Made by a program: the position numbers and the translations under genes
IMG/VR virus record: IMGVR_UViG_3300042534_000372
Span: 1 to 56,714 of that record
Strand: one strand, 5' to 3'
Origin: a virus
DNA length: 56,714 nucleotides
In this document: positions 1 to 56,714 of the stretch, piece after piece
Position numbering within the stretch: position 1 is the first letter of the stretch
Layout of the letters: every line of letters begins with the position of its first letter
Notes under the pieces: generated by a model
The model's input: only the letters and a program-made list of their open reading frames with translations
The model's database searches: none
Told to the model about the DNA's origin: nothing

Positions 1-269
1 TCGATAGGAAGTAAATTATCAAATTCACACTCGAACAGTTCAGCGAATACGGCCCGAAGCGGTTCGGTGAAGTTCTTTAATTGTGGCACTACTTTCTCAT
101 GAAAAACTTGAGGTGTTTTAATTTCTCCTTCGATTTGAATTTGTGCCAGGTGTGGGCTTATTGCTATTAATTGGCCGACTGTGATCGGTTTTATTTCAAT
201 CTTGCCGTAATAGGCTGATTTATTCCGAATTATATCGGCTTGTTTATGTAATTGTTGTATTAGATCCAT
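1..269 (-). CDS. Partial 5' end of a minus-strand phage gene, possible tail assembly chaperone
   Basis: The first 89 residues are visible and the gene runs off the left edge. The protein starts MDLIQQLHKQAD and has a basic, then amphipathic pattern (KPITVGQLIAISP, later FTEPLRAVFAELFECE) with no signal peptide or membrane segment. A 'pathway' reading comes only from context: it is the next minus-strand gene after the probable tail tube (3384-4286) and its 48-residue follower, where siphophages keep tail assembly chaperones. A TATCTTTG -7 box ends 5 bases before the ATG, so the mRNA may be leaderless. Local G+C looks higher than in neighbouring genes. The product assignment is weak. Confidence 0.55.
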   Translation of the reverse strand, partial: MDLIQQLHKQADIIRNKSAYYGKIEIKPITVGQLIAISPHLAQIQIEGEIKTPQVFHEKVVPQLKNFTEPLRAVFAELFECEFDNLLPI

Positions 270-274
270 AAGGA

Positions 275-282
275 CAAAGATA
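275..282 (-). promoter_or_regulatory. Bacteroidota-type -7 box for the leftward gene at 269
   Basis: The minus strand reads TATCTTTG, matching the TAnnTTTG -7 consensus. It ends five bases before the start codon, so transcription would begin at or next to the ATG. No clear TTG was found at the -33 position. Confidence 0.45.
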
Positions 283-319
283 CTAAATAAAAATAAATTA
301 AATTATTTTAGGTTGGGTA

Positions 320-349
320 TTGTTTTATTAATAGTTTTGTTTATATTTG
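320..349 (+). promoter_or_regulatory. Bacteroidota promoter of the first plus-strand island
   Basis: TTG at 320-322, a 19-base spacer, then TATATTTG at 342-349: an excellent match to the -33/-7 consensus. It leaves a leader of roughly 35 bases before the gene at 390. The equivalent island at the right end has its own TATATTTG, but the DNA upstream of the two genes is not related. Confidence 0.75.
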
Positions 350-389
350 TATCAACAAACAGAGATAATAACACTTAAAAATAAATTAG

Positions 390-629
390 ATGAAAACTTC
401 AACTTTAAAAAACAAATTAAACAAACTAAATATTCAATTTACTATTGATAATGAATATCAATTAATTGAATTTACAATAAACAACAAAAGCTATTCAGGT
501 AGCTTAAATGATAATGAAGCTGAAGTTTACGGTTTTTGTGCTATAACTGGTTATGATGATGCAAGCCAAGAAACAACTAGAAGATTTTTTGATAATTTCA
601 ATCAAGTGTTAAGACATTCGAATAAATAA
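390..629 (+). CDS. Small acidic phage protein, cassette gene 1
   Basis: 79 residues, no recognised domain. The pattern is a lysine-rich N-terminus, a short beta-like stretch (YQLIEFTINNKSYSG), a Gly-Tyr-Asp-Asp turn and a C-terminal helix (TTRRFFDNFNQVLRH). A paralogue lies at 56226. The changes between copies cluster in the first half, and the last 30 residues are identical, which suggests a constrained C-terminal surface or recent conversion. It is the first gene behind a strong promoter and is followed after one base by the next gene, so the three form an operon. Function unknown. Confidence 0.75.
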   Translation: MKTSTLKNKLNKLNIQFTIDNEYQLIEFTINNKSYSGSLNDNEAEVYGFCAITGYDDASQETTRRFFDNFNQVLRHSNK

Positions 630-630
630 A

Positions 631-798
631 ATGGATATTAAATTTAAAGGTCAGAAACTCTCAACTCTAGAATGGGTTGAGAGTGATTCAATACTACAAG
701 GCAGACATTGCGAAACCAAAAGAATTTTCTTGAAAACGAAAGAAAAGTTTCCGCAATGGACTGAATGTAAACCAGAAACGGTTATTCAAATTAAATAA
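631..798 (+). CDS. Small phage protein, cassette gene 2
   Basis: 55 residues beginning MDIKFKGQKLSTLEWVESD. It starts one base after the previous stop and ends 14 bases before the next start. The copy at 56467 has only a handful of substitutions, most of them silent, which argues that it is a real, selected gene. It is basic in the centre and ends in a beta-like VIQIK. No domain recognised. Confidence 0.65.
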   Translation: MDIKFKGQKLSTLEWVESDSILQGRHCETKRIFLKTKEKFPQWTECKPETVIQIK

Positions 799-812
799 TT
801 AAAATCTATGTT

Positions 813-1001
813 ATGAAAAAATGCGAAGATTGTGGATGTGAAATTTATTCTTACATCAATAAAGATGGTGAATGCAAGGGAAAAGATTGCTTAAATTGTA
901 GTGTTAAATTATGCAAAGATTGCTGTGATGCTGACTCCCAAAAATGGGAGGATTTTGAGAATGGTGGCGATCCTTTTATTCTTGATGATATGGACTTTTA
1001 A
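813..1001 (+). CDS. Small cysteine-rich zinc-binding-type protein, cassette gene 3
   Basis: 62 residues with eight cysteines before position 41: CEDCGC near the start, then ECKGKDCLNC, then LCKDCC. The spacing fits two zinc knuckles. The C-terminus is acidic (DDMDF). The motif G-E-C-x-G-x-x-C-x-N-C recurs in the unrelated-context gene at 14335-14514. The in-frame ATG at 813 was chosen because an earlier ATG at 808 is followed at once by a stop codon. Function unknown; small phage zinc proteins often act by protein-protein contact. Confidence 0.7.
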   Translation: MKKCEDCGCEIYSYINKDGECKGKDCLNCSVKLCKDCCDADSQKWEDFENGGDPFILDDMDF

Positions 1002-1019
1002 TGTATAATTTTATTAATT

Positions 1020-1175
1020 ATGAATAAAGCAATCGACCTAATAAACATGGGAGAAGTCAGCAGAAGGCTTTCTGGCTCACGAATGACAATAAGAAAGAAT
1101 AACATACCAGATAAACATAAGGCTAAAATAGAACGACTATTAAGTGCTATTGAGAACGCTACTAAAAATTGGTAA
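1020..1175 (+). CDS. Small HTH-like regulator
   Basis: 51 residues: MNKAIDLINMGEVSRRL, then SRMTIRKNNIPDKHKAKIERLLSAI. The order of a short helix, a basic turn and a long amphipathic helix resembles the small one-domain regulators at 20249, 48980 and 53945, although direct identity is low. Its stop codon overlaps the first base of an operator-like inverted repeat (1175-1188). Probable DNA-binding protein by inference only. Confidence 0.55.
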   Translation: MNKAIDLINMGEVSRRLSGSRMTIRKNNIPDKHKAKIERLLSAIENATKNW

Positions 1176-1188
1176 TGTTTTATAACAT
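1175..1188. promoter_or_regulatory. Operator-like inverted repeat ATGTT-N4-AACAT
   Basis: ATGTTTTATAACAT is a perfect 5-4-5 inverted repeat and one member of the dispersed operator family (also 14577, 14846, 18968, 32441, 46771, 51089 and 52098). Here it follows a small HTH-like gene. Confidence 0.55.
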
Positions 1189-1305
1189 ACGATTTAATTT
1201 TACGTGTATTGTTTAAATGAGTAATTTTAAAATAAAAAAGATCATGAAAAATGCCCTTTAAAAAATGATAATTTATTAATAGAACTTAAATAAGTATTAC
1301 CCACA

Positions 1306-1401
1306 ATGAAAACAAAACTTAATAAACCGATGATTTACGCGATAATGCTTTTTTTTGTATTGTTCGCGATTACAGGAATAGTAACTAGATTAACATTTTA
1401 A
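1306..1401 (+). CDS. 31-residue single-pass membrane peptide
   Basis: MKTKLNKP followed by one hydrophobic segment of about 18 residues (MIYAIMLFFVLFAITGIV). It lies ten bases before the next gene. Whether it is expressed is unproven, but the lysine-rich start plus clean transmembrane helix is unlikely by chance. Confidence 0.4.
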   Translation: MKTKLNKPMIYAIMLFFVLFAITGIVTRLTF

Positions 1402-1411
1402 AACTAAACAA

Positions 1412-1954
1412 ATGAAGACGATTCAAGTAACCGATGAAATGTACAACGCATTGATTGAGTTAGCTAAAGAAATGACTACTCAGGATAATTTATGTACCGC
1501 AATGCCGTATTTATTTCAAGTAAAAACAAAAGAAGAAGTTGCTGCGTATCCAGATTGTGAAGGCGATGTAATATGGGTAGACTCAGACGAAGGAAGGTTA
1601 GTTAACGATGATGAAATAAAAGATTTTATAATTAGATATTTAGCAGACAATAAAGAGAGCATTGATCCACATTGCGAAAAGGATGATGATGAATTAGTTC
1701 GTGAAGCCACATTACTTTATAATGCTATGGATGATGTAGATATTGATGTATTTTTAGAGCGGAAAGAGTTTAGGAAAATAGAGGTTACCACAATGAATAA
1801 ATATCAAAATGCATTCTTTACTGCAAAGGGATGTAAGGAGCATATTAGACTTAATAATTACCATTACAATGAGCCAACATGCTATTTAAATCATGCTTTC
1901 AGAAACCCAGAAATGGATTTAATATTTAAATTTTTATGCGAATTAACTAAATAA
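1412..1954 (+). CDS. Hypothetical acidic phage protein
   Basis: 180 residues, rich in Asp and Glu, with no signal peptide or membrane segment. It opens MKTIQVTDEMYNALIELAKE, the style of small phage proteins that begin with one strand and one helix. Residues 35-60 carry an acidic segment, and a Cys/His-containing C-terminal third follows. The start is preceded by the leader AAAACTAAACAA typical of genes here, and the next gene follows after 11 bases. I do not recognise the family. Confidence 0.75.
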   Translation: MKTIQVTDEMYNALIELAKEMTTQDNLCTAMPYLFQVKTKEEVAAYPDCEGDVIWVDSDEGRLVNDDEIKDFIIRYLADNKESIDPHCEKDDDELVREATLLYNAMDDVDIDVFLERKEFRKIEVTTMNKYQNAFFTAKGCKEHIRLNNYHYNEPTCYLNHAFRNPEMDLIFKFLCELTK

Positions 1955-1965
1955 AAACTAAACCA

Positions 1966-2904
1966 ATGAAAAAAGAATTACATAAAATCGCTATTGTTTA
2001 CGATAAAGCGAATTGGAAAACAACTACTAAGATTGCTGTTGATTACTTGAGAAGTAAAGATGATGAAGTTGTTATGCGTAAAGATGATATGTGTTTTAAT
2101 GGAAGTCACGATAAACTTGAATTATATTTGTGTAATCATGGGATGTCGTACAAATGGAATAAGTGGGAGTACCTTAATGCGAATCAATCAATGTTATCAA
2201 GAGAGGGATTTACCGTGCTAACCATGCCCCAAGACTTCGATAAGTTGAAAAGCTACTTTGATGAAGATGTTAAGGATGGTGATGTTTGGGTATTTTCAGA
2301 CAATGGAGATGATAGACTGTGGTTATGTAGGTTTAAAGATCAGGATATGGTTATTAATTATTACTCATTAATTAACGAGGGTAATAAATTGTTAGTTGAT
2401 TCATGGATGGATTTGGCCTCAACTAACAGAAAAGCCACACCAGAAGAAGAAGCAAAACTAATCGAAGCAGAACACGCCAATGGATATCATTGGGATGGTA
2501 AAGAGCTGGTTGAGATTCCTGAGTATGTTAATACTAGCGAATGGGGTATACGTAAAATAATATTTAGTTCTTACAATGCTTGCTTTTATAATGATGATAA
2601 GGATCATTGTATTGGATATCAATATGCAATTATAAACCCATCCACAAAAGAAGCTTTCGCAGCTCAGAATAAACCTAATAAAATATTCACATGTGATGAT
2701 GTTGAGGCAATCAAGTCAGCTTTCGACAAAGAAACTAGCAAATTACGATCTAGATTAAATAAGAAGTCTGAGAGGATTAAACAGCTTGAAGAAGAGAATG
2801 AAAAGCTTTTAAAATCTATCGAGTTGGTAAAAAGAGAAGGCGAACGGTTTGAAAAGAAATTACACGCAGTTAAATTTGATATTAACGAATTTTTAAAAGG
2901 ATAG
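1966..2904 (+). CDS. Hypothetical phage protein with C-terminal coiled coil
   Basis: 312 residues. The N-terminal part is mixed alpha/beta and rich in Trp and Asp (VWVFSDNGDDRLWLCRF near 107-123). Residues 155-175 carry RKATPEEEAKLIEAEHANGY, a module also seen at residues 85-105 of the plus-strand protein at 49306. The last 60-70 residues (about 240-305) form a charged heptad coiled coil. The shared module is common in phage accessory proteins, but its function is not known to me. It is followed after 2 bases by the membrane-protein gene. Confidence 0.75.
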   Translation: MKKELHKIAIVYDKANWKTTTKIAVDYLRSKDDEVVMRKDDMCFNGSHDKLELYLCNHGMSYKWNKWEYLNANQSMLSREGFTVLTMPQDFDKLKSYFDEDVKDGDVWVFSDNGDDRLWLCRFKDQDMVINYYSLINEGNKLLVDSWMDLASTNRKATPEEEAKLIEAEHANGYHWDGKELVEIPEYVNTSEWGIRKIIFSSYNACFYNDDKDHCIGYQYAIINPSTKEAFAAQNKPNKIFTCDDVEAIKSAFDKETSKLRSRLNKKSERIKQLEEENEKLLKSIELVKREGERFEKKLHAVKFDINEFLKG

Positions 2905-2906
2905 AT

Positions 2907-3194
2907 ATGAGTAATAATAATTCAAGTGGTGTTAATAGTATTTACTTACTTGGGGTTGCGTTTATAGTTTTGAAGCTAACGAGTGTAATTGATTGGTCTT
3001 GGTGGTGGGTTACTGTTCCGTTTTGGGGTGGTATTGCTCTATTACTTATCGGTATTGGTCTTTATTTGTGCATTAAAAAAATAGCAGAGCGTGGTATTCC
3101 TAAAGTAAATCACAACACAATGGGAAGACATGAGCCTAAAAAAAGTAAATTTCAGCAAAGATTAGAAGATGCTGAGAGTGCAATAAAACAATAA
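2907..3194 (+). CDS. Small membrane protein
   Basis: 95 residues with two hydrophobic helices (about 11-28 and 33-56, the second GGIALLLIGIGLYLCI) and a basic cytoplasmic tail rich in Lys and Gln. It is the last gene of the island and is followed directly by a strong hairpin terminator. Function unknown; possibly a membrane-acting accessory protein. Confidence 0.7.
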   Translation: MSNNNSSGVNSIYLLGVAFIVLKLTSVIDWSWWWVTVPFWGGIALLLIGIGLYLCIKKIAERGIPKVNHNTMGRHEPKKSKFQQRLEDAESAIKQ

Positions 3195-3201
3195 TAAACA
3201 A

Positions 3202-3231
3202 AAAAGCCTTAGAACTAAATCTAAGGCTTTT
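3202..3231. terminator. Bidirectional intrinsic terminator
   Basis: AAGCCTTAGA (3204-3213) pairs perfectly with TCTAAGGCTT (3220-3229) around a 6-base loop, and there are A and T runs on both sides. It separates convergent genes: the plus-strand island ending at 3194 and the minus-strand gene ending at 3235. Confidence 0.85.
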
Positions 3232-3234
3232 CTT

Positions 3235-3381
3235 TTACTTCTTATCTTCTTTAGTAGGATGTAAAGCTTTATAGTGCTCTTCCATATCCTCTTTTTCTAA
3301 CTCTTTACGACTCTTAAACCACTTAGAAAACTCAGCTTTTGAGAGTCTACTTAAACTCGGATTAATCTGTATTTTCCCCAT
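3235..3381 (-). CDS. Small structural-operon protein
   Basis: 48 residues, highly charged: MGKIQINPSLSRLSKAEFSKWF, then a Lys/Glu helix. It starts two bases after the stop of the probable tail tube gene, so it is read in the same operon. It may be a small tail assembly factor, but only the position supports this. Confidence 0.6.
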   Translation of the reverse strand: MGKIQINPSLSRLSKAEFSKWFKSRKELEKEDMEEHYKALHPTKEDKK

Positions 3382-3383
3382 AA

Positions 3384-4286
3384 TTAAACGTTTACTGATA
3401 CATAAAGATTATTTGATACGTATATGATTTTACCACTATCAAGTACTTTAATGCGAACTTTAAAGAAGTCTCCAACCGCAAGATTAACAGGCACTATATC
3501 CTTTTGAATTGTCACAGCGTAAAGACCGTTTACAGGAGCCCCTAGTGTTGTGACCGCCAACGTAGATAATCCGTTTGAATCCAAGAATTCGAAGTCTGCA
3601 ATTACTGCATCATCGTAACCAGACACATTGCATCTAACATTCAATTGTAAGTTGATAATTCCAGTTACGGAGTTGTACACCCCAACAGGTGCTAGATTTA
3701 AACCTACAGGCATGTAAGTGGCAGCCAACGAAGTTAAATCAAAATCCATAGGTATAATTATGCCGTTCTGGAACTCTTCGTATGAATCTCCAAAGAATGT
3801 CATAGGTGCATTATTTCCAACATCAGAAGGCTGAGAAATTCCCTTTGTGGTTACGTCAAGAGTTCCTAAGAATCCTTTAAGTTTCCCGTCAATTATTTGA
3901 GCTATATGAACGCTGTTATCTTGCAACTGAAAAGCTACTTCGTTATTTGAATTACTCAATGCAGATAGCAACATCTTAGTATCACAGAAATTCGTATCAA
4001 GCATAAACTGACCTGATGGAATAGGCTTATTTGTCGCTCTCTTCTTTGTGGAGTCGAAAGTAACAACATTCTTATCATCGGTAGTAACCTCATACGAATT
4101 AAAAACCTTACTAATCCATACAGATTCATCTACATTCATTGCAGATATCCATTTGGATTGAGACCTAACTTCACCTACATTATTAAATTTAGTACCCGTT
4201 TTCAGGATAATAATATTCTTTACTTTTTCGAAATTCGCGCCACATGTAGCAATTACTCCAGCGGGCATATTATTAGCACATCCCAT
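3384..4286 (-). CDS. Probable major tail (tube) protein with Ig-like C-terminus
   Basis: 300 residues, beta-rich, no signal peptide. The C-terminal 90 residues alternate hydrophobic and polar residues in a repeated strand pattern (VRCNVSGYDDAVIADFEF, later FFKVRIKVLDSGKIIYVS) like an Ig-type domain. It is the next gene after the neck proteins and is followed by one small gene before the tail operon is interrupted, the usual tube position in siphophages. The start follows the upstream stop by one base. The tube assignment is from gene order; the fold reading is by eye. Confidence 0.55.
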   Translation of the reverse strand: MGCANNMPAGVIATCGANFEKVKNIIILKTGTKFNNVGEVRSQSKWISAMNVDESVWISKVFNSYEVTTDDKNVVTFDSTKKRATNKPIPSGQFMLDTNFCDTKMLLSALSNSNNEVAFQLQDNSVHIAQIIDGKLKGFLGTLDVTTKGISQPSDVGNNAPMTFFGDSYEEFQNGIIIPMDFDLTSLAATYMPVGLNLAPVGVYNSVTGIINLQLNVRCNVSGYDDAVIADFEFLDSNGLSTLAVTTLGAPVNGLYAVTIQKDIVPVNLAVGDFFKVRIKVLDSGKIIYVSNNLYVSVNV

Positions 4287-4287
4287 A

Positions 4288-4974
4288 TTATTTACAATTT
4301 TTAATTGTTAATTCTAACTTTAAATTACTTACTTCAATCGCGTCTAAGCGATCACTTAATGGATTCTTATTCGCTAAATCGGAACCCCAATAGTACTCCC
4401 TAGATACGCCAAAATCATTGTTTGTTATTGTGAAACTTAAAGAATCTTTAATAGCTCCAATCAATTCATTGTAAATAGGATCAATAATAGGCGTAAAATT
4501 ATAATCCCGCCTTTGCTTTGTTATGTATTTACCTTCTGTTTCATTAACTACCAAGAAATCGATTGATACGCTTGATTTATTAATCTTATTCTTATCGTAC
4601 CTTATATTTTGCAAAAGTACAACGAGAGGGTATTTGGAATATTTAAGCACATTATCCCCCGAATCATCAAGATCTTTTAATCTGCTTTGAATTTCGATTA
4701 AATGACCATCCATAAAATAAGGAAATTCAGCTTTCCAGTCAGAGCCAGAAACTTCTTTATTCACTACAATCTCTGAGCCTGAAAAAGATAACACCTTACA
4801 ACTTACACCGCCAACAGTAATAACATCATTCAATTTAAGATCATTAACCGTTTGAATAGTAGTTTCGCCATTTAAAGCAACCAATCCTGTAATAGTTCCA
4901 GTCTGTCTAATGCTATCCACTACATCCTCAAAATCAGCTTCAAAAGTCGGTATGTTTAATCTTGAATCGATCAT
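4288..4974 (-). CDS. Neck or tail-completion protein
   Basis: 228 residues. Residues 28-80 form a compact beta module (LKLNDVITVGGVSCKVLSF). The rest has a long central segment with an RRD motif and ends in NPLSDRLDAIEVSNLKLELTI. It overlaps the upstream gene by 4 bases (ATGA type) and sits between the head-tail connector candidate and the probable tail tube, where tail terminators or neck proteins lie. The beta module resembles the one inserted in the capsid protein. Exact role not provable here. Confidence 0.55.
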   Translation of the reverse strand: MIDSRLNIPTFEADFEDVVDSIRQTGTITGLVALNGETTIQTVNDLKLNDVITVGGVSCKVLSFSGSEIVVNKEVSGSDWKAEFPYFMDGHLIEIQSRLKDLDDSGDNVLKYSKYPLVVLLQNIRYDKNKINKSSVSIDFLVVNETEGKYITKQRRDYNFTPIIDPIYNELIGAIKDSLSFTITNNDFGVSREYYWGSDLANKNPLSDRLDAIEVSNLKLELTIKNCK

Positions 4975-5567
4975 ATCCCAAAGATGTTAATCTTCTCAGC
5001 TTGTTCAGATGAGTATTCCCATTCAGGATACACGTCTTTATTAGCTAATAAGAAATTATACAAAGAAGGTTTATCGTCAAAATGAACATATGAACTTAAA
5101 TCAAACTTATCGAACCATCGGCAGTTAATAAGACCAGATAATTCAACAAACTTATTCCAGGCATTCACAAGTTTTTCGCTCGGATTAGCAGTAATTGAAT
5201 TCTCGCCTTGTGGCTTAACTTCTCCTATGCTTGCTGTGTAGCTTGCGTTATCTCTTGCGATAAAATAGTAAGCGTAATAAGCAATCAAACTTTCTTTTTT
5301 AATGTTCGATAAACCGATGTATTTACGTTTTACCGTTTTCCCGCAAAACTCAAACTCAAACTCTTTACCGTCTCTGATATCGATAAACCTTTGCTCTAAA
5401 ATTGGATCAACGATAAACTTAGAATACAGATCATAGCCAAGAACCTTAATCAAAACCTCTTCCTGGTATTCTGTAATCCAAGATGTAAGTTTAGATTGTA
5501 ATCCAGGGCTGTTTGCAGGAATGTTAATATCCCTTATGAAATAATCTTCGTTTATCAAGTTTGCCAT
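4971..5567 (-). CDS. Head-tail connector candidate (DUF6712-like)
   Basis: 198 residues starting MANLINEDYFIRDINIPAN, then a helical region (LTSWITEYQEEVLIKVLG) typical of the mostly helical connector proteins encoded after capsid in Bacteroidota phages. The next conserved-looking block is ESLIAYYAYYFIARDNA. Its stop shares a base with the start of the preceding small gene, and it overlaps the following gene by 4 bases, so translation is probably coupled. Assigned from order and helical pattern. Confidence 0.55.
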   Translation of the reverse strand: MANLINEDYFIRDINIPANSPGLQSKLTSWITEYQEEVLIKVLGYDLYSKFIVDPILEQRFIDIRDGKEFEFEFCGKTVKRKYIGLSNIKKESLIAYYAYYFIARDNASYTASIGEVKPQGENSITANPSEKLVNAWNKFVELSGLINCRWFDKFDLSSYVHFDDKPSLYNFLLANKDVYPEWEYSSEQAEKINIFGI

Positions 5568-5812
5568 TATTCAAGTTCTTTTAATTTATCAGCTTCAATT
5601 TCAGCTTTAGTACGTCTCTTTCGAGGCTCTTTAGATTCATCAAGATCTTCAACTTTAGAAATTAGTTCAACTACTTGATTCGCAGTAAGCTTAATTTCCT
5701 TAACATCTTCTTCTTCTAAAACAATCTTAATACTATTCCTTTTCATGAATAACGAATTCATTTTTAAGAATTTATTAATGTCTTTTTCAGAACCTTCTAT
5801 TTTTAATTCCAT
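5567..5812 (-). CDS. Small Lys/Glu-rich structural-operon protein
   Basis: 81 residues, first gene after the capsid gene. It opens with a short beta stretch (MELKIEGSEKDINKFLKM), and the rest is charged, ending in RKRRTKAEIEADKLKELE, a basic/acidic helix like those of head decoration or DNA-contacting proteins in this position. It overlaps the next start by one base. A hairpin lies between it and the capsid gene. Function unknown. Confidence 0.65.
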   Translation of the reverse strand: MELKIEGSEKDINKFLKMNSLFMKRNSIKIVLEEEDVKEIKLTANQVVELISKVEDLDESKEPRKRRTKAEIEADKLKELE

Positions 5813-5828
5813 ATAGAAATATTTTAAA

Positions 5829-5855
5829 TTAGGGCTGATTTAATGTCAGCCCTAA
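5829..5855 (-). terminator. Hairpin after the capsid gene, likely partial terminator
   Basis: TTAGGGCTGA (5829-5838) pairs perfectly with TCAGCCCTAA (5846-5855). On the minus strand it is followed by a weak T-rich stretch only. It may lower expression of the downstream neck genes relative to capsid, or protect the capsid mRNA 3' end. Confidence 0.65.
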
Positions 5856-5867
5856 CTATTTAATTTA

Positions 5868-7586
5868 TTAAGGGGTTTCTAATTGCGTTTTTGCAGTAGA
5901 GAATTTTCCGTAAATAAACCAGTAAGGATTATAAACTGGGAAAATAATCTCTTCTTCAATAACCAAAACAATCTCATTGCTTTGTCCTGTTTGAACATCC
6001 TCGTAAAATTGAATTGACAAAGGAGTGTATTCAAGAAGTTCCGCTCCATTTCTAGAGAAGTCACCAGACATAAACTTACCTGTAGGCATCGCAGTTGTTG
6101 AAGCTAATGGAAGACCACCAACAGATACGACCTCGCCGTTAGCATCTTTCTGGATGTTTAGGTAATTATCATCAGTTGCTTTAAGTAATCCCATTTGGAT
6201 TTTTTGCTGTGGATTCACAATATGACCAGTAGCATTAAATTCTCCAGCAACTAATAAGGCTCTAGCAACAGACAGTACATCAACTTCTTGAGCTGAATCA
6301 ATAGCTTGATAGAAAATAGATGCACCTATTCCAGTCCATACTGCTACTTGTCCAAGAGTTTCAGCAACATAAGCCTCGTCAATAACAACCTGAGTAGCAT
6401 TTACAACCTCAATAGATTCATGGGTTGCATTATAACCAGCATTTGTGGCAGCTGCAATAGTTAAACTGTCGCCATTCTTCATTCCGTGAGGAATATTAAA
6501 CGTGATCAATGCTTGAAGTCCACCGTTATAGGTAGCAACATTTAAGAAATTAGTTGCAATATATGTATTTGGAACCAAATTAAAAGGCTGCGCTTGCTTT
6601 GACAATCCATCAACATTGTTTCCAAGTCCATCACCAAATAACAATTGGAAATCCTCAACTGTATATGTAGCATCTGGCAACTTCGCGATAACGTGATCAA
6701 TAACCCACTGTAAACCGTTAGTTTTAAACCAACGCTTAGATATTCTCATTGAATTTGCAATACGCTTAAGTCCCCAGGTATTTTCTTTTGACTTAAATAC
6801 TGATTCAGGAGCTTGTCCGTTCTCAGATAGCATGATTGCACCTAATGTTAATGAATCTTTGAAGTCGTAAACCTGACCTGCTACTACCTGAGCCTGATTA
6901 GTCATACCAACATTAAGTAAGTCTCTAACGTGCATCTTTCTGGCTGGCGCATCATCTCTAACAATGTCAGATACCTGAGAAATCATAACAGTTCCAGTAT
7001 GATTAGGATTAATTGGAACTACTGCTTTAGCTATCGACTTATCAGAACTTGATCCTGATACTGTTTTAACAAGTTCAATATTTCCTTTCTCATCATTATC
7101 TAATGATACTTTTGAGGTAGGGCCGCTAAATCCTTTGTTCTCGTAATCAGCAAAATCCTGAGATTTAAAAGCTCTATCGATAAGGGCTTTCATATGCTCA
7201 CTTCTTGTTAATTTCTTACGTGCATCAGGAATTTGAATACCATTCTCAGACATAGCCTTAATTAAACCACCCTGAGTATTTACAATTTCTTTAATCTCAG
7301 TAGCAAGTTCTAAAGCACTCTTAGATTCTTTCTTAAGATCTTCAATAGTCTTTTCGTAATCCTTAAGTGCTTCTAAAGGCATGTTCTTCAAAGACTTTTC
7401 GAAGTCGTTCTTAATCGCTGTGATCTCTTCTGATTTTAAGAATCCCTTTGTTGCATTCTCAATCTTAGAATTAAAATCTGCAATCATTTTATCAGAAGTG
7501 TAATCGGCTAACGCATCTGGTGCAAGTGCCTTTACTTCGTCATCCGTCAGTGCTGTGAAAACACCATTAACCATCCATTTTTTCAT
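5868..7586 (-). CDS. Major capsid protein, HK97 fold, with scaffold-like N-terminus and inserted beta domain
   Basis: 572 residues. Residues 1-115 are helical and charged (coiled-coil pattern at 50-105), like the delta/scaffolding domain that HK97-type capsids lose during maturation. The capsid core follows, with a typical C-terminus (LVIEEEIIFPVYNPYWFIYG). Residues about 343-420 (IPHGMKNGDSLTIAAATN, then THESIEVVNATQVVIDEA) look like an inserted beta-barrel module displayed on the surface. At 572 residues it is longer than HK97 gp5 (about 385), which the two additions explain. It lies directly after the protease gene (4-base gap), as expected. Confident on role, moderate on domain limits. 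Confidence 0.88.
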   Translation of the reverse strand: MKKWMVNGVFTALTDDEVKALAPDALADYTSDKMIADFNSKIENATKGFLKSEEITAIKNDFEKSLKNMPLEALKDYEKTIEDLKKESKSALELATEIKEIVNTQGGLIKAMSENGIQIPDARKKLTRSEHMKALIDRAFKSQDFADYENKGFSGPTSKVSLDNDEKGNIELVKTVSGSSSDKSIAKAVVPINPNHTGTVMISQVSDIVRDDAPARKMHVRDLLNVGMTNQAQVVAGQVYDFKDSLTLGAIMLSENGQAPESVFKSKENTWGLKRIANSMRISKRWFKTNGLQWVIDHVIAKLPDATYTVEDFQLLFGDGLGNNVDGLSKQAQPFNLVPNTYIATNFLNVATYNGGLQALITFNIPHGMKNGDSLTIAAATNAGYNATHESIEVVNATQVVIDEAYVAETLGQVAVWTGIGASIFYQAIDSAQEVDVLSVARALLVAGEFNATGHIVNPQQKIQMGLLKATDDNYLNIQKDANGEVVSVGGLPLASTTAMPTGKFMSGDFSRNGAELLEYTPLSIQFYEDVQTGQSNEIVLVIEEEIIFPVYNPYWFIYGKFSTAKTQLETP

Positions 7587-7590
7587 TTTA

Positions 7591-8469
7591 CTATTGTTTT
7601 AATAAGTTGAAATAAAATTCATTTTTCTTTTGCTGAGTGTCCTCTGACGGCTCAATTGTTTTCGAAGTGTCCTCTGACGGCTTCTGGTTTTTTTCTAATA
7701 TTTTTATTTTAGCTTTTAATTCTTCAACGGTTTCAGATTTACCAACTTCTAACGTTGGTGTTGCGTAATTACTACCCTTTGGAACTGCTGAACCTTCAAT
7801 TACTTTAGCTTCTTTAACAGCGTAAAACCAGCCTCTTTCTTCGGCTAATTCCTTATTAACTACTGTTGATATATACTTATCCCATGCCTCTTTTTCTGCT
7901 CCGTAATAGTCCTTTTCACTATTCACACAAAGAACTAATTGCATGTATCTCATTCCAACTGAGTGCTCTTTAACCCATCCGTTCGCGTACTGCTTAAACA
8001 TTTCTGGATTTCTGTCTCTCTTTATGGTTGCATCGAAAACTAAAGCCTCTGTATTGCCAGTGAAATTAAAACCAAGCTCTTTCCATGTGAAAGTCTGAAC
8101 TGATACTCTTAATTCGTCACCATCCGCAATAATCTTATCAAATGCTAATCTATGCTCTTGAAGAAATAATATACCGCCATTGTCTTTTACTGACTTATTC
8201 CAAATGCCAACCTGGTGAACATCTCCGTGAGAATCTAAAATATTGGTTGTGTTGATAACAACCTTTACTTTTAATTCGTCTGGACTAGATGCAGCACCAA
8301 CAGCCTTAGTAACTTCTAATGCAGACTCACCACCACTCACGAAAACAACAGAGTCGGCTTGTTTCTCTTTAGCTTTCTTCTGTCTCTGTAATGTGTCGTT
8401 GTTGTCTTTAAGAAACTTAAAAAGCTCGTCTTTAGTTTCAAATTTAGGAATTTTCAAATCGTCACTCAT
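7591..8469 (-). CDS. Prohead maturation protease
   Basis: 292 residues. NTTNILDSHGDVHQVGIW (73-90) and FLQEHR, with candidate catalytic His at 106, are followed by WVKEHSVGM with candidate catalytic Ser at 170. This is the His-Ser pattern of HK97-type prohead proteases. The C-terminal 60 residues are a Lys/Glu/Ser-rich tail containing a direct repeat of PSEDT, encoded by repeated DNA near 7635-7680, which may serve as a self-cleaved scaffold-like tail. It lies between portal and capsid. Confidence 0.85.
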   Translation of the reverse strand: MSDDLKIPKFETKDELFKFLKDNNDTLQRQKKAKEKQADSVVFVSGGESALEVTKAVGAASSPDELKVKVVINTTNILDSHGDVHQVGIWNKSVKDNGGILFLQEHRLAFDKIIADGDELRVSVQTFTWKELGFNFTGNTEALVFDATIKRDRNPEMFKQYANGWVKEHSVGMRYMQLVLCVNSEKDYYGAEKEAWDKYISTVVNKELAEERGWFYAVKEAKVIEGSAVPKGSNYATPTLEVGKSETVEELKAKIKILEKNQKPSEDTSKTIEPSEDTQQKKNEFYFNLLKQ

Positions 8470-8472
8470 GGA

Positions 8473-8565
8473 TTACTTTTTAACTATTTTATCAGAATCA
8501 ACTATTTTAAGTCTCTTATCTCTAATCTTATCAATCTCTTCTTTACTAATCTCAACTTTTGCCAT
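8473..8565 (-). CDS. 30-residue leader ORF before the protease gene
   Basis: MAKVEISKEEIDKIRDKRLK, an amphipathic charged helix. It ends 3 bases before the protease start and begins about 26 bases after a TATCTTTG promoter box, so it would be the first gene of a separate protease-capsid transcript. Too short to assign. Confidence 0.4.
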   Translation of the reverse strand: MAKVEISKEEIDKIRDKRLKIVDSDKIVKK

Positions 8566-8590
8566 AATAAAGGTTTAAGTATATAATAGT

Positions 8591-8651
8591 CAAAGATACT
8601 AATTTATTTTTAATTAAAATACAAATTAATTTATGTGTTGTACAGCACGTT
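8591..8651 (-). promoter_or_regulatory. Promoter for protease-capsid genes with operator-like site upstream
   Basis: The minus strand has TATCTTTG at 8598-8591. Upstream, 8635-8651 reads GTGTTGTACAGCACGTT, a variant of the dispersed inverted repeat (GTGnTGTACAnCAC core). This suggests that the capsid module has its own, regulated promoter in addition to read-through from the terminase-portal genes. Confidence 0.55.
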
Positions 8652-8670
8652 TTTGAATAATTGATAATAA

Positions 8671-8698
8671 AAAACCTGAGCGGTTAGGCTCAGGTTTT
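8671..8698. terminator. Intrinsic terminator between portal and protease transcripts
   Basis: AAAACCTGAG (8671-8680) and CTCAGGTTTT (8689-8698) form a 10-bp stem around an 8-base loop, with A and T runs on both sides. On the minus strand it would stop transcription coming from the portal gene, directly before the capsid promoter. Confidence 0.85.
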
Positions 8699-8744
8699 TT
8701 GTTTTATTTAATAATCTTATAATGTTTTGTTACCGAGCACGCTG

Positions 8745-8837
8745 TCAGGCGTTAACACTACATTCACTGAGCGTTTTTAGGCATCTGCCATTTAACCACC
8801 ACAAGCCTAAATCATCCTGATAAAATGATTTTTCCAT
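8745..8837 (-). CDS. Possible 30-residue peptide
   Basis: MEKSFYQDDLGLWWLNGRCL and ten more residues. It lies in the otherwise empty 250 bases between portal and the terminator. Aromatic and cysteine content is high for random AT-rich DNA, and G+C is locally raised, but nothing else supports expression. Confidence 0.25.
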   Translation of the reverse strand: MEKSFYQDDLGLWWLNGRCLKTLSECSVNA

Positions 8838-8849
8838 AATTTTAGATTT

Positions 8850-8921
8850 TTAAGCCTTCTCTATATATGTACCTGTGAGCATTAAACCATTACTACCGTC
8901 ATAATAAAACTTCACAACCAT
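8850..8921 (-). CDS. Possible 23-residue peptide
   Basis: MVVKFYYDGSNGLMLTGTYI plus three residues, a beta-hairpin-like peptide just after the portal gene. It is listed so that the 8699-8950 gap is described; the coding status is doubtful. Confidence 0.2.
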   Translation of the reverse strand: MVVKFYYDGSNGLMLTGTYIEKA

Positions 8922-8950
8922 GTCATATATTTTAAATTAAAAACTCTAAA

Positions 8951-10309
8951 TTAATCTGTATTATTATTATTATTAGGATCGTCATTATTGTTATTATTAC
9001 TAATATTTCTTTGGAATTTATAAACGTCACCACCGCTTACTACTGGTAAATCTAACAATGAAAGATATTGATTCCATGTAATTATATTCTCAGCATAGGA
9101 ATCTTTCGCCGTTCTTCCGTTTAAGTTGGTCGCAATGGCCCTTTCCTTAAAATTGTCTTGCATTGCTGGTATATGATCCCAACTTGTACGAATCCTAAAG
9201 CCGTACTTTCTACAATCTAATCTAAATGTCCAATACTTATCATCACCCTCAACCATTGGGATAGTAGTATCTTGGTAGAGTCTTTTTACTGATTGTAATT
9301 GATTCTCGTATGTTGCGCCCTGAATATATGTTTTAACAAGCTCGGGAGGAACGCCAAATTCATTACTAATAAGTATTGAGTTGTTTGAAAAGTCCTCGTA
9401 AACTCCAAGATCCTTAGAACTCATCGCTGTTTTAATATAATCCAATGGAACAGGAGAAATAAGAAAAGGATTTTGACCGTTCAGATATCCGTAATCATTT
9501 TTAAACTTATCTTGAACCTCTGTTTTTTCGTCTGCAGTTAATGGCACTGTTCCGTTCGCATCTTTTGCATTAGGGCTTAATATTCCACTCATTCCTCTAG
9601 ATGTAAAGAGCGTATTCATAAACTCAAAAGCTAACTGAACGTTTGTTATTGGTCGCTTTAAAACCTCTAATTTGCTTATCCCCATTATCGATGGAGACTC
9701 GGACGAAATATTAACCTCGTTTAAGTGTATGATTTCTGATGGATCGAATTTCTTTATCGGGTTTACGTTTGTAACCGCATACTCTGAAACAATCCCGTTG
9801 ATATCTATCTGATCGTAAATCTTACCCGTTTGTTTAACCTCTGTAAATTGAGATGGTAGATTGACCATTGTCTGAACATTCGCGATGTCGGGCTTGCCAA
9901 ATCCAGCTGGCGCATTCAAATAAACGTAAGCATTACCAAATGTTTTCTTATAAAATACTTTCTGTTGTTCGAATTCTTCAGATGATTGTAATGGATTCGG
10001 GAATTCATTTAGCAATCTATGGGCGTTTTGAACACCAGCGCGTCCAGATGTCCAGGGTATAACCTCACCCGTTTTAGTATCTTCTAAATACTTGCGCCCA
10101 TTAGCGGCTGATGTGGATAGTAAATTAATACAAGCCTTAACAACTGGGTTAAACCTAACAGCCTCTTCGAAATCTTGCGGAGTCGATAGTGAAATCCAAG
10201 ACGGCTTACCATCGGGCCACTGGATATTCTGTGCTGTTACTATCGTATTCTGCCTAAAAGCCGTGCTTAATAGACTCCTGGCTATGTTAAATTTAAGTTT
10301 GTCAAACAT
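8951..10309 (-). CDS. Portal protein
   Basis: 452 residues, the dodecameric head vertex through which DNA passes. The pattern fits HK97-family portals: early VVKACINLLSTSAANG (57-72), LLNEFPNP (99-106), a KKTFGNAYVYL strand, IIHLNEVN, then the stem and wing region ending in LYQDTTIPMVEG. The C-terminus is a low-complexity Asn tail (SNNNNNDDPNNNNNTD) encoded by ATT trinucleotide runs near 8951-9000, unusual for a portal and prone to slippage. It follows terL, as expected. Confidence 0.88.
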   Translation of the reverse strand: MFDKLKFNIARSLLSTAFRQNTIVTAQNIQWPDGKPSWISLSTPQDFEEAVRFNPVVKACINLLSTSAANGRKYLEDTKTGEVIPWTSGRAGVQNAHRLLNEFPNPLQSSEEFEQQKVFYKKTFGNAYVYLNAPAGFGKPDIANVQTMVNLPSQFTEVKQTGKIYDQIDINGIVSEYAVTNVNPIKKFDPSEIIHLNEVNISSESPSIMGISKLEVLKRPITNVQLAFEFMNTLFTSRGMSGILSPNAKDANGTVPLTADEKTEVQDKFKNDYGYLNGQNPFLISPVPLDYIKTAMSSKDLGVYEDFSNNSILISNEFGVPPELVKTYIQGATYENQLQSVKRLYQDTTIPMVEGDDKYWTFRLDCRKYGFRIRTSWDHIPAMQDNFKERAIATNLNGRTAKDSYAENIITWNQYLSLLDLPVVSGGDVYKFQRNISNNNNNDDPNNNNNTD

Positions 10310-10381
10310 GTATAGTTATTTTTCTCAAAATTACAACTTTATTCGTAAAGATAATAATAATTTGAATAGTAATAGATTAAA

Positions 10382-11716
10382 CTACCATAACCTATCCTTC
10401 ATTGCTAGAACATACCTTGCAGGGTCTATGTGATGATTCCAGTCATCGATTGGCTCTGGAAGTATTATCCCGTCCTTAGTGATTTGTCTTTGATAACTCT
10501 CAAATTCTTTGATAATATTTAAGGATCTTGACGTTATTCTGTGATTGTAAGCCAGTAGCCATTTTAAACTCTCTGATATTCGTGGTTTTTTAACTGCATG
10601 TACGTTATATCCAGAGCTCCTAAGCTCTCTAATACTCTTTGGTTCTGCCGAGTCTGCTACTATTGTTTGGGATGCATCAAACTTGGTGTCTTTTAATCTT
10701 TTAATTATGCTATCTTGAAGTGGATTATCTACCTCTAGGTTTGTCAATCCAGTCTCGTGTATTATTTCATCCCAATACATTGTATTACCGTGAATGTAGA
10801 AGTCTGTTAGAGTTAATGGATCAGGATTGAATCCAAAATCCATGCCCGAAGGTATCCTTTTTGCTTCTTTTGGAATTTCATCAATAACAGACCAATTTTT
10901 CATTATCAACCTGTCTGATATAATGCCCCATTGAGCATTAGCATATATATTGTAATTGTTAATATCATGAATTTTATCGTGTTCAAAATCTGCGATAACA
11001 TGCTTGTCTAGAAATCCGAACTCTTTACCACATGGATGACCTACTATCCAGAAGTTGTCTCTATATGTGTTGATTATAAACACAATATTACCACGCTTAT
11101 TAATCTTCTTAGATCCGAATTCAATATCTAATTGAGATAAGTTAACGCCATTAATCACAGGCGCATTATCAAGAACTAATGGCATATTTTCCCAATCCTC
11201 TTTATCGATTACGTTTTTTTTAACCCAATGATTACGAGAAATAGGATTCCATGAAGCTATTATTTGCTGTCCTGGCTTTCCTCTTAATCGTTTCTTTATC
11301 TGTTTTAAATCATCTTCTTTGTAATCAGTCAACTCATCAAGATAAACCCTTTTAAATGCTGATATTCCTTTTATTCTCTCTGAGTTATCAAGACCTCTAA
11401 ACCTTAATTTAGCCTCACCTATTCTTATTTCATTCTGGATAGCGTCAATATTATTTGTGAATCTATTTAGGTTTGCGGTAAATGAATATGCATCTTGATA
11501 AATCGAATCCTTTATATCTACTGCGTACTTTCGCATCATTAGTGTACTGTCTCCGCTTTCTAAAGCGTCAAGGCTACACGCTTGCGATACACTATGAGAC
11601 TTACCACTAGAAGAACCACCCATTAAAAAAATCATCCTAATATTTGGATCATTCATAGCATCTCTTAAATGCCAATATGTAGGGTTGAATAATCTAGGAT
11701 CTAAATTTAAATTCAT
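10382..11716 (-). CDS. terL: Terminase large subunit (packaging ATPase and nuclease)
   Basis: 444 residues. Walker A GGSSSGKS at 33-40, Walker B RVYLDE at 123-128 (Asp127, Glu128), coupling motif around ASWNP (154-158), then the RNase H-like nuclease with GMDFGFN (catalytic Asp293) and VADSAEPK (Asp355). This is the phage Terminase_3 arrangement. It pumps DNA into the prohead and cuts the concatemer. It lies between terS and portal. Length and motif spacing are normal. Confidence 0.92.
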   Translation of the reverse strand: MNLNLDPRLFNPTYWHLRDAMNDPNIRMIFLMGGSSSGKSHSVSQACSLDALESGDSTLMMRKYAVDIKDSIYQDAYSFTANLNRFTNNIDAIQNEIRIGEAKLRFRGLDNSERIKGISAFKRVYLDELTDYKEDDLKQIKKRLRGKPGQQIIASWNPISRNHWVKKNVIDKEDWENMPLVLDNAPVINGVNLSQLDIEFGSKKINKRGNIVFIINTYRDNFWIVGHPCGKEFGFLDKHVIADFEHDKIHDINNYNIYANAQWGIISDRLIMKNWSVIDEIPKEAKRIPSGMDFGFNPDPLTLTDFYIHGNTMYWDEIIHETGLTNLEVDNPLQDSIIKRLKDTKFDASQTIVADSAEPKSIRELRSSGYNVHAVKKPRISESLKWLLAYNHRITSRSLNIIKEFESYQRQITKDGIILPEPIDDWNHHIDPARYVLAMKDRLW

Positions 11717-11787
11717 GTTTTAGTTTGAGATTGTAACCAGCATCATCGAGTCAAGACGATTCAATGTAAGTAAAAATCTAATTTTAG

Positions 11788-12360
11788 TTACGATTTATCA
11801 CTAAATGCATCATAGGTGATATTTGTTGTTGATTCGAACTTTCCACCTGCATTAGTGTGATCTATTCTCTCAACTGCATTATACCCCATCATTTTATTGA
11901 TTTCTTGAATGGCTGTTATCTTTGGGTATAGCTTAATCTTAACATAGTCTATTTCAATCTCTCCATCTTCACCGACCTTCATAGTTTTAGTGTCCGTGCT
12001 TTCAATAGCTGCGGTCTGATCCTCTGTTAACTCTTTAAAATCCTTTAGTGTTATCCATGTGTTATGAAGATTAGCAATGCTTGAATAGGCTATCTTAACA
12101 AGCTCATTTATATTCCTTACTTTAGACACTCCTGTTAAATCTTCTATGTTATTTTTAATTTCCTCGATATATGTTAAAATTCTAACATCATCTAACAGCC
12201 TTGTAGCACTTGCGGAAGCAGATTTATATTCACAATCTGGGTATGCTTTCATGTATGATTTCACCCTATTCCACGATAAAACATACTCTCTTGCGAAGTG
12301 TTTTTGATTATCGTTTAGCGGTAAAATTCCGATCTCTATATCTTTTGCTTTGCTTGCCAT
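11788..12360 (-). CDS. terS: Terminase small subunit
   Basis: 190 residues. The N-terminal half matches the Terminase_2 pattern: LNDNQKHFAREYVLSWN, MKAYPDCEYKSASASATRLL, then a predicted oligomerisation coiled coil. The C-terminus carries a beta-rich segment. It recognises the packaging site and loads terL. It is the first structural gene after a terminator and a tRNA-like element. Confidence 0.85.
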   Translation of the reverse strand: MASKAKDIEIGILPLNDNQKHFAREYVLSWNRVKSYMKAYPDCEYKSASASATRLLDDVRILTYIEEIKNNIEDLTGVSKVRNINELVKIAYSSIANLHNTWITLKDFKELTEDQTAAIESTDTKTMKVGEDGEIEIDYVKIKLYPKITAIQEINKMMGYNAVERIDHTNAGGKFESTTNITYDAFSDKS

Positions 12361-12403
12361 ATCATTTAGTTTATCCCATAAAGTTAATCATTTTATAGCA
12401 TAT

Positions 12404-12431
12404 AAAAAAACCCTCCGATTTGGAAGGGTTT
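12404..12431 (-). terminator. Intrinsic terminator upstream of terS
   Basis: On the minus strand AAACCCTTCC and GGAGGGTTT pair with one bulge around a 5-base loop and are followed by seven T residues. It would end the short transcript carrying the tRNA-like element, leaving terS to read-through or antitermination. Confidence 0.75.
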
Positions 12432-12478
12432 ACGGACCGGATCAAAATTAATTAATATAAACGATTCCAGTATGTTTG

Positions 12479-12549
12479 TGATCTAACGGGAGTCGAACCC
12501 TATCTTTCAGCTTTTCTGGCTGCGTGCTCTCCGTTACACTATTAGATCA
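12479..12549 (-). tRNA. Degenerate tRNA-like element, Phe-like (GAA) anticodon
   Basis: 71 nt with a perfect 7-bp acceptor stem (TGATCTA/TAGATCA), a 3-bp D stem, a 4-bp anticodon stem with loop CAGAAAA, and a T arm with loop TTCGACT but only three paired bases. Position 33 would be A, whereas functional tRNAs carry U, and no CCA is encoded. It looks like a decayed tRNA or a tRNA mimic. A TATATTTG promoter lies upstream and a terminator downstream. Confidence 0.5.
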
Positions 12550-12597
12550 TTTCCGAGGGAGTTTTAACGAGCCTTACCCAAGGACTGCTCTAGACTA

Positions 12598-12605
12598 CAA
12601 ATATA
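12598..12605 (-). promoter_or_regulatory. Promoter -7 box for the tRNA-like element and structural genes
   Basis: The minus strand reads TATATTTG with a TTG about 20 bases upstream, a good Bacteroidota promoter. Transcription would start some 50 bases before the tRNA-like element. Confidence 0.65.
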
Positions 12606-12672
12606 CTAATTCCTATCAACTATACCAATCTCTTTTATCTATCGAAAATTTATATTGATAGAGATTGTCTAT

Positions 12673-12876
12673 CTAATCCATCAACCCACACTCTTCTATT
12701 AAGTCCTGAAGACTCATTATTCTTGATGCAATTTGCTTTGGTAAGTATTTTATCATTTCTTCTTTTCTTTTGCCTCCAACCATACTGCCTTCTTCTACAA
12801 AAGCATCTGTCATGGCTAATATGCCAAACAACTCATTTCTTATTTGTCTTTTGGATAATACTCTTTTGTTTTCCAT
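12673..12876 (-). CDS. Hypothetical small protein
   Basis: 67 residues, basic N-terminus (MENKRVLSKRQIRNELFG) and acidic C-terminus (QDLIEECGLMD), all helical by eye. Last gene of the minus-strand early/middle operon before the structural region. No family recognised. Confidence 0.6.
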   Translation of the reverse strand: MENKRVLSKRQIRNELFGILAMTDAFVEEGSMVGGKRKEEMIKYLPKQIASRIMSLQDLIEECGLMD

Positions 12877-12878
12877 AA

Positions 12879-13040
12879 TTACGAATTCTTTTTATTTTGT
12901 TTAAACCATCTTTCAAAATCTTTCCTGTAGTCTTCTGAATCATTCAAATGTTCAGGATTAGTGAATGATTCAATCAGTTTCCAGCAAATCGCTTTTACTT
13001 CAGTATTTGTGTAAATATACATTTCTATTTTTTTTGCCAT
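12879..13040 (-). CDS. Hypothetical small protein
   Basis: 53 residues, MAKKIEMYIYTNTEV, then an aromatic helix (DFERWFKQNKKNS). Its stop is three bases from the next start, consistent with an operon. Function unknown. Confidence 0.55.
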   Translation of the reverse strand: MAKKIEMYIYTNTEVKAICWKLIESFTNPEHLNDSEDYRKDFERWFKQNKKNS

Positions 13041-13081
13041 ATAGTTTTAATTGATTAATAATTTATTTTAATAGATTTTAT

Positions 13082-13306
13082 TTACCAGAACGTGAACCCA
13101 TCAGGATCAACACCCAAAAACTGACAATGCAATATACATGAAGTCCTACCGCCTTTTGATGTATTACCAAGCATAAAGTCCATTACTAACTTCCAGTTAT
13201 ATGTTCTTTTTCTTACTGTCTTTGGAATATTACGCTCTACGTTTCTCATTATGCTAAGATGAAATTTAATCTTATCCATCTCTACCGTTTGATCTAAATC
13301 TCCCAT
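13082..13306 (-). CDS. Hypothetical conserved-looking phage protein
   Basis: 74 residues. The second half (FMLGNTSKGGRTSCILHC, then FLGVDPDGFTFW) has the look of a conserved phage motif with a Gly-Gly turn, two Cys and a C-terminal aromatic patch, next to a basic region (KTVRKRTYNWK). No function known to me. Confidence 0.6.
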   Translation of the reverse strand: MGDLDQTVEMDKIKFHLSIMRNVERNIPKTVRKRTYNWKLVMDFMLGNTSKGGRTSCILHCQFLGVDPDGFTFW

Positions 13307-13369
13307 TCTTTTAGTTTTAAGCTATTATTTAATTAACTAATTCCTTATTTAAATTAAAGGTCATTTTCT

Positions 13370-13648
13370 TTACTTATAAAAATCAAATGAATCTTTTCCA
13401 GTGTATTTTTTAATTAGCTGCCTCAATTCGTTTCCGCATTCAGTCGCCATATCGCAAGCGTTAGAAAGTTCAATCTTATCTAGAACTTGCTTTTCAAAAA
13501 TCTTATCCATTAACACCGACATAAATATAGATGTTGCAGCTTTTAAAGACTCTTCTGGGTAGTTTGGCTTTGTTCCTACCGATTCATTTACGGTTAATTC
13601 AAGCTCTAATAGTATCGGTTGTATTCTTACTCCTAATGATTCTTGCAT
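13370..13648 (-). CDS. Hypothetical protein
   Basis: 92 residues, mostly helical with two cysteines (NACDMATECG). It overlaps the upstream small gene by 16 bases. No recognised domain; no signal peptide. Confidence 0.6.
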   Translation of the reverse strand: MQESLGVRIQPILLELELTVNESVGTKPNYPEESLKAATSIFMSVLMDKIFEKQVLDKIELSNACDMATECGNELRQLIKKYTGKDSFDFYK

Positions 13649-13797
13649 GGCTTCAATGTTAATTGTTTAAGTCCTTCCTTGTGCATTCTTAAAAACACTT
13701 TTGCAATGTGATGTTTTGCATTCTTGGATAATTTAAAATTCATAGATGGAATACAATCACCATTTGACAGTGTTGCTTTTGATAGTGATTTACTCAT
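13633..13797 (-). CDS. Hypothetical small basic protein
   Basis: 54 residues, MSKSLSKATLSNGDCIPSMN followed by a basic helix with two His and a Lys-rich tail. It ends inside the start region of the next gene. The overlap and basic character are typical of small phage middle genes; function unknown. Confidence 0.5.
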   Translation of the reverse strand: MSKSLSKATLSNGDCIPSMNFKLSKNAKHHIAKVFLRMHKEGLKQLTLKPCKNH

Positions 13798-13800
13798 TGT

Positions 13801-14328
13801 TTAAATATTTAAGTTTTTGGTTGTTAATTCTCCTTTTGTGTATTCAGCTAAGTCATGTATGGTTTTAATTTCTACACAATCAGATGTAAATACATCGTAA
13901 ACACAAATGACACCATCTTCATTTTTAATGAATTCGTATTTCCCAATATAAAAATCTACTACTGCATCACTACATAACACAACATCTTCAAATATCACTT
14001 TCTTTTCTGCTTCTTGCCATAATTCTAATGCAACATCAAACATTGAATCTATTGAGCTTCCAACAATAAAATCAAATTCTTTAGGCTTCTCGTAAGGATT
14101 AACAAACATCTCTTTCGTGAGTGATCCGAGCATAATTTTATCGTAATCATTACGCATTCTCAACATTATCGCATCTATAACAATGAAATCGTGCGCGTTT
14201 TCTTTTGGCGAACATCCATTTTTATATGTTGGTATTTTAGATCCTGACAATTTGCAGAATTCAGAAGTAGTAAGCGATTTTAAGTAGAATCCAAAACCTG
14301 CCTCTGTATATAATTTATCTAGTTTCAT
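13801..14328 (-). CDS. Hypothetical phage protein
   Basis: 175 residues, mixed alpha/beta. N-terminal MKLDKLYTEAGFGFYLKSL, a central acidic/aromatic part and a C-terminal region that alternates strands (VIFEDVVLCSDAVVDFYIG) before ending TTKNLNI. Four cysteines are scattered rather than clustered. Family not recognised. Confidence 0.65.
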   Translation of the reverse strand: MKLDKLYTEAGFGFYLKSLTTSEFCKLSGSKIPTYKNGCSPKENAHDFIVIDAIMLRMRNDYDKIMLGSLTKEMFVNPYEKPKEFDFIVGSSIDSMFDVALELWQEAEKKVIFEDVVLCSDAVVDFYIGKYEFIKNEDGVICVYDVFTSDCVEIKTIHDLAEYTKGELTTKNLNI

Positions 14329-14334
14329 GATCTG

Positions 14335-14514
14335 TTATTTAGTTTGATTATTAAACCATTCTGTGAACTTTTCTAAATTATCGCTATCAAATAAGCAATT
14401 ACTGCACTTTACACCTACACATTTTCCGTTTGAATTATAACAGTATTGCTCTTGTATTATTGATACATTCTCGTACTCCCTATCTGGTATTTTTAAGCCT
14501 TCGTATTCTTTCAT
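14335..14514 (-). CDS. Small cysteine-motif protein
   Basis: 59 residues with C25, C32, C37 and C40 in the form YCYNSNGKCVGVKCSNCLF. The G-K-C-x-G-x-x-C-x-N-C core matches the cassette protein at 813 (GECKGKDCLNC), which suggests a shared zinc-binding mini-domain. The C-terminal half is an acidic/aromatic helix. Function unknown. Confidence 0.6.
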   Translation of the reverse strand: MKEYEGLKIPDREYENVSIIQEQYCYNSNGKCVGVKCSNCLFDSDNLEKFTEWFNNQTK

Positions 14515-14576
14515 GATTTATCTTATTGGTTAAAACAAATTTAGCAATTCCAAAATGGTTAATACTACTTTGGTGT

Positions 14577-14593
14577 ATGTTGTAAAACATGTT
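14577..14593. promoter_or_regulatory. Operator-like inverted repeat
   Basis: ATGTTGTAAAACATGTT: a perfect ATGTT-N4-AACAT palindrome plus an extra GTT. Its flanks (TGTATGTTG... and ...CATGTTCGTA) match the site at 14846 over about 24 bases, so the two probably arose by duplication. It precedes the leftward gene at 14514. Confidence 0.6.
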
Positions 14594-14601
14594 CGTAGAA
14601 T

Positions 14602-14826
14602 TCACATGCCTAAATCTTTTATTAATTCTTTCAATGTTTCAATAGGTATTTGCATACGTTCAGTTCCGCGCCCTCCGTATCCGTAATCCCAATTACATTC
14701 GATTTCAACATCTTCACCTTGCTTTAACGTGACAGTAAAAGTTCTGTCGCGCGTCTCGTCTGTTATCCAGGTTTCGTCTTTAAAATTCGGTTGCCATTTA
14801 TTTTTTTCAATCTTCAAATCGCTCAT
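14602..14826 (-). CDS. Hypothetical small protein
   Basis: 74 residues from the ATG at 14826, beginning MSDLKIEKNKWQPNF. A longer frame reaches 14883 but would run through the operator-like site at 14846-14862 and overlap the upstream gene, so the internal start is preferred. Beta-rich centre (DRTFTVTLKQGEDVEIECNW), a GYGGRG loop and a C-terminal helix. Function unknown. Confidence 0.6.
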   Translation of the reverse strand: MSDLKIEKNKWQPNFKDETWITDETRDRTFTVTLKQGEDVEIECNWDYGYGGRGTERMQIPIETLKELIKDLGM

Positions 14827-14836
14827 ATTATCGGTT

Positions 14837-14998
14837 TTAACTTGTATGTTGTAAAACATGTTCGTAAAACTTACATAATGCATTCTCGTATCGCTTCTTA
14901 GCAGTGCTATTTTGATACACTGATAATTTCATGTCGAAAAACTGAGCCATCTCTTTATTGGACAGCTTCAGTTCTTTTTTAAGTTGTTTGATTTCCAT
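14837..14998 (-). CDS. Small HTH-like protein, operator embedded in its 3' end
   Basis: 53 residues: MEIKQLKKELKLSNKEMAQF, then FDMKLSVYQNSTAKKRYENA, the pattern of a one-domain helix-turn-helix with recognition helix around KLSVYQNS. It ends YEHVLQHTS, and those last codons are themselves the inverted repeat at 14846-14862. A regulator whose own gene carries the family operator is attractive for autoregulation, but that is inference. Confidence 0.55.
   Translation of the reverse strand: MEIKQLKKELKLSNKEMAQFFDMKLSVYQNSTAKKRYENALCKFYEHVLQHTS
14846..14862. promoter_or_regulatory. Operator-like inverted repeat inside the HTH gene
   Basis: Same 17 bases as at 14577 (ATGTTGTAAAACATGTT), in the last codons of the small HTH gene and just upstream of the gene starting at 14826. 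Confidence 0.6.
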
Positions 14999-15007
14999 TA
15001 TTAAAAA

Positions 15008-15313
15008 TTAGCTCAATTCCCACTCTAGTAATTTAATGATACTCTTTCCGTAATCCTCACAATATCCATCTTCATCGACTATCCACTCGTTTAACATTGG
15101 ATTTGAATCGCTATGAGAAACGAAGTTTGTGCAGAATGAAAATGTTAAACCATCGTTATTTCTGTGTCTAGCTGAATGTTCGGATACCCTGATTGTTATA
15201 TCTTGTTCTGAATCTTCTGAGTCCTGCTCGAATGTGAAATATGATGATCCATTAACACCTTCAAGTCGTTTAGTAATCTCTTTTGCGGTTTCTTCTATTG
15301 AGTAAGTTCTCAT
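15008..15313 (-). CDS. Hypothetical acidic protein
   Basis: 101 residues: MRTYSIEETAKEITKRLEG, then a beta-rich middle (SSYFTFEQDSEDSEQDITIRV) and an acidic, aromatic C-terminus. Overall alternation suggests a small alpha/beta fold. First gene after a clear promoter, so it heads a short operon with the HTH gene at 14998. Function unknown. Confidence 0.65.
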   Translation of the reverse strand: MRTYSIEETAKEITKRLEGVNGSSYFTFEQDSEDSEQDITIRVSEHSARHRNNDGLTFSFCTNFVSHSDSNPMLNEWIVDEDGYCEDYGKSIIKLLEWELS

Positions 15314-15357
15314 TTTGTAAGTTTTTTGTTTTGGTTATTATCTCATTTCCTATACAA

Positions 15358-15365
15358 CAAATATA
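15358..15365 (-). promoter_or_regulatory. Promoter -7 box
   Basis: TATATTTG on the minus strand with TTG about 20 bases upstream. It gives a leader of roughly 40 bases before the gene starting at 15313. Confidence 0.65.
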
Positions 15366-15436
15366 AGCATAAACTTATTACCACACAATAGTAAGACTAA
15401 AATAAATCGTTATTTGAAACGATTACAAATAAAAAT

Positions 15437-15471
15437 GCTCCCAGTGAATCTGGTTAATCCATTCCGGGAGC
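15437..15471 (-). terminator. Branched hairpin terminator after the SSB-like gene
   Basis: On the minus strand GCTCCC (15471-15466) pairs with GGGAGC (15442-15437). A second inner stem (GAATGG with CCAgATTC) and a following ATTTTTATTT tract fit an intrinsic terminator for the operon ending at 15559. Confidence 0.65.
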
Positions 15472-15516
15472 TGCAAAGAAACTTATTCAAGCCATGAGTA
15501 AGTTCTAGAAAGTAAA

Positions 15517-15533
15517 CAGGGAGTCGAACCCTG
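15517..15533 (-). other. tRNA T-arm-like hairpin
   Basis: The minus strand reads CAGGG-TTCGACT-CCCTG: a perfect 5-bp stem with the exact T-loop also found in the tRNA-like element at 12479-12549. No acceptor, D or anticodon arms could be fitted around it. Either a tRNA remnant or a small structured 3' UTR. Confidence 0.5.
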
Positions 15534-15558
15534 AATACTAATTGTATCTATCTGATTA

Positions 15559-15915
15559 TCAGAATGGTAAATCATCAGTCTCTTCGTCTGGCGTTGTCAT
15601 TGGCTCTATATTATTAGCCTGTGCAGACTGAACCTTTTCAATCCTCCAAGCTTCAAGACTATTGAAATAATTAACTTTACCGTCCTTTTCCCATTTACGA
15701 CCACGAACATTAAAGTGAACCTTTACCTCTTCATTAAGGATCACAACGTCTAATAAATCGCATCTATCCTGTGTTAATTGAAATTTGATAAAATCATTCC
15801 ATTCTGAATTTCTTTCGTTTTCAACCTCAATAACAAACTCACGCTTTTTGAATTTATCACTAATTGATTGTGTCTCTTCTTTTACTATTACCTTACCGTT
15901 AATTTCGAAATTCAT
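15559..15915 (-). CDS. Single-stranded DNA-binding-like protein (DUF3127 type)
   Basis: 118 residues. The strand pattern GKVIVKEETQSISDKFKKRE, EFVIEVENE, FIKFQLTQDRC, VKVHFNVRGRKW and NYFNSLEAWRIEK is that of the OB-fold DUF3127 family found in Bacteroidota. It ends with an acidic tail finishing DDLPF, the hallmark C-terminal tip by which SSBs recruit replication partners. It presumably coats ssDNA for the ERF annealase and replication genes encoded nearby. Confidence 0.78.
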   Translation of the reverse strand: MNFEINGKVIVKEETQSISDKFKKREFVIEVENERNSEWNDFIKFQLTQDRCDLLDVVILNEEVKVHFNVRGRKWEKDGKVNYFNSLEAWRIEKVQSAQANNIEPMTTPDEETDDLPF

Positions 15916-15918
15916 AAT

Positions 15919-16188
15919 CTATTTGTCTTTTTTTGTGAAATTCATAAATTGAGAAGCTAATCTATTAGCCATATAATTCATCTCCAATGGATCTAATTTG
16001 TTGCCAGTTAATCTTCCGATCATAAGCATTGGCATTAATGTGGACAAAGCGTGTGTAAAGTGGTTTGCATTATCTCCCTCAGAAACCTCATCAAGATCTA
16101 TGTGGTTTTCACAATCCTCATCGAACATTTCATTTATCTGCAACAACATTAATGCTGCATACTCTTCGTATTTTTCTCTTGTTTTCAT
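15919..16188 (-). CDS. Hypothetical helical protein
   Basis: 89 residues, all-helical by eye, acidic in the middle (DEDCENHIDLDEVSEGD) and with a Met-rich hydrophobic helix (LSTLMPMLMIGRL). It starts just upstream of the SSB-like gene (3-base gap) and is probably co-translated with it. Function unknown. Confidence 0.6.
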   Translation of the reverse strand: MKTREKYEEYAALMLLQINEMFDEDCENHIDLDEVSEGDNANHFTHALSTLMPMLMIGRLTGNKLDPLEMNYMANRLASQFMNFTKKDK

Positions 16189-16198
16189 GATTTATTTA

Positions 16199-16498
16199 TT
16201 AATGTTTAACATCCTGATCTTTATAATAAGCCTCTTTAAGCTCTTGTTTCTTCTCGTTGAATATATCATACTGTTCTTGCCTTGCGTGTTCTTCTGGCGT
16301 ACCTAAAAGTATGTTATCTGGATTTAAACGATATGCAGGATAAGCACCTTTCGAAAGCACGTGTAAAAATTGGAAGTGCCATTTAGGATGATTAATGTGG
16401 TAAAGTTGATTGCCTGACAACTCAGATTTATAACCGTTGGTCTCGCCTCTTGTTTCCCAAATAAATAAAAATAATTGTTTTTGAGTTTTAAACTTCAT
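16199..16498 (-). CDS. HNH/NinG-like nuclease candidate
   Basis: 99 residues. The segment NHPKWHFQFLHVLSKGAYP followed by YRLNPDNILLGTPEEHARQE resembles the core of small HNH-type recombination endonucleases: a His after a strand, Asn-Pro-Asp-Asn and a final His. No zinc cysteines are present. Overlaps the HNH/AP2-like gene by 11 bases. It could equally be a structural homologue without activity. Confidence 0.5.
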   Translation of the reverse strand: MKFKTQKQLFLFIWETRGETNGYKSELSGNQLYHINHPKWHFQFLHVLSKGAYPAYRLNPDNILLGTPEEHARQEQYDIFNEKKQELKEAYYKDQDVKH

Positions 16499-17195
16499 AA
16501 TTAATAAGCTTTAAATATGCCATGTTAGAAATATAACTCTTAAATTCTTCGGCTAATCTCAATATTTCATTTGTTTTTATTTCTTTGTACTTACGAATAG
16601 CATCAGTTTTATTTTCAAAATTACCAACGTACAGCCTGTCACTGTCATACGTTACCCTTATGGAATATTTATTATATTTAGATGAGTATCTATACCCAAA
16701 AGACTTCCTTAATACTGTATTTATTTTTGAGGGTAAAAAGCAACACGTTTCTGGAGAATATTTAGTACCATCACCAATCAGATCCTTATCTAATTCGAAT
16801 CCATTGATATAATTATCGTAATACCAATTTGCAAAATTTTGATAATTCAACCACCTCATACATACACAAACATTACTATATGTAGAATTATTAGATCTAC
16901 TTCCATAACACCTATCTAGCATGCTATTCCAAGTTGTATAAGCCTTTTCCTTAATACCACAACTCATTGATCTATGCTTCCCAATGCCAATATATCCAAT
17001 TCCATATTTAAATGGCCTCATAACATCCTTAACCCTTCCGCTCTTTATTGAGCACATTGATACGCTTGATACTGTGCCAGTCATTGCGAATATTATGTCT
17101 ATGTCATGGTAGGATCTATATTTAATTATCATAAATTCACCATAGTTTTTTGATTCAAAAACCATTCCGTCATACTCCATCTTTTTATTTCTCAT
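16488..17195 (-). CDS. HNH/AP2-like homing-endonuclease family protein
   Basis: 235 residues. AYTTWNSMLDRCYGSR near 85-100, then VCMRWLNYQNFANWYYDNY and the signature GFELDKDLIGDG-x-YSPETCCFLP are the hallmarks of a phage family that combines an HNH-like fold with an AP2-type DNA-binding domain; the AP2-like part is near 170-220 (YNKYSIRVTYDSDRLYVGNF). Such genes are usually mobile and free-standing. It has its own upstream TATCTTTA box. The SSB-recombination operon reads through around it, consistent with insertion. Confidence 0.72.
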   Translation of the reverse strand: MRNKKMEYDGMVFESKNYGEFMIIKYRSYHDIDIIFAMTGTVSSVSMCSIKSGRVKDVMRPFKYGIGYIGIGKHRSMSCGIKEKAYTTWNSMLDRCYGSRSNNSTYSNVCVCMRWLNYQNFANWYYDNYINGFELDKDLIGDGTKYSPETCCFLPSKINTVLRKSFGYRYSSKYNKYSIRVTYDSDRLYVGNFENKTDAIRKYKEIKTNEILRLAEEFKSYISNMAYLKLINYEV

Positions 17196-17269
17196 CTTTT
17201 TACTTTAAAGATACGAATAATAAGTAAAATCATAATCAAGTATTAAACATTTCTTTTTGTGTTTTGAAT

Positions 17270-17344
17270 TTATGCATGGCAATTACATTTAGGACAGCTT
17301 AAATAAAGCCTCGCATCATATTCATGCCCACAATTATTACACAC
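17270..17344 (-). CDS. Possible small zinc ribbon in the +1 frame of the preceding gene
   Basis: From a GTG at 17344 the frame reads VCNNCGHEYDARLYLSCPKC and four more residues, a classic CxxC-N-CxxC zinc ribbon. It begins inside the last codons of the gene ending at 17337, and no ATG is available. Either it uses GTG, or it is joined to the upstream protein by a +1 frameshift. Confidence 0.4.
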   Translation of the reverse strand: MCNNCGHEYDARLYLSCPKCNCHA

Positions 17345-17735
17345 TTCCCAAATCTCGTGATTTCTTAAATGCTTTGAACGACTCCTTAATGTCTTCTGTT
17401 GTTGGTAGCTCATATTCTATCGGTTTATTTTTTGGTGTAAAATGTAACTTCTGAAATGCAGTTAAAGGTTTTGCGTGATTGTGTAATGGTCTTTGATCCC
17501 AATCAGACATATCGGTATGGTTCCGGTTGCGTTCTCTTATTACGTGATCTAATCCGAACTTTTTAATCTTATTCCTTTCGACTGCGTTGAGGTATGCCTT
17601 TAATCTTCTTTCTAGATCTAATCTATATGGCAATGCTTCCGGCTTTCGCTCTTCTTCTCTTTCGATCTCAGGAGACTCTTGCACCCCCTGTTCTCTCATA
17701 TATAAAAAATCTTCTCTATTGCTTTGCATTGTCAA
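17337..17735 (-). CDS. Hypothetical charged protein of the recombination operon
   Basis: 132 residues, very rich in Arg, Lys and Glu (EIEREEERKPEALPYRLDLE) with a His/Asn-rich middle (RERNRNHTDMSDWDQRPLHN). It overlaps the ERF gene by 20 bases and so is probably translated with it. Likely a DNA-associated accessory factor, but this is guesswork from charge and neighbours. Confidence 0.6.
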   Translation of the reverse strand: MTMQSNREDFLYMREQGVQESPEIEREEERKPEALPYRLDLERRLKAYLNAVERNKIKKFGLDHVIRERNRNHTDMSDWDQRPLHNHAKPLTAFQKLHFTPKNKPIEYELPTTEDIKESFKAFKKSRDLGSV

Positions 17736-18381
17736 GCTCCTTAGTAATAAGTTCTTTATTCTTTTTACTCCACTTATATTTAAGTAGCGATTCGATAACG
17801 TATTGTTTTTTTGTGGGAATAGCCTTGATCATAGCGGTAACCTGTTCTTCCGAAACCCAATCCAACGAATCGCCAAATCCAAATTTGTAATCTTTAGGTG
17901 CTTGCGGTGTTTTAATATCGTCAGAATGAGTACTATCTGCGTCATCAATCTTGCCTACTGGAGTAAGGAAAGTATAAAGTAAACAGTTTTTAAGTGCATA
18001 TGTTGTAGCCTTACCAGCTCCTTTGTCTTGCGGGTCAATTCCGTGACCATAGCCAGCAAGCTCTATACTTTCCCCGCTTTCGTGTAGTAATATGTATTTA
18101 GTCTTAACCTTTGTGAAAACCGACTGTTTTGTTTTAAAATCTTTTGGTGTAGATTTACTGTATGGATCAACCTCTTCCCATCGATCTATTTGTGTTTCTT
18201 CTTCGATTCCAATAGGCAGAATGCAAAGTCCATTCTGTTCTAATGCATCGTTAAACACATCCGCAACATCCTTGTATTTAGTTCCGTCATAAGCCGAATT
18301 ACCAGTTCCGACACGGCTGTTTTTTTCCATTCCTTTAACAATCTTCATTACTGAAATAATTGCTTTTGCTATATTTTTCAT
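17716..18381 (-). CDS. erf: ERF-family single-strand annealing recombinase
   Basis: 221 residues. The diagnostic block is GYGHGIDPQDKGAGKATTYA (about 111-130) followed by ALKNCLLYTF, preceded by strands TKVKTKYILLH and ESGESIELAG, the ERF superfamily core. It anneals complementary ssDNA during phage recombination, probably on DNA coated by the SSB-like protein at 15559. The C-terminal 60 residues are a Lys-rich helical extension. Neighbours (NinB-like, SSB-like, HNH) form a recombination module. Confidence 0.85.
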   Translation of the reverse strand: MKNIAKAIISVMKIVKGMEKNSRVGTGNSAYDGTKYKDVADVFNDALEQNGLCILPIGIEEETQIDRWEEVDPYSKSTPKDFKTKQSVFTKVKTKYILLHESGESIELAGYGHGIDPQDKGAGKATTYALKNCLLYTFLTPVGKIDDADSTHSDDIKTPQAPKDYKFGFGDSLDWVSEEQVTAMIKAIPTKKQYVIESLLKYKWSKKNKELITKELDNAKQ

Positions 18382-18391
18382 TTGGTTTAGT

Positions 18392-18796
18392 TTAATTATA
18401 AGTGAAAATAAAATCTTCGTACCCCTGCATTTGTGGCGATGGTAAATAAATACTTTGCTCTTCTGCTACGAATAATCTAATCTTTTCTAAATAGTCCGTA
18501 AATTCTTTCGTGTCGTTATCTGGAGTGCTTTTAATCCTTAATTGCTTAACTCCAAATATTTCAACTTCTTCAATTCCTAGAAACTTTTCAGCAAAATATT
18601 TATGAAGATCGTTTTTATCGTTTCCAGTTTCATCTTGTATGCATGTAAGCCACATCCAATATAGAGAATTTTGTTTTACTGATCTTTTATTTTTGTGTTC
18701 GGTAAGATCAATTTTAGCTTTCTTTTCGATAAGCATTTTGCCTCGTAATCGAAAACGCTCAACGTCTAACGGTTTATTTAGGTCTAATTTCATCAT
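18392..18796 (-). CDS. NinB-like recombination protein
   Basis: 134 residues from the ATG at 18796, chosen because it overlaps the stop of the membrane peptide gene (GGATGATGAA). Motifs LRGKMLIEKKAKIDL, then KRSVKQNSLYWMWLTCIQDE, with the Arg...Gln-Asn...Trp spacing of NinB/Orf-type recombination mediators, and a later DLHKYFAEKFLG. It probably helps load the annealase or resolve intermediates. A frame extending to 18883 is possible but would overlap the upstream peptide. Confidence 0.6.
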   Translation of the reverse strand: MMKLDLNKPLDVERFRLRGKMLIEKKAKIDLTEHKNKRSVKQNSLYWMWLTCIQDETGNDKNDLHKYFAEKFLGIEEVEIFGVKQLRIKSTPDNDTKEFTDYLEKIRLFVAEEQSIYLPSPQMQGYEDFIFTYN

Positions 18797-18903
18797 CCGA
18801 ATATAAAAAGTAGAAAAATCATTAGCGCTATTCCTGCGATTATTGGAGAAATACACTCCAAATCTTTCATTTTTTGCTTGCAACTTCTGCCTTGTTCGCT
18901 CAT
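18793..18903 (-). CDS. 36-residue membrane peptide
   Basis: MSEQGRSCKQKMKDLECISP, then one 15-residue hydrophobic helix (IIAGIALMIFLLFIF) and a final Gly. Its TGA overlaps the ATG of the NinB-like gene, a classic coupled pair. The presence of a membrane peptide directly before a recombination gene is odd; function unknown. Confidence 0.5.
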   Translation of the reverse strand: MSEQGRSCKQKMKDLECISPIIAGIALMIFLLFIFG

Positions 18904-18967
18904 TTCATTTAGTTTTTTGGTTTAAACAAATCTATGAATTCTACAATCAAATTAAGAATCTTTAGAT

Positions 18968-18984
18968 ATGTTATAAAACATGTT
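18968..18984. promoter_or_regulatory. Operator-like inverted repeat before the recombination genes
   Basis: ATGTTATAAAACATGTT, one of the family of ATGTT-N4-AACAT sites. It lies between the gene ending at 18984 and the start at 18903, where a promoter for the recombination operon would be expected. Confidence 0.6.
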
Positions 18985-19211
18985 TATCGTTTTTTTAATC
19001 GGTAAGAATCAATTTCAGCCTGGATATCTTTTGCTTCTTGTACTCTTCCTAGTTTATGCTTTCCTAGTTTAGTCATCCCTACTCCGGTAACTACGTGATG
19101 AAAGCAATCATGTAGGCGATGCATTAAATCAAGCATGATTAAAGATGTTCTTATTCTCGTAGCCTTTTCTTCACTGGCTCTATTGGTATTGCTTGTTGCT
19201 GTGTTGTTCAT
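18984..19211 (-). CDS. Hypothetical protein
   Basis: 75 residues with a Thr/Asn/Ser-rich start, a His-rich centre (MHRLHDCFHHVVTGVG) and a basic C-terminal helix. It begins 3 bases after the XRE-type regulator gene and so is probably co-expressed. No family recognised. Confidence 0.6.
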   Translation of the reverse strand: MNNTATSNTNRASEEKATRIRTSLIMLDLMHRLHDCFHHVVTGVGMTKLGKHKLGRVQEAKDIQAEIDSYRLKKR

Positions 19212-19213
19212 GA

Positions 19214-19468
19214 TCAGTTTATTTTAATATTCTTTAAATCTAATTCAACTAATTCAAGTTTTAATTCCATACCACATATATTAGCGTATGAATTCAATAA
19301 TTTAAAATCAATAGTTTTGCCATTAATAAATTCGTTAATCTTCCTCCTTGATACATGGAAGTAGTCTGCTAAATCTTGTTGTGTAACACAATCGTAACAC
19401 CGTCTGTTTAATTCGTCCAAAATGTAACGATATTTGCACTCTAAAATTTCTGTTTTGGTTGTTTTCAT
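19214..19468 (-). CDS. XRE/Cro-type helix-turn-helix regulator
   Basis: 84 residues. VTQQDLADYFHVSRRKINEF (about 28-47) is a canonical HTH, followed by INGKTIDFKLLNSYANICG, the usual third and fourth helices of Cro/CI-like domains. A short beta tail (KLELVELDLKNIKI) could dimerise. It sits upstream of the recombination genes, and the operator-like site at 18968 lies between them. It is one candidate for the protein that binds the dispersed inverted repeat. Confidence 0.72.
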   Translation of the reverse strand: MKTTKTEILECKYRYILDELNRRCYDCVTQQDLADYFHVSRRKINEFINGKTIDFKLLNSYANICGMELKLELVELDLKNIKIN

Positions 19469-19502
19469 TGGGTTTTATTTAAAAGGTGCGTTTACCGAAT
19501 CA

Positions 19503-19766
19503 TTACCATCCATACTCAGGAAAGTATTGCTTTACTAATTTAGAGTTACCAATATTAGGGTTATACCAAATAAGCTTTTGCCTTTCATTCATACTTTCTT
19601 TTATACAATGTGGGTGTGCAGTCCATATAAAAATATACGCTCCACCTTCTTCTAATATAGCATTTACTGCCATCGTTTGGTCTTTCCAACCTTCTCTGTT
19701 CTGGAATTTTATGCGTTTATTTTTATCAAGTTGCCCTAATATTTCTGCTAGTTGTTGTATTTTCAT
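19503..19766 (-). CDS. Hypothetical small protein, cassette block
   Basis: 87 residues beginning MKIQQLAEILGQLDKNKRIK, then a Trp-rich region (NREGWKDQTMAVNAILEEGG, later FIWTAHPHC) and a C-terminus with PEYGW. It is flanked upstream by a copy of the recurrent gene-junction sequence (19801-19852). Function unknown. Confidence 0.6.
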   Translation of the reverse strand: MKIQQLAEILGQLDKNKRIKFQNREGWKDQTMAVNAILEEGGAYIFIWTAHPHCIKESMNERQKLIWYNPNIGNSKLVKQYFPEYGW

Positions 19767-19800
19767 TCTATTAAGTTTTTAGTTTGTACGTATGGTAATA

Positions 19801-19852
19801 TTAAATAAATTTCATTTCGTACCTCAACAAATCTTATTCCTGCTCATTATAA
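19801..19852 (-). repeat. Recurrent gene-junction sequence, copy E1
   Basis: On the minus strand it begins TATAATGAGCAGGAATAAGA, then has TTGTTGAGGTACGAAATG and an AT-rich end. It aligns with 20714-20777, and more loosely with 21956-22012 and 53435-53494. It occupies the space between two small genes. Confidence 0.7.
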
Positions 19853-19861
19853 AGCAGTTTG

Positions 19862-20164
19862 TTAATATACACAACCGCATTTTCTGCACTTAAAAACAAC
19901 GCCAGTGCTTCCATATTGGACTTCCTCGTAAGCATGATCACAAACCGCCGCTTCGCTCTTTATAATATCAGGTAAATTTAATGCTTCACCAGTTTTATTT
20001 TCAGCCCCACTCGCTTGCTGTAATTTTAGTTTTTGGTTCTCTTTTTTAAGCTCCCTAACTTGGTCATCTAATTTATCAATACACTCACTAACATCAAACA
20101 TGTCTTCTGGTGCTTCAAGTCCTGCTAACTTACAATTATCTATTACTCTTTGCCAATCGCTCAT
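19862..20164 (-). CDS. Modular small protein: coiled coil, LNLPD linker, zinc ribbon
   Basis: 100 residues in three parts. Residues 1-55 are helical with a Lys/Glu coiled coil (VRELKKENQKLKLQQ). ALNLPDIIKS at 61-70 is the linker shared with the protein at 51767. A C-terminal zinc ribbon follows, CDHAYEEVQYG then FKCRKCGCVY. The ribbon resembles that of the protein at 48077, which has a different linker and N-terminus. This is one of the clearest members of the shuffled family. Confidence 0.68.
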   Translation of the reverse strand: MSDWQRVIDNCKLAGLEAPEDMFDVSECIDKLDDQVRELKKENQKLKLQQASGAENKTGEALNLPDIIKSEAAVCDHAYEEVQYGSTGVVFKCRKCGCVY

Positions 20165-20248
20165 TACTTAGTTTTTAAGGTTATTTACTATTAATTTAGC
20201 TCATAGTATTCACGCACTAAACTTACCATTATCATTACCTGCAATATT

Positions 20249-20437
20249 TTATTTTTTGCCACCGCACTTACAATTTTTCAAATTGTTTAGGAATTGTCTT
20301 AGTGGCTCTTCCCAATGCTCAGCAAGTTTTTGAGAACCATTCACTGCCTTTACAAGTGTTGTATCAGGCATTTTCAATTGTCGCTCTATACCTCTAAGGC
20401 TTAGCGAGTGTTTATTTTTTCTTAACCAGTTAATCAT
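20249..20437 (-). CDS. Small regulator, paralogue family A
   Basis: 62 residues: INWLRKNKHSLSLRGIERQL, KMPDTTLVKAVNGSQKLAEH, W-x-EPLRQFLNNLK. It aligns along its whole length with the proteins at 48980 and 53945 (shared NK...IE..L.M.D..L.KAVN..Q.L...W..PL..FL..LK). The MPDTTLVKAVN stretch looks like an HTH recognition helix. Its operon has the same promoter region as the paralogue at 53945, which suggests autoregulation. A CKCGGKK tail is unique to this copy. Confidence 0.65.
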   Translation of the reverse strand: MINWLRKNKHSLSLRGIERQLKMPDTTLVKAVNGSQKLAEHWEEPLRQFLNNLKNCKCGGKK

Positions 20438-20441
20438 ACTA

Positions 20442-20603
20442 TTACCAAGATTGAATCATCATTAAACAGTCGTTTCTAGCATCTCTTGCATCAACATATA
20501 ATTGTTTGTTTTCTGCGGTTTTATTGCTCATGAAAACTTTAAGTGCTTTTTTAGTTTCAATACGGTGTTGTTGAAAATCGTTTCTTAATTCTTGAAGTGT
20601 CAT
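20442..20603 (-). CDS. Small helical protein, first gene of a regulator operon
   Basis: 53 residues from the ATG at 20603 (MTLQELRNDFQQHRIETKKA). The upstream in-frame ATG at 20627 is only a few bases from the -7 box, so the internal start is preferred. Helical, with acidic and basic patches, ending in NDCLMMIQSW. The next gene starts after 4 bases. Function unknown. Confidence 0.55.
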   Translation of the reverse strand: MTLQELRNDFQQHRIETKKALKVFMSNKTAENKQLYVDARDARNDCLMMIQSW

Positions 20604-20631
20604 AGTATTAGTTTTTTCGTTAAACAATACC

Positions 20632-20672
20632 CAAATATAAGGGTAATATATTTAATATCCTAATATAAAGGT
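20632..20672 (-). promoter_or_regulatory. Duplicated promoter region, copy at the minus-strand regulator operon
   Basis: On the minus strand: TTTATATTAGGATATTAAAT, then ATATTACCC and TATATTTGG. Some 40 bases match 53541-53584 almost exactly. Both copies drive an operon whose second gene is a family A regulator. Confidence 0.75.
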
Positions 20673-20713
20673 AAAATAAAAAAATCCATCCCTAAAAAAT
20701 AAAACAAAGCAGG

Positions 20714-20777
20714 TAACACTAAATAAAATTCATTTCGTTCCTCAACGAAATCTTATTCTTGTCCATTATGGAATCAT
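20714..20777 (-). repeat. Recurrent gene-junction sequence, copy E2
   Basis: Minus strand: ATGATTCCATAATGGACAAG, then AATAAGATTTCGTTGAGGAA, CGAAATGAATTTTATTTAGT and GTTA. The ATGATTCCATAATG start recurs at 21162-21175. Confidence 0.7.
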
Positions 20778-20806
20778 AACGCTCACTCGTGCCTCGTTCC
20801 CTCAAA

Positions 20807-20986
20807 CTAACTACATTCAAAAATTTCACAATCGTCGAAATCTATAAATCCTATGTGGTCACCTGGTAAATTAACCTCATATTTACTAGAGTGGGGATCG
20901 CCATCATTAATTGGAGTAAAGATTTCTCCTATTCGATCATTGTACCACCAATTATCATTACTGCATTTTGTTATTTTAACTTTCAT
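20807..20986 (-). CDS. Small SH3-like phage protein
   Basis: 59 residues: MKVKITKCSNDNWWYNDRIG, then EIFTPINDGDP and YEVNLPGDHIGFIDFDDCE. The order strand, WWY, IG, strand, IDFDDCE is that of tiny SH3-like beta-barrel proteins common in phages. Acidic C-terminus. Followed by a repeat-rich gap. Function unknown. Confidence 0.55.
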   Translation of the reverse strand: MKVKITKCSNDNWWYNDRIGEIFTPINDGDPHSSKYEVNLPGDHIGFIDFDDCEIFECS

Positions 20987-21027
20987 ATCAAATAAATTTT
21001 TAAATTCCCGTTAGTATTATGATCTTC

Positions 21028-21165
21028 AATGTTGTTTGGCTTTCAACACACGAAAATCTTGACAATGTGAGCGTAACGCTCCTCAATAAACAGTTAAACT
21101 TCATTCAGCCTCTATATTGATCGTTCCTCACAATGAGGCTTTACGAAGCTTAGCCAAACAACATT
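21028..21165 (-). repeat. Long-range inverted repeat in an intergenic region
   Basis: AATGTTGTTTGGCT (21028-21041) and AGCCAAACAACATT (21152-21165) are perfect complements 110 bases apart. Inside are two more hairpins, GAGCG-taa-CGCTC (21069-21081) and CCTCA-caa-TGAGG (21126-21138). The strand could fold into a branched cruciform or structured RNA. No coding sequence is seen here. Confidence 0.7.
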
Positions 21166-21178
21166 ATGGAATCATTAA

Positions 21179-21222
21179 AACGAAAAGCTAACATGCAATA
21201 AAAAACATGCTTACTTTTCGTT
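21179..21222 (-). repeat. Second intergenic hairpin
   Basis: AACGAAAAG (21179-21187) pairs with CTTTTCGTT (21214-21222); the loop contains two CATGC copies. It lies directly upstream, on the minus strand, of the 110-base-loop inverted repeat. Confidence 0.65.
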
Positions 21223-21276
21223 CTCGTATCAGCTTTAGTGGGTTATCGGGCAATTTTAAATAAAAGCCCACGCACA

Positions 21277-21513
21277 CTATAATAGCATCTTTTCCATCTC
21301 ATTTCTAAACGCCTGAGCATTTGGTTGCCCATACTTATTCATTGCAATTACAGCCTTTTCTTCCTCTTCAAATCCGAGTTTTATTTGTGCTGTAATGCCA
21401 TCTAAATCAGTCCTAATTGCAACTTCATACTTATCATCTTCATCGTTGTATTCAATTGTCAATAAAACTTGTTCGTCATTCTCAATTTCGATTAATCTTG
21501 CAAATTTTGCCAT
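21277..21513 (-). CDS. Hypothetical acidic protein
   Basis: 78 residues, beta strands at the start (KFARLIEIENDEQVLLTIEY), then an acidic middle and a helical C-terminus. The start is preceded by the leader AAATAAAAAAGCG that also precedes the gene at 47584. Function unknown. Confidence 0.6.
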   Translation of the reverse strand: MAKFARLIEIENDEQVLLTIEYNDEDDKYEVAIRTDLDGITAQIKLGFEEEEKAVIAMNKYGQPNAQAFRNEMEKMLL

Positions 21514-21593
21514 CGCTTTTTTATTTAAAATTAGTACTCGTATTTAGTTTTGTGCGTTATTTCGCACGTTTCTTATTGCTGTCCATTACAAAC
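21514..21593 (-). repeat. Recurrent gene-junction sequence, copy E5a
   Basis: Minus strand: TGTAATGGACAGCAATAAGA, then AACGTGCG-aaataa-CGCAC hairpin region (21552-21567), TACGAG, ACTAATTTTAAATAAAAAAG and CG before the ATG. It aligns closely with the plus-strand junction 47503-47583. Confidence 0.75.
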
Positions 21594-21598
21594 AACCT

Positions 21599-21913
21599 CT
21601 AGCCACTAATGCCGCTCAGTTTGTCTGTCATTTCTTTTTGCATTTTGTCCTTCAGTACATTTTTGAAAGTTTCGGCTGTGCATCCGTACATCGGGCAGGT
21701 TTTTAGCTTAGCTGTATCAATCATACATTTACCTCTACTAAAAAAGTCACTACTTTGGTCGTCTGGGTCTGCTATAACCCTGCCCTTGCAAGCTAAATCA
21801 TTCAAGGTGCAAATGCAAAAAGAGGTAGCATCTCCACTTAAATGGTATTCGTAGTTCTCGTTTGTCAGTGCGGGGCAAGTCGCTCCCTTTTGTGGTGTAA
21901 TTAAAGTTTTCAT
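21599..21913 (-). CDS. Cysteine-rich hypothetical protein
   Basis: 104 residues with eight Cys: GATCPAL, SFCICTLNDLACKG, GKCMIDTAKLKTCPMYGC. The pairs could bind zinc. The C-terminal third is a basic helix ending in SGISG. It lies among the cassette-like small genes and follows a junction element. No homologue recognised. Confidence 0.6.
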   Translation of the reverse strand: MKTLITPQKGATCPALTNENYEYHLSGDATSFCICTLNDLACKGRVIADPDDQSSDFFSRGKCMIDTAKLKTCPMYGCTAETFKNVLKDKMQKEMTDKLSGISG

Positions 21914-21955
21914 ATTCTATTTATCTTTTAGTTTATATTTAAAAATCGGCAGTTT

Positions 21956-22012
21956 GTAACACTAAATATATGTAAGCTTCGTTCCTCAGCCTCCACATAT
22001 TCATCACATTAG
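21956..22012 (-). repeat. Recurrent gene-junction sequence, copy E4
   Basis: Minus strand: CCTAATGTGATGAATATG, then GGCTGAGGAACGAA and ATTTAGTGTTAC. The second half (GAGGAACGAA, ATTTAGTGTTAC) matches 20714-20777. Confidence 0.6.
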
Positions 22013-22062
22013 GTGCAATTTAATATTTAATAATTGCCACCGCACTATTAGTTTTTTCAAAA

Positions 22063-22944
22063 CTATTTATGTCTGTTCATCCAATCTTGCACGTACCACA
22101 ATTGCCCACAACCTCCACCAATATCATCCTGTCCAACAGGGTCGAAAACTCTAACATTATATCCACACTCTAAAAAACTAGCTGAAATTTCGTTAATTCT
22201 GTCAAGTTCTTTATATCCTTTATCTTTCATGTTTTCATCAGCAGAGCAAATAACACTGAATGTTAGGTTGAAAACAGCAGGGCTAAACAGGTCTTTTAGG
22301 CGGTTCATTTCATCATCGCTTTGGTTGTGCTCTCCAATGCAGTAATTAATGTAAACAGGTCGCTTGGTTAGCTTATTCCACTCAATGCCAGTATCACGCA
22401 TCTCACGCAATGTAAGCTTGTTTTTAAATGGTATTAAAGCATCTCTTTTTATTTCGATTGCCTCGTGTACACTAAATTGCAATCCTACCTTGTCAATGTC
22501 GTTACTTACTTCAAATAATCTTTCAAATGCTTTGGGTTTTTTAGCTGCCATTGTACTAAGTAACAGTTCTGCATTTGGGTAAAGGTTATTTAAGTCTCTA
22601 ATTGCTTTTTCTACATTTTCAAAATTAAGCATCGGCTCACCCATACTCATAAACATTATTTGGAAGCGTTCACCAACAGCATTAATGTTTTCAATATTCA
22701 TGTCTCTTAAGCAATGTTTTACTTGGTCAACTATTTCACGACTCGTAAGGTTTCTAATAAACATCTTACCAGTTCCGCAAAACTTACAACCCACAGGACA
22801 TCCGCTTTGTACACTTACACACAATACTGTTCGTTTGTAAAAATCCTCGTATCTGTAAAGCACAGCTTCTGCAACTGCATTTTCAAAATCAAATACATAC
22901 TTCCAAACATTGTTATCTGAACTATCAAATCTTTTCGTTTCCAT
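22063..22944 (-). CDS. RlmN/Cfr-like radical SAM methyltransferase
   Basis: 293 residues. VLCVSVQSGCPVGCKFCGTG carries the CxxxCxxC iron-sulfur motif (C49, C53, C56) and the upstream Cys42 that corresponds to RlmN C118. RNLTSREIVDQV follows, as in RlmN. Near the C-terminus, VGQDDIGGGCGQLW holds Cys279, the equivalent of the methyl-carrying C355. All catalytic residues of the RlmN/Cfr mechanism are thus present. These enzymes methylate A2503 of 23S rRNA (and some tRNAs). It is shorter than cellular RlmN (about 350-390), lacking the N-terminal accessory domain. It sits among accessory genes with junction elements on both sides, so it was probably acquired as a cassette. Confidence 0.82.
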   Translation of the reverse strand: METKRFDSSDNNVWKYVFDFENAVAEAVLYRYEDFYKRTVLCVSVQSGCPVGCKFCGTGKMFIRNLTSREIVDQVKHCLRDMNIENINAVGERFQIMFMSMGEPMLNFENVEKAIRDLNNLYPNAELLLSTMAAKKPKAFERLFEVSNDIDKVGLQFSVHEAIEIKRDALIPFKNKLTLREMRDTGIEWNKLTKRPVYINYCIGEHNQSDDEMNRLKDLFSPAVFNLTFSVICSADENMKDKGYKELDRINEISASFLECGYNVRVFDPVGQDDIGGGCGQLWYVQDWMNRHK

Positions 22945-23042
22945 AATTTAAAAAATAAAATTTGCCTACGCTTCGCTTTTTAATTAGCTATATTAATATT
23001 GTTTTGTTCTAAATTGTCACCACTCACCTAACATTCGATCCA

Positions 23043-23393
23043 TTAGCGGTCATTATAATCATGTATAAATTCGCTAAAATCTGGTGTAGGGTTACTTACT
23101 AAATGCCCTGCCATTGTTATTTTTGATTGTTTACTATAATGTTCACATGAACGCTCATAGATTGCACCCGCTTTAAATGATTCTCTCATATCTAATTCAG
23201 AGAAACGACCGCTAACAAGCGGTATATTGCAGTTGCTATCGCTTTTTTCAACACCGTTCGCTTGCTTCGTCTGTTCTTCAAGGTAAGCTAATCTTTTTAA
23301 CCTTCGTAAAACATCTTCCTCAAACATTGTATGTCCGTTTTCAATAAATTTCTTTTGCTCGTATCCAGTTACTTTCTTGTATTCGTATTTCAT
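23043..23393 (-). CDS. Modular small protein with NIPLVSGRF linker
   Basis: 116 residues. N-terminal helical part (MKYEYKKVTGYEQKKFIENG, LRRLKRLAYLEEQ), linker CNIPLVSGRFSE at 55-66 and a C-terminal part ending PDFSEFIHDYNDR. Linker and following residues match the protein at 52820 (LNIPVVSGRFFE, ending EWLSQNDR), but the N-termini are unrelated. The DNA around the linker shares CTTGTTAGCGGTCGTTT with GTTGTTAGCGGTCGTTT. Function unknown. Confidence 0.65.
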   Translation of the reverse strand: MKYEYKKVTGYEQKKFIENGHTMFEEDVLRRLKRLAYLEEQTKQANGVEKSDSNCNIPLVSGRFSELDMRESFKAGAIYERSCEHYSKQSKITMAGHLVSNPTPDFSEFIHDYNDR

Positions 23394-23500
23394 AATCGCT
23401 CACTATTTAAGTTATTCAACATTTATTCATTTAATCAAAGTCGGTGGGTATTTGAACGGCAACCGACAACATACCGCAAGCCGATTATAAACAAATAAAA

Positions 23501-23662
23501 TTATCTACGTTTATTTCTCTTTTTCCGCTTTAATTTATTTTTTAAACATATAGCATTGTGTTTGCTTGTATTTCTTCCTGTAGTTATTTCTGTACCAAAC
23601 ACCTTAAAGCTTTCTATTAAATCATATTGTAAGCTTGAATGCTCGTTTCCTATTGGGTTCAT
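23501..23662 (-). CDS. Small very basic protein
   Basis: 53 residues; MNPIGNEHSSLQYDLIESFK at the start and a C-terminus of almost pure Lys/Arg (LKNKLKRKKRNKRR). It probably binds nucleic acid. Between it and the next gene lies a junction-type sequence (TTATAATCGGCTTGCGGTAT). Confidence 0.55.
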   Translation of the reverse strand: MNPIGNEHSSLQYDLIESFKVFGTEITTGRNTSKHNAICLKNKLKRKKRNKRR

Positions 23663-23740
23663 AATTTTCTCAATTTATAATATAAATGTAAAAATCATAT
23701 TTAAGTACACTTATATAGTTGATTAATAATATTTTATATT

Positions 23741-23768
23741 TTGGTCACCTTATCAGTGAGGTGACCAA
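23741..23768. terminator. Strong hairpin between two minus-strand genes
   Basis: TTGGTCACCT (23741-23750) and AGGTGACCAA (23759-23768), a perfect 10-bp stem with an 8-base loop, flanked by AT-rich tracts on both sides. It follows the gene ending at 23792 and a TATAATGGATCGAATGTAAG junction start. Confidence 0.65.
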
Positions 23769-23791
23769 ATACGATTCTTACATTCGATCCA

Positions 23792-24001
23792 TTATAAATC
23801 AACAATCTCAATACCTTTCCCTATTAATTTCAAAAACTTCTCAATCCATAATAACTTGTTTTGCAAAGCTGTTAACTTTTGTGGAACATCACAAGGCTCA
23901 CAATCTAATACTACCGATTGATCTACACGCTTCGGATATTCTGCTTTTAATTTATCGTAAATCTTTTGAACGGGTTCTATGTATCCTTTAGGCTTCCTCA
24001 T
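23792..24001 (-). CDS. Hypothetical small protein
   Basis: 69 residues: MRKPKGYIEPVQKIYDKLKA, two cysteines in DCEPCDVPQK, and a C-terminal amphipathic helix. It overlaps the upstream gene by 14 bases. Function unknown. Confidence 0.58.
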   Translation of the reverse strand: MRKPKGYIEPVQKIYDKLKAEYPKRVDQSVVLDCEPCDVPQKLTALQNKLLWIEKFLKLIGKGIEIVDL

Positions 24002-24179
24002 TTGATAAGTATTTTTTTAAGTTAGTATAATAATTTAATTTGTTTTCGTATCTGGTTTTAACTTCGAAATTATACGTAATTAGTTGTAATATTTCAGAAT
24101 AGAAGTTGATGTTTTCTATTGCGCTTCTAAACGCTGCTTTTAAAGATCCGTATTTTAGTATTATTTGTTTTTGGTTCAT
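23988..24179 (-). CDS. Hypothetical helical protein
   Basis: 63 residues, MNQKQIILKYGSLKAAFRSA, with a Tyr/Asn/Lys-rich helical remainder. Its upstream neighbour is separated by a GGGGC/GCCCC hairpin. No family recognised. Confidence 0.55.
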   Translation of the reverse strand: MNQKQIILKYGSLKAAFRSAIENINFYSEILQLITYNFEVKTRYENKLNYYTNLKKYLSNEEA

Positions 24180-24193
24180 GATATTCGGTTTAT

Positions 24194-24207
24194 GGGGCAG
24201 AAGCCCC
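24194..24207 (-). terminator. Short GC hairpin, possible attenuator
   Basis: GGGGC-agaa-GCCCC, a 5-bp GC stem with a tetraloop between the genes ending at 24215 and starting at 24179. There is no T run, so it may be an mRNA-stability or attenuation element. Confidence 0.4.
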
Positions 24208-24214
24208 TGATTGA

Positions 24215-24469
24215 TTATTTATTTTTATAAAAATCATCTTTCGCTTTTTCGGCATCATTAAGTGTAGAGTGAAAAATTTGAACTAGATTATTAAAGTTAC
24301 CATCTTTTCTATTTGGCTTATGCATATTCCCAAATTCACAATCGCTTACTATTTTTAACTGCTTTAATCCGCAACTCTTTACAATTTCTTTAGTAATATT
24401 TATTATTTCACCTTTATGTAATTCAATTTTAAAAATCTGTTGTCCTTTTGAAAATCTTGGTTTGGTCAT
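24215..24469 (-). CDS. Hypothetical basic protein
   Basis: 84 residues, basic, beginning MTKPRFSKGQQIFKIELHKG, with a beta-like middle (KQLKIVSDCEFGNMHKPNRK) and a charged helix at the end. First gene after the lysis-operon terminator. Function unknown. Confidence 0.58.
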   Translation of the reverse strand: MTKPRFSKGQQIFKIELHKGEIINITKEIVKSCGLKQLKIVSDCEFGNMHKPNRKDGNFNNLVQIFHSTLNDAEKAKDDFYKNK

Positions 24470-24582
24470 GATATTTATTTTTAAGTGTTATTATCCTTAT
24501 TTGTTACACCAAAGTAAGGTATAAAAAACTTCACTTCCTAATTATTTCAAGTTTATTTTACTTTTATTTTCGATTAAGCACA

Positions 24583-24608
24583 AAAAAGAAGCGGTAACCA
24601 GCCGCTTC
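24583..24608 (-). terminator. Intrinsic terminator after the lysis genes
   Basis: On the minus strand GAAGCGG-ctggtta-CCGCTTC followed by six T. The 7-bp GC-rich stem and T tract are textbook; it ends the transcript that carries the lysis genes. Confidence 0.85.
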
Positions 24609-24653
24609 AATCACTTAAACCTAATAAAAAAACTAAACCAAATACACAAAGTA

Positions 24654-24887
24654 CTATTCTTTTTTTGGATCTTTTACAAACAAGTGAAGTACTCCACCAA
24701 TTGCCCCAAATAATACGGTTAAGAATGCGATAAGATCACCACCAGAAGCATCGATAATTTGAGCAATAGCCTCATTAATCCCTGCGCTCTGATCAGCTGT
24801 AACCACATTAAAACTAACAAGACCGAAAAGTATAATTGTAACTACTCCGATTAATGAAGTTTTCCATTCTTTTAAATTTTTAAACAT
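24654..24887 (-). CDS. Holin-like membrane protein
   Basis: 77 residues with two hydrophobic helices (TSLIGVVTIILFGLVSF at 10-26 and LIAFLTVLFGAIGGVLHLFV at 52-71), a short acidic loop and a charged tail KDPKKE. Size, topology and position next to an endopeptidase and a spanin-like gene fit a class II holin. Holins have little sequence conservation, so the call rests on context. Confidence 0.65.
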   Translation of the reverse strand: MFKNLKEWKTSLIGVVTIILFGLVSFNVVTADQSAGINEAIAQIIDASGGDLIAFLTVLFGAIGGVLHLFVKDPKKE

Positions 24888-24935
24888 ATTGCGTTTTTTT
24901 TGATTAGTACTAATTCAAGTTACTAAATTAAAGAT

Positions 24936-25184
24936 TTATTTCAACTTTCGCAAATCTCTTTTTAATTGGCGTTCTCTTTTACGCTCATCCTTTCTCATTT
25001 GCCTTGCCGCCTGTCTTGATCTTATAACAAACGGACTCTTTGTTTTTATCTTTCGATTGTCTTTAATCTTAGGATCATTAACCTGATCACCTTGAACGTT
25101 TACGATATCAGGATCTTTGAACTTTATATAAATCAACAAGGCGGTTAATACTCCTGATAAAAATAAGGTGATTGATTTCCACAT
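24936..25184 (-). CDS. Spanin-like or lysis accessory membrane protein
   Basis: 82 residues: one N-terminal transmembrane helix (ITLFLSGVLTALLIYI), then a soluble, extremely basic tail (RQMRKDERKRERQLKRDLRK). The one-helix plus charged tail design resembles i-spanins, though the tail is more basic and shorter than usual. It begins one base before the endopeptidase stop. Confidence 0.5.
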   Translation of the reverse strand: MWKSITLFLSGVLTALLIYIKFKDPDIVNVQGDQVNDPKIKDNRKIKTKSPFVIRSRQAARQMRKDERKRERQLKRDLRKLK

Positions 25185-25185
25185 A

Positions 25186-25491
25186 CTAAAGTGTTTTAGG
25201 TTGAAATTCTATGTGAAAATGATCTTTTTCAAGCACAACATCAAACTCACTCCCTAACGCTCCAATTAACTCAAGGTTAATAATAGCCAATTCAGAGGAA
25301 TTAAACATTCTAATTCTAGCGTCGATTGCAAGGCCAACATAATGAAGCGACCCTATTTTATGTTTTCCACCAGTACCCTCAGTAATAACTAATTCACCAC
25401 CGTGCTTTTGCATTATTTGATCTGTAATAATACAAGCAATAACCATTTCAGGACTTAACCCTCTAATTTGTGCACCTTCTTTAATTTTCAT
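25186..25491 (-). CDS. Endolysin, M15-type peptidase
   Basis: 101 residues. SLHYVGLAIDARI carries the HxxGxAxD motif (His50, Asp57), and KDHFHIEFQP gives the second zinc His (His93), the signature of M15 D,D-carboxypeptidase/endopeptidases such as phage Ply and VanY. It cuts peptidoglycan cross-links. There is no signal peptide, so it depends on a holin. At 101 residues it is a minimal catalytic domain without a wall-binding part. Confidence 0.8.
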   Translation of the reverse strand: MKIKEGAQIRGLSPEMVIACIITDQIMQKHGGELVITEGTGGKHKIGSLHYVGLAIDARIRMFNSSELAIINLELIGALGSEFDVVLEKDHFHIEFQPKTL

Positions 25492-25494
25492 GAT

Positions 25495-25749
25495 CTAATT
25501 ATTAAATGAAATTTGATTTGTGTCTATAAACATATTTATTTTTCTAATTCCGACTAATACCGTAGCGTGATCGGTTCCGAATAACCTACCGATACTTTGA
25601 TAGGTTAATTCTCCTTTTTCCCGGAGAAGTTTCCAAGCGTGCCATCGGCCGCAAACAATGTCTCTCTGTCTGTTTTTAGAGATTATATCTTCGTATGATA
25701 TGCCCGTAATTTCAATCGATTCTGTTATTAGTTCTGAGATTTGTTTCAT
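25495..25749 (-). CDS. Stand-alone DnaA domain IV-like DNA-binding protein
   Basis: 84 residues. CGRWHAWKLLREKGELTYQS, IGRLFGTDHATVLVGIRKI matches the DnaA C-terminal signature (basic turn, IG-x-x-F, then DHATV recognition helix). The ATPase domains are absent. It may recognise DnaA-box-like sites in the phage origin or act as a DnaA mimic. Start 3 bases before the next gene's stop region; it is in the lysis/methylase operon. Confidence 0.75.
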   Translation of the reverse strand: MKQISELITESIEITGISYEDIISKNRQRDIVCGRWHAWKLLREKGELTYQSIGRLFGTDHATVLVGIRKINMFIDTNQISFNN

Positions 25750-25752
25750 ATT

Positions 25753-26460
25753 TTAGAATAATGTTTTTTGCATTTGGTGAATTCTTAATCTTAACATTGC
25801 TGCATCAAAATAATCCTTATCCAATTCGCATGCTGTAAGATCGAATTTAAGGTTATGACAGGCGATAGCGATTGAACCACTACCAAGATGCGTATCAAGT
25901 ATTTTGTCGCCTTCTTTGGCGTAGTTTATTAAAAGCCATTCGTAGAGCTTTACAGGTTTTTGGGTTGGGTGGATACGCTTCTCATTCTTAGATTTATTGC
26001 CTTGCTGAATTAATGCTTTGTGTGCATTCTTTGTGATAGATAAACCTTGAAACATTCCACGCCACATGTAGCGGACTATATCAGTTCTTTTATTGAGTGA
26101 GTTGTAAGCTATTTCGCAATCAAACTGATCGCTACTATCATTTAACTTATCCCAAATAATCCTCCCACCTGTAAGATTATAGTCGTAATAATTCACGCCC
26201 CAAATAATTTGATTTTTAGAAACTCTTTTAAGCTCATCAAAATATCTCGAGTCTGCAGGTTTTGAATCCCAATTCTTATGAGTGTAATTTGGCGATTTCA
26301 CGTTTAACACAGTACCGTTAGATTGCTTACATTTATTAGGTTTTCTGCTTGGCTTATCTGCACCTATCCCATATTCAGGATCTACAATAGCCAATTCAAA
26401 ATAATTATCTGGATAACGCTTCATTAATTCCATATTATCTTCATTACTTATCTGAATCAT
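25753..26460 (-). CDS. DNA adenine-N6/cytosine-N4 methyltransferase, beta class
   Basis: 235 residues. Motif IV DPEY at 27-30 comes before motif I LGSGSIAIA at 192-200, the beta-class order; HPTQKPV (164-170) is the typical block before motif X/I. Motif IV is DPEY, not DPPY, an accepted variant. It probably modifies phage DNA against host restriction. No cognate endonuclease is encoded. Its start overlaps the neighbouring HTH gene's stop (4 bases). Confidence 0.85.
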   Translation of the reverse strand: MIQISNEDNMELMKRYPDNYFELAIVDPEYGIGADKPSRKPNKCKQSNGTVLNVKSPNYTHKNWDSKPADSRYFDELKRVSKNQIIWGVNYYDYNLTGGRIIWDKLNDSSDQFDCEIAYNSLNKRTDIVRYMWRGMFQGLSITKNAHKALIQQGNKSKNEKRIHPTQKPVKLYEWLLINYAKEGDKILDTHLGSGSIAIACHNLKFDLTACELDKDYFDAAMLRLRIHQMQKTLF

Positions 26461-26723
26461 CGTACATTCATTTTTAATTTATTCATTCTATCAATTGTCG
26501 CAAGTCTCTTTTTATGGATGCGAATTCCATAAAACACGTTTGATTTATTGACTTCAAAAAGTTCGGCAATCGAGGTACATTTAAAGCCTTGAATCCTGAG
26601 TGCGTAAAATATCTGATACCTTTCAGCAATTTCGGACTCAATTCTATTTTGTTCTTTTAACCTTTCAAATGTATCTTCGCCAAATTTGCAAAGTTTTAAT
26701 GTTGCTTCTTTTAGGTTTTTCAT
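26457..26723 (-). CDS. HTH protein with DnaA domain IV-like core
   Basis: 88 residues. YQIFYALRIQGFKCTSIAEL, FEVNKSNVFYGIRIHKKRL follows the same plan as the stand-alone DnaA domain IV at 25495 (helix, IAELF, recognition helix, basic helix) but with NKSNV in place of DHATV. A second, diverged DNA-binding partner in the same operon. Function unknown. Confidence 0.62.
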   Translation of the reverse strand: MKNLKEATLKLCKFGEDTFERLKEQNRIESEIAERYQIFYALRIQGFKCTSIAELFEVNKSNVFYGIRIHKKRLATIDRMNKLKMNVR

Positions 26724-26733
26724 GTTGTTTGTG

Positions 26734-27375
26734 TTAAAATAATGATGGTAATTCTTGATTACTCCTGGTTATTATTCCTAATGCTGTGTCAAGTATTGTT
26801 TTCCCTGCTTCGTAATCTACTAGGTTTCTTGCAATTTTTTCAACTCTCTGAACTCCTTTGTATTTTGTAAAGTCATAATCGTGAAACTCGCAAAGGCTTT
26901 TGACATTATCTTTAATAAATGCATTTCCATCCCTTGAACTTAGGATATTAGGCAAGTTGAAGTTTGTCCAGTATAAATGTCTACCTCTTTTCTTTGCCTG
27001 GATTAAAGGCTCGTAATATGGGATTACATTTTCAACTGTGTATTTCCCATCGAAATAGCTTTGTAAAAAGATAATCTCTTCATACAATCTCATATCTGGG
27101 TAAATTGGCTTTGTCGCTCTTTCTCCATTTTTACATCCCCAATATCTAGCCCTTGAATGAGAAGGACAAGGTGGTGAAGTCCAGATAAAATCAAATTCTT
27201 TGTAATGATCTAAAAGGTATTGATGAGCATCTGCTACAATTACGGTATCATTTGGGAATCTTTCTTGATACAATCTTGCTAATTCAGTATCTAATTCTAC
27301 GGCTGTGATTTCGTGCTCATCTCCCCACTTATAGCGATTTCCACCAAGGCAAGCGTATAGGTTTAGTATTTTCAT
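26734..27375 (-). CDS. DNA cytosine-5 methyltransferase
   Basis: 213 residues. Motif I NLYACLGGNRYKW, motif IV WTSPPCPSHS with catalytic Cys70, and motif VI YTVENV (Glu115, Asn116) are clear. It is short: the target-recognition region is minimal (about 120-180), and the motif IX-X part is VDYEAGKTILDTALG. Probably an orphan modification enzyme. The next upstream HTH gene overlaps its start by 4 bases. Confidence 0.85.
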   Translation of the reverse strand: MKILNLYACLGGNRYKWGDEHEITAVELDTELARLYQERFPNDTVIVADAHQYLLDHYKEFDFIWTSPPCPSHSRARYWGCKNGERATKPIYPDMRLYEEIIFLQSYFDGKYTVENVIPYYEPLIQAKKRGRHLYWTNFNLPNILSSRDGNAFIKDNVKSLCEFHDYDFTKYKGVQRVEKIARNLVDYEAGKTILDTALGIITRSNQELPSLF

Positions 27376-27590
27376 ATTCTTTTAATTTTTACCTGGCAAT
27401 TTCTCACCTCTGCATAGGTTCTTTTATAATAATTCGATTTCAATATTTTTAACACCGTTGATTTCTCTAAGTTATACTCGCGTACAATTAACCGAAAAGC
27501 CTGTTCTAAGCTCTTCTTATCAACTAGAATATAATTTACATACATTCGTATCAGTTGTTGATTTCGGGTGATTGTGGCGAGTGTTTTCAT
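27372..27590 (-). CDS. Small HTH-like protein
   Basis: 72 residues, basic: LIRMYVNYILVDKKSLEQAF, RLIVREYNLEKSTVLKILKS looks like a homeodomain-like HTH (turn LEKST). Located just upstream of, and coupled with, the cytosine methyltransferase. May regulate the operon; unproven. Confidence 0.55.
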   Translation of the reverse strand: MKTLATITRNQQLIRMYVNYILVDKKSLEQAFRLIVREYNLEKSTVLKILKSNYYKRTYAEVRNCQVKIKRI

Positions 27591-27625
27591 GGTGTCCGAT
27601 TTAGTACATTACACTTGAATAGTCA

Positions 27626-27877
27626 TTAAGCGTAAACCTCAAACTTTAGATAAATATCATCATAAAAAGGGAGATAAATACTACCATAAAATGATGCCTC
27701 GTCATATCCGTCTGTTTTTGTGTCGTTAAATTCATGAGTAAAACAACCATCTTCGTATGCTTCCTTTGTTGCTTTTTCTGGAATTTCTGTTTTGTTTACG
27801 AACCCACACAGCCATACTTGGGAGCAATCCTCTTTTAAAAATACAAATCCTTTTTTTATTATATCAATTTTGTCCAT
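27626..27877 (-). CDS. Hypothetical acidic protein
   Basis: 83 residues, beta-rich, aromatic: KKGFVFLKEDCSQVWLCGFV, SFYGSIYLPFYDDIYLKFEV. No signal or membrane segment. The start is preceded by the leader AAAAAACTGAACC. Family unknown. Confidence 0.58.
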   Translation of the reverse strand: MDKIDIIKKGFVFLKEDCSQVWLCGFVNKTEIPEKATKEAYEDGCFTHEFNDTKTDGYDEASFYGSIYLPFYDDIYLKFEVYA

Positions 27878-27922
27878 GGTTCAGTTTTTTATTTAAAATT
27901 AACATTCAAAAATCAATTACTA

Positions 27923-28294
27923 CTATTTTTTAGTGTGTTGTACAGCAGGTTTTATGATTCCACAGTACTCACAAACAGTGTTTCCGGTGTATTCCATTTC
28001 TCCGCAATCCTGAAACCAAGCTCCGCACATTTCCTCGTCAATCCATTTGTGATTATCAAAAATACAATTCTTCCAAATCTTTTTTAATGTTTCTTTATCG
28101 TGCGTAAATACCTGACCTACGCAGTGTTCTGAATGTTCTTTAAATCCTAAATATTCAATTCCATCTTGATAATCAAATTCCTTATCGTAAGTAGGAACTC
28201 TTAATTTTATATCAACATACTTTTGTCCTTTGCGAATTACGCCTTTACACATTGAGCAGGGGTGTTCTTTTCTTGCTTTCCTTGTTGTATCCAT
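27923..28294 (-). CDS. Zinc-binding phage protein
   Basis: 123 residues. The N-terminus TRKARKEHPCSMCKGVIRKG resembles a treble-clef zinc knuckle seen in phage proteins (CxxC, basic turn), followed by His/Cys pairs (HSEHC) and a C-terminal CEYCGII. An AGGAG Shine-Dalgarno-like sequence precedes the start, unlike most genes here. The last codons (PAVQHTKK) contain a variant of the dispersed operator at 27935-27951. Confidence 0.65.
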   Translation of the reverse strand: MDTTRKARKEHPCSMCKGVIRKGQKYVDIKLRVPTYDKEFDYQDGIEYLGFKEHSEHCVGQVFTHDKETLKKIWKNCIFDNHKWIDEEMCGAWFQDCGEMEYTGNTVCEYCGIIKPAVQHTKK

Positions 28295-28313
28295 TTTTAT
28301 TTTCTCCTATTAT

Positions 28314-28538
28314 TTAATTTACACCGTGGTATTTCTTCACAAACTTTTCGGGGTTATTATAGTATGTCACAGCCGTTTTAATGTCTTTTGCGGTTCGTTC
28401 GTTACTTGACTTGTTAGTCCATATCTTAAAGACTCCATCGTCTTTAGAAATGTATTTTGTTACATCATCCTCTTTGTGACAAAACAGAATACAATTATCT
28501 TTTGCATTTTTAATTTGTGTTTTGTTGATTTTTTTCAT
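28314..28538 (-). CDS. Hypothetical protein
   Basis: 74 residues, charged, MKKINKTQIKNAKDNCILFC with a later GVFKIWTNKSSNERTAKDIK. It has an unusually strong ribosome binding site, GGAGGAAATAACC-ATG. Function unknown; located between the loader gene and the zinc protein. Confidence 0.62.
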   Translation of the reverse strand: MKKINKTQIKNAKDNCILFCHKEDDVTKYISKDDGVFKIWTNKSSNERTAKDIKTAVTYYNNPEKFVKKYHGVN

Positions 28539-28540
28539 GG

Positions 28541-29173
28541 TTATTTCCTCCTTGAATTTCCTTTAATTGGCATTATATTAAACATTTCCTTTATCCGATC
28601 CCTCACCCTGTCTCCGTAGCGTTCCTCCATCTGAGAAGGTTTAAGATTTGTTGTGATAAACATCAAGAATCTACGGTCTAAATATCTGCGGTTAAAGATT
28701 TCGTAAATTGGAGCCTCTTTTGTTCCGTAGTTATTTATTTCAACCTGCTCTGTTCCTAAATCATCAATGAATAATGGAGAAACGAACAAACGATCTTTAC
28801 CATCTTTCGATTTGAATATCTCAACAATCTCAATCGCTGAATATGAAGCTACTATCTTGTTTGCATACTTCATAAACTCAACAAATATTTTCAATGTTAA
28901 AGTTTTCCCGCATCCAATTTCACCGGATAGCAATAAACCCTTTTGCAAATCACCATTGAAAGTTGGATCCATTAAGCACCATTTCAAAATCTGCGTGATT
29001 GGCTCCTTTAAGCTCTCATCAACTTTATATTTTCCGTTCGTTAGTCTATTACCGATCGAAAACCAAACACGCTTAGCATCGCTTAAATCTATTTTAGCGA
29101 AAAAAGACTTCCTAATATTTGATGAACTACTAAGCAAATCTCTTTCATGTTGAATTATTTCGTCAATCTTCAT
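28541..29173 (-). CDS. DnaC/IstB-like helicase-loader ATPase
   Basis: 210 residues. Walker A GEIGCGKT at 84-91, Walker B LFIDDLGTE (Asp137/138), sensor 1 LFITTNLKPSQ, then the arginine-finger region ERYGDRVRDRIKEMF. This AAA+ layout is that of DnaC/DnaI loaders, which place the replicative helicase on the origin. No phage helicase is seen, so the host DnaB is presumably recruited. The initiator gene lies immediately upstream. Confidence 0.82.
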   Translation of the reverse strand: MKIDEIIQHERDLLSSSSNIRKSFFAKIDLSDAKRVWFSIGNRLTNGKYKVDESLKEPITQILKWCLMDPTFNGDLQKGLLLSGEIGCGKTLTLKIFVEFMKYANKIVASYSAIEIVEIFKSKDGKDRLFVSPLFIDDLGTEQVEINNYGTKEAPIYEIFNRRYLDRRFLMFITTNLKPSQMEERYGDRVRDRIKEMFNIMPIKGNSRRK

Positions 29174-29175
29174 AT

Positions 29176-29874
29176 TTAGTATTTTTCGTTGTGATCGAAT
29201 TTTCCTGCGTTTTTAATGTCAATTTTCTTTGGTGAATTTTGCGCGGAACTTACATTTTCGTTTTTTTCCCAAGTTCTTATGCAAGCTTTCCAATCTTTCA
29301 TTTTATTTTTCCCGACCAGCCAGCCTTTAGATTCGTAAAAGTCAAAGAATTTTATAGGGTCAACATTGTTTTTCCTTTCAATACAATAAGCTTTTAATTG
29401 CTCTGGTGTGGGTGGCAAAAATCTTTTTGCCCTTATTACTTCTTTAACTTCTTTTACTTCTTCTCTTTCTTTTCCTTCTTTAGTTGTTGTTAGCTGTGTG
29501 TTACCTGTCTGTTGTCTGTCTGTTACCTGTCCGTTGTCTGTCTGTTGGTCGCCTTGATAACTCTCATAATTACAAACAGTTAACCGTGTTGTTTTTCGTA
29601 AGCCTTGCGTAGTGATCATTAAATCTTTTTCTAGCAATTTAAAAAAGGTTCTTACTTTCTGAATTGACCATTTACCTCCGAATCGTTTAGCCCATGAATT
29701 AAGGCTATAAAGAGATTGCCCCCTCTTGCATTCGATTAATTCCCCATCTATAAGGTCTTTATTATCCACGTAATTAACAGACATAAGGATAACACACCAC
29801 GCTTTGAACTTCTCAGCATCGGAAAATACCCAATGCTTCTGTATGTCCCTGCTTAGTTTTATCCAATTTGCCAT
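29176..29874 (-). CDS. Replication initiation protein (winged-helix replisome organiser)
   Basis: 232 residues. The N-terminal part, NWIKLSRDIQKHWVFSDAEK then FKAWCVILMSVNYVDNK, and WSIQKVRTFFKLLEKDLM are typical of phage replication proteins with a winged helix. The middle (about 115-145) is a low-complexity linker with repeated Q-T-D/T-G-N units encoded by TGTCTGT-type repeats. The C-terminal part PPTPEQLKAYC...KMKDWKACIRTWEKN is DnaD/primosome-like. An AGGAGG lies before the start, inside the upstream gene. It and the loader at 28541 form the initiation pair. Confidence 0.75.
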   Translation of the reverse strand: MANWIKLSRDIQKHWVFSDAEKFKAWCVILMSVNYVDNKDLIDGELIECKRGQSLYSLNSWAKRFGGKWSIQKVRTFFKLLEKDLMITTQGLRKTTRLTVCNYESYQGDQQTDNGQVTDRQQTGNTQLTTTKEGKEREEVKEVKEVIRAKRFLPPTPEQLKAYCIERKNNVDPIKFFDFYESKGWLVGKNKMKDWKACIRTWEKNENVSSAQNSPKKIDIKNAGKFDHNEKY

Positions 29875-30236
29875 TATTTAGCCTCCTTTAACTCTTCCTT
29901 AGTAATATAATATTCTTTTGGTATTCCAATTGCGTAACCTTTTGAGCGTAGGAAGTCTACTATCTCTATAGTAACTTTCCAGTTGAAATTATTAACATCT
30001 TCAAATATTAATCTTCTTAAATAGATATAAAATAAATCCCATTGCATCCATAACTTACCAAGCTTTGAACATTCTCTTAAGTCATACTCTGTAATATCCT
30101 TAAGCTCTTTTAGGATTAGCCTTGAATCTGAATGTATTGCATCGTATAAGCTTGATTGCGTTAATAGCAAGCCAGTTAGACCTTTCTTATACTCACATCC
30201 TAAATATCTTCCAAACCATTTTATTTTTTCATTCAT
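29874..30236 (-). CDS. Hypothetical protein of the replication operon
   Basis: 120 residues, mixed: NEKIKWFGRYLGCEYKKGLT at the start, Tyr-rich middle, ending PKEYYITKEELKEAK. The stop shares a base with the initiator start, and its start overlaps the upstream membrane-peptide gene, so the whole block is coupled. No family recognised. Confidence 0.62.
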   Translation of the reverse strand: MNEKIKWFGRYLGCEYKKGLTGLLLTQSSLYDAIHSDSRLILKELKDITEYDLRECSKLGKLWMQWDLFYIYLRRLIFEDVNNFNWKVTIEIVDFLRSKGYAIGIPKEYYITKEELKEAK

Positions 30237-30382
30237 TTCAAATTCTCATTTAATTTATTTTTAATATCTTTTAATTCTGACATTATAATACTAAAATATA
30301 TAGATACCATTGATACCATAATAAAAGTTATCAATGTAATGAATCCAATAATATCTCCTAATACCAATTGTGTTGTTTCCAT
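30233..30382 (-). CDS. 49-residue membrane protein
   Basis: METTQLVLGD, a long hydrophobic segment (IIGFITLITFIMVSMVSIYF), then a charged helix. ATGA overlap with the next gene supports translation. Function unknown. Confidence 0.55.
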   Translation of the reverse strand: METTQLVLGDIIGFITLITFIMVSMVSIYFSIIMSELKDIKNKLNENLK

Positions 30383-30415
30383 TTTAAAAAGTTTTAAATT
30401 TTAAGTCAAAAAAAA

Positions 30416-30562
30416 TTACAATTCAATAACAGTTTTACCCATTAATTTACGTGTTTTTACTTTCTTTTCTTTTATCCTAGAATAAACAGTCTGTATTGTT
30501 TTACCGATGTGTACTGCGTAATCAGATATCTCTAAATATTGTTTATCTCCTACTTTAATCAT
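30416..30562 (-). CDS. Small excisionase/MerR-like HTH protein
   Basis: 48 residues: EISDYAVHIGKTIQTVYSRI, KEKKVKTRKLMGKTVIEL. The arrangement helix, turn, recognition helix, then a beta wing (TRKLMGKTVIEL) is that of minimal excisionase-like winged helices. With no integrase in the window it is better called a small regulator. Confidence 0.65.
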   Translation of the reverse strand: MIKVGDKQYLEISDYAVHIGKTIQTVYSRIKEKKVKTRKLMGKTVIEL

Positions 30563-30585
30563 TTTTAAAAAATTCAAGTTAATAA

Positions 30586-30608
30586 AAGCCGACTATCTTA
30601 ATCGGCTT
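30586..30608 (-). terminator. Hairpin terminator
   Basis: AAGCCGA (30586-30592) pairs with TCGGCTT (30602-30608), followed on the minus strand by TTTTATT. It lies between the gene ending at 30642 and the HTH gene; a TATATTTG promoter box is directly upstream, so initiation would start at the hairpin itself. Confidence 0.65.
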
Positions 30609-30611
30609 CTA

Positions 30612-30619
30612 CAAATATA
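30612..30619 (-). promoter_or_regulatory. Promoter -7 box before the replication operon
   Basis: Minus-strand TATATTTG. Its start point would fall inside the hairpin 30586-30608, so new transcripts carry a 5' stem while older ones terminate there. Confidence 0.5.
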
Positions 30620-30641
30620 GCGATAATTATCGGAATGGCAA

Positions 30642-30875
30642 TTATTTTGTATAAAAAAACATTAAGTACGCCCCGAATATACACAATGCTAAAAGCCAAT
30701 TTATAGGTTTTGAAAATACCGATCGTTCTGGCTCTTCGACTTTATTTACTAACTTATCTCGCTCAATGCTATCTAGAACTTCTATTGTTTGAACCATCAC
30801 TAATCTATCATTTGATGATACTTTGATGCCTCTAGATCTTAAAATATGTGTTACTTGGTCTAATCTTTTCATCAT
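30642..30875 (-). CDS. Tail-anchored membrane protein
   Basis: 77 residues: soluble charged part (LRSRGIKVSSNDRLVMVQTI), then a C-terminal transmembrane helix PINWLLALCIFGAYLMFFYT ending in K. Topology suggests a cytoplasmic domain anchored to the inner membrane. Function unknown. Confidence 0.58.
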   Translation of the reverse strand: MMKRLDQVTHILRSRGIKVSSNDRLVMVQTIEVLDSIERDKLVNKVEEPERSVFSKPINWLLALCIFGAYLMFFYTK

Positions 30876-30890
30876 GGTTTTAAGTTTTAA

Positions 30891-31061
30891 CTATTCGTAC
30901 TCTGGCACTCCTTGATTCACTGTTATGAATGATAATGCAGTATTATTACTACTAAAGTATTTTTTTGCACCATCTGGACACGTTACTCTAAAATCTTGAA
31001 ATGATTCTAGGTGACTGATGTTTTTTGATTTCACCACTTTAATTTTATAAATTTCTTTCAT
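30891..31061 (-). CDS. Hypothetical small protein
   Basis: 56 residues, MKEIYKIKVVKSKNISHLES, beta-rich, with DFRVTCPDGAKKYFSSNN. It starts a base or two before the stop of the upstream gene. Family unknown. Confidence 0.55.
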   Translation of the reverse strand: MKEIYKIKVVKSKNISHLESFQDFRVTCPDGAKKYFSSNNTALSFITVNQGVPEYE

Positions 31062-31062
31062 T

Positions 31063-31326
31063 TTATTTGGATTGCTCGATTAATACTATACTTTTTAAAT
31101 TACTTTCTCCATTTAAAAACATTTCGTAATTAAAATAAATATTGTTTTTCTTTTGGAGGATAATTTCTTTAGCATCTATTTTATTTAGAAAAACTTGAAA
31201 AACTTTAAATCTGTACGGCTTCTTTGGATAGTCGTGAATATTTCTGTGAAATTCACACGCTACGTTATCGCCTTTTTTAAGATTCAGAATATCTTCTAGT
31301 GATGTAATCGGTTTTACTTTAATCAT
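31063..31326 (-). CDS. Hypothetical small protein
   Basis: 87 residues, basic, beta-rich: LNLKKGDNVACEFHRNIHDY, YRFKVFQVFLNKIDAKEIIL. Preceded by the leader AAAACTAAACCCA. Could be a small SH3-like fold; function unknown. Confidence 0.57.
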   Translation of the reverse strand: MIKVKPITSLEDILNLKKGDNVACEFHRNIHDYPKKPYRFKVFQVFLNKIDAKEIILQKKNNIYFNYEMFLNGESNLKSIVLIEQSK

Positions 31327-31331
31327 TGGGT

Positions 31332-31559
31332 TTAGTTTTTAAATTCGTTTAACATTTCAATTATTTCATAGTTTACAATCTCAGGATTGACTAAGTAATC
31401 ACGAATGAAGTACTTTTCGGTTGTTGTAAAAGAGTTTCGCCTCAACTTCTGGTTAATCACACCTTCGGCATAACCCAACGCCTTAGAAAGCGTTGATTGA
31501 CTTATTCGTTTTTCAAACAGAGTAGCACGAAGCCACTCTGCATAGGTTTGTTTTTCCAT
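31332..31559 (-). CDS. XRE-type HTH regulator
   Basis: 75 residues from the ATG at 31559 (MEKQTYAEWLRATLFEKRIS). QSTLSKALGYAEGVINQKLR is a clear HTH of the Cro/CI class. A longer frame to 31637 would overlap the upstream gene by 77 bases, so the internal start is preferred. It sits near the head of the early operon and is a candidate early regulator and possible ligand of the ATGTT-N4-AACAT sites. Confidence 0.65.
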   Translation of the reverse strand: MEKQTYAEWLRATLFEKRISQSTLSKALGYAEGVINQKLRRNSFTTTEKYFIRDYLVNPEIVNYEIIEMLNEFKN

Positions 31560-31560
31560 A

Positions 31561-32091
31561 TTATTCGGTTTTAAATATTTCAAATATTTCTGCCGTGTCG
31601 TAAAATGCACCTTTATATATCCAACAAAAACAACCATCTTGCTGTGTTGTATCGCAATGCTTCAATAACCACCTACCAAAATGTATAGGAGCTTTAAGAT
31701 CTTCAATTAGACTGTAATGCTTAATGATGCCAACAATCCAATATATGCTTAAATCAGAGCTATGTATTGAACTGTTACTTTCCTTAATTAATACATTATA
31801 ATTTTCTTTAGAAATTGAAATTATGCAATTATCATTTTCAAATTTACCATCATTATCAAACTCCACGCCGTGCGTTGTCATGTAGCTATTTATAACTTCG
31901 TGTGTTGTCATCTCAATATATTTTAAAGGTTCGCAATAAATACAAATCGGTTTAGTGTTGTTTGTTATAGCATAATTGCATCCATCAATATAATACTGTA
32001 ATTCTTCAATATTATATGTTTTTTTACACTTGTAGCAAACCCCGCTTTTTTGCGAGGCTTTGAATTTGGCGTTGTGGTGATTATCAGCCAT
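31561..32091 (-). CDS. Zinc-finger-containing hypothetical protein
   Basis: 176 residues. SGVCYKCKKTYNIEELQYYI and later PICIYCEPL give two CxxC pairs about 30 residues apart, a zinc-ribbon-like finger near the N-terminus; the C-terminal half is Trp/His/Cys-rich (FGRWLLKHCDTTQQDGCFCW). Shares one base with the upstream gene's stop. Function unknown. Confidence 0.6.
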   Translation of the reverse strand: MADNHHNAKFKASQKSGVCYKCKKTYNIEELQYYIDGCNYAITNNTKPICIYCEPLKYIEMTTHEVINSYMTTHGVEFDNDGKFENDNCIISISKENYNVLIKESNSSIHSSDLSIYWIVGIIKHYSLIEDLKAPIHFGRWLLKHCDTTQQDGCFCWIYKGAFYDTAEIFEIFKTE

Positions 32092-32348
32092 TAGATTTGA
32101 GATATTAATCCTTTTTTACTTTTATAGTAAACCATCTCTAAAAGATAGTTGAAATCTCCAACCTTTGGAAAACTCATTTCTACATCTACGATATATAAAG
32201 CTTCTTTATAAGCTATTCCGCAATTTTGAGCATCGAATAGATCGGTTAATCCCATGCTAATTCTTTTATCTACTAAATTAACTAGCATTTTAACAGCTCT
32301 CATTGATTTCTTAGTTGCTTTCATTATATCTGAGTTTAAAGTTTTCAT
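32091..32348 (-). CDS. First gene of the leftward early operon
   Basis: 85 residues, MKTLNSDIMKATKKSMRAVK, mostly helical with a basic N-terminus. Starts about 40 bases after a consensus promoter in the divergent region with rusA. No recognised domain. Confidence 0.58.
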   Translation of the reverse strand: MKTLNSDIMKATKKSMRAVKMLVNLVDKRISMGLTDLFDAQNCGIAYKEALYIVDVEMSFPKVGDFNYLLEMVYYKSKKGLISQI

Positions 32349-32388
32349 CCGATTTAGTTTTAAGTGTTATTATTCGTTTTCCTTGATA

Positions 32389-32418
32389 CAAATATACAAT
32401 ACTTTATTTGATATACAA
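32389..32418 (-). promoter_or_regulatory. Early leftward promoter
   Basis: On the minus strand TTG (32418-32416), then 19 bases, then TATATTTG (32396-32389). One of the best consensus promoters in the window, reading into the long minus-strand early operon. Confidence 0.75.
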
Positions 32419-32440
32419 TAGATTAATGCAAATAAAAGAT

Positions 32441-32464
32441 ATGTTAGAAAACATGTTATCTTTG
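32441..32464 (+). promoter_or_regulatory. Operator overlapping the rusA promoter
   Basis: ATGTTAGAAAACATGTT (32441-32457) is the dispersed inverted repeat, and its last base is the first of the -7 box TATCTTTG (32457-32464). Only four bases separate the -7 box from the ATG at 32469, so the transcript is probably leaderless. A protein on the repeat would block this promoter and could also affect the divergent one. Confidence 0.7.
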
Positions 32465-32468
32465 GAGT

Positions 32469-32843
32469 ATGGGAGAAATAGAAATTATAAAAGGGAATAT
32501 TCCTAGTAAATCAAATAGTTACAGGATTATTAAAATTGGTAAGCATTCGAGTTTAGGCAAGACGAAAGAATTAAAATCTTACGAGGATAGTTTTTATTTT
32601 CAATGCAGAAAATACCGCAATAAAAACATTCAGGGAGAGTTTAAGTTTGAATGTAAAGTTTATTACGATTCTAAGAGACCAGATTTGGACGGAAGCTTTA
32701 AAGCGGTGCTAGATTGTCTTCAAAAACTAAATGCCTTTAAAAACGACAATAAGTGTGTAGAAATACACGCAAGGAAATTTAAGGATGTGAATAACCCAAG
32801 AATAGAATTTAAAATTACAGAAATTAAAGATTGGAAATATTAA
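32469..32843 (+). CDS. rusA: RusA-type Holliday junction resolvase
   Basis: 124 residues. VYYDSKRPDLDGSFKAVLDC has the RusA catalytic pattern: Asp72, Asp74, Lys78 and Asp82 (D-x-D-G-x-x-K-x-x-x-D), followed by LNAFKNDNKCVEIHARK, the usual strand region. RusA dimers cut four-way junctions before packaging. It is the only plus-strand gene in this region and is controlled by an operator-promoter overlap. Normal length for the family (about 120). Confidence 0.85.
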   Translation: MGEIEIIKGNIPSKSNSYRIIKIGKHSSLGKTKELKSYEDSFYFQCRKYRNKNIQGEFKFECKVYYDSKRPDLDGSFKAVLDCLQKLNAFKNDNKCVEIHARKFKDVNNPRIEFKITEIKDWKY

Positions 32844-33280
32844 TTAGATTTATCTCTTGTAGTACCTAAACTCAAATTATTATTTAGCTTAAATATGGCA
32901 GTTGTTCTAAATCTCTCTAATTCTTCCTCTTTTATATTCATGTATCTATCTCCAAATATGCAAAATAAATCTGCTACAGTTATGGCTTTTTGTTTTTCTA
33001 TCTCTATGTAAGAAATTAATGAAATATAAATACCCATTTCATTATGAAGTCTTAGTTCTGCATCTTTTAAATCACTCTTTAATGATATAATATTTTCAGT
33101 GGTGGCTAGTGTGGCTTTAATTGTTGCAATATCTTCTCTGGTTTGGATCATAAACATTATAAACAGAATAAGCACAATGCTGCATCCAGCGACAAAGCTT
33201 TTAATTATAAAAAGTAAAGTCTTATAACTTTGGTTAATCTCCGCATTTGAGATGATTAATTCATCAATTTTTCCGGCCAT
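32840..33280 (-). CDS. Membrane protein with coiled-coil segment
   Basis: 146 residues from the ATG at 33280; ATGs at 33292 and 33310 are alternatives but overlap the upstream gene further. One transmembrane helix (SFVAGCSIVLILFIMFMI) is followed by a helical segment (DIATIKATLATTENIISLKS) and a charged C-terminus. Last gene of the tail operon, convergent with rusA (4-base overlap). Possibly anti-receptor or exclusion function; unknown. Confidence 0.55.
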   Translation of the reverse strand: MAGKIDELIISNAEINQSYKTLLFIIKSFVAGCSIVLILFIMFMIQTREDIATIKATLATTENIISLKSDLKDAELRLHNEMGIYISLISYIEIEKQKAITVADLFCIFGDRYMNIKEEELERFRTTAIFKLNNNLSLGTTRDKSN

Positions 33281-33653
33281 TTCTGCATGCATGATAAATA
33301 AGTATTGCAATAAAAAACAACACTAATAGTAAAAAATAAGAGTATTCAGAATTTGATAATAACTCCCTATATAGTTCGTAATCTGCATTAGATTTAAATG
33401 CTGTTAATAACCTTATTATAGTAGGTACTATTAAATAACAACCTACTCCAATAGCAAATAAATCAGACGTTTTATTTTGCCCTATAAATAAAGCACACAA
33501 AGCAATTATAAAGGCATCCTTTAAACTGAATGAATAGATAGCCCAGAAAACGCTTTGATCTGCCGTAAATAGCAAATAAATAACAGTTAGCACCGCAAAG
33601 GCACTAACTGTAATGATGAATTTTCTAACCAAGTTTATCATGCTCTGGATCAA
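33264..33653 (-). CDS. Polytopic membrane protein
   Basis: 129 residues with four hydrophobic helices (FIITVSAFAVLTVIYLLF, DAFIIALCALFIG, LFAIGVGCYLIVPTII, YFLLLVLFFIAILIYHA). It lies at the end of the tail operon, where holins or superinfection-exclusion genes can occur. Nothing else identifies it. Confidence 0.6.
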   Translation of the reverse strand: MIQSMINLVRKFIITVSAFAVLTVIYLLFTADQSVFWAIYSFSLKDAFIIALCALFIGQNKTSDLFAIGVGCYLIVPTIIRLLTAFKSNADYELYRELLSNSEYSYFLLLVLFFIAILIYHACRNGRKN

Positions 33654-33711
33654 TTGTTTCTTCTTCCTGAACTTCTTCTGGCTCGTTGTAATTCACAAAA
33701 CATTTTTTCAT
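33625..33711 (-). CDS. Possible 28-residue acidic peptide
   Basis: MKKCFVNYNEPEEVQEEETI plus eight residues, strongly acidic with one Cys. It overlaps the start of the membrane-protein gene by 29 bases. Low certainty. Confidence 0.35.
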   Translation of the reverse strand: MKKCFVNYNEPEEVQEEETIDPEHDKLG

Positions 33712-33750
33712 AACGTAAAATTTAATTAATAATTATAAAGATAAGTAAAA

Positions 33751-34173
33751 TTAATTTGGTTTTGGAACTGTGAATAAAAAAGGATTATCTCCAATTACCA
33801 AAACTGGAAGGTCGATTGTTAATATCTCAACCTCTATATCATACGGATCTGCCTTAACTGCAATACTTACGATGGCCTGAAATCCGTAATCTGATAAGAT
33901 ATTCCATGCTAATATCTTGCCGTTATTTATATTAAAATCACTAAATCCGTTATAATTTCTAACTATTGCCGTGAAATTAATATCAGTAAAGTAAGGCTTA
34001 TTAAGTGTGAATATAATTGTGTATGTAGCATGTGTAGAATCTACCCTAACTATATCAGCAACACTTATACTTACATTTACAGCTTTTACTTGATTATCCC
34101 CTAGAAACATCGCATTCTGAGCTTGACTAAACAAGCTCAGAAATACAAGTATTATAAAAATTAATCTTTTCAT
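33751..34173 (-). CDS. Secreted beta-rich protein in the fibre operon
   Basis: 140 residues with a Sec signal peptide (MKRLIFIILVFLSLFSQAQ, cleavage after AQA/Q). The mature part is beta-rich (VNVSISVADIVRVDS, THATYTIIFTLNK, FQAIVSIAVKAD) like an Ig-type or adhesin domain. It follows the long fibre gene by one base. An exported protein inside a tail operon is unexpected; see findings. Confidence 0.65.
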   Translation of the reverse strand: MKRLIFIILVFLSLFSQAQNAMFLGDNQVKAVNVSISVADIVRVDSTHATYTIIFTLNKPYFTDINFTAIVRNYNGFSDFNINNGKILAWNILSDYGFQAIVSIAVKADPYDIEVEILTIDLPVLVIGDNPFLFTVPKPN

Positions 34174-37100
34174 TTAGTTGTAATTTAATCCGTATGTAAC
34201 ATTTAAATTAACTCCATCATACCACCAAGAGATAATATCTACAGAATTGGTAGTGCCTGTTAACGTTACTATACCAGCACCTCCATTTATAACTTTTGGT
34301 GTAGGTGACAGTGTTAATGTTCTTCCTCCTGTTACATCTTGTTGCACTCTAATATTACCACTCATTCCATCAATTAGATTAGTTAATGTTGCGGTGGTAT
34401 TACCCGTAAGCGTTATTTTAGCATTTACAGAGGTAGAGCAGTCGTAAGTTGGTGTTGTTCCTGAAAGTGTCTGTGTTGCTTTTTTGAATACGTTAGTTGC
34501 TGTTACTGTACCACTCATAACAGCATTACCTGTAACGTCTATACCTGACGAATTAATTTTAAACAGATCAATAAAAGTACTAGAGGTTGTCATTTGAGAG
34601 AACACATATGAGTCGCTAGTAGCAAAGCTTGTAAATGTATTAGTGAAATTAACCTCTGCATTCCCATTTGACCTATTCCAACTTATAGCCAAGCCTGTAT
34701 CTACTGACGGCAATGTTGTAGTGTTACCGTTGGCATACATAAAACCACTAGCAGTAACATTACCACCAGTATAATTACCACTAGTATCTATACGAGTAGT
34801 TCCGTTGGTTGAAATAGTAGAAGCATTCCAAGGTACTGTACCTAGATTAGAATTACCTGAGTGGTAAACAACTTTCTGAGTCAATCCAATGATCGGAGAT
34901 CCTTCAGCGGTTGCTTGTTCAGCTGCAATCCCTAAAATTAACCCATCAGGTACAAGTTTAACATATGATCTATTACTAGTAATAGGAGTACTACTTACAT
35001 ATCCGCTTGAGTTCTCGTTATGCTTAATTCCATAACCAATAAAAGGGTACGATGTACCACGCTCAGATCCAAAAGTTACAATATTTCCAGACGTATATTT
35101 ACCTAATAGAAAATTAGTTCCAGATGTAGAATTATTAGTTCCAAATGTTGTTGTTGGAAACGTATTATTAATATTCTTTAAAGCAACATTACTACTTAAA
35201 TTTCCATCTGCTAAAGTTCCTGTTGAGTTTGCTAATGCTAAGTAATAAGAACCATGTTGAGAATCTAATAAGTCAGCATTTAGATTAGTATTTAATGTTG
35301 TGCTTGTTGTGGCGTATGGCTGAGTTCCTGTTGCTACATTTGATATAAAATTAGAAGCTGTTACTGTACCACTCACAACAGCATTACCTGTTACGTCTAT
35401 TCCTCCACTAGCTTTAACTTTTAATACATCATCATTACCCCAAAATCCTATTCCAACAGTAGCTAATGAAAGATTACTATTGTAATTATATCGAACAACA
35501 CCAGCTTCATTAAGAATCTCCCTTTTACCAAAAATACCAAAAGACACATTAGCGCCTGATCCTACATTAGGCTGTTGTATTCTAAGTCTATTTTTTGTAT
35601 TGTCACTAATTAAGTTGATTTGATTACTAAAGTTACCACTACCACCAGTATAATTCCCCGAAGCATCTATGCGAGTAACTCCTGCTGTTTGTATTCCTGT
35701 TGTGGCGTTAAATACTGTTCCATTAACTTGCCCCGTAAATGTTGCACCTGTCAATAAAGCGTATAGTCCTAGATTTGGTTTATTTGTAAAATTATTATAG
35801 TCCAAATAATAACTACCAAGCTGACTATTTAATAATTGGGCATTTAGATTAGTATTTAATGTTGTGCTAGTTGTTGCGTATGGCTGAGTTCCTGTTGCTA
35901 CATTTGATATAAAATTAGAAGCTGTTACACTAGCACTGAAACTTCCACTATTGGCATTTGTCAGATCTCTGGCAGAATTAAAAATACCAAGTCCACCAAC
36001 TGAATAAGCATAAGCGTCTACATTTCCTGTATTTGTATTAAATTTTATAGGAAGTCCTGACACTCCACCATACTCTCTAATTGTTAATGTTGATGCGGAA
36101 GTACCTATTGCTTCAACAAATTGACCTGCTCCAATCGGATTCCAAACAGACCTACCACCATCTAATAATATAAATTCACTAGCAGTAATACTATTTGTAA
36201 ATGCATTAGCAATATCAAGGCGAGGAATATTAGTTATAGTTGTTGCTACACCCCCTAAAGTTGGCGTTATTGTTATCGTGTTGTTTAATTTAGTATTGCT
36301 TAATCCTTGAATTTCGTTCGTAGTACTGTTGTCGTTATCCGCAACGCTGAATGTAGTATTTACACCTGTTCCACCTGTGCCTATTGTAACATCTACACCA
36401 ACCTTACTAGATGTTGATGTAATGTTGTAATTTCCAGTCGTTGGGGATTGTCCGTTTATGGTTCTTGCTATCTCTGCATATATTACAGCGTCTTCTGTTG
36501 GATTAACTATTACTCCAAGCCCAGCTGAACCAGTTTTCACAGAAGGAGTATCGCTAAGATCATCAAACGAACTTGCGCCTACACCTCCTGTTCCACCCCC
36601 AGAAATATTTGTTTTTGTCCAGTCGATATAATCCACTAGCACCCCAGTTGTCGGATCTGTGCTTTGTCTTGTTCTTGACTGTACGGCATTACCATAATTA
36701 GTTCTTGTTTCAAAAATGACCGTTGCTACTGGTGCTAGTTCTGAAATTGGAAACTGACTAAATAACAAATCCTGAATTTCAGTTAGTGCCCCAGTTCTAG
36801 CCCCTGTTAATGTTGTATAGTCAGCCTGCCCCATTACCGTTCCAGTCTTATCGCCCAAAGTGTTTGATACAAATAGGTGATATAAAACAAAATCGCCGTT
36901 CGTAACCTCTGTTTGTTGCCATGTTCCAGCTACGTCCTCATTCCATGCAGCGCGACCTGTCCCAGTTGTTAAAATTGGGAATCCTGGTGAATCTTGCGAT
37001 CTCCATTCTGTTGTACCTTCTCTATAAAATACCGTATAACCAGTCGTGCTCAACACAGATGGGATTGATGTTATAATATCTTGATTTCTTATTACTCCAG

Positions 37101-38322
37101 AGCCATGCCCGAATTGAGCATCAGCCGCATCATTTCCAGTTCCTCCAGTTTGTATGTCAACTATTCCTAACCCCTCTAATACAACACATTTGTGCAAGTC
37201 CCAGAATGTAGACCATGTATTACCATTCATATCGAATGTATGTCGCATGTCGTTTGCGAACACAGTTGTATTATTTAAAGCATCCCAGTACATCCTAGAA
37301 GCTCCTGATTTTGAAGAATAAATATCGCGAACCTGTGATTCTGACTGATTGCTTGCTGTTGTCAACACACCTTTATCAAAATATACATCTACAGTACCTT
37401 CTATATCTGGCCATATAACGGATGGATTATCAAAGGTGTATTTAATTCCATCTTCGTATGTGTATCCTGATCCTATTATCTCAAATGTCCTAGTACCATC
37501 AATTGGTGAAAGTGTAGTTGAACCAATAATATCACTAGACCATCCTCTGGGGCTTATTACTTCTTTAGTATAACTTTCTACCAACGGATTTACATATATC
37601 TCCCCATCTGTTATGCCTAATTTCTTAACAACTCCTATGTATATATTAAAATCACCACCTGTTGCTTGTTCGTCTGTAATAAATCCATCATTACCAAGGT
37701 ATATATTATCACCAACAGCTACCCCAACATATAACGCCGAAACATTACCTTGAATTAATCCAAATCTTGTAACATTACCAGTTCCACCAGATCCTATGTC
37801 CTCAGTTGTTACGCCTATAATTCTACTCTTGTCAAAACTTGATTTGTCTGCCAGTTGAATGCTTAATCTATCAGATATTGAACCGTCAACATATACTACT
37901 TTTAAATTACTAATCAATGAAGCTGTGTTGTTGATTACTAATGGATTAAGAAGCATCCTACCTATAAGTATGGCATTTATTCCATCAGGAGTATATACCA
38001 GAGATTGAAATATAGAATCTAAATACAACTTACCCTTTTCGAATGATAGATTAGAAATGTTTGTATTAAACATTATAGAATCGAATACCATCCCAGCAGA
38101 TAAAGCATTTGCATTGAAATAATCTAAATTTAAAGCATCTTTCCCAGCTGTTGGATCTTGAACATTTACAACCTTATTCCCATTCATATCTAGCGAAAAT
38201 GTCGTACCGTCTTCACCAATTGATGCGCTTTTGTAAATTCTCAATTCATCACCCGCTACATTCTGACCCTGTGCAAATATTGAACTAAAAGCCAATATTA
38301 ATAATAAAACTATCTTTCTCAT
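34174..38322 (-). CDS. Tail fibre-like protein with N-terminal signal peptide
   Basis: 1382 residues. It begins with a Sec signal peptide (MRKIVLLLILAFSSIFAQGQ). Near residues 45-70 is NKVVNVQDPTAGKDALNLDY, the fibre motif that anchors to the tail in many phages (V-x-D-P-x-x-x-x-D-A-x-N). The rest is Gly/Ser/Thr/Asn-rich beta-helix or beta-prism repeats, including two near-identical blocks (DNA 35277-35364 and 35841-35928). The C-terminal 95 residues (ATQTLSGTTPTYDCSTSVNA, NLIDGMSGNIRVQ, ISWWYDG) are a tip domain also found on the membrane protein at 54977. Likely receptor-binding fibre; export is unusual. Confidence 0.75.
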   Translation of the reverse strand: MRKIVLLLILAFSSIFAQGQNVAGDELRIYKSASIGEDGTTFSLDMNGNKVVNVQDPTAGKDALNLDYFNANALSAGMVFDSIMFNTNISNLSFEKGKLYLDSIFQSLVYTPDGINAILIGRMLLNPLVINNTASLISNLKVVYVDGSISDRLSIQLADKSSFDKSRIIGVTTEDIGSGGTGNVTRFGLIQGNVSALYVGVAVGDNIYLGNDGFITDEQATGGDFNIYIGVVKKLGITDGEIYVNPLVESYTKEVISPRGWSSDIIGSTTLSPIDGTRTFEIIGSGYTYEDGIKYTFDNPSVIWPDIEGTVDVYFDKGVLTTASNQSESQVRDIYSSKSGASRMYWDALNNTTVFANDMRHTFDMNGNTWSTFWDLHKCVVLEGLGIVDIQTGGTGNDAADAQFGHGSGVIRNQDIITSIPSVLSTTGYTVFYREGTTEWRSQDSPGFPILTTGTGRAAWNEDVAGTWQQTEVTNGDFVLYHLFVSNTLGDKTGTVMGQADYTTLTGARTGALTEIQDLLFSQFPISELAPVATVIFETRTNYGNAVQSRTRQSTDPTTGVLVDYIDWTKTNISGGGTGGVGASSFDDLSDTPSVKTGSAGLGVIVNPTEDAVIYAEIARTINGQSPTTGNYNITSTSSKVGVDVTIGTGGTGVNTTFSVADNDNSTTNEIQGLSNTKLNNTITITPTLGGVATTITNIPRLDIANAFTNSITASEFILLDGGRSVWNPIGAGQFVEAIGTSASTLTIREYGGVSGLPIKFNTNTGNVDAYAYSVGGLGIFNSARDLTNANSGSFSASVTASNFISNVATGTQPYATTSTTLNTNLNAQLLNSQLGSYYLDYNNFTNKPNLGLYALLTGATFTGQVNGTVFNATTGIQTAGVTRIDASGNYTGGSGNFSNQINLISDNTKNRLRIQQPNVGSGANVSFGIFGKREILNEAGVVRYNYNSNLSLATVGIGFWGNDDVLKVKASGGIDVTGNAVVSGTVTASNFISNVATGTQPYATTSTTLNTNLNADLLDSQHGSYYLALANSTGTLADGNLSSNVALKNINNTFPTTTFGTNNSTSGTNFLLGKYTSGNIVTFGSERGTSYPFIGYGIKHNENSSGYVSSTPITSNRSYVKLVPDGLILGIAAEQATAEGSPIIGLTQKVVYHSGNSNLGTVPWNASTISTNGTTRIDTSGNYTGGNVTASGFMYANGNTTTLPSVDTGLAISWNRSNGNAEVNFTNTFTSFATSDSYVFSQMTTSSTFIDLFKINSSGIDVTGNAVMSGTVTATNVFKKATQTLSGTTPTYDCSTSVNAKITLTGNTTATLTNLIDGMSGNIRVQQDVTGGRTLTLSPTPKVINGGAGIVTLTGTTNSVDIISWWYDGVNLNVTYGLNYN

Positions 38323-38324
38323 AT

Positions 38325-39548
38325 CTATTGTTTATTTATTATCGTTTGTAAAGTTATTGTAGCACTTGCGCCAACTCCTGTTATCTCAATGTAAGCCGTG
38401 AATGATGCACTTGGATCTGATTGATTTACGTAATTACGTGCAATATTTTCAACTACTTCGGAGCTTAGCACGGTTGTATCTCTTAATATTTCGCTACCGC
38501 TTGGTGTTGTGCCTATTCTAACAGTAACACTAGCCCCTGCTGTTATTTGTATCGTTATTTGATTTAGTGAATAACCACCATCTATCACAAGTTGTTGTGA
38601 TCCACTTGCATTGCTTTTAACTTTTGGTATTACTGCTGCCATGTCGTTATTATCTATTATTATATATCCCTGATCATCTGAATTAAGAGCTACCGAATTT
38701 GATTCTGTTATCGTTCCTGTTAATACAGGATATGTGTAATTTGCAAAATATTCAAATTCAAAATTATCATCAGATGAATACTTTGCGTTGTTTATGTAAA
38801 AGCTATCCACTTTAGATAAAATAGACATTTTAAACAGTAAGTATGGTGCGACCGCCTCTGTTTTTAATTCAAATACTCTTTGGGAAATAGATTTTAAGAT
38901 CGTTAAGCTACCTTGATTATCGTAATTATCTATCTCTCCGCCCATTTGTTGCTTACCAACATGTCCATTCATCCAGATATTCACCTCAAACGGATCACCT
39001 TGGATTCTATCGTTACCCCAATAATTATATATTTGATTACCGCTATTTGATGCCAATACTTTAAAGTGATTTGGTATTGTTTCGTAAGGAAACTTAGTCC
39101 CGTCTGATCCGTATCTATAGTTTGTAATCGACTCGACAATATCAAATGGTTCTGACTGGAAATACAAATTATTTAATTCTAGTGGGTTTGTTGCCTTAAT
39201 TGTCATATAGTAGGTTCCTGCTGGATATCCCGTAAATTCGAACTCATAAAACGCATACCAACCATTTAAAGGATCTGTCGCTTCGATTACCTTAAATACA
39301 ACTATTGAAGTTTCATTACCTAAAGAATCTATAAGCAAAGCTTCTATAGTAGATCCAGTATTAATATCGTAATCTGTCTTTAATTGATTTCGTATCTTAT
39401 CAGAAGATATAAATTTTTGCCTGTCGGAACCCCTCACGACACCAATAAACTCTTCTTCACACGAAAGTGTATTAGAATAGTTTGGTAACAGTCCGTTTCT
39501 TGCCTTAAACTCAAGGTCGTTTACTGGTGCTATTTCAAATGTAGCCAT
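38325..39548 (-). CDS. Tail or baseplate-associated beta protein
   Basis: 407 residues, no signal peptide, entirely beta-rich with several Ig-like stretches (GTYYMTIKATNPLE, ITIQITAGASVTVRIGTT, ATITLQTIINKQ). It starts a base after the stop of the secreted fibre-tip gene and lies between it and the long fibre. Probably a structural tail component such as a fibre connector. Name from context only. Confidence 0.6.
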   Translation of the reverse strand: MATFEIAPVNDLEFKARNGLLPNYSNTLSCEEEFIGVVRGSDRQKFISSDKIRNQLKTDYDINTGSTIEALLIDSLGNETSIVVFKVIEATDPLNGWYAFYEFEFTGYPAGTYYMTIKATNPLELNNLYFQSEPFDIVESITNYRYGSDGTKFPYETIPNHFKVLASNSGNQIYNYWGNDRIQGDPFEVNIWMNGHVGKQQMGGEIDNYDNQGSLTILKSISQRVFELKTEAVAPYLLFKMSILSKVDSFYINNAKYSSDDNFEFEYFANYTYPVLTGTITESNSVALNSDDQGYIIIDNNDMAAVIPKVKSNASGSQQLVIDGGYSLNQITIQITAGASVTVRIGTTPSGSEILRDTTVLSSEVVENIARNYVNQSDPSASFTAYIEITGVGASATITLQTIINKQ

Positions 39549-39549
39549 A

Positions 39550-40128
39550 TCAGTATCCTATTGCTTGAACAAACATTGTTATATCTCCACTATATGAATC
39601 ATCCCTATTGTACGTAAATCCTGTTTTTGTTTTACTGTACGGCTCGTTCGTGTAGCTAGCTCCAGTAACTACTAGATTAACACATGCTGTAGGGAATGGA
39701 TAAGGAAAGTTTAACTGCTGGTCAGTATCTACATTGGATATAAATTTAAACCATTGCATTCTCATTCCGTTTGATAATTGAGTCCACCCCTGCTCTAATG
39801 TGTTATTCACAATACCAATGCCATCATCAACATATTTTTTTGTTGCAGGATGATAATCTAGTGTTGGTGTGTAAATCGCCAAATTCGTTTTAGAGATATA
39901 ATTTAAAAACAATGTGTTTATCTGAGCTTGCGTGTAAACATCTAAATTAGTAGTTGTAAAATCTAAAAGTTGTTGCATTGTCATATTTTCAGACAACGAA
40001 CCCACTTGTCCTATTGCGATTCTATCCGTAAGCTCAGGGTTTGCATTTAAATCAAGCCCAAATAGTTTCCTTTGAGCGTTAGCCGAAAATGAAACGGCTA
40101 CTAATAATAAAATAATTATCTTTTTCAT
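39550..40128 (-). CDS. Secreted fibre protein with gp53-like C-terminal domain
   Basis: 192 residues from the ATG at 40128; upstream codons would overlap the previous gene. Signal peptide MKKIIILLLVAVSFSANAQ. Then HPATKKYVDDGI, a fibre-trunk motif, and GMRMQWFKFISNVDTDQQLN, a typical start of the gp53-like fibre C-terminal domain, ending GDITMFVQAIGY. Likely a short receptor-binding fibre. Export signal is surprising for a virion protein. Confidence 0.7.
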   Translation of the reverse strand: MKKIIILLLVAVSFSANAQRKLFGLDLNANPELTDRIAIGQVGSLSENMTMQQLLDFTTTNLDVYTQAQINTLFLNYISKTNLAIYTPTLDYHPATKKYVDDGIGIVNNTLEQGWTQLSNGMRMQWFKFISNVDTDQQLNFPYPFPTACVNLVVTGASYTNEPYSKTKTGFTYNRDDSYSGDITMFVQAIGY

Positions 40129-40129
40129 A

Positions 40130-42910
40130 CTAATCAATTGTAAATTGTTCGTTATCATCATCTGTAAAAATCTCTAAATCATCATCTATTGCATAAGTCT
40201 CTTCTGCCACGGTTATATATTTTGAAACTGGTATTATCTCAATAGTTGCTTTCGATTGAAACCCGCCTGTATTTAAGTCATTAATCCATCCATATTTATA
40301 AGCTTGATAAACATTTTCTCTGTATCCGATAAGGCTATAAACCTTAGGCTTACCGTCTTCGTGATATTGATTTAAAGTATTTTTTTGAATCGAAGTTATT
40401 AATGCATCAAAAGTAATTAATTCAACTCCATACAAAGGTGTATCTAAATCGTTAACTAACACATTAGTACTTTCTGAAACCTCTTTAGATTCTCCAGTAA
40501 CCTTGCTTACTAAGGTACTTATTTTATCGCTATTTGAAAAAACGTATTCAGTGTTTAATTTATACTCTAAAGGTGCGCGGAGTTTAAATCCATGTCTTAC
40601 AAGTGATCTAGCAGGAGATAGTCTAATATTATAAGAATCGTCTGCGTTTACAATTCCTCTTATGTAATCAAATCCCTCGTTTGTTCTTGCCTTGTATTTA
40701 GCTGAATCGCTTACGTAGATATCATCTAATATTAATTGATTAGTTCCTAATTGATTCGCTAAAAATGCGGTATTAAACGATACTGTTATGTAGTTGATAT
40801 TTTCCAATGCTTCATTTGCTCCTACTGAAAAATTAAACATCGATTGAAAATTGTTTAATTTAATCCCATTTACTGAAGGTGCTGCGTATGCATTAGATCC
40901 CTCAATCCAACTACCTAATGAATTTAAAGACCATTTAGAATTATCGTTTAACGTTGCAGTTATCTGGAATGTTGGCGTGAACACTAACCCCGTAACGGTG
41001 CTTATGACAGCGTAAGAAAAAGATAAAATTGGCTCTTTTATTGAAGTTATATTTTGAGAAATCATACTCTGACCGTTGGAGTATCCGAGCACAAATCTAT
41101 TGCTGCCTATCAAGTTTTCAACTGTCACAACGTTGGAGATAGCCCAGTCGGTAGTGCCCTGTTCTGCATCACCGTTTGATACCGCATTACCTGTTGTGTT
41201 CTCAACAAGATCAATCATGTAGTTAATGTCGTCATACTTTGAGTCGGTAGTTGGCTTTTCTTTTTTAGTTATTCTTCTAGCTTCATTTATTGATGTGTTA
41301 GATGCAGATATCTTACTAATGACTATTTCTTTTTTATCTGTTGATGTTATTGCATTAGACCATCCAGATTTTGTATTGTAATCATAAAATCCATCTACCT
41401 TTTCATCTGATTCAAATTTAGAATACCCGAACTCAACCTGATTAGGAATGAAATCTTTGTTGTATTCTGATTTTAATTCCGTTGCATTATCAATCAGCAT
41501 TACCACCCTTGTATCAAAAAAGTATTGTAACTCCTCGATAAAGAATACTTTATTTCCATTAAGCAGTTTAACGCCCATCCCGATAGGCGTAATCGTATTT
41601 AAAGCCTCGAAAGCATCTTTGAGCGATATAGATAAAGGCGCAATTGGTTCCGAATACCCAACGCCGTTAGTCATTGGAAACCCTCGTATTAACGCCCCAT
41701 TCGTAAATGCTAATAAAGATAGGTATCCGTTATATGTGTACTTTAATGGCTCTGAATCTTTACGCCCTAAAATCTCACTGTAGAATGGTATGTTTTCAGA
41801 AGTTATAACTTGCCCTATCCTATTCATCATTTCAGATGCAAGCATTCCTTTTACGTTTTTCTGTGGCGCGAAACCGCCCTGTGTTCGTATCGAAAAATCT
41901 ATTACAGCCCCCCTGCTTACGCTTGCGCCAAATGTATAATTATCTTGGAAAACTCCAATCTGTAAATAATTACCATTTTGCACTGTTATTAATTCAGATA
42001 ACTCGGATACTACACTGTATGAGTTAAGAAAAAAATCAGCACTAAGAAATGTTACTGTCCCTGTTATATCTATTGTTAATATAATATTATCATTTGTATC
42101 AATAACGTACAAAAACACTTTCACATCACTAGTGCTTTGTATGAACGCCGAAATGTTAGCTACAAGACTTATCGTTCCGTTTATATCTACAATTACATCT
42201 ATACCCGTATTGTTTGCGTAAAATGCACCAGATATACTTTTAAATACATTTGAATTTGATGTAACATTATCGTCAGCACCGCTAATTTTAGTCAATACAG
42301 GTATTAATGGGTCTTTATCTAATGTAGACTCATACGATTGATTCTTGTCTGACTCCATACTATTATTAAGGTAATCTATCCGATTAGGTAATGTGATATC
42401 ATTCCCCTCATTCGCATAGCCAGGAAGTTCTTTCCCATCTAAAGATTTGTAAATTTCATCTTGTGATTTCTTTGTGACAATAACAGGAATAGATTCTCTA
42501 CTTATCACCTTTCTTTCAAAGCTTGAATCGTCAATAGGCACTGTGTATTTTAATTCGTCAACATCTTTGTCTATTAGTTGAACATTACCCTGAAAAACCT
42601 TTTCGTTAATAATTGTTGTGGGGTTATACTCCCATACTTCTAATATAATTTCAGCCTCGAATCCTTGCTCTAATTCTGCCTTTTCCAAGAATGCTTTACC
42701 TTCTTTAACGAATCCTAATTTAGACAATGAATACTTTCTGAATATTCCTGAATACGTACCAGATCTAGAATAGCTATACCCTGCATCACTCCAACCATCT
42801 GGCGCGTGTGTTAATCTTACCCTACCCAGTGATGGATTAGATAAGAAAAACGTTAAGTATGTAGTTGTATTCGTTGGCCTATACCAAGTCCTAGTTGTGT
42901 TATTGCTCAT
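40130..42910 (-). CDS. Tail tip / baseplate hub protein
   Basis: 926 residues, directly after the tape measure (its start shares a base with the tape-measure stop), the position of distal-tail and tail-tip proteins. N-terminal region has immunoglobulin-like strands (AFLEKAELEQGFEAEIILEV); the centre has a lectin-like beta-sandwich (about 590-720); the C-terminus is acidic (DDDLEIFTDDDNEQFTID). Expected to connect the tail tube to fibres. No enzymatic motif seen. Confidence 0.65.
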   Translation of the reverse strand: MSNNTTRTWYRPTNTTTYLTFFLSNPSLGRVRLTHAPDGWSDAGYSYSRSGTYSGIFRKYSLSKLGFVKEGKAFLEKAELEQGFEAEIILEVWEYNPTTIINEKVFQGNVQLIDKDVDELKYTVPIDDSSFERKVISRESIPVIVTKKSQDEIYKSLDGKELPGYANEGNDITLPNRIDYLNNSMESDKNQSYESTLDKDPLIPVLTKISGADDNVTSNSNVFKSISGAFYANNTGIDVIVDINGTISLVANISAFIQSTSDVKVFLYVIDTNDNIILTIDITGTVTFLSADFFLNSYSVVSELSELITVQNGNYLQIGVFQDNYTFGASVSRGAVIDFSIRTQGGFAPQKNVKGMLASEMMNRIGQVITSENIPFYSEILGRKDSEPLKYTYNGYLSLLAFTNGALIRGFPMTNGVGYSEPIAPLSISLKDAFEALNTITPIGMGVKLLNGNKVFFIEELQYFFDTRVVMLIDNATELKSEYNKDFIPNQVEFGYSKFESDEKVDGFYDYNTKSGWSNAITSTDKKEIVISKISASNTSINEARRITKKEKPTTDSKYDDINYMIDLVENTTGNAVSNGDAEQGTTDWAISNVVTVENLIGSNRFVLGYSNGQSMISQNITSIKEPILSFSYAVISTVTGLVFTPTFQITATLNDNSKWSLNSLGSWIEGSNAYAAPSVNGIKLNNFQSMFNFSVGANEALENINYITVSFNTAFLANQLGTNQLILDDIYVSDSAKYKARTNEGFDYIRGIVNADDSYNIRLSPARSLVRHGFKLRAPLEYKLNTEYVFSNSDKISTLVSKVTGESKEVSESTNVLVNDLDTPLYGVELITFDALITSIQKNTLNQYHEDGKPKVYSLIGYRENVYQAYKYGWINDLNTGGFQSKATIEIIPVSKYITVAEETYAIDDDLEIFTDDDNEQFTID

Positions 42911-45900
42911 TATGATTTCATTTTATCAAGTCTTGAATGGTTTCTTTCTATCATTCTATTTCCTCTTTTTGTTATAACCCCATCTCTTTGAGTGATCGAT
43001 GTTCTTTGCTTTAACGCTTTTTCAATTCTACTCAATCCCCCAACTATATTACTGTCGCTAAAATTTGAACTGTACCCAATTCCTAGTCCGTCAAGCATTG
43101 CCATAGATTCTTTATGAGGTATTACCTGACTTCCAGCCATATCGGAATACATTGTTGCCTTGTTGGGTGTTATAAACATTGAGCCGTTAGGTCTTTTTAT
43201 AATCTCTTTTCCAGCCTCACCCGCTACGAATTGACTAGGAGTATTGAATTTACCATGTGTTCCATCTTTGAATTTTGGTATTGGAGTCGCTAAAACTACA
43301 GCTGTCTGTATCGCAGCACTTGCTAATGTAAAAGGTATCGTTAACAATGAAGCTCCGAACGTTGCAACCGAAGCTGCATAAGCTTGAGCTACCCCAACTG
43401 CTGCACTTATTGCAATTTGAGATATAGCCGCCAATTTATCAGCTTTAGCCTGTTTTGTTTTTATCGCAGCTGTTCTTTGAGCAGCCTCATCCTCTACCTT
43501 TGCCTTTTCTTCCGCAGATCTTACATTGATAGCTGTTCTTTGCGCTGCTGCTTGATCTTCTGTAAGTAATCCTCTATCAAATTTATCTTGAACGTTTGCC
43601 AAATCAACCTCTGTTTCCGCATCAACCCTTTCTAAGTCTTCGCTTCTTTGTTCATCTACTCGTTCTAATTCTGCATCTCTTCTTTGAGACGCACCCTCAA
43701 ATAAAACATCTGATAAACCTTGTGCTGCTTGTGCCGCTAGATCTATAGAGATATCCCTTATTTGAGTTTGTCTATACTCATGCTCTTTAGCGTCCCTATC
43801 GGAAATAAATCTTCTCTTAGCTGCACCATCTAAAGCATTTTGAATCATTTTATCCTCAAAACTCTTATTCTCACTAATTCTATCCTTATTGCTGGATAAC
43901 TCTATTCCTTGAATCGTGTTTTCAAATCCTAAAATTATAGCTTCTTGCTTCTTTTTTTCTTCTTCTAATACTTTTGTTTCTTCTTTTAATTTCGCCCCTG
44001 ATCCTTTTAATGAATCCCTTTTTTCTTTAGCTATCTTCTTATTTAATTCTATCTCTGCATCCTCTCGTTGCTTTATTTGTATTGCTATTAATGGCAATAT
44101 TAAATCGCCTCGCTGCTTCATTTCACCAGTAGTAAATGAAGAAAATGACATTTGTATCTTTTTAAGATCTTCTAAGCTTTTATTTTCTATATCGAACCTT
44201 TTTGCCAATCCATCAGCGGCTGCATCATTCCTAGCTTTTTCAATCTCTAACCCTAATCTGTTACCTATTTCTACTTGCGTCTCCCATATCCTTTTAGTTT
44301 CAGTTTTATTAAATTGACTCGCCTCTAAGAACGCATTTAAAGCATCTGACGTAAGTGTGCCCTGAGCATTTCTAGCACGTTCTATATTAGATAGGTACTC
44401 TTCAGCTCCGCTACTATTCTCTTTCCAGAATTTAATCGTTGAATCTACAGCTCCTGTTGCGCCAACATCTACGGCGTCTGTTTCATCAGTTATTTTATTT
44501 AAAATGCTAGTTATCTCGTCTAAAAAGTTTTTTATAAATCCTTCGCTATCTTTAAATTTAAGGACTACTCCATCCCACGCACTGCCGAGCTGAATCATTG
44601 AAGATGCTGCATTTTCAGTCCTTGTTTCAACCATGACTTTTAACGCATCATTTACGCCAGTAATATTATTTCTCAACGTCCTAGCACTTTCTGCTCCTTC
44701 TACAAATGTACTGAATGCGGAAACACTCTTGACGTCTGTTAATTCTAGCGTCTCGCCAAGATCGAAACCCTCCTTATTCATTTTAACTAAAGCGTCGATC
44801 ATCTGATCAAAATTCTTAACGCTACCACCCATAGTTTTAGCTAGCGCACCATTCGCGTCAGCCATGTTAAGGAATATCTTTCTGGTTGCTGTCGCAGCAC
44901 TAGATGCATCAAATCCAGAATCTCTTAATTTACCCAATAAAGCAATAGTATCTTCGAGTGAGAATCCAAACTTTTTAGCAACAGGAAGTACGGTAGATAG
45001 ATTGCCTTCGTAATCCTCAAATGAAAGAGCTGATTTAGTGGTAGCTACAGCCAATACACTTGACACTCTTTCCATTTCAGACGCATCCAAACCTAGCGCT
45101 CTAAGTGTAGATCCTGCAACTTTAGCCGCTGGAGCTAACTCTGAATCTGTAGCTAATGCTAAATCTAGTATCGATCTAGTTGAGTTCCTTATCTCATCGT
45201 TATTGAATCCAAGTTTCGCAAGTTCAGTCTGTAATTGAGCCACTTGTACCGATGTGAACTGTGTTGATTTTCCAAATGCTAAAGAGTCATTTGTTAAATC
45301 TACTATTTCTTTTTTAGTTTTTCCAAGCACGGATGCAAGGACAGAGTTTGCTTTACTATATTGAATTACAGTTTGCGTGGCACTTGTTAGAATTTTGGCG
45401 AATGCGGCGACACCTCCAACCAATCCGAATGCACCAATTAACGACGTGGCTGCTGTTCTTATACCCTCTGCATATTTGCCTACCCCTCTAGTAGCGTTTC
45501 CTTGCGCAGCCTCAACTCTTGAAAGTTCGGCGCGTTGAGATTTTATAGTTTCTGTTAATTTCTTTCCCTCTTGACTCTGTTCTCGTTCCGCCTTTGTTAG
45601 TTTACCAACCGCAATAAGATTTGCAGATAGCGATGCTTTGATTGCGTTTATCGATCCTTTCAGAGCCTCGTTAGTTAATTGTGAGCGTTTAGACTCAGTT
45701 ATATTATTCTTAACCTCTTTATTTACTTCTTGTAATTTAAGTTTAGATTTAGTCAAAGAAATTACAGCCTGACTTCTCGCTTTGTCAAGCTTTGCATGAG
45801 TCTGCAATTGCTCATTTCTTATCCTATTCTCCTCCTTTTCAACCGCAGTAAGTTTCTTTTTCGATTCTGTATTGTTATTATTTTGCGCTGGTATTTTTTG

Positions 45901-46032
45901 ATTCTCAGAAATTAGTTTATCCGTAACCTCAATAAGCTTATTAATAGCTGTAACGCCTTTTAATATCTCATCGGTATATGATGTTACGCTCTTTAAAAGT
46001 TCGGGCGTAAATGGATTCTGTATTGTAGCCAT
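42910..46032 (-). CDS. Tail tape measure protein
   Basis: 1040 residues. The TP901-type core is clear: VIQYSKANSVLASVLGKTKK, LNDSLAFGKSTQFTSVQVAQ-like AQLQTELAKLGFNNDEIRNS, GSTLRALGLDASEMERVSSV, SFEDYEGNLSTVLPVAKKFG and AATATRKIFLNMADANGALA. Long coiled coils on both sides, then a hydrophobic region (about 890-940) and a C-terminal basic part. By the usual 1.5 angstrom per residue it implies a tail of about 155 nm. It controls tail length and is ejected with DNA. Confidence 0.9.
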   Translation of the reverse strand: MATIQNPFTPELLKSVTSYTDEILKGVTAINKLIEVTDKLISENQKIPAQNNNNTESKKKLTAVEKEENRIRNEQLQTHAKLDKARSQAVISLTKSKLKLQEVNKEVKNNITESKRSQLTNEALKGSINAIKASLSANLIAVGKLTKAEREQSQEGKKLTETIKSQRAELSRVEAAQGNATRGVGKYAEGIRTAATSLIGAFGLVGGVAAFAKILTSATQTVIQYSKANSVLASVLGKTKKEIVDLTNDSLAFGKSTQFTSVQVAQLQTELAKLGFNNDEIRNSTRSILDLALATDSELAPAAKVAGSTLRALGLDASEMERVSSVLAVATTKSALSFEDYEGNLSTVLPVAKKFGFSLEDTIALLGKLRDSGFDASSAATATRKIFLNMADANGALAKTMGGSVKNFDQMIDALVKMNKEGFDLGETLELTDVKSVSAFSTFVEGAESARTLRNNITGVNDALKVMVETRTENAASSMIQLGSAWDGVVLKFKDSEGFIKNFLDEITSILNKITDETDAVDVGATGAVDSTIKFWKENSSGAEEYLSNIERARNAQGTLTSDALNAFLEASQFNKTETKRIWETQVEIGNRLGLEIEKARNDAAADGLAKRFDIENKSLEDLKKIQMSFSSFTTGEMKQRGDLILPLIAIQIKQREDAEIELNKKIAKEKRDSLKGSGAKLKEETKVLEEEKKKQEAIILGFENTIQGIELSSNKDRISENKSFEDKMIQNALDGAAKRRFISDRDAKEHEYRQTQIRDISIDLAAQAAQGLSDVLFEGASQRRDAELERVDEQRSEDLERVDAETEVDLANVQDKFDRGLLTEDQAAAQRTAINVRSAEEKAKVEDEAAQRTAAIKTKQAKADKLAAISQIAISAAVGVAQAYAASVATFGASLLTIPFTLASAAIQTAVVLATPIPKFKDGTHGKFNTPSQFVAGEAGKEIIKRPNGSMFITPNKATMYSDMAGSQVIPHKESMAMLDGLGIGYSSNFSDSNIVGGLSRIEKALKQRTSITQRDGVITKRGNRMIERNHSRLDKMKS

Positions 46033-46034
46033 AA

Positions 46035-46724
46035 TTATCTAGCTTTTAATTTTTGTTGTTTTTTAATTGCCATATCGTAATCAAATTTAAGAGACGATAC
46101 GCTTTTACTCCTATCGAAATATCCGTTCTTTTCAACAGCCTCGATAAAATGAATAACCGCATCTAATCCAGTATTCCTATCATCCTGAGCAACCGCTTCT
46201 TTTTGTTTCGGCTGTCTTTCTTCAATCTTATATCCTAAACGTTTAATTTCGTTCTCTATAGGCTTTAGAATCGAATCTATTTGCTTTTGCTGATCTTCTG
46301 CATAAATCTTATATTCAGAAGCAGTCATTTGCATTTCTTCCTCGTGTGTTTTTGATTCGATTGATTTTGGATAATCAAAATATATTGATCTGTAAACCTG
46401 CTTTAAGCTATCTAATGCTTTTATCTTGCCCTCTTTAGTATCTCGCAAGTCGTAAACCATCTTTAACCCATCATACAACAATGATAATTTACGCTGCTTT
46501 AATCTCATTCCCTGAATCATCACATCCAAATCAATCAAATTACTCATTTCCTCACTTGAAAATAACTCTTGGAGCTCTGTTATGAATTTAGAATAAGCCT
46601 TTTTAGCTAGAATTTTCTTAGCAGGATTAATCGATACGCCACGAATGATCATTAAATAATCCTCGCTTATTATCATTTGCTGACAATCCTTTACGCTAAT
46701 TGAATGTATTGAGTGATAGTTCAT
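46035..46724 (-). CDS. Protein preceding the tape measure, possible tail chaperone partner
   Basis: 229 residues, mainly helical and Lys/Glu-rich (IKALDSLKQVYRSIYFDYPK, EEMQMTASEYKIYAEDQQKQ, RLGYKIEERQPKQKEAVAQD). It starts the tail operon behind an operator-regulated promoter and ends two bases before the tape measure, where tail assembly chaperones lie. No slippery sequence was identified. Assigned by position. Confidence 0.55.
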   Translation of the reverse strand: MNYHSIHSISVKDCQQMIISEDYLMIIRGVSINPAKKILAKKAYSKFITELQELFSSEEMSNLIDLDVMIQGMRLKQRKLSLLYDGLKMVYDLRDTKEGKIKALDSLKQVYRSIYFDYPKSIESKTHEEEMQMTASEYKIYAEDQQKQIDSILKPIENEIKRLGYKIEERQPKQKEAVAQDDRNTGLDAVIHFIEAVEKNGYFDRSKSVSSLKFDYDMAIKKQQKLKAR

Positions 46725-46751
46725 AGATTTTATCTATTAGAATTTATATTC

Positions 46752-46786
46752 CAAAGATACAAAAATAATGTGTTGTATAACATGTT
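46752..46786 (-). promoter_or_regulatory. Tail-operon promoter with overlapping operator
   Basis: Minus strand: TATCTTTG at 46759-46752, about 28 bases before the start at 46724. The family inverted repeat TGTTGTATAACATGTT (46771-46786) covers the -33 region, so a bound protein would block or recruit polymerase. Confidence 0.65.
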
Positions 46787-46814
46787 TAGTGTTACTGATT
46801 AATTACCCGATAGA

Positions 46815-46847
46815 TTTGGTGTTAATCAATTTTTTTGGGTATATTTG
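46815..46847 (+). promoter_or_regulatory. Promoter of the large plus-strand accessory block
   Basis: TTTG at 46815-46818, 21-base spacer, TATATTTG at 46840-46847; the first gene starts at 46908. It is divergent from the tail-operon promoter, with the operator-like repeat (46771) between them. Confidence 0.72.
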
Positions 46848-46907
46848 TGTATTATTAATGGACAAGGCTAAGGGTAGTTTTTAAACCGATTAATAAAATA
46901 AAACAAA

Positions 46908-47165
46908 ATGAGTGAAATTAATAGATTAGAGATATTGGCGAATAGTTGTATAAAACACAACTGCTCCTTTTCAGGATTTGAGAGTAATGCGATAATTGAA
47001 GCCATGTTAGAATACCACAAAAGCGAGGTTGAAAAATTACCTTTAGCTAGTATTAACAACCGAAGGGAACTGTTAATTGCTGTATTCAAACAGGTGAAAG
47101 GTGTTACAATACCCGAAACAGATGAACAGATAGAATACCTCGTTGATAAATACAGCAATTTATAG
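46908..47165 (+). CDS. Modular small protein with LASINN linker
   Basis: 85 residues. N-terminal helical part with Cys (SCIKHNCSFSGFESNAIIEA), linker PLASINN at 45-51, C-terminal part RRELLIAVFKQVKGVTIPET, ending DKYSNL. The linker DNA (47042-47059) is identical over 18 bases to that of the protein at 48077, which has another C-terminus; the C-terminus resembles that at 48433, which has another linker. Direct sign of module exchange. Confidence 0.65.
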   Translation: MSEINRLEILANSCIKHNCSFSGFESNAIIEAMLEYHKSEVEKLPLASINNRRELLIAVFKQVKGVTIPETDEQIEYLVDKYSNL

Positions 47166-47269
47166 TTGTTAATGAATAGGTGTAAGAATAGTGCGTGATT
47201 GAATACAGATAAATATTAATTAAATACAAACCGCCCGAACCGAATGTGCGAGGGCAAAAACCAAACAAA

Positions 47270-47428
47270 ATGAAATATACTTACTTGATAATGTTTTTAC
47301 TTGCACTAGTTGCTTGGATCTATTGCGCAGTTAATTTAGAGCTAATTGAAATGTGGATTTCACTAGCCTTTATATGGATTGGTGTATTAGGAATGCGAGC
47401 GGAGGGGAATGGTGATAATAGATATTAG
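47270..47428 (+). CDS. Small two-helix membrane protein
   Basis: 52 residues from the ATG at 47270, after the usual ACCAAACAAA leader. Hydrophobic helices YLIMFLLALVAWIYCAV and IEMWISLAFIWIGVLGMR. Charged tail. Unknown. Confidence 0.58.
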   Translation: MKYTYLIMFLLALVAWIYCAVNLELIEMWISLAFIWIGVLGMRAEGNGDNRY

Positions 47429-47444
47429 CATTATTTTTACATAG

Positions 47445-47515
47445 TATTATAATACTGCGCCAAAGCCTTTGTTTCAATTTTGAGTATAACGATACTTTGG
47501 CGTGGTTTATAATGA
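47445..47515 (+). repeat. 70-bp intergenic repeat, copy R1
   Basis: Aligns with 47943-48012 at more than 85 percent by eye. Contains CGCCAAAG (47458-47465) and CTTTGGCG (47495-47502) as a perfect inverted repeat with a 29-base loop, an AT palindrome at the left end and GGTTTATAATGA at the right end, which is the start of the next junction sequence. Confidence 0.8.
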
Positions 47516-47583
47516 TAATAATAAGAACCGTGCGATATTTAGCACAATTTTAATACGAGTTACTAATTAAAAATAAAAAAGCG
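47503..47583 (+). repeat. Recurrent gene-junction sequence, copy E5b
   Basis: TATAATGATAATAATAAGAA, then GTGC-gatattta-GCAC (47530-47545), TACGAG, ACTAATTAAAAATAAAAAAG and CG before the ATG at 47584. Same order and near-identical ends as the minus-strand junction 21514-21593. Confidence 0.72.
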
Positions 47584-47877
47584 ATGGAAAAGAATTGTAA
47601 TAATTGCGAAAAGGTAAATGGTTGCACAATGAAAGCTTACTGCAAGGGGCACAGACTTAATTATTGCAGATTTTACGAAGTGGAAGCAAAGCCTGTGATA
47701 GAAGAAAATGAATTTAAAACCAAGTTAAAAAACTTTGAAGACGCGGCAAGACCTTTAATTAAATGGCTTTGCGAAAACGAGCACCCAATGGTAACTGCAA
47801 TAATAACGACAACATCATGTGAGCTTTTAGAGGGCAAGTGTTGTAACCATAAAATATATGATTACGTTAAAGATTAG
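47584..47877 (+). CDS. Cysteine-rich N-terminus plus helical C-terminal protein
   Basis: 97 residues. CNNCEKVNGCTMKAYCKG with a fifth Cys in NYCRFYEVEA is a small zinc cluster; it recalls CDNCKFVKECRHKG and ICKFYVEHVL of the protein at 51767, where the same kind of cluster sits at the C-terminus. The second half, ARPLIKWLCENEHPMVTAII then TTSCELLEGK, is a motif seen in many phage accessory proteins. Function unknown. Confidence 0.65.
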   Translation: MEKNCNNCEKVNGCTMKAYCKGHRLNYCRFYEVEAKPVIEENEFKTKLKNFEDAARPLIKWLCENEHPMVTAIITTTSCELLEGKCCNHKIYDYVKD

Positions 47878-47942
47878 TGCGTAGGGTTTTATTTTTAACA
47901 ACTTAAAAACGAGAACCAGACTTAAGCATGGTTTTTATTTAA

Positions 47943-48012
47943 TATTATAATACTTCGCCAAAGCCTTACTTGAATTTTGAGTATAACGATACTTTGGCGT
48001 GGTTTATAATGA
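47943..48012 (+). repeat. 70-bp intergenic repeat, copy R2
   Basis: Second copy of R1 with the same CGCCAAAG/CTTTGGCG stem and the same right end (GGTTTATAATGA). It again lies between two small genes. Confidence 0.8.
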
Positions 48013-48076
48013 GCAGGGCTTAGTTGCGTTTAAACTAAATTTGATACGATAACACAAACTAACAAGACAAAGAGCG

Positions 48077-48382
48077 ATGGAAGAAACATTAAAAAAATAC
48101 GGAATAAGTAAGCAATTGTTTTTAAAGGTTACTGAGTTTATAAAACTACAAGTTGACTTAGGTATGATTAATACCCTTACTGACCAAGAGCAAATAGCAG
48201 CAGAAATATTAATAATGGCGAGCGAGGGGATTAAGCTGAAAACGAGTAATGATAAATGCAATTTAGCTAGTATTAACAATAGCGAAGCGATGGGTTGCGA
48301 GCACAAAAATTATTCATATACATTAAATAACGATACAAAACTATGTGATGATTGTGGGTGTATATTTGAGCGAGAAAACTGA
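48077..48382 (+). CDS. Modular small protein with LASINN linker and zinc ribbon
   Basis: 101 residues. Helical N-terminal domain (LKKYGISKQLFLKVTEFIKL), then KTSNDKCNLASINNSEA (55-71) and a zinc ribbon CEHKNYSYT then LCDDCGCIFE. The ribbon matches the minus-strand protein at 19862; the KTSN and LASINN linker parts match 51767 (ETSN) and 46908 respectively. Mosaic origin. Confidence 0.66.
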   Translation: MEETLKKYGISKQLFLKVTEFIKLQVDLGMINTLTDQEQIAAEILIMASEGIKLKTSNDKCNLASINNSEAMGCEHKNYSYTLNNDTKLCDDCGCIFEREN

Positions 48383-48432
48383 TTGTTAATGAATGGTGGT
48401 ATGGTTAGATTTTTAACGACTTAAAAGAACGA

Positions 48433-48696
48433 ATGATGATAGTATTAACAGACCAAGATTTAGAAGAAATAGTTGCAACTGCACACATGGCAGGACAGCA
48501 AAAAGCAGGGGTTAAAACACCAACTTATTATGATGCACACCTTTATTATGCGAGGCAAGTTAAAAAATTAACTATACCACGTGTTAGCAAACGAAGTGAA
48601 CTGTTAATTGGCTTGCTTGAAATGCTCGAAAAAGAAGGTGGTAATGATTTTATAGATAAAGCTGAAATAGTAGCAAAATATGAAGCCAATTTATAG
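48433..48696 (+). CDS. Modular small protein with IPRVSKR linker
   Basis: 87 residues. N-terminal helix region (LTDQDLEEIVATAHMAGQQK, YYDAHLYYARQVKK), linker LTIPRVSKRSE at 46-56, C-terminal RSELLIGLLEMLEKEGGNDF ending KYEANL, similar to the C-terminus at 46908 (18 of 19 DNA bases identical at 48592-48610). ATG at 48436 is an alternative start. Function unknown. Confidence 0.65.
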   Translation: MMIVLTDQDLEEIVATAHMAGQQKAGVKTPTYYDAHLYYARQVKKLTIPRVSKRSELLIGLLEMLEKEGGNDFIDKAEIVAKYEANL

Positions 48697-48744
48697 TTGC
48701 TAATGAATGGCTAAAGTTACTTTTAAACTTAAACATCTGATACA

Positions 48745-48975
48745 ATGGCAGAAGAGAAAATAGAAATTTCAGAAAGTGAAAGATTTATGCAGGTCTACTT
48801 TAAGGAATTGCAAAAAGTGAAAGAGAGATTTCGCGTTAAAGATTCTGAATTTATAGGAATATCAGAATCAAAAGCGAGCAGAATTCTAAATGGAAAACAA
48901 ATAGATATTGAAGCTATGCTTGAGATGGCTCCCATGTCTGGATATACTTTTGAATTTAAATTAATAGAAAGATAA
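48745..48975 (+). CDS. HTH regulator
   Basis: 76 residues. YFKELQKVKERFRVKDSEFI, GISESKASRILNGKQIDIEA is a Cro/CI-like HTH (recognition helix SESKASRIL), ending with beta SGYTFEFKLIE like the XRE protein at 19214 (CGMELKLELVE). The next gene, a family A regulator, starts 4 bases on, so the two are expressed together. Confidence 0.68.
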   Translation: MAEEKIEISESERFMQVYFKELQKVKERFRVKDSEFIGISESKASRILNGKQIDIEAMLEMAPMSGYTFEFKLIER

Positions 48976-48979
48976 TAAC

Positions 48980-49156
48980 ATGAGCGAATCAATTAAATGG
49001 TTACAGAAAAATAAACGCTTTATAAAGATTAGCGTAATTGAAATTGAGCTTGGAATGGCAGATACTATCTTAAGTAAGGCCGTGAATGAAAAACAGGCAT
49101 TATCTAAACATTGGGATAAGCCTTTGAATGAGTTTTTAACAGAATTAAAGAAATAG
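48980..49156 (+). CDS. Small regulator, paralogue family A
   Basis: 58 residues: MSESIKWLQKNKRFIKISVI, IELGMADTILSKAVNEKQAL, HWDKPLNEFLTELKK. Aligns end to end with 20249 and 53945. Very likely a DNA-binding regulator of one domain. Paired here with an XRE gene, unlike its two relatives. Confidence 0.66.
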   Translation: MSESIKWLQKNKRFIKISVIEIELGMADTILSKAVNEKQALSKHWDKPLNEFLTELKK

Positions 49157-49159
49157 GAA

Positions 49160-49297
49160 ATGGAAGAATTTATCATTTATGCTATAAGTATTATTCTTGC
49201 ATTTACAATGGGTAGATACGTAAAGAGTACGCCATTTAAAATAATACTAATGGTTATACTAATCTGTGTCGCTTCAGTAATAAAAAATACAATATAA
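49160..49297 (+). CDS. 45-residue two-helix membrane protein
   Basis: Two hydrophobic helices (EFIIYAISIILAFTM and IILMVILICVASVI) with a short basic loop. It starts 3 bases after the regulator stop. Unknown. Confidence 0.52.
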   Translation: MEEFIIYAISIILAFTMGRYVKSTPFKIILMVILICVASVIKNTI

Positions 49298-49305
49298 ATA
49301 AACCA

Positions 49306-49926
49306 ATGAAAAAAGAATTCAAATTACCTAAAGGAGTTGATATTGATCAAATAAATATTGACGTAAAAGGAAACTTATTAACAGTTATCTACAAGGAAGA
49401 AAGCAAACCAATTATTAAAGCTGGTGAGTGGTGGTATCACAGCACCGGAACATTGAATTTAATACTTGAAGTTAATCAGGATAGTCGAATAGCAAAGTGT
49501 ATGCCTATTTATGGCGATGGGATAAATGCATCATTCCACGGATTTGAAACAATGACTCGTAAGGCCGACATGAAAGAAGTTAAAAGTCTTTTGATGGATG
49601 AGGCTGTGAAGAAAGGGTATGATTATGGAACAATTGTTTATGGATTCGTAAATATTGGACAAACTTCTAAACTTAATGATGCTCCTTTTTATTTCGATAA
49701 CGGCGGAATGTATTTAGGTAATGTTTGTATATTTAATTATCACAGTGGCAAATGGGCTGAGATCATCGAAGAGAAGAAAGATTTTTACAGGGTAGTTAAA
49801 TGCAGCCTGAAGGTATTAAAGGTTATATGCGATGGATTGCCTGAAACAGATACTTTATCTAAGGTGATGACCAAACAGAAATGTTACAAATACATATATG
49901 ATAATTGGGATAAACTAAATAAATAA
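49306..49926 (+). CDS. Hypothetical phage protein with RKAD module
   Basis: 206 residues. Beta-rich N-terminus (GNLLTVIYKEESKPIIKAG), then residues 85-105 RKADMKEVKSLLMDEAVKKG, the same module as in the protein at 1966 (RKATPEEEAKLIEAEHANG). Then GMYLGNVCIFNYHSGKWAEI and a helical C-terminus. Last gene before a strong terminator. Function unknown. Confidence 0.7.
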   Translation: MKKEFKLPKGVDIDQINIDVKGNLLTVIYKEESKPIIKAGEWWYHSTGTLNLILEVNQDSRIAKCMPIYGDGINASFHGFETMTRKADMKEVKSLLMDEAVKKGYDYGTIVYGFVNIGQTSKLNDAPFYFDNGGMYLGNVCIFNYHSGKWAEIIEEKKDFYRVVKCSLKVLKVICDGLPETDTLSKVMTKQKCYKYIYDNWDKLNK

Positions 49927-49929
49927 AAC

Positions 49930-49955
49930 AAAACCCTCTTTAATCGGAGGGTTTT
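49930..49955. terminator. Intrinsic terminator closing the first half of the plus-strand block
   Basis: AAAACCCTC (49930-49938) pairs with GAGGGTTTT (49947-49955), 8-base loop, followed by T residues; it also ends transcription on the other strand from the minus-strand trio. Confidence 0.82.
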
Positions 49956-50004
49956 TTCTTTTCAACTGTTCGGTATTTCCGGATAGTTGGATTTTGATAG
50001 ATTA

Positions 50005-50139
50005 CTAACTGTTCAGTATTAAATCAATAGTCGCTAACATTAAACATCCATCTAAAATAGTCAGAAAAACAGCCATGTTATTAATTTTACGTATTGAATT
50101 ATTATTTCTTGCTAGCCATATGTAAATTAATGTAATCAT
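50005..50139 (-). CDS. 44-residue membrane protein
   Basis: Two hydrophobic segments (MITLIYIWLA and AVFLTILDGCLMLATIDLIL) around a basic loop. Preceded by the leader AAAAATAATAAAC, which also precedes the gene at 50591. Third gene of the minus-strand trio. Confidence 0.48.
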   Translation of the reverse strand: MITLIYIWLARNNNSIRKINNMAVFLTILDGCLMLATIDLILNS

Positions 50140-50161
50140 GTTTATTATTTTTAGTTATTGT

Positions 50162-50323
50162 TTATTTCAAACTCATCAATTCATAAATAAAAAATATAGC
50201 CCACAGCACAAATAATGTCACAAACATTTTGATGTAAATAATATTCTCAGTCCAAACTCCAAGTATTAAAGATGATGAGAATACAAGGATGCATAAATAT
50301 TGTATTAGTCTAATCTTTTTCAT
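50162..50323 (-). CDS. 53-residue two-helix membrane protein
   Basis: MKKIRLIQYLCILVFSSSLI, then FVTLFVLWAIFFIYELMS. Middle gene of the trio. Unknown function; it could be a small toxin-like or exclusion peptide. Confidence 0.52.
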   Translation of the reverse strand: MKKIRLIQYLCILVFSSSLILGVWTENIIYIKMFVTLFVLWAIFFIYELMSLK

Positions 50324-50339
50324 AGTCTTTATTTTTAAT

Positions 50340-50591
50340 CTAACTCAACTCACAACTAGTAAGTGCATATTTCATTTTATGAATTAAATCTTGTTTTTTC
50401 AATCCATCCTTACAATGATTATTAATCAACTGCATTAACTCAGTATAAAAATCAGGTTTAATTGTGCTTTTATTTTCACTGAGTTTTGACTCTAACCATT
50501 CAATGTATTTTTGACTACTCGTTTCAAATAATAATTCAACACCTTTAAATTTAGATCTCTTTTCTTGTTCGAATTGTTCTCTGTGATTCAT
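50340..50591 (-). CDS. Hypothetical helical protein
   Basis: 83 residues: MNHREQFEQEKRSKFKGVEL, LFETSSQKYIEWLESKLSEN, and a C-terminus with two Cys-containing helices. First gene of a minus-strand trio embedded in plus-strand genes. Coiled-coil-like in residues 28-45. Unknown. Confidence 0.58.
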   Translation of the reverse strand: MNHREQFEQEKRSKFKGVELLFETSSQKYIEWLESKLSENKSTIKPDFYTELMQLINNHCKDGLKKQDLIHKMKYALTSCELS

Positions 50592-50707
50592 GTTTATTAT
50601 TTTTAGTTTAATTATTTGTATTCAATGTCCTCTATGTGATATATCATTAAAAGAGATTTAAAGATAATACACACTCGATATAATTACATTGATCTAATCA
50701 TATCAGG

Positions 50708-50715
50708 CAAAGTTA
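50708..50715 (-). promoter_or_regulatory. Probable promoter of the minus-strand trio
   Basis: TAACTTTG on the minus strand, matching TAnnTTTG, about 115 bases before the gene at 50591. Just upstream is a direct repeat, CCGGCT-atgtt-CCGGCT on the plus strand. The identical -7 box drives the small RNA at 51062. The 50592-50950 stretch otherwise contains only small hairpins (for example CTTAAAG/CTTTAAG at 50912-50936). Confidence 0.5.
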
Positions 50716-50951
50716 ATACCGGCTATGTTCCGGCTGTTGTACTCTCTAAGCTTACGCTATCACATTGAGAACGGAGTTAAGATTGTGGCTCATTGCTCCG
50801 GATATTTTAACAATTAACTCTATACCATGCCTTTTAACTTATTCGATTTATAGAACATTATTAAACAGGTCTTATCTTTTGTTTTTAGTCTGGCTTAAAT
50901 CTTTACAGGCACTTAAAGAGAATTGATAACTTTAAGCGAATAGAAGGCAAG

Positions 50952-51062
50952 AAAAAATCCTGTTGGCAGACCGTTCAAAACGGGTGAAACATGCCAAACA
51001 GGACTAATATAGATTGAAATAATAATGTCTTTTCTGTAATAGATGTTTCACCTTCTATTCAA
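50952..51062 (-). ncRNA. Small structured RNA A with intrinsic terminator
   Basis: Inferred from a TAACTTTG promoter box at 51075-51068 and a terminator: on the minus strand TCCTGTTTGGCA (51003-50992) pairs with TGCCAACAGGA (50968-50958) around an inner ACCCG/CGGT hairpin, followed by six T (50957-50952). No ORF. The 5' segment GGTGAAACAT (51052-51043) can pair with ATGTTTCACC (50992-50983) inside the terminator arm, and GAATAGAAGG (51060-51051) with CCTTCTATTC (50947-50938) just past it. So two exclusive folds exist, as in attenuators. Confidence 0.62.
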
Positions 51063-51067
51063 TAAGA

Positions 51068-51105
51068 CAAAGTTAATCATTATTAATGTGTTTTACAACA
51101 TGTTT
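51068..51105. promoter_or_regulatory. Shared control region of the divergent small RNAs
   Basis: The minus-strand -7 box TAACTTTG (51075-51068) and the operator TGTTTTACAACATGTTT (51089-51105). The operator contains the TTG that would be the -33 box of RNA A. The plus-strand RNA promoter begins about 30 bases to the right. Confidence 0.65.
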
Positions 51106-51148
51106 AAAGATGTTCTATATTAAAATAATTCTGTGTAGGTTTGTTGTA

Positions 51149-51249
51149 CCGAAAAAATCGATCAAACATTACGAGTATATTCTCCCCTACCAAAAGGAGG
51201 CTCATGATCGGATAATAAGAAAAGCCAGGTCTTCGGATTTGGCTTTTTT
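51149..51249 (+). ncRNA. Small structured RNA B with UUCG terminator
   Basis: Promoter box TAGGTTTG at 51136-51143. The transcript would carry stems CGATC/GATCG (51159-51163 with 51206-51210) and CTCC/GGAG (51182-51185 with 51196-51199). It ends in a perfect terminator, AAGCCAGGTC-TTCG-GATTTGGCTT (51222-51245, two G-U pairs) with a T run to 51249. A 76-codon frame across it is rejected because it crosses the terminator. Confidence 0.65.
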
Positions 51250-51250
51250 A

Positions 51251-51282
51251 TTTGCTATTGTAATATATAAGGTGTATATTTG
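51251..51282 (+). promoter_or_regulatory. Promoter of the second half of the plus-strand block
   Basis: TTTG (51251-51254), 20-base spacer, TATATTTG (51275-51282), then the gene at 51313. Confidence 0.72.
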
Positions 51283-51312
51283 TGTAGTATTAATTAAAAC
51301 TAAAACAATAAC

Positions 51313-51459
51313 ATGAGAAAACTAATAGACATTGAAGGAGAATTAGACAAAGAAGGTTCTTTAGTCAATAAGCTTAATGTAATGGCTGCGAAGAAAGGTA
51401 AGTATTTAAAAAACTACATCGAGGATGTTTTGAAAGATCATGTTGATAAAAGTAAGTAG
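51313..51459 (+). CDS. Small RHH-like protein
   Basis: 48 residues: NKLNVMAAKKGKYLKNYIED, VLKDHVDKSK looks like a ribbon-helix-helix DNA-binding domain (strand, helix, turn, helix). An antitoxin-like or Arc-like regulator is possible; no toxin gene is adjacent. Confidence 0.55.
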   Translation: MRKLIDIEGELDKEGSLVNKLNVMAAKKGKYLKNYIEDVLKDHVDKSK

Positions 51460-51526
51460 TTGTTAACGGATTACGGCTATGAAGCGTTGCCGATTAAAAC
51501 GCTATAACTTTCAAATTTAAACTAAG

Positions 51527-51679
51527 ATGAGTAAAGAGAACAAAAATTCGGATAAGCAACAAAACGGCAATGATTTTATAGCCGATGTTACCAAACGTTA
51601 TTACTTAACCAAGGATAGACAGGGAAATTACCAAATATTAAATGAGTTGGCTTATGAAAAGAAGTTGATTTACGGATAA
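51527..51679 (+). CDS. Hypothetical small protein
   Basis: 50 residues, MSKENKNSDKQQNGNDFIAD followed by a Tyr/Lys-rich helix. Flanked on both sides by junction sequences (TTGTTAACGGATTACGG before it, GGTAATGAGCATTGGTAAG after it). Unknown. Confidence 0.5.
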   Translation: MSKENKNSDKQQNGNDFIADVTKRYYLTKDRQGNYQILNELAYEKKLIYG

Positions 51680-51766
51680 TGTTTGGTAATGAGCATTGGT
51701 AAGTTTTGAACCGATAATAACCGATTAATTTCGATACGAGTAGTAATGTAAATTAAAATTTTTATC

Positions 51767-52108
51767 ATGAATATAGAACAGGCAATAATAGATATTAAAC
51801 ACTTTAGTCAAACCCATATAGATTGGGCGGAGTATTTTGAAAAAAACCCAAACATTGAGAGTGAGTATTTAAAAACTGGCAAATGGAGTTCCGCAATAGA
51901 ACATCGCGAAATAGTTTCAAAATACGATAATGTTTTAAAAATTTTAGAACATGCAAAGACTGAAACGAGTAATAAAGATGAGGTTTTAAATTTACCTGAT
52001 GTTATAAAATCGTGCGACAACTGCAAATTTGTTAAAGAGTGTAGACATAAAGGATTAGCTGATAATGAAAAAAGAATATGCAAATTTTATGTTGAGCATG
52101 TTTTATAA
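51767..52108 (+). CDS. Modular small protein with LNLPD linker and cysteine cluster
   Basis: 113 residues. N-terminal helices (MNIEQAIIDIKHFSQTHIDW, DNVLKILEHAKTETSN), linker EVLNLPDVIKS at 72-82, then a C-terminal CDNCKFVKECRHKG-type cluster and ICKFYVEHVL. Linker as in 19862. Its last codons and stop coincide with an operator-like repeat (52098-52111), and its EHVL ending repeats that of the HTH protein at 14837. Confidence 0.66.
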   Translation: MNIEQAIIDIKHFSQTHIDWAEYFEKNPNIESEYLKTGKWSSAIEHREIVSKYDNVLKILEHAKTETSNKDEVLNLPDVIKSCDNCKFVKECRHKGLADNEKRICKFYVEHVL

Positions 52109-52111
52109 CGT
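52098..52111. promoter_or_regulatory. Operator-like inverted repeat at a gene end
   Basis: ATGTTTTATAACGT, a 5-4-5 repeat with one mismatch, made from the codons HVL and the stop of the upstream gene. Confidence 0.45.
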
Positions 52112-52167
52112 TGAATGTAAGGTGCGTTGCTGTACCAATGTTAAACAAAGAATAAAACTTAAATATT

Positions 52168-52401
52168 ATGAGCAAAAATAACAAAAAAGATACTGAGCAA
52201 TGCACTTTACATAGTGTTATAGAGAGTGCCTTGCCATGCCCTTTTTGTGGTGGTACTAACTTAGCTTTTATTAGTGATGCTGATGGAGATAGAGACGTTG
52301 AATTTATAGTTTGCATGGCTGATAACTGCCTTGCAGATGGTAGAATAGGTAAAAATAAAGAGGATGCTTTAAATAAGTGGAACAAAAGGCATTCTCTATA
52401 A
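52168..52401 (+). CDS. Lar-like restriction-alleviation family protein
   Basis: 77 residues. SALPCPFCGGTNLAFISDAD, a second CxxxxC (VCMADNCLADG), then KNKEDALNKWNKRH. The PCPFCG-x-x, C...C, AI/AL-x-x-WN-x-R pattern is the Lar family, small zinc proteins found in phages and linked to evasion of type I restriction. The first 20 residues belong to the linker-like part of the modular family (TLHSVIES). Confidence 0.75.
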   Translation: MSKNNKKDTEQCTLHSVIESALPCPFCGGTNLAFISDADGDRDVEFIVCMADNCLADGRIGKNKEDALNKWNKRHSL

Positions 52402-52447
52402 CGTTTATGGTATGGATAGTAAATTAACGATTAAATAAAACTGAATT

Positions 52448-52759
52448 ATGAAATTAGCAATAGAGATATTAAACAGAGAGATAGCACAGCGAAAGTTAGC
52501 AAACAAACACGAACATTTAAGAAAGGATGTGTGTACACAAGAATTGAAAGAGCTTGAAAGTGTAGTTAATTTATTAGCTATACCAATTGTTAGCGTTTCG
52601 TTGTTTGATACATTACAAGACTTAATAGAAGTGTACGAAGAAAGAGAAACCAAAGCAAGCAAGATGGGAAATTGGAGTGAGGCCTTCCAAAACGAAATAA
52701 GGGTAGGTGTATTACAGCATTTAGCACAATTGCATAAACATAAAAACAATGAACGCTAA
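52448..52759 (+). CDS. Modular small protein with AIPIVSV linker
   Basis: 103 residues, helical: MKLAIEILNREIAQRKLANK, a linker-like LLAIPIVSVSLFD at 42-54, then TLQDLIEVYEERETKASKMG and a His/Lys-rich end. The central DNA (CTATACCAATTGTTAGCG) is like the linkers at 52858 and 48580. Unknown. Confidence 0.6.
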   Translation: MKLAIEILNREIAQRKLANKHEHLRKDVCTQELKELESVVNLLAIPIVSVSLFDTLQDLIEVYEERETKASKMGNWSEAFQNEIRVGVLQHLAQLHKHKNNER

Positions 52760-52819
52760 CGGTCGCAGGTATGTTTAGTGCCTGATTTAGAAGTAAAAAC
52801 AATCAAAATATAAATAACG

Positions 52820-53035
52820 ATGAAAAAAGAACAAAACTTGAATACAGCAAAACAACAGGCATTAAATATACCTGTTGTTAGCGGTCGTTTTTTTGAAGTG
52901 TTTGACAAAGAAAATGATTATAATTTAGCTGTTGATTTAAAAAACTATGTTAATGAGCATATATTTAAACACTTAGTTAATAATTATGATTTAAAAATAA
53001 CTTATCGTGAATGGTTGTCGCAAAATGACCGCTAA
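52820..53035 (+). CDS. Modular small protein with NIPVVSGRF linker
   Basis: 71 residues. A short Lys/Gln N-terminus (MKKEQNLNTAKQQA), linker LNIPVVSGRFFE at 15-26, C-terminal LKNYVNEHIFKHLVNNYDLK ending EWLSQNDR. Compare 23043. Unknown. Confidence 0.62.
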   Translation: MKKEQNLNTAKQQALNIPVVSGRFFEVFDKENDYNLAVDLKNYVNEHIFKHLVNNYDLKITYREWLSQNDR

Positions 53036-53102
53036 TGAACAAGAATATGGGCTGATTGCCCTTGAAAATTAGTATAAATTTTAATTAAAAACAGATAAGA
53101 TT

Positions 53103-53429
53103 ATGAAACGTAGAAATTTAATTAGCAAAACGGCAATTTGCCTATATTTAGTGTTAGCAGTATGTTATTCTTCTTTTTCACAAGAGGCTGACACTGTTAA
53201 AATAGATACTACAGTTAATAAAATATGTTTGGAGCGTGGGCATGTATCTGTCGGGGTAATTATGAAAACAGCAATGTACTGCACCCCGTATAGTATAGAT
53301 ACTGACAGCACAACAGTAATGGTTTACCCCGCTTGCAATTACGAAAGTTTTACATGTAAAAGATGCGGTAAGTATGTTAGCCAATTAGAAAAGGAGCGGA
53401 GGGTTGTAATTTGGCGTAAAGAAGAATAA
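53103..53429 (+). CDS. Secreted cysteine-containing protein
   Basis: 108 residues with a signal peptide (hydrophobic ICLYLVLAVCYSSFSQ). The mature part has CNYESFTCKRCGKYVSQLEK, i.e. a CxxC zinc or redox pair, and other Cys (KICLE, MYCTP). Probably exported to the periplasm or outer membrane. Function unknown; an exported accessory protein is unusual for a phage. Confidence 0.65.
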   Translation: MKRRNLISKTAICLYLVLAVCYSSFSQEADTVKIDTTVNKICLERGHVSVGVIMKTAMYCTPYSIDTDSTTVMVYPACNYESFTCKRCGKYVSQLEKERRVVIWRKEE

Positions 53430-53434
53430 TTACT

Positions 53435-53494
53435 GCTAATGAACAATTGCAAGATGGCGTTGAGGCACGAAATGCATTTTGCATAGCATTATAG
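53435..53494 (+). repeat. Recurrent gene-junction sequence, copy E3
   Basis: GCTAATGAACAATTGCAAGA, then GGCGTTGAGGCACGAAATGC and GCATTATAGG. The middle (CGTTGAGG-ACGAAATG) matches the minus-strand copy E2 at 20714-20777. Confidence 0.7.
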
Positions 53495-53540
53495 GTTTTA
53501 ATAATTAAAATTTTGGGAGGGGTTTATTTTTCTTCATTTT

Positions 53541-53584
53541 TTTATCTTTATATTAGGATACTAAATATATTACCCGTATATTTG
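53541..53584 (+). promoter_or_regulatory. Duplicated promoter region, plus-strand copy
   Basis: TTTATATTAGGATACTAAAT, ATATTACCC and TATATTTGG (-7 box 53577-53584). It matches 20632-20672 on the other strand at nearly every base. Confidence 0.75.
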
Positions 53585-53612
53585 GATAAACAATAACACT
53601 AAAACATACGAC

Positions 53613-53939
53613 ATGAAAACTTTTATAAAATTAATAACATTAATAGTAGTATTATCATCATCAACACTAGCTAGCGCAAATCACGATAATCAGACAGAGA
53701 TAAATCATTCAAAATACGACACTATTGTTTGTGATTTCTTATCGTCGCAATCTCCCAATATTGTCATTAACCGTATTGATTTTAACTTTTTCTTATCAGC
53801 ACTAGAAAGAGTCGGGTTTAATTGCGCGATAGATTCGGATAGATATAATATGACCAGGGTAATTAATGGTGCAACTATAAAAATTCAATGGAGTGTTACT
53901 GGTTACAATACGACTTTTACTAAAATGGAAATTAAATAA
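53613..53939 (+). CDS. Secreted small protein
   Basis: 108 residues; signal peptide MKTFIKLITLIVVLSSSTLA (cleavage near ASA). Mature part has two Cys (VCDFLSSQ, FNCAIDSD) that could form a disulfide, and beta-like ends (NGATIKIQWSVTG). First gene behind the duplicated promoter; the family A regulator follows after 5 bases. Confidence 0.65.
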   Translation: MKTFIKLITLIVVLSSSTLASANHDNQTEINHSKYDTIVCDFLSSQSPNIVINRIDFNFFLSALERVGFNCAIDSDRYNMTRVINGATIKIQWSVTGYNTTFTKMEIK

Positions 53940-53944
53940 ACAAC

Positions 53945-54124
53945 ATGTCAAAAAACTTAATGAATTGGATAAAGCAGAATAAACGCTTTGTTAAAATACG
54001 TGCTATTGAGCAAGAATTAAAGATGCCTGACAGTACATTGATAAAAGCTGTGAACGAAGTACAGAATTTACCTAAGAAGTGGATTAAACCGCTGAATGAA
54101 TTCCTAATTACTTTGAAAAAGTAA
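53945..54124 (+). CDS. Small regulator, paralogue family A
   Basis: 59 residues: MSKNLMNWIKQNKRFVKIRA, IEQELKMPDSTLIKAVNEVQ, KWIKPLNEFLITLKK. About half identical to 20249 along the whole length. The HTH-like MPDSTLIKAVN is the best conserved. It probably binds the duplicated promoter that drives it. Confidence 0.66.
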   Translation: MSKNLMNWIKQNKRFVKIRAIEQELKMPDSTLIKAVNEVQNLPKKWIKPLNEFLITLKK

Positions 54125-54196
54125 CAGTGCGTAGGCAATTTTAATTTTATTACCTATAATGAATGGCTAAAGTTACCTTTTAAACAAAACCCAATG

Positions 54197-54231
54197 AATA
54201 TGCACCGTTTAAATATTCAAGTGTGCATATT
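54197..54231 (+). repeat. Intergenic inverted repeat
   Basis: AATATGCAC (54197-54205) and GTGCATATT (54223-54231), perfect 9-bp arms, 17-base loop. It lies in the 170-base gap before the membrane gene at 54293; could be an operator or RNA hairpin. Confidence 0.55.
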
Positions 54232-54292
54232 TCGTTACATTACAATTACACGTGAGTAATAATAGTTACACTAAAATTTAAAAATAAACAAA

Positions 54293-54484
54293 ATGAAACT
54301 AACAAAATTAGAAAAGGCATTAGTAGTATCAGGTTCTACTTCAATAATCGGAATAGTATGTACTGTGTTTGAATTACTCTCTATGCCATTCGGTTATGAA
54401 TTCAACTGGTATAGTGTTTGTATTTTAGGACTTGGAGTTATTGGAAGTGTGATATTTGGAAGGATTTACACAAATAAAAACTAA
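54293..54484 (+). CDS. Small two-helix membrane protein
   Basis: 63 residues: LVVSGSTSIIGIVCTVFELL and YSVCILGLGVIGSVIFGRI. No other feature. It precedes the secreted beta-barrel-like gene by 4 bases. Confidence 0.58.
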   Translation: MKLTKLEKALVVSGSTSIIGIVCTVFELLSMPFGYEFNWYSVCILGLGVIGSVIFGRIYTNKN

Positions 54485-54488
54485 AACT

Positions 54489-54974
54489 ATGAAAAAACTA
54501 ATAATTTTAACCGCATTGTTATTATTAACTATTTGTGTTAAGTCTCAGATAACTGATAATACATTTCAAGCGTTAGAAGTAACATTCAGTAACGAAGATA
54601 AAGCACCTGGCTTTAACGCTTATTTATTCAATAAAGGATTTGGATTAGTTGCCGGATTCGAGACTGGCAATTATCGATTTGGAGATACTGCTAAAACGGA
54701 ACACGATAAATACAGATTAGGATTAGCGATCAACGCAACCGAAAAAGATTCATATTATTGCGGTGGTAGCTTAATCTTTTACGCTACTGCATGTTATAAC
54801 GAATACAAGGAAGTTTACGATAAGTTCGATCATATAAACGATGATTTGCCTACGTACACATGTGAATTAGGCGTTAAGTTCTTGTTTCCGAACAGTAGGG
54901 TATTTTCAGGCTTTCAATACGATATTATTCATAAGACTGGCGGGTTTTCAGTTGGGTTAATTATAAATAAATAG
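54489..54974 (+). CDS. Outer-membrane beta-barrel-like secreted protein
   Basis: 161 residues from the ATG at 54489, which gives a proper signal peptide MKKLIILTALLLLTICVKSQ; an ATG at 54456 would overlap the previous gene. The mature part alternates in strands (FNAYLFNKGFGLVAGFETGN, YRLGLAINATEKDSYYCGGS, ELGVKFLFPNSRVFSGFQYD, GGFSVGLIINK), ending in an aliphatic strand as outer-membrane barrels do. Size fits an 8-strand barrel. It may change the host surface; see findings. Confidence 0.66.
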   Translation: MKKLIILTALLLLTICVKSQITDNTFQALEVTFSNEDKAPGFNAYLFNKGFGLVAGFETGNYRFGDTAKTEHDKYRLGLAINATEKDSYYCGGSLIFYATACYNEYKEVYDKFDHINDDLPTYTCELGVKFLFPNSRVFSGFQYDIIHKTGGFSVGLIINK

Positions 54975-54976
54975 AT

Positions 54977-55399
54977 ATGGAAAAGATTGGGAATATAATA
55001 ATGTTATCGTGTATGCTAATATTAGCAGTAAGTATATCCTATGGTATATTCAAACTGTGTAGCGTTAAAGATAATGAATCGAAATATATCAATTCAGAAT
55101 TAGGTAGTAATGTTTGTGATGATGATTATGTAACGGTAATATATGACTGTTCGATATGTACCATTTCAAAAATAACTACAGATAAAGATACTGTTATAAG
55201 ATTAGATAATTTAAAAGAAGGAATGTCTGGATACATCAATATAAATACACAATCAGGATGCAAGTTGAGAGTGATAGTGTGCCCTGATGTAGTAAGCGAC
55301 ACAAGCAATATAAATCCTATCATTATTGATGGTTTCGGAGTTGTATCATGGTGTTGCATTAATAGTGTTTTATATAAAATATATGACAAATATGAATAG
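54977..55399 (+). CDS. Membrane-anchored protein carrying the phage fibre-tip domain
   Basis: 140 residues. N-terminal helix (IIMLSCMLILAVSISYGIF) then a luminal domain (about 45-140). The domain has the order YDCS, KITTDKDTVIRLDNLKEGMS, GYININTQSGCKL, GVVSWCCINSVLYKIYD. It lines up with the last 95 residues of the fibre at 34174 (YDCS, NAKITLTGNTTATLTNLIDG, MSGNIRVQ, ISWWYDGVNLNVTYG). The extra cysteines suggest adaptation to the periplasm. No fibre trunk is attached. Its likely role (decoy or receptor masking) is a hypothesis. Confidence 0.66.
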   Translation: MEKIGNIIMLSCMLILAVSISYGIFKLCSVKDNESKYINSELGSNVCDDDYVTVIYDCSICTISKITTDKDTVIRLDNLKEGMSGYININTQSGCKLRVIVCPDVVSDTSNINPIIIDGFGVVSWCCINSVLYKIYDKYE

Positions 55400-55604
55400 T
55401 GTTTTTGAGTTTGCATATACTGATTGTCATCATGATAGTGGCCCTGTGTGTGTTAGTATTCATAAAACAATAAAAGGCGCAGAGGTCGCGAGTCGTCTAC
55501 ATAAAGAAAACGAACGAAAGGAGTGTGAGGACGACGACATTAATTTTGATGAGTATTCCGAGTATGCATTATGGGTTATCACAGAAAGAGAAGTACTAGA
55601 ATAA
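55383..55604 (+). CDS. Hypothetical small acidic protein
   Basis: 73 residues from the ATG at 55383 (overlap of 17 bases with the previous gene; 55392 is possible). MTNMNSVFEFAYTDCHHDSG, then a Lys/Glu middle and an acidic C-terminus (DDDINFDEYSEYALWVITER). A common style of small phage protein; function unknown. Convergent with the following minus-strand gene. Confidence 0.55.
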   Translation: MTNMNSVFEFAYTDCHHDSGPVCVSIHKTIKGAEVASRLHKENERKECEDDDINFDEYSEYALWVITEREVLE

Positions 55605-55608
55605 ATAG

Positions 55609-56055
55609 TCACAATCCAGTAACATTCTTCACATACATTAAGAATTTAAGATCATTAGCGTTTGTGAATGTTGTACGACTATCTTTATTGTGCCCCATGT
55701 AATCACCATACTTTTTAATCAATGAAGGTGCTTTGTTATTCGTATTGTAAAGCTCATACTTTAGATTTGATCCTCTTAGTTTAATCCCTGCGTAGTTTGC
55801 GCCTGTTAGGTTTAAATCTGGAACTCCTAAAGTTGGTCGTGAATTACGTTGATTCTTAAACCTAGCATATCTAGGATTACGATATTCAGGACTTATCGCT
55901 TTATCAGTTGGCATTTCACCATCTATCAATTGATTCTGATTTAGCTTTATAGCCAATGGTGCATTATCCATAACAATCTCGTCTAATATCCTCGGTAGGT
56001 TATTAGTAATGCTCTGTAATCTTGCGTAAAGCTCGTGTATTGTTATATCGCCCAT
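55609..56055 (-). CDS. Structural-type phage protein, isolated minus-strand gene
   Basis: 148 residues from the ATG at 56055. A longer frame begins at 56238 but reads through the intergenic region and divergent promoter. MGDITIHELYARLQSITNNL, EYRNPRYARFKNQRNSRPTL, NLTGANYAGIKLRGSNLKYE look like a neck or tail-completion protein of Bacteroidota phages. It is the only minus-strand gene between two plus-strand islands and may belong to the interrupted tail operon. The TATCTTTA -7 box ends only four bases before the ATG. Confidence 0.55.
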   Translation of the reverse strand: MGDITIHELYARLQSITNNLPRILDEIVMDNAPLAIKLNQNQLIDGEMPTDKAISPEYRNPRYARFKNQRNSRPTLGVPDLNLTGANYAGIKLRGSNLKYELYNTNNKAPSLIKKYGDYMGHNKDSRTTFTNANDLKFLMYVKNVTGL

Positions 56056-56122
56056 ACTATAAAGATAATAAAAATAAAAATCAACTAATAAATTAATAGG
56101 CTTACTTGTAATTAATACAAAT

Positions 56123-56186
56123 AACACGTTTGTGTTAATTATTATTGCATTACTATTGGCTAGTGACACATTTGTGCTTATATTTG
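56123..56186. promoter_or_regulatory. Divergent control region with two operator-like sites and promoter of copy 2
   Basis: AACAC-GTTT-GTGTT (56123-56136) is a perfect inverted repeat, and about 40 bases on CACATTTGTG is a similar site. TATATTTG at 56179-56186 with TTG at 56156-56158 is the promoter of the second cassette. Copy 1 lacks these sites. Confidence 0.6.
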
Positions 56187-56225
56187 TAATAGACAATAAG
56201 GAAATAAACTTTAAAACTAAACAAG

Positions 56226-56465
56226 ATGAAAACTTCAACTTTAAAAAACAAATTAAACAAACTGAATATTGAATTTACAATTGATTCCAACTATCAAGTA
56301 ATTGATTTTACAATAAATAACAAAAGTTATTCAGGTAGTTTAAATAATGATGAAGATGAAGTTTTCGGTTTTTGCGCTATAACTGGTTATGATGATGCAA
56401 GCCAAGAAACAACTAGAAGATTCTTTGATAATTTTAATCAGGTTTTAAGACATTCAAATAAATAA
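56226..56465 (+). CDS. Cassette gene 1, second copy
   Basis: 79 residues, paralogue of 390-629. Substitutions cluster in residues 16-47 (for example DSNYQVIDF for DNEYQLIEF); the last 30 residues are identical. Intact reading frame, so both copies are under selection. Function unknown. Confidence 0.75.
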   Translation: MKTSTLKNKLNKLNIEFTIDSNYQVIDFTINNKSYSGSLNNDEDEVFGFCAITGYDDASQETTRRFFDNFNQVLRHSNK

Positions 56466-56466
56466 A

Positions 56467-56634
56467 ATGGATATTAAATTTAAAGGTCAAAAGCTCTCAA
56501 CTTTAGAATGGGTTGAGAGTGATTCCATACTACAAGGCAGGCATTGCGAAACCAAAAGAATTTTCTTGAAAACAAAAGAAAAGTTCCCGCAGTGGACTGA
56601 ATGTAAACCAGAAACGGTTATTCAAATTAAATAA
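56467..56634 (+). CDS. Cassette gene 2, second copy
   Basis: 55 residues with the same sequence as the gene at 631 or differing in very few positions; most base changes fall in third codon positions (for example AAACTC/AAGCTC, AACGAAA/AACAAAA). This pattern supports a real coding gene. Confidence 0.68.
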   Translation: MDIKFKGQKLSTLEWVESDSILQGRHCETKRIFLKTKEKFPQWTECKPETVIQIK

Positions 56635-56648
56635 TTAAAATCTATGTT

Positions 56649-56714
56649 ATGAAAAAATGCGAAGATTGTGGATGTGAAATTTATTCTTACATCAATAAAG
56701 ATGGTGAATGCAAG
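56649..56714 (+). CDS. Cassette gene 3, second copy, partial
   Basis: The first 22 codons of the cysteine-rich gene (MKKCEDCGCEIYSYINKDGE), identical to 813 onward, are cut by the window end. Same rejected early ATG followed by a stop. Confidence 0.65.
   Translation, partial: MKKCEDCGCEIYSYINKDGECK

Follow-up and report, generated by a model that had tools for sequence, protein, structure and literature searches.

Gene organization of the locus

The window, i.e., the whole stretch of DNA analysed in this study, comprises 56,714 nt of the IMG/VR virus record IMGVR_UViG_3300042534_000372, a 56.7-kb sequence of a phage of Bacteroidota bacteria. The major capsid protein shares 58-59% identity with those of the Polaribacter phages Freya and Danklef, and the similarity of this protein and of the terminase places the phage near the Forsetiviridae, which are flavobacterial phages (PMC8776804). 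The larger genes are mostly on the minus strand up to approximately 46.7 kb, after which many small plus-strand genes follow. The RNA locus described here is located inside a 720-base gap that separates an 83-aa minus-strand gene from a 48-aa plus-strand gene (Table 1). No gene was recognised in this gap (50592-51312) by comparison with Pfam and PHROGs, in agreement with the original prediction of approximately 700 gene-less bases. A search for relatives of the 83-aa gene found none, and the 48-aa gene has no relative in the phage collection searched. Terminator-like sites are more frequent in the RNA stretch than expected by chance (5 found vs 1.2 expected), and the fold of a possible further structured RNA at 50640-50860 is at chance level (z = -0.7).

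Outside the gap, positions 52168-52401 encode a Lar-like restriction alleviation protein (PF14354), approximately 1.1 kb from the minus-strand RNA. The 54 bp between two small genes at 51463-51516 are 96% identical to a gene junction of the Cellulophaga phage phi17:1; this stretch is absent from the plasmids searched and from 148 Bacteroidota genomes. Two consecutive terminator-like hairpins (49930-49991) lie behind the gene at 49306-49926, and a tRNA-Phe gene at 12478-12548 is closely preceded by a consensus Bacteroidota promoter (12628-12598).

Table 1. Features of the RNA locus and its flanks (window positions)
Feature	Position	Strand	Sequence	Remarks
83-aa gene	50340-50591	-		Next same-strand gene downstream of the minus RNA
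Flanking complement	50938-50947	-	CCTTCTATTC	Just past the terminator; perfect complement of the RNA 5' end (51060-51051)
Minus small RNA	50952-51063	-		Approximately 112 nt; predicted start A51063 to end of T-run
P2 3' arm	50959-50968	-	TGCCAACAGG	Fold; followed by T-run 50957-50952
P3 hairpin	50971-50983	-	CCGTTTTGAACGG	Inside the terminator loop
P1 3' arm	50983-50992	-	ATGTTTCACC	5' part of the terminator loop; A50992 common to P2
P2 (terminator stem) 5' arm	50992-51002	-	CCTGTTTGGCA	Fold
P1 5' arm	51043-51052	-	GGTGAAACAT	Complement search
Minus RNA promoter	51068-51098	-	TTG (-33), 20-nt spacer, TAACTTTG (-7)	Bacteroidota type
Imperfect palindrome	51097-51114		AACATGTTTAAAGATGTT	8/9 pairs; beside the minus -33 element; putative operator
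Candidate plus RNA	51148-51249	+		Weakly supported
Plus intrinsic terminator	51218-51249	+		UUCG loop; 14 pairs, T-run
Promoter of 51313 gene	51252-51282	+	TTG-N20-TATATTTG	Distinct from the candidate plus unit
48-aa gene	51313-51459	+		First of plus-strand operon

Promoter, predicted start and terminator of the minus RNA

Promoters of Bacteroidota have the form TTTG/TAnnTTTG, in which G almost never occupies the two n positions (PMC6847099). The promoter of the minus RNA has no mismatch to TTG-N20-TAnnTTTG and also fits TAHHTTTG, and of the two transcription units that had been proposed for the gap, only this one has a proper -33/-7 promoter. The boxes named in the original prediction are sigma-70-like, which is the wrong type for a Bacteroidota phage, and such boxes occur in the sequence at chance density (21 found vs 19.8 expected). 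The start at A51063 was assigned from the spacing to the -7 box. The terminator was found as predicted, with the stem arms CCTGTTTGGCA and TGCCAACAGG followed by six T (50957-50952). The segment folds better than its shuffled versions (z = -3.0), and no Rfam 15 family matches it above the curated threshold.

Predicted pseudoknot in the terminator hairpin

A stretch near the 5' end of the minus RNA (51052-51043) has a perfect 10-bp complement within the terminator hairpin loop, at 50992-50983. This pairing (P1), which had been overlooked in the original prediction, was detected in the window alone before any homologue was known. P1, the terminator stem (P2) and the hairpin in the terminator loop (P3) are together predicted to form an H-type pseudoknot in which P1 adjoins P2; simple folding, which cannot draw pseudoknots, returns only P2 and P3. 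When the 5' part was shuffled, the observed P1 length was matched in 10 of 20,000 cases (0.05%) for the window and in 57 of 20,000 (0.3%) for the homologue described below. The linker between P1 and P2 folds no better than shuffled sequences in either phage (z = +0.55 and +0.14).

The RNA is further flanked by a 10-bp inverted repeat (50938-50947 / 51051-51060), which is reached by 0.1% of shuffles in the window. Its counterpart in the homologue has 6 bp only, which 10% of shuffles reach. The downstream copy, CCTTCTATTC, could possibly serve as one strand of a putative closing helix in the read-through RNA.

Homologue in a second phage

Relatives were sought in 18 virus records, all of which have a capsid gene related to that of the window, and one of them (IMGVR_UViG_3300031539_000464, hereafter G002) contains a match that covers exactly the minus RNA (68% identity, E = 2.2e-5). 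The homologue is preceded by TTTG-N19-TACATTTG, the counterpart of the minus promoter in the window, and the start region TCTTATTNAAT is identical in the two RNAs, the lengths of which are approximately 112 nt (window) and 116 nt (G002). The promoter, the three helices and the terminator recur in both phages, whereas the linker has diverged.

P1 is formed by GTGAAACA/TGTTTCAC in the window and by GTGATGCA/TGCATCAC in G002, P2 by CCTG-T-TGGCA/TGCCA-A-CAGG and CCTG-A-TGGCA/TGCCA-T-CAGG, and P3 by CCGT/ACGG and CCGA/TCGG (G002 hairpin CCGA-GAAA-TCGG), respectively. Over the 22 core pairs, which were delimited by eye for this count, the eight changed bases amount to four compensatory double changes over P1, P2 and P3 with no broken pair, two of the changes being in P1 and one in P2; as only two sequences are compared, each change counts as one event. 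A rough estimate of the chance occurrence of four such changes is 5e-7. The outermost P1 pair of the window (G-C), which is outside the core, is lost in G002. Because the helices are kept by matched mutations in the second phage, the minus RNA is very probably real. None of its reading frames is conserved between the window and G002, and the RNA is therefore regarded as non-coding.

A host-type promoter, a close intrinsic terminator and compensatory changes in one homologue, i.e., the features by which a small-RNA gene may be recognised, are thus all present in the minus unit. On these sequence features, it is with high confidence a genuine small-RNA gene with a structured product, and it is likely to be an independent transcript.

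Distribution of the minus RNA

The RNA in G002 is adjoined by genes unlike those beside the RNA in the window. G003, another of the phages compared, has 96% identity with G002 across the flank that the two share, yet other genes replace the RNA and its neighbour, a gene for a DUF3850 protein; the two phages thus differ by a swapped cassette (L035 1-954 compared with G003). Downstream of the G002 RNA, the non-coding stretch contains a G-rich tract, GGGGGTTGGGGGTTG (L027, approximately 497-517).

A covariance model of the 3' domain of the minus RNA (R1) found the RNA in none of the 17 other relatives among the 18 records, and three isolated flavobacterial phages, the Polaribacter phages Freya_1 and Danklef_1 and the Cellulophaga phage phi17:1, gave no match to the minus RNA. 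Nothing convincing was found by R1 in three partly overlapping samples (phylum, class and order) of up to 395 Bacteroidota genomes, in which one weak match proved to be an ordinary terminator without a P1 arm. When patterns of the minus RNA, both more and less stringent, were run over the whole viral contig collection, G002 alone was recovered among otherwise unrelated matches. A scan of genomes gave two matches, neither of which has the structure; the L068 match is inside an open reading frame.

With G002 as the sole homologue, and with the RNA absent from the near-identical G003 and from the other relatives, the minus RNA is, as judged from the collections searched, rare and accessory. We propose that it is accessory cargo that is gained and lost between closely related phages.

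The plus-strand unit and the region between the units

The original prediction placed an operator at 51089-51105, from which two co-regulated small RNAs would diverge. Only 1 of 8 pairs forms at that position, and thus there is no inverted repeat there. An imperfect palindrome is found at 51097-51114; it is reached by 3.2% of shuffles, and 11 palindromes as good occur in the window, so that it is only marginally unusual. The gap also contains TGTTTAANNATGTTCTATA twice, without a mismatch and in opposite orientations, at 51101-51119 (+) and 50849-50867 (-). This promoter-like repeat is possibly a regulator site. Copies in four other viral contigs were judged to be due to chance, since none has similar flanks.

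The UUCG-capped terminator of the plus unit is present, as had been noted. The plus segment as a whole folds better than shuffled sequences (z = -3.5), whereas without the terminator the value falls to chance level (z = -1.1), which attributes the signal to the terminator alone. The sole promoter candidate on this side is TTC-N20-TAGGTTTG at 51113-51143, which has G at both disfavoured positions of the -7 box, and the plus strand has no TAHHTTTG from 50513 to 51275. Searches and patterns applied to phages and viral contigs gave no convincing homologue of the plus RNA; four pattern matches were rejected because they do not have the context of the plus unit. A divergent coding frame, cut by the contig end, is found instead at this site of G002, next to the minus RNA promoter, and has its own promoter TTTG-N19-TACCTTTG.

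These observations bear on the idea that two divergent small RNAs are co-regulated from one operator. Two terminators do face away from each other, and the marginal palindrome is next to the -33 box of the minus unit; nevertheless, the disfavoured plus promoter, a plus RNA that has neither a homologue nor a fold beyond its terminator, and the coding frame found instead in G002 make such an arrangement improbable. As for the two phage-encoded non-coding RNAs originally envisaged, the minus one is upheld by its promoter, its terminator and the stems conserved in G002 through four compensatory pairs, and the plus one, for which neither a host-type promoter nor a homologue was found, is not. A reading of the plus unit as part of a small protein gene of 76 codons (ATG at 51086) appears highly improbable: the open frame spans 51086-51316, but it takes in the plus terminator and the promoter of the next gene, and no relative was found by tblastn or in PHROGs. 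The plus terminator directly precedes the promoter of the 51313 gene. The unit probably amounts to no more than this terminator, placed in front of the next operon and perhaps simply insulating it.

Possible function of the minus RNA

We infer from the sequence that the minus RNA is transcribed, that its P1 and P2 form at the same time, and that it has a function. The reading that we favour, with some reservation, is that of a stand-alone, pseudoknotted, trans-acting phage sRNA gene of approximately 112 nt. Transcription by the host RNA polymerase (Bacteroidota sigma-A) would begin at A51063 and terminate at the T-run ending at 50952. The resulting RNA would consist of a 5' half that is poorly structured and A/U-rich and a 3' pseudoknot domain; in the latter, the terminator hairpin P2 encloses both P3 and the loop segment engaged with the 5' end in P1. 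The pseudoknot may shield the 3' end, bind a protein, or both, and target mRNAs would be paired by the linker that separates P1 from P2, which is open and variable. This role of the linker is put forward tentatively; in a comparison with the phage genome for base-pairing targets, the minus RNA has no perfect match of more than 12 nt, an unremarkable length, and the present analysis indicates no protein partner or target.

The main rival of a trans-acting sRNA is a cis-acting attenuator, in which an extended P1 captures the 5' arm of the terminator and allows read-through into the downstream gene, and P2 stops the polymerase. In both phages, the next same-strand gene is approximately 330-360 nt downstream of the RNA with nothing recognised between. 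The extended P1, which uses the 5' arm of P2, is as stable as P2 in G002 (-26.6 vs -24.5 kcal/mol), so that P1 and P2 might alternate. The core P1 and P2, however, share one base at most and do not compete, and the gap is long for an element of this kind. The downstream gene of the window also has its own -7-like box (50715-50708). The attenuator is regarded as the weaker explanation because the P1 extension is not kept in the window, where it is weak, and because the downstream genes of the two phages, the 83-aa orphan and the gene for the DUF3850 protein, are unrelated. We therefore consider attenuation unlikely and lean towards action in trans rather than in cis. Somewhat less likely still, and argued by analogy, is that the RNA is a decoy or anti-defence RNA, the pseudoknot of which either imitates an RNA of the host or, by binding, blocks one of the host's defence or processing proteins. 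A cassette that is swapped between near-identical phages and a structure that has been conserved as the linker diverged would suit a protein ligand of this kind, and RNA anti-CRISPRs provide a precedent (PMC10651486), but no known anti-defence gene is directly adjacent, although the Lar-like gene is approximately 1.1 kb away.

Beyond the trans-acting sRNA itself, a more speculative and rather doubtful extension is a new accessory family of phage RNAs, in which the terminator-hairpin pseudoknot would be a protein-binding or anti-defence module, the linker would set the specificity, and the base might be closed by the 10-bp complement in the read-through RNA.

Comparison with known small RNAs

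ToxI-type RNA antitoxins of type III toxin-antitoxin systems are small pseudoknotted RNAs that occur as tandem repeats beside a toxin gene. The minus RNA is likewise small and predicted to be pseudoknotted, but no tandem repeat was found at the locus and the adjacent genes tested match no toxin family. RNA anti-CRISPRs (Racrs) mimic the repeats of host CRISPRs (PMC10651486), and the minus RNA resembles them as a small, free-standing, accessory element in a viral genome. The Rfp-series independent sRNAs of Flavobacterium psychrophilum are stand-alone transcripts of a Bacteroidota species (PMC9723704) and resemble the minus unit in standing alone in a setting in which the main promoters carry a TAnnTTTG box. 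Unlike the minus RNA, the Rfp sRNAs are host-encoded; R1 gave nothing convincing in the Bacteroidota genomes that were sampled.

Among the phage sRNAs covered in the sections of a review considered here are OOP and PreS of lambda and VpdS of VP882 (PMC12197685). The minus RNA is similar to these regulatory sRNAs, for which phage or host transcripts are the presumed targets, in being short and phage-encoded, but no sequence relation to them is apparent. Neither a pseudoknot fused to the terminator nor a Bacteroidota promoter is described for the phage sRNAs in those sections, from which we understand that phage sRNAs of known role belong mainly to proteobacterial phages (PMC12197685). The R1 model can be used to seek further members. 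The minus RNA would offer a concrete and testable case of a compact RNA, with a covarying pseudoknot in its own terminator, that is exchanged as accessory cargo of Bacteroidota phages.

What the first reader, a model, noticed from the sequence alone, without database searches (positions are those of the whole stretch)
54977..55399. Membrane-anchored copy of the phage's own fibre-tip domain
The luminal domain of this protein lines up with the C-terminal 95 residues of the fibre 34174-38322 (YDCS, KIT-L-TT, NL-x-x-GMSG-x-I, SWW/SWC). It is fused to a single transmembrane helix instead of a fibre trunk, and has added cysteines. A host-displayed copy of a receptor-binding tip could occupy the receptor from inside and prevent superinfection or adsorption of progeny to debris.
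Basis: partly seen in the sequence, partly recalled or inferred. Interest (0 to 1): 0.75.

Follow-up and report, generated by a model that had tools for sequence, protein, structure and literature searches.

The report
Membrane-targeted relative of phage fibre cap
A bacterial virus, probably of flavobacteria, carries away from its tail genes a small protein that joins a membrane-inserting stretch to a strongly diverged relative of the module ending its own tail fibre; the resemblance is real, but that module looks like a common fibre cap rather than a proven receptor-binding tip, so a role in blocking other viruses remains a guess.

Summary
Residues ~36-140 of the 140-aa protein at 54977-55399 are homologous to the last ~100 residues of the fibre at 34174-38322 (BLASTP 2e-6; no shuffle reaches the profile score; only two ORFs in the window match). 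Both model as the same beta-sandwich and retrieve the same solved structures: the XD1 fold of phage CBA120 TSP4 and T4 gp9/gp10, also in CpaA/StcE. The N-terminus is one strongly hydrophobic segment without a strict lipobox.

It is not a recent copy: it keeps 10 of 31 residues invariant among fibre caps and is as close to two other phages' caps as to its own. The domain looks like a conserved, interchangeable cap: it sits on unrelated trunks in other phages, and the sister phage G416 has an S74 chaperone domain at the end of its orthologous fibre. The fibre itself starts with a signal peptide. Flanking charges do not fix the topology, and an inner-membrane anchor would not reach a surface receptor. 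No equivalent was found elsewhere.

Best reading: a fibre-cap-derived, envelope-targeted accessory protein in a gene group apart from the tail genes. Superinfection exclusion is possible but unproven.

The parts
54977..55399 (+). P0001, 140 aa: the protein of the finding
   Evidence: ORF with ATG, 2 bases after the upstream gene and overlapping the next
54995..55051 (+). hydrophobic segment, residues 7-25 (IIMLSCMLILAVSISYGIF); membrane anchor or uncleaved signal, cleavage not excluded
   Evidence: mean hydropathy 2.36 over 19 residues; no strict lipobox; helix 2-29 in the model
55082..55396 (+). XD1-type beta-sandwich, residues ~36-140, homologous to the fibre cap
34174..34482 (-). C-terminal cap of the fibre (last ~102 residues), the homologous domain
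34174..38322 (-). tail fibre, 1382 aa, with N-terminal signal-peptide-like MRKIVLLLILAFSSIFAQGQ
   Evidence: ortholog with its own signal peptide in G416
54489..54974 (+). 161-aa protein with signal peptide, directly upstream of P0001; no family match
54293..54484 (+). 63-aa small membrane protein, first of the tight gene group
55383..55604 (+). 73-aa protein whose start overlaps the end of P0001; no family match
53103..53429 (+). 108-aa signal-peptide protein, Cys-rich (6.5%), upstream in the same strand group
53613..53939 (+). 108-aa signal-peptide protein upstream in the same strand group

Best explanation
P0001 is a small accessory protein in which a hydrophobic membrane-targeting segment is joined to an XD1-type beta-sandwich of the kind that caps this phage's tail fibre, followed by strong divergence. 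Shown by computation: the homology, the shared predicted fold, the hydrophobic N-terminus, and the place in a tight group of + strand genes, several for exported or membrane proteins, apart from the - strand tail operon. Inferred: it is made in the infected cell rather than built into the virion; it sits in the inner membrane with the domain in the periplasm; and the domain, freed from fibre-cap duty, binds an envelope or phage partner (protein or glycan) there. The most likely benefit is a changed envelope of the infected cell that hinders a second phage, the same outcome as T5 Llp by a different protein; this last step is a guess.
For: Homology and shared fold; hydrophobic segment stronger than the signal peptides of neighbours; neighbours 53103, 53613, 54489 carry signal peptides and 54293 is a membrane protein; opposite strand from the structural genes; cysteine content far above the virion proteins (6.4% against 0-0.5%), as in the exported neighbour 53103; loss of 21 of 31 invariant cap residues argues that the cap duty is gone.
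Against: No relative of the gene was found, so selection cannot be measured. Topology and cleavage are undecided. Model confidence is modest (mean pLDDT 63) and the alignment behind it contained the caps. No expression data.
Confidence: 0.4

Rival explanations
1. One reading: a membrane-held copy of the receptor-binding tip occupies the receptor and prevents superinfection or adsorption of progeny to debris.
For: Homology to the fibre end; phage proteins that block the phage's own receptor from the periplasmic side exist (T5 Llp, PMC9586334).
Against: The cap behaves as a conserved interchangeable module, not a specificity determinant; P0001 lacks most invariant cap residues; no lipobox for outer-membrane placement, and an inner-membrane anchor does not reach an extracellular binding site.
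Confidence: 0.15
2. Minor virion or tail-assembly part: a short cap-like protein that joins the tail or helps fold or tether fibres through its XD1 domain; fibres of this phage group carry signal peptides, so an envelope tether for exported fibres is conceivable.
For: XD1 domains occur in virion proteins; short stand-alone cap proteins lie among tail genes in other phages (MEP301 gp17, 131 aa); tail proteins with signal peptides.
Against: Those short proteins lack a hydrophobic N-terminus; P0001 lies on the other strand among accessory genes; related phages have no counterpart.
Confidence: 0.15
3. Captured fibre end in decay, or with a neutral role: a fragment placed behind a start and hydrophobic stretch by recombination and drifting since.
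For: Very long branch and unusual composition; loss of 21 of 31 invariant residues; single occurrence.
Against: Intact ORF in tight spacing with its neighbours; the sandwich is still predicted with the same strand order; core hydrophobic pattern and NL..GMSG kept.
Confidence: 0.2
4. The XD1 domain is used as a glycan-binding module in the envelope, as the same fold is in the secreted proteases CpaA and StcE.
For: CpaA and StcE domains are in the same structural list (Z 7.4 and 6.2), and the TSP4 paper calls them glycan-binding domains of the same fold.
Against: Fold likeness only; no sequence match and no binding site identified.
Confidence: 0.1

Closest known systems
XD1 domain of phage CBA120 TSP4 (PDB 7REJ, residues ~79-180) and T4 gp9/gp10
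   Same: Same predicted fold, best structural matches of both P0001 (Z 9.1, rmsd 3.0, 93 aligned; gp9 Z 8.5, gp10 Z 8.9) and the fibre cap
   Different: Those are inside trimeric virion proteins; P0001 is a stand-alone domain behind a hydrophobic segment, with 7-12% sequence identity
C-terminal cap of this phage's fibre (34174-34482) and of fibres in L012, L013
   Same: Homologous by sequence over the whole domain; same subclade
   Different: P0001 has no trunk, 10 of 31 invariant residues, many added cysteines, different strand and gene group
Pa223 capsid spike (9NY6) and Solidus gp83 tailspike (24QJ) C-terminal domains
   Same: Same fold, and C-terminal as in the fibre cap
   Different: Virion proteins; no membrane segment
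CpaA (6O38) and StcE (4DNY) domains
   Same: Same fold in secreted bacterial proteins
   Different: Parts of proteases; no sequence relation shown; glycan binding untested here
T5 Llp / Cor superinfection-exclusion lipoproteins
   Same: Small phage-encoded envelope proteins; Llp acts from the periplasm and has a disulphide (PMC9586334)
   Different: Lipoproteins; P0001 has no strict lipobox and another origin; exclusion not shown

Membership tests
Fibre C-terminal cap / XD1-type domain | Sequence homology to the cap family beyond chance | tested here: met
Fibre C-terminal cap / XD1-type domain | XD1-type beta-sandwich fold | tested here: met
   predicted models of both domains give the same set of solved structures, well above the following rows; modest confidence, prediction only
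Fibre C-terminal cap / XD1-type domain | Invariant cap residues, including the PTPKVINGG loop | tested here: not met
   10 of 31 kept, loop lost: a diverged relative, not a functional cap by this measure
Fibre C-terminal cap / XD1-type domain | Trimeric assembly | not testable with these tools
   no multimer prediction available
Receptor-binding tip | Binds a host receptor | not testable with these tools
   needs binding assay; conservation on unrelated trunks and exchange with S74 speak against specificity
Llp/Cor exclusion lipoproteins | Lipoprotein signal with lipobox | tested here: not met
   no [LVI][ASTVI][GAS]C in residues 1-45; only a relaxed MLSC at 9-12 inside the hydrophobic stretch
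Llp/Cor exclusion lipoproteins | Blocks phage receptor or superinfection | not testable with these tools
   no assay; no family or PADLOC match

The most novel reading that the evidence does not exclude
A phage recycled the end module of its own tail fibre into a membrane-held envelope protein that protects the infected cell from further phage infection: an exclusion factor built from a virion fibre part.
Probability: 0.12. Interest if true: 0.7.

Novelty: new variant of a known kind. Interest (0 to 1): 0.38.

Why it matters
If it acts in the envelope, it would show that fibre modules are raw material for phage accessory proteins, and would give a sequence-based way to look for candidate exclusion factors: short membrane-targeted ORFs that match the phage's own fibre. 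The same test on five related phages found no second case, so for now it is a single example.

Tried and rejected
Direct relatives of P0001: none in IMG/VR by peptide patterns, none in INPHARED by tblastn at E up to 1; a degenerate DNA pattern for the shared K-I-T...N-L..G-M-S-G motif found only the phage of L012. Cap relatives in bacterial genomes: none by pattern; a profile search of 395 Bacteroidota genomes gave one weak hit, in an unrelated-looking signal-peptide protein; an empty result there says little. A general habit of copying the fibre end: all-against-all within five relatives (G416, G417, G428, G430, G432) gave no other short ORF matching a fibre. Family libraries give nothing informative for P0001; its weak PHROG and Pfam matches lie in the hydrophobic segment. 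Classical lipoprotein: no strict lipobox. Spanin: considered because of size and anchor; no coiled coil or lipobox seen by eye, not tested further. A wider cap profile scored P0001 lower (12.9 bits): its kinship is with its own fibre's subclade rather than the family at large. Weak PDB sequence hits of the cap profile were ignored. Sigma-70-like promoter matches and Bacteroidota-type promoter patterns were not above noise or not placed so as to define the operon. Papers on signal peptides of tail fibres in Bacteroidota phages were searched for without a direct hit.

Full report
What was checked. The ORF at 54977-55399 (+) encodes 140 residues. Its similarity to the end of the fibre at 34174-38322 (-) is beyond chance: BLASTP E = 2e-6 for the pair, Smith-Waterman 85 against at most 58 in 5,000 shuffles, and 26.1 bits against at most 12.1 in 20,000 shuffles with a profile of fibre caps. 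In a six-frame scan of the window only the fibre and this ORF pass.

The domain. IMG/VR phages carry the cap at the very end of fibres of 617-1956 residues; more distant relatives in INPHARED and IMG/VR are again at or near the C-terminus, in proteins down to 131 residues. AlphaFold2 models of P0001 (mean pLDDT 63) and of the cap (78.5) show a similar order of strands. Against solved structures both give the same leading set: CBA120 TSP4 residues 79-180, T4 gp9 and gp10, Klebsiella phage KP1 baseplate proteins, Pa223 capsid spike, Solidus gp83, CpaA and StcE, with a drop to the next rows. The published relatives of the XD1 domain of TSP4 include T4 gp9, T4 gp10, CpaA and StcE; the paper describes XD1 modules as apparent spacers in TSP4, gp9 and gp10 and notes that the CpaA and StcE domains of this fold are glycan-binding (PMC8825819). 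The P0001 model is not wholly independent of the caps, because they were in its alignment; Z values of 8-9 alone would be middling, and it is the coherence of the list that carries weight.

Is it a copy of the phage's own tip? P0001 scores 85, 84 and 80 against the caps of its own fibre, L012 and L013, and lower against all others. In a tree it joins these three (94/91) on a branch of 2.59 changes per site, flagged as long and of unusual composition, so the exact placement is unsure. It keeps 10 of the 31 residues invariant among seven caps and lacks the PTPKVINGG loop. It comes from the same subclade but is not a recent duplicate.

Is the cap a receptor-binding tip? The caps are 52-79% identical while the trunks mostly do not align. 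The closest relative of the phage found, G416 (terminase-like protein 75%, the 452-aa protein at 8951-10309 72%, capsid-like protein 69% identical), has a fibre orthologous over residues 1-726 (50%) that ends in an S74 endosialidase-chaperone domain. A module that is conserved across unrelated trunks and stands where a folding chaperone stands in the sister phage is better read as a cap or assembly module. Binding was not tested.

Membrane targeting. Residues 7-25 have a mean hydropathy of 2.36, above the signal peptides of neighbouring genes (1.66-2.05) and of the fibre (1.78). There is no strict lipobox. Signal peptidase sites after S19, S21 or G23 are not excluded. Flanking charges (one positive and one negative before, two positive just after) do not fix the topology, unlike the seven signal peptides compared, which have 2-3 positive and no negative charges in the first eight residues. 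The fibre itself starts with a signal peptide, so the contrast 'membrane helix instead of trunk' should read 'hydrophobic N-terminus in both, trunk missing in one'.

Context. The gene lies in a tight + strand group: 54293-54484 (small membrane protein), 54489-54974 (signal peptide), 54977-55399, and 55383-55604, preceded by two more signal-peptide proteins at 53103 and 53613. The structural genes are on the - strand. Accessory DNA just upstream (51463-51590, 52398-52880) is 82-88% identical to Cellulophaga phages, which points to a flavobacterial host. The cassette was not found in five related phages.

How it most likely works. Shown by computation: homology, predicted fold, hydrophobic N-terminus, gene context. 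Inferred: production in the infected cell, anchoring in the inner membrane, periplasmic domain, binding of an envelope or phage partner. Superinfection exclusion is a natural benefit for such a protein, with T5 Llp as a precedent of outcome (PMC9586334), but nothing here tests it, and an inner-membrane protein could not occupy an extracellular receptor face directly. Decay of a captured fibre end is the main ordinary rival.

Verdict. Observation confirmed; interpretation partly supported; a new arrangement of a known fold, seen once.

Noticed in passing
window 34174-38322, 33751-34173, 39550-40161 (-); L012, L014, L015 fibres; L108:12161-12748 and 13967-18076; L110:13279-14970; L112:3129-7373; L115:945-3992; L118:13155-15611: Tail fibres and large tail-region proteins of this phage and of many relatives begin with Flavobacteriia-type signal peptides (e.g. 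MRKIVLLLILAFSSIFAQGQ; G416 ortholog MKKLALLFLLILPYFVQSQ). Why parts presumed to assemble in the cytoplasm carry export signals is unexplained; it may deserve its own study.
   Followed up: partly
window 335-878 and 56172-56714: Direct repeat of ~545 bp, 91.6% identical, near both ends: either an overlap of a circular genome with strain variation or a duplicated pair of genes.
   Followed up: partly
window 22063-22944 (-): Radical SAM protein (RlmN-like by eye) with 78.5% DNA identity over 869 bp to a 462-kb uncultured phage, LR756500.
   Followed up: no
window 48980-49156 (+), 53945-54124 (+), 20249-20437 (-): Three paralogous ~60-aa proteins, 50-63% identical, in both orientations.
   Followed up: no
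L108:18076-18420 and 18417-18770: Downstream of its fibre, sister phage G416 has two adjacent paralogous signal-peptide proteins (51% identical over the matched part), at the place of the window's signal-peptide protein 33751-34173.
   Followed up: no
L108:13967-18076 against window 34174-38322: Exchange of fibre ends between sister phages: same N-terminal half, S74 chaperone end in one and XD1 cap in the other.
   Followed up: yes
window 53103-53429 (+): Exported 108-aa protein as cysteine-rich (6.5%) as P0001, ending in a CxxC-type motif; no family above cut-off.
   Followed up: no
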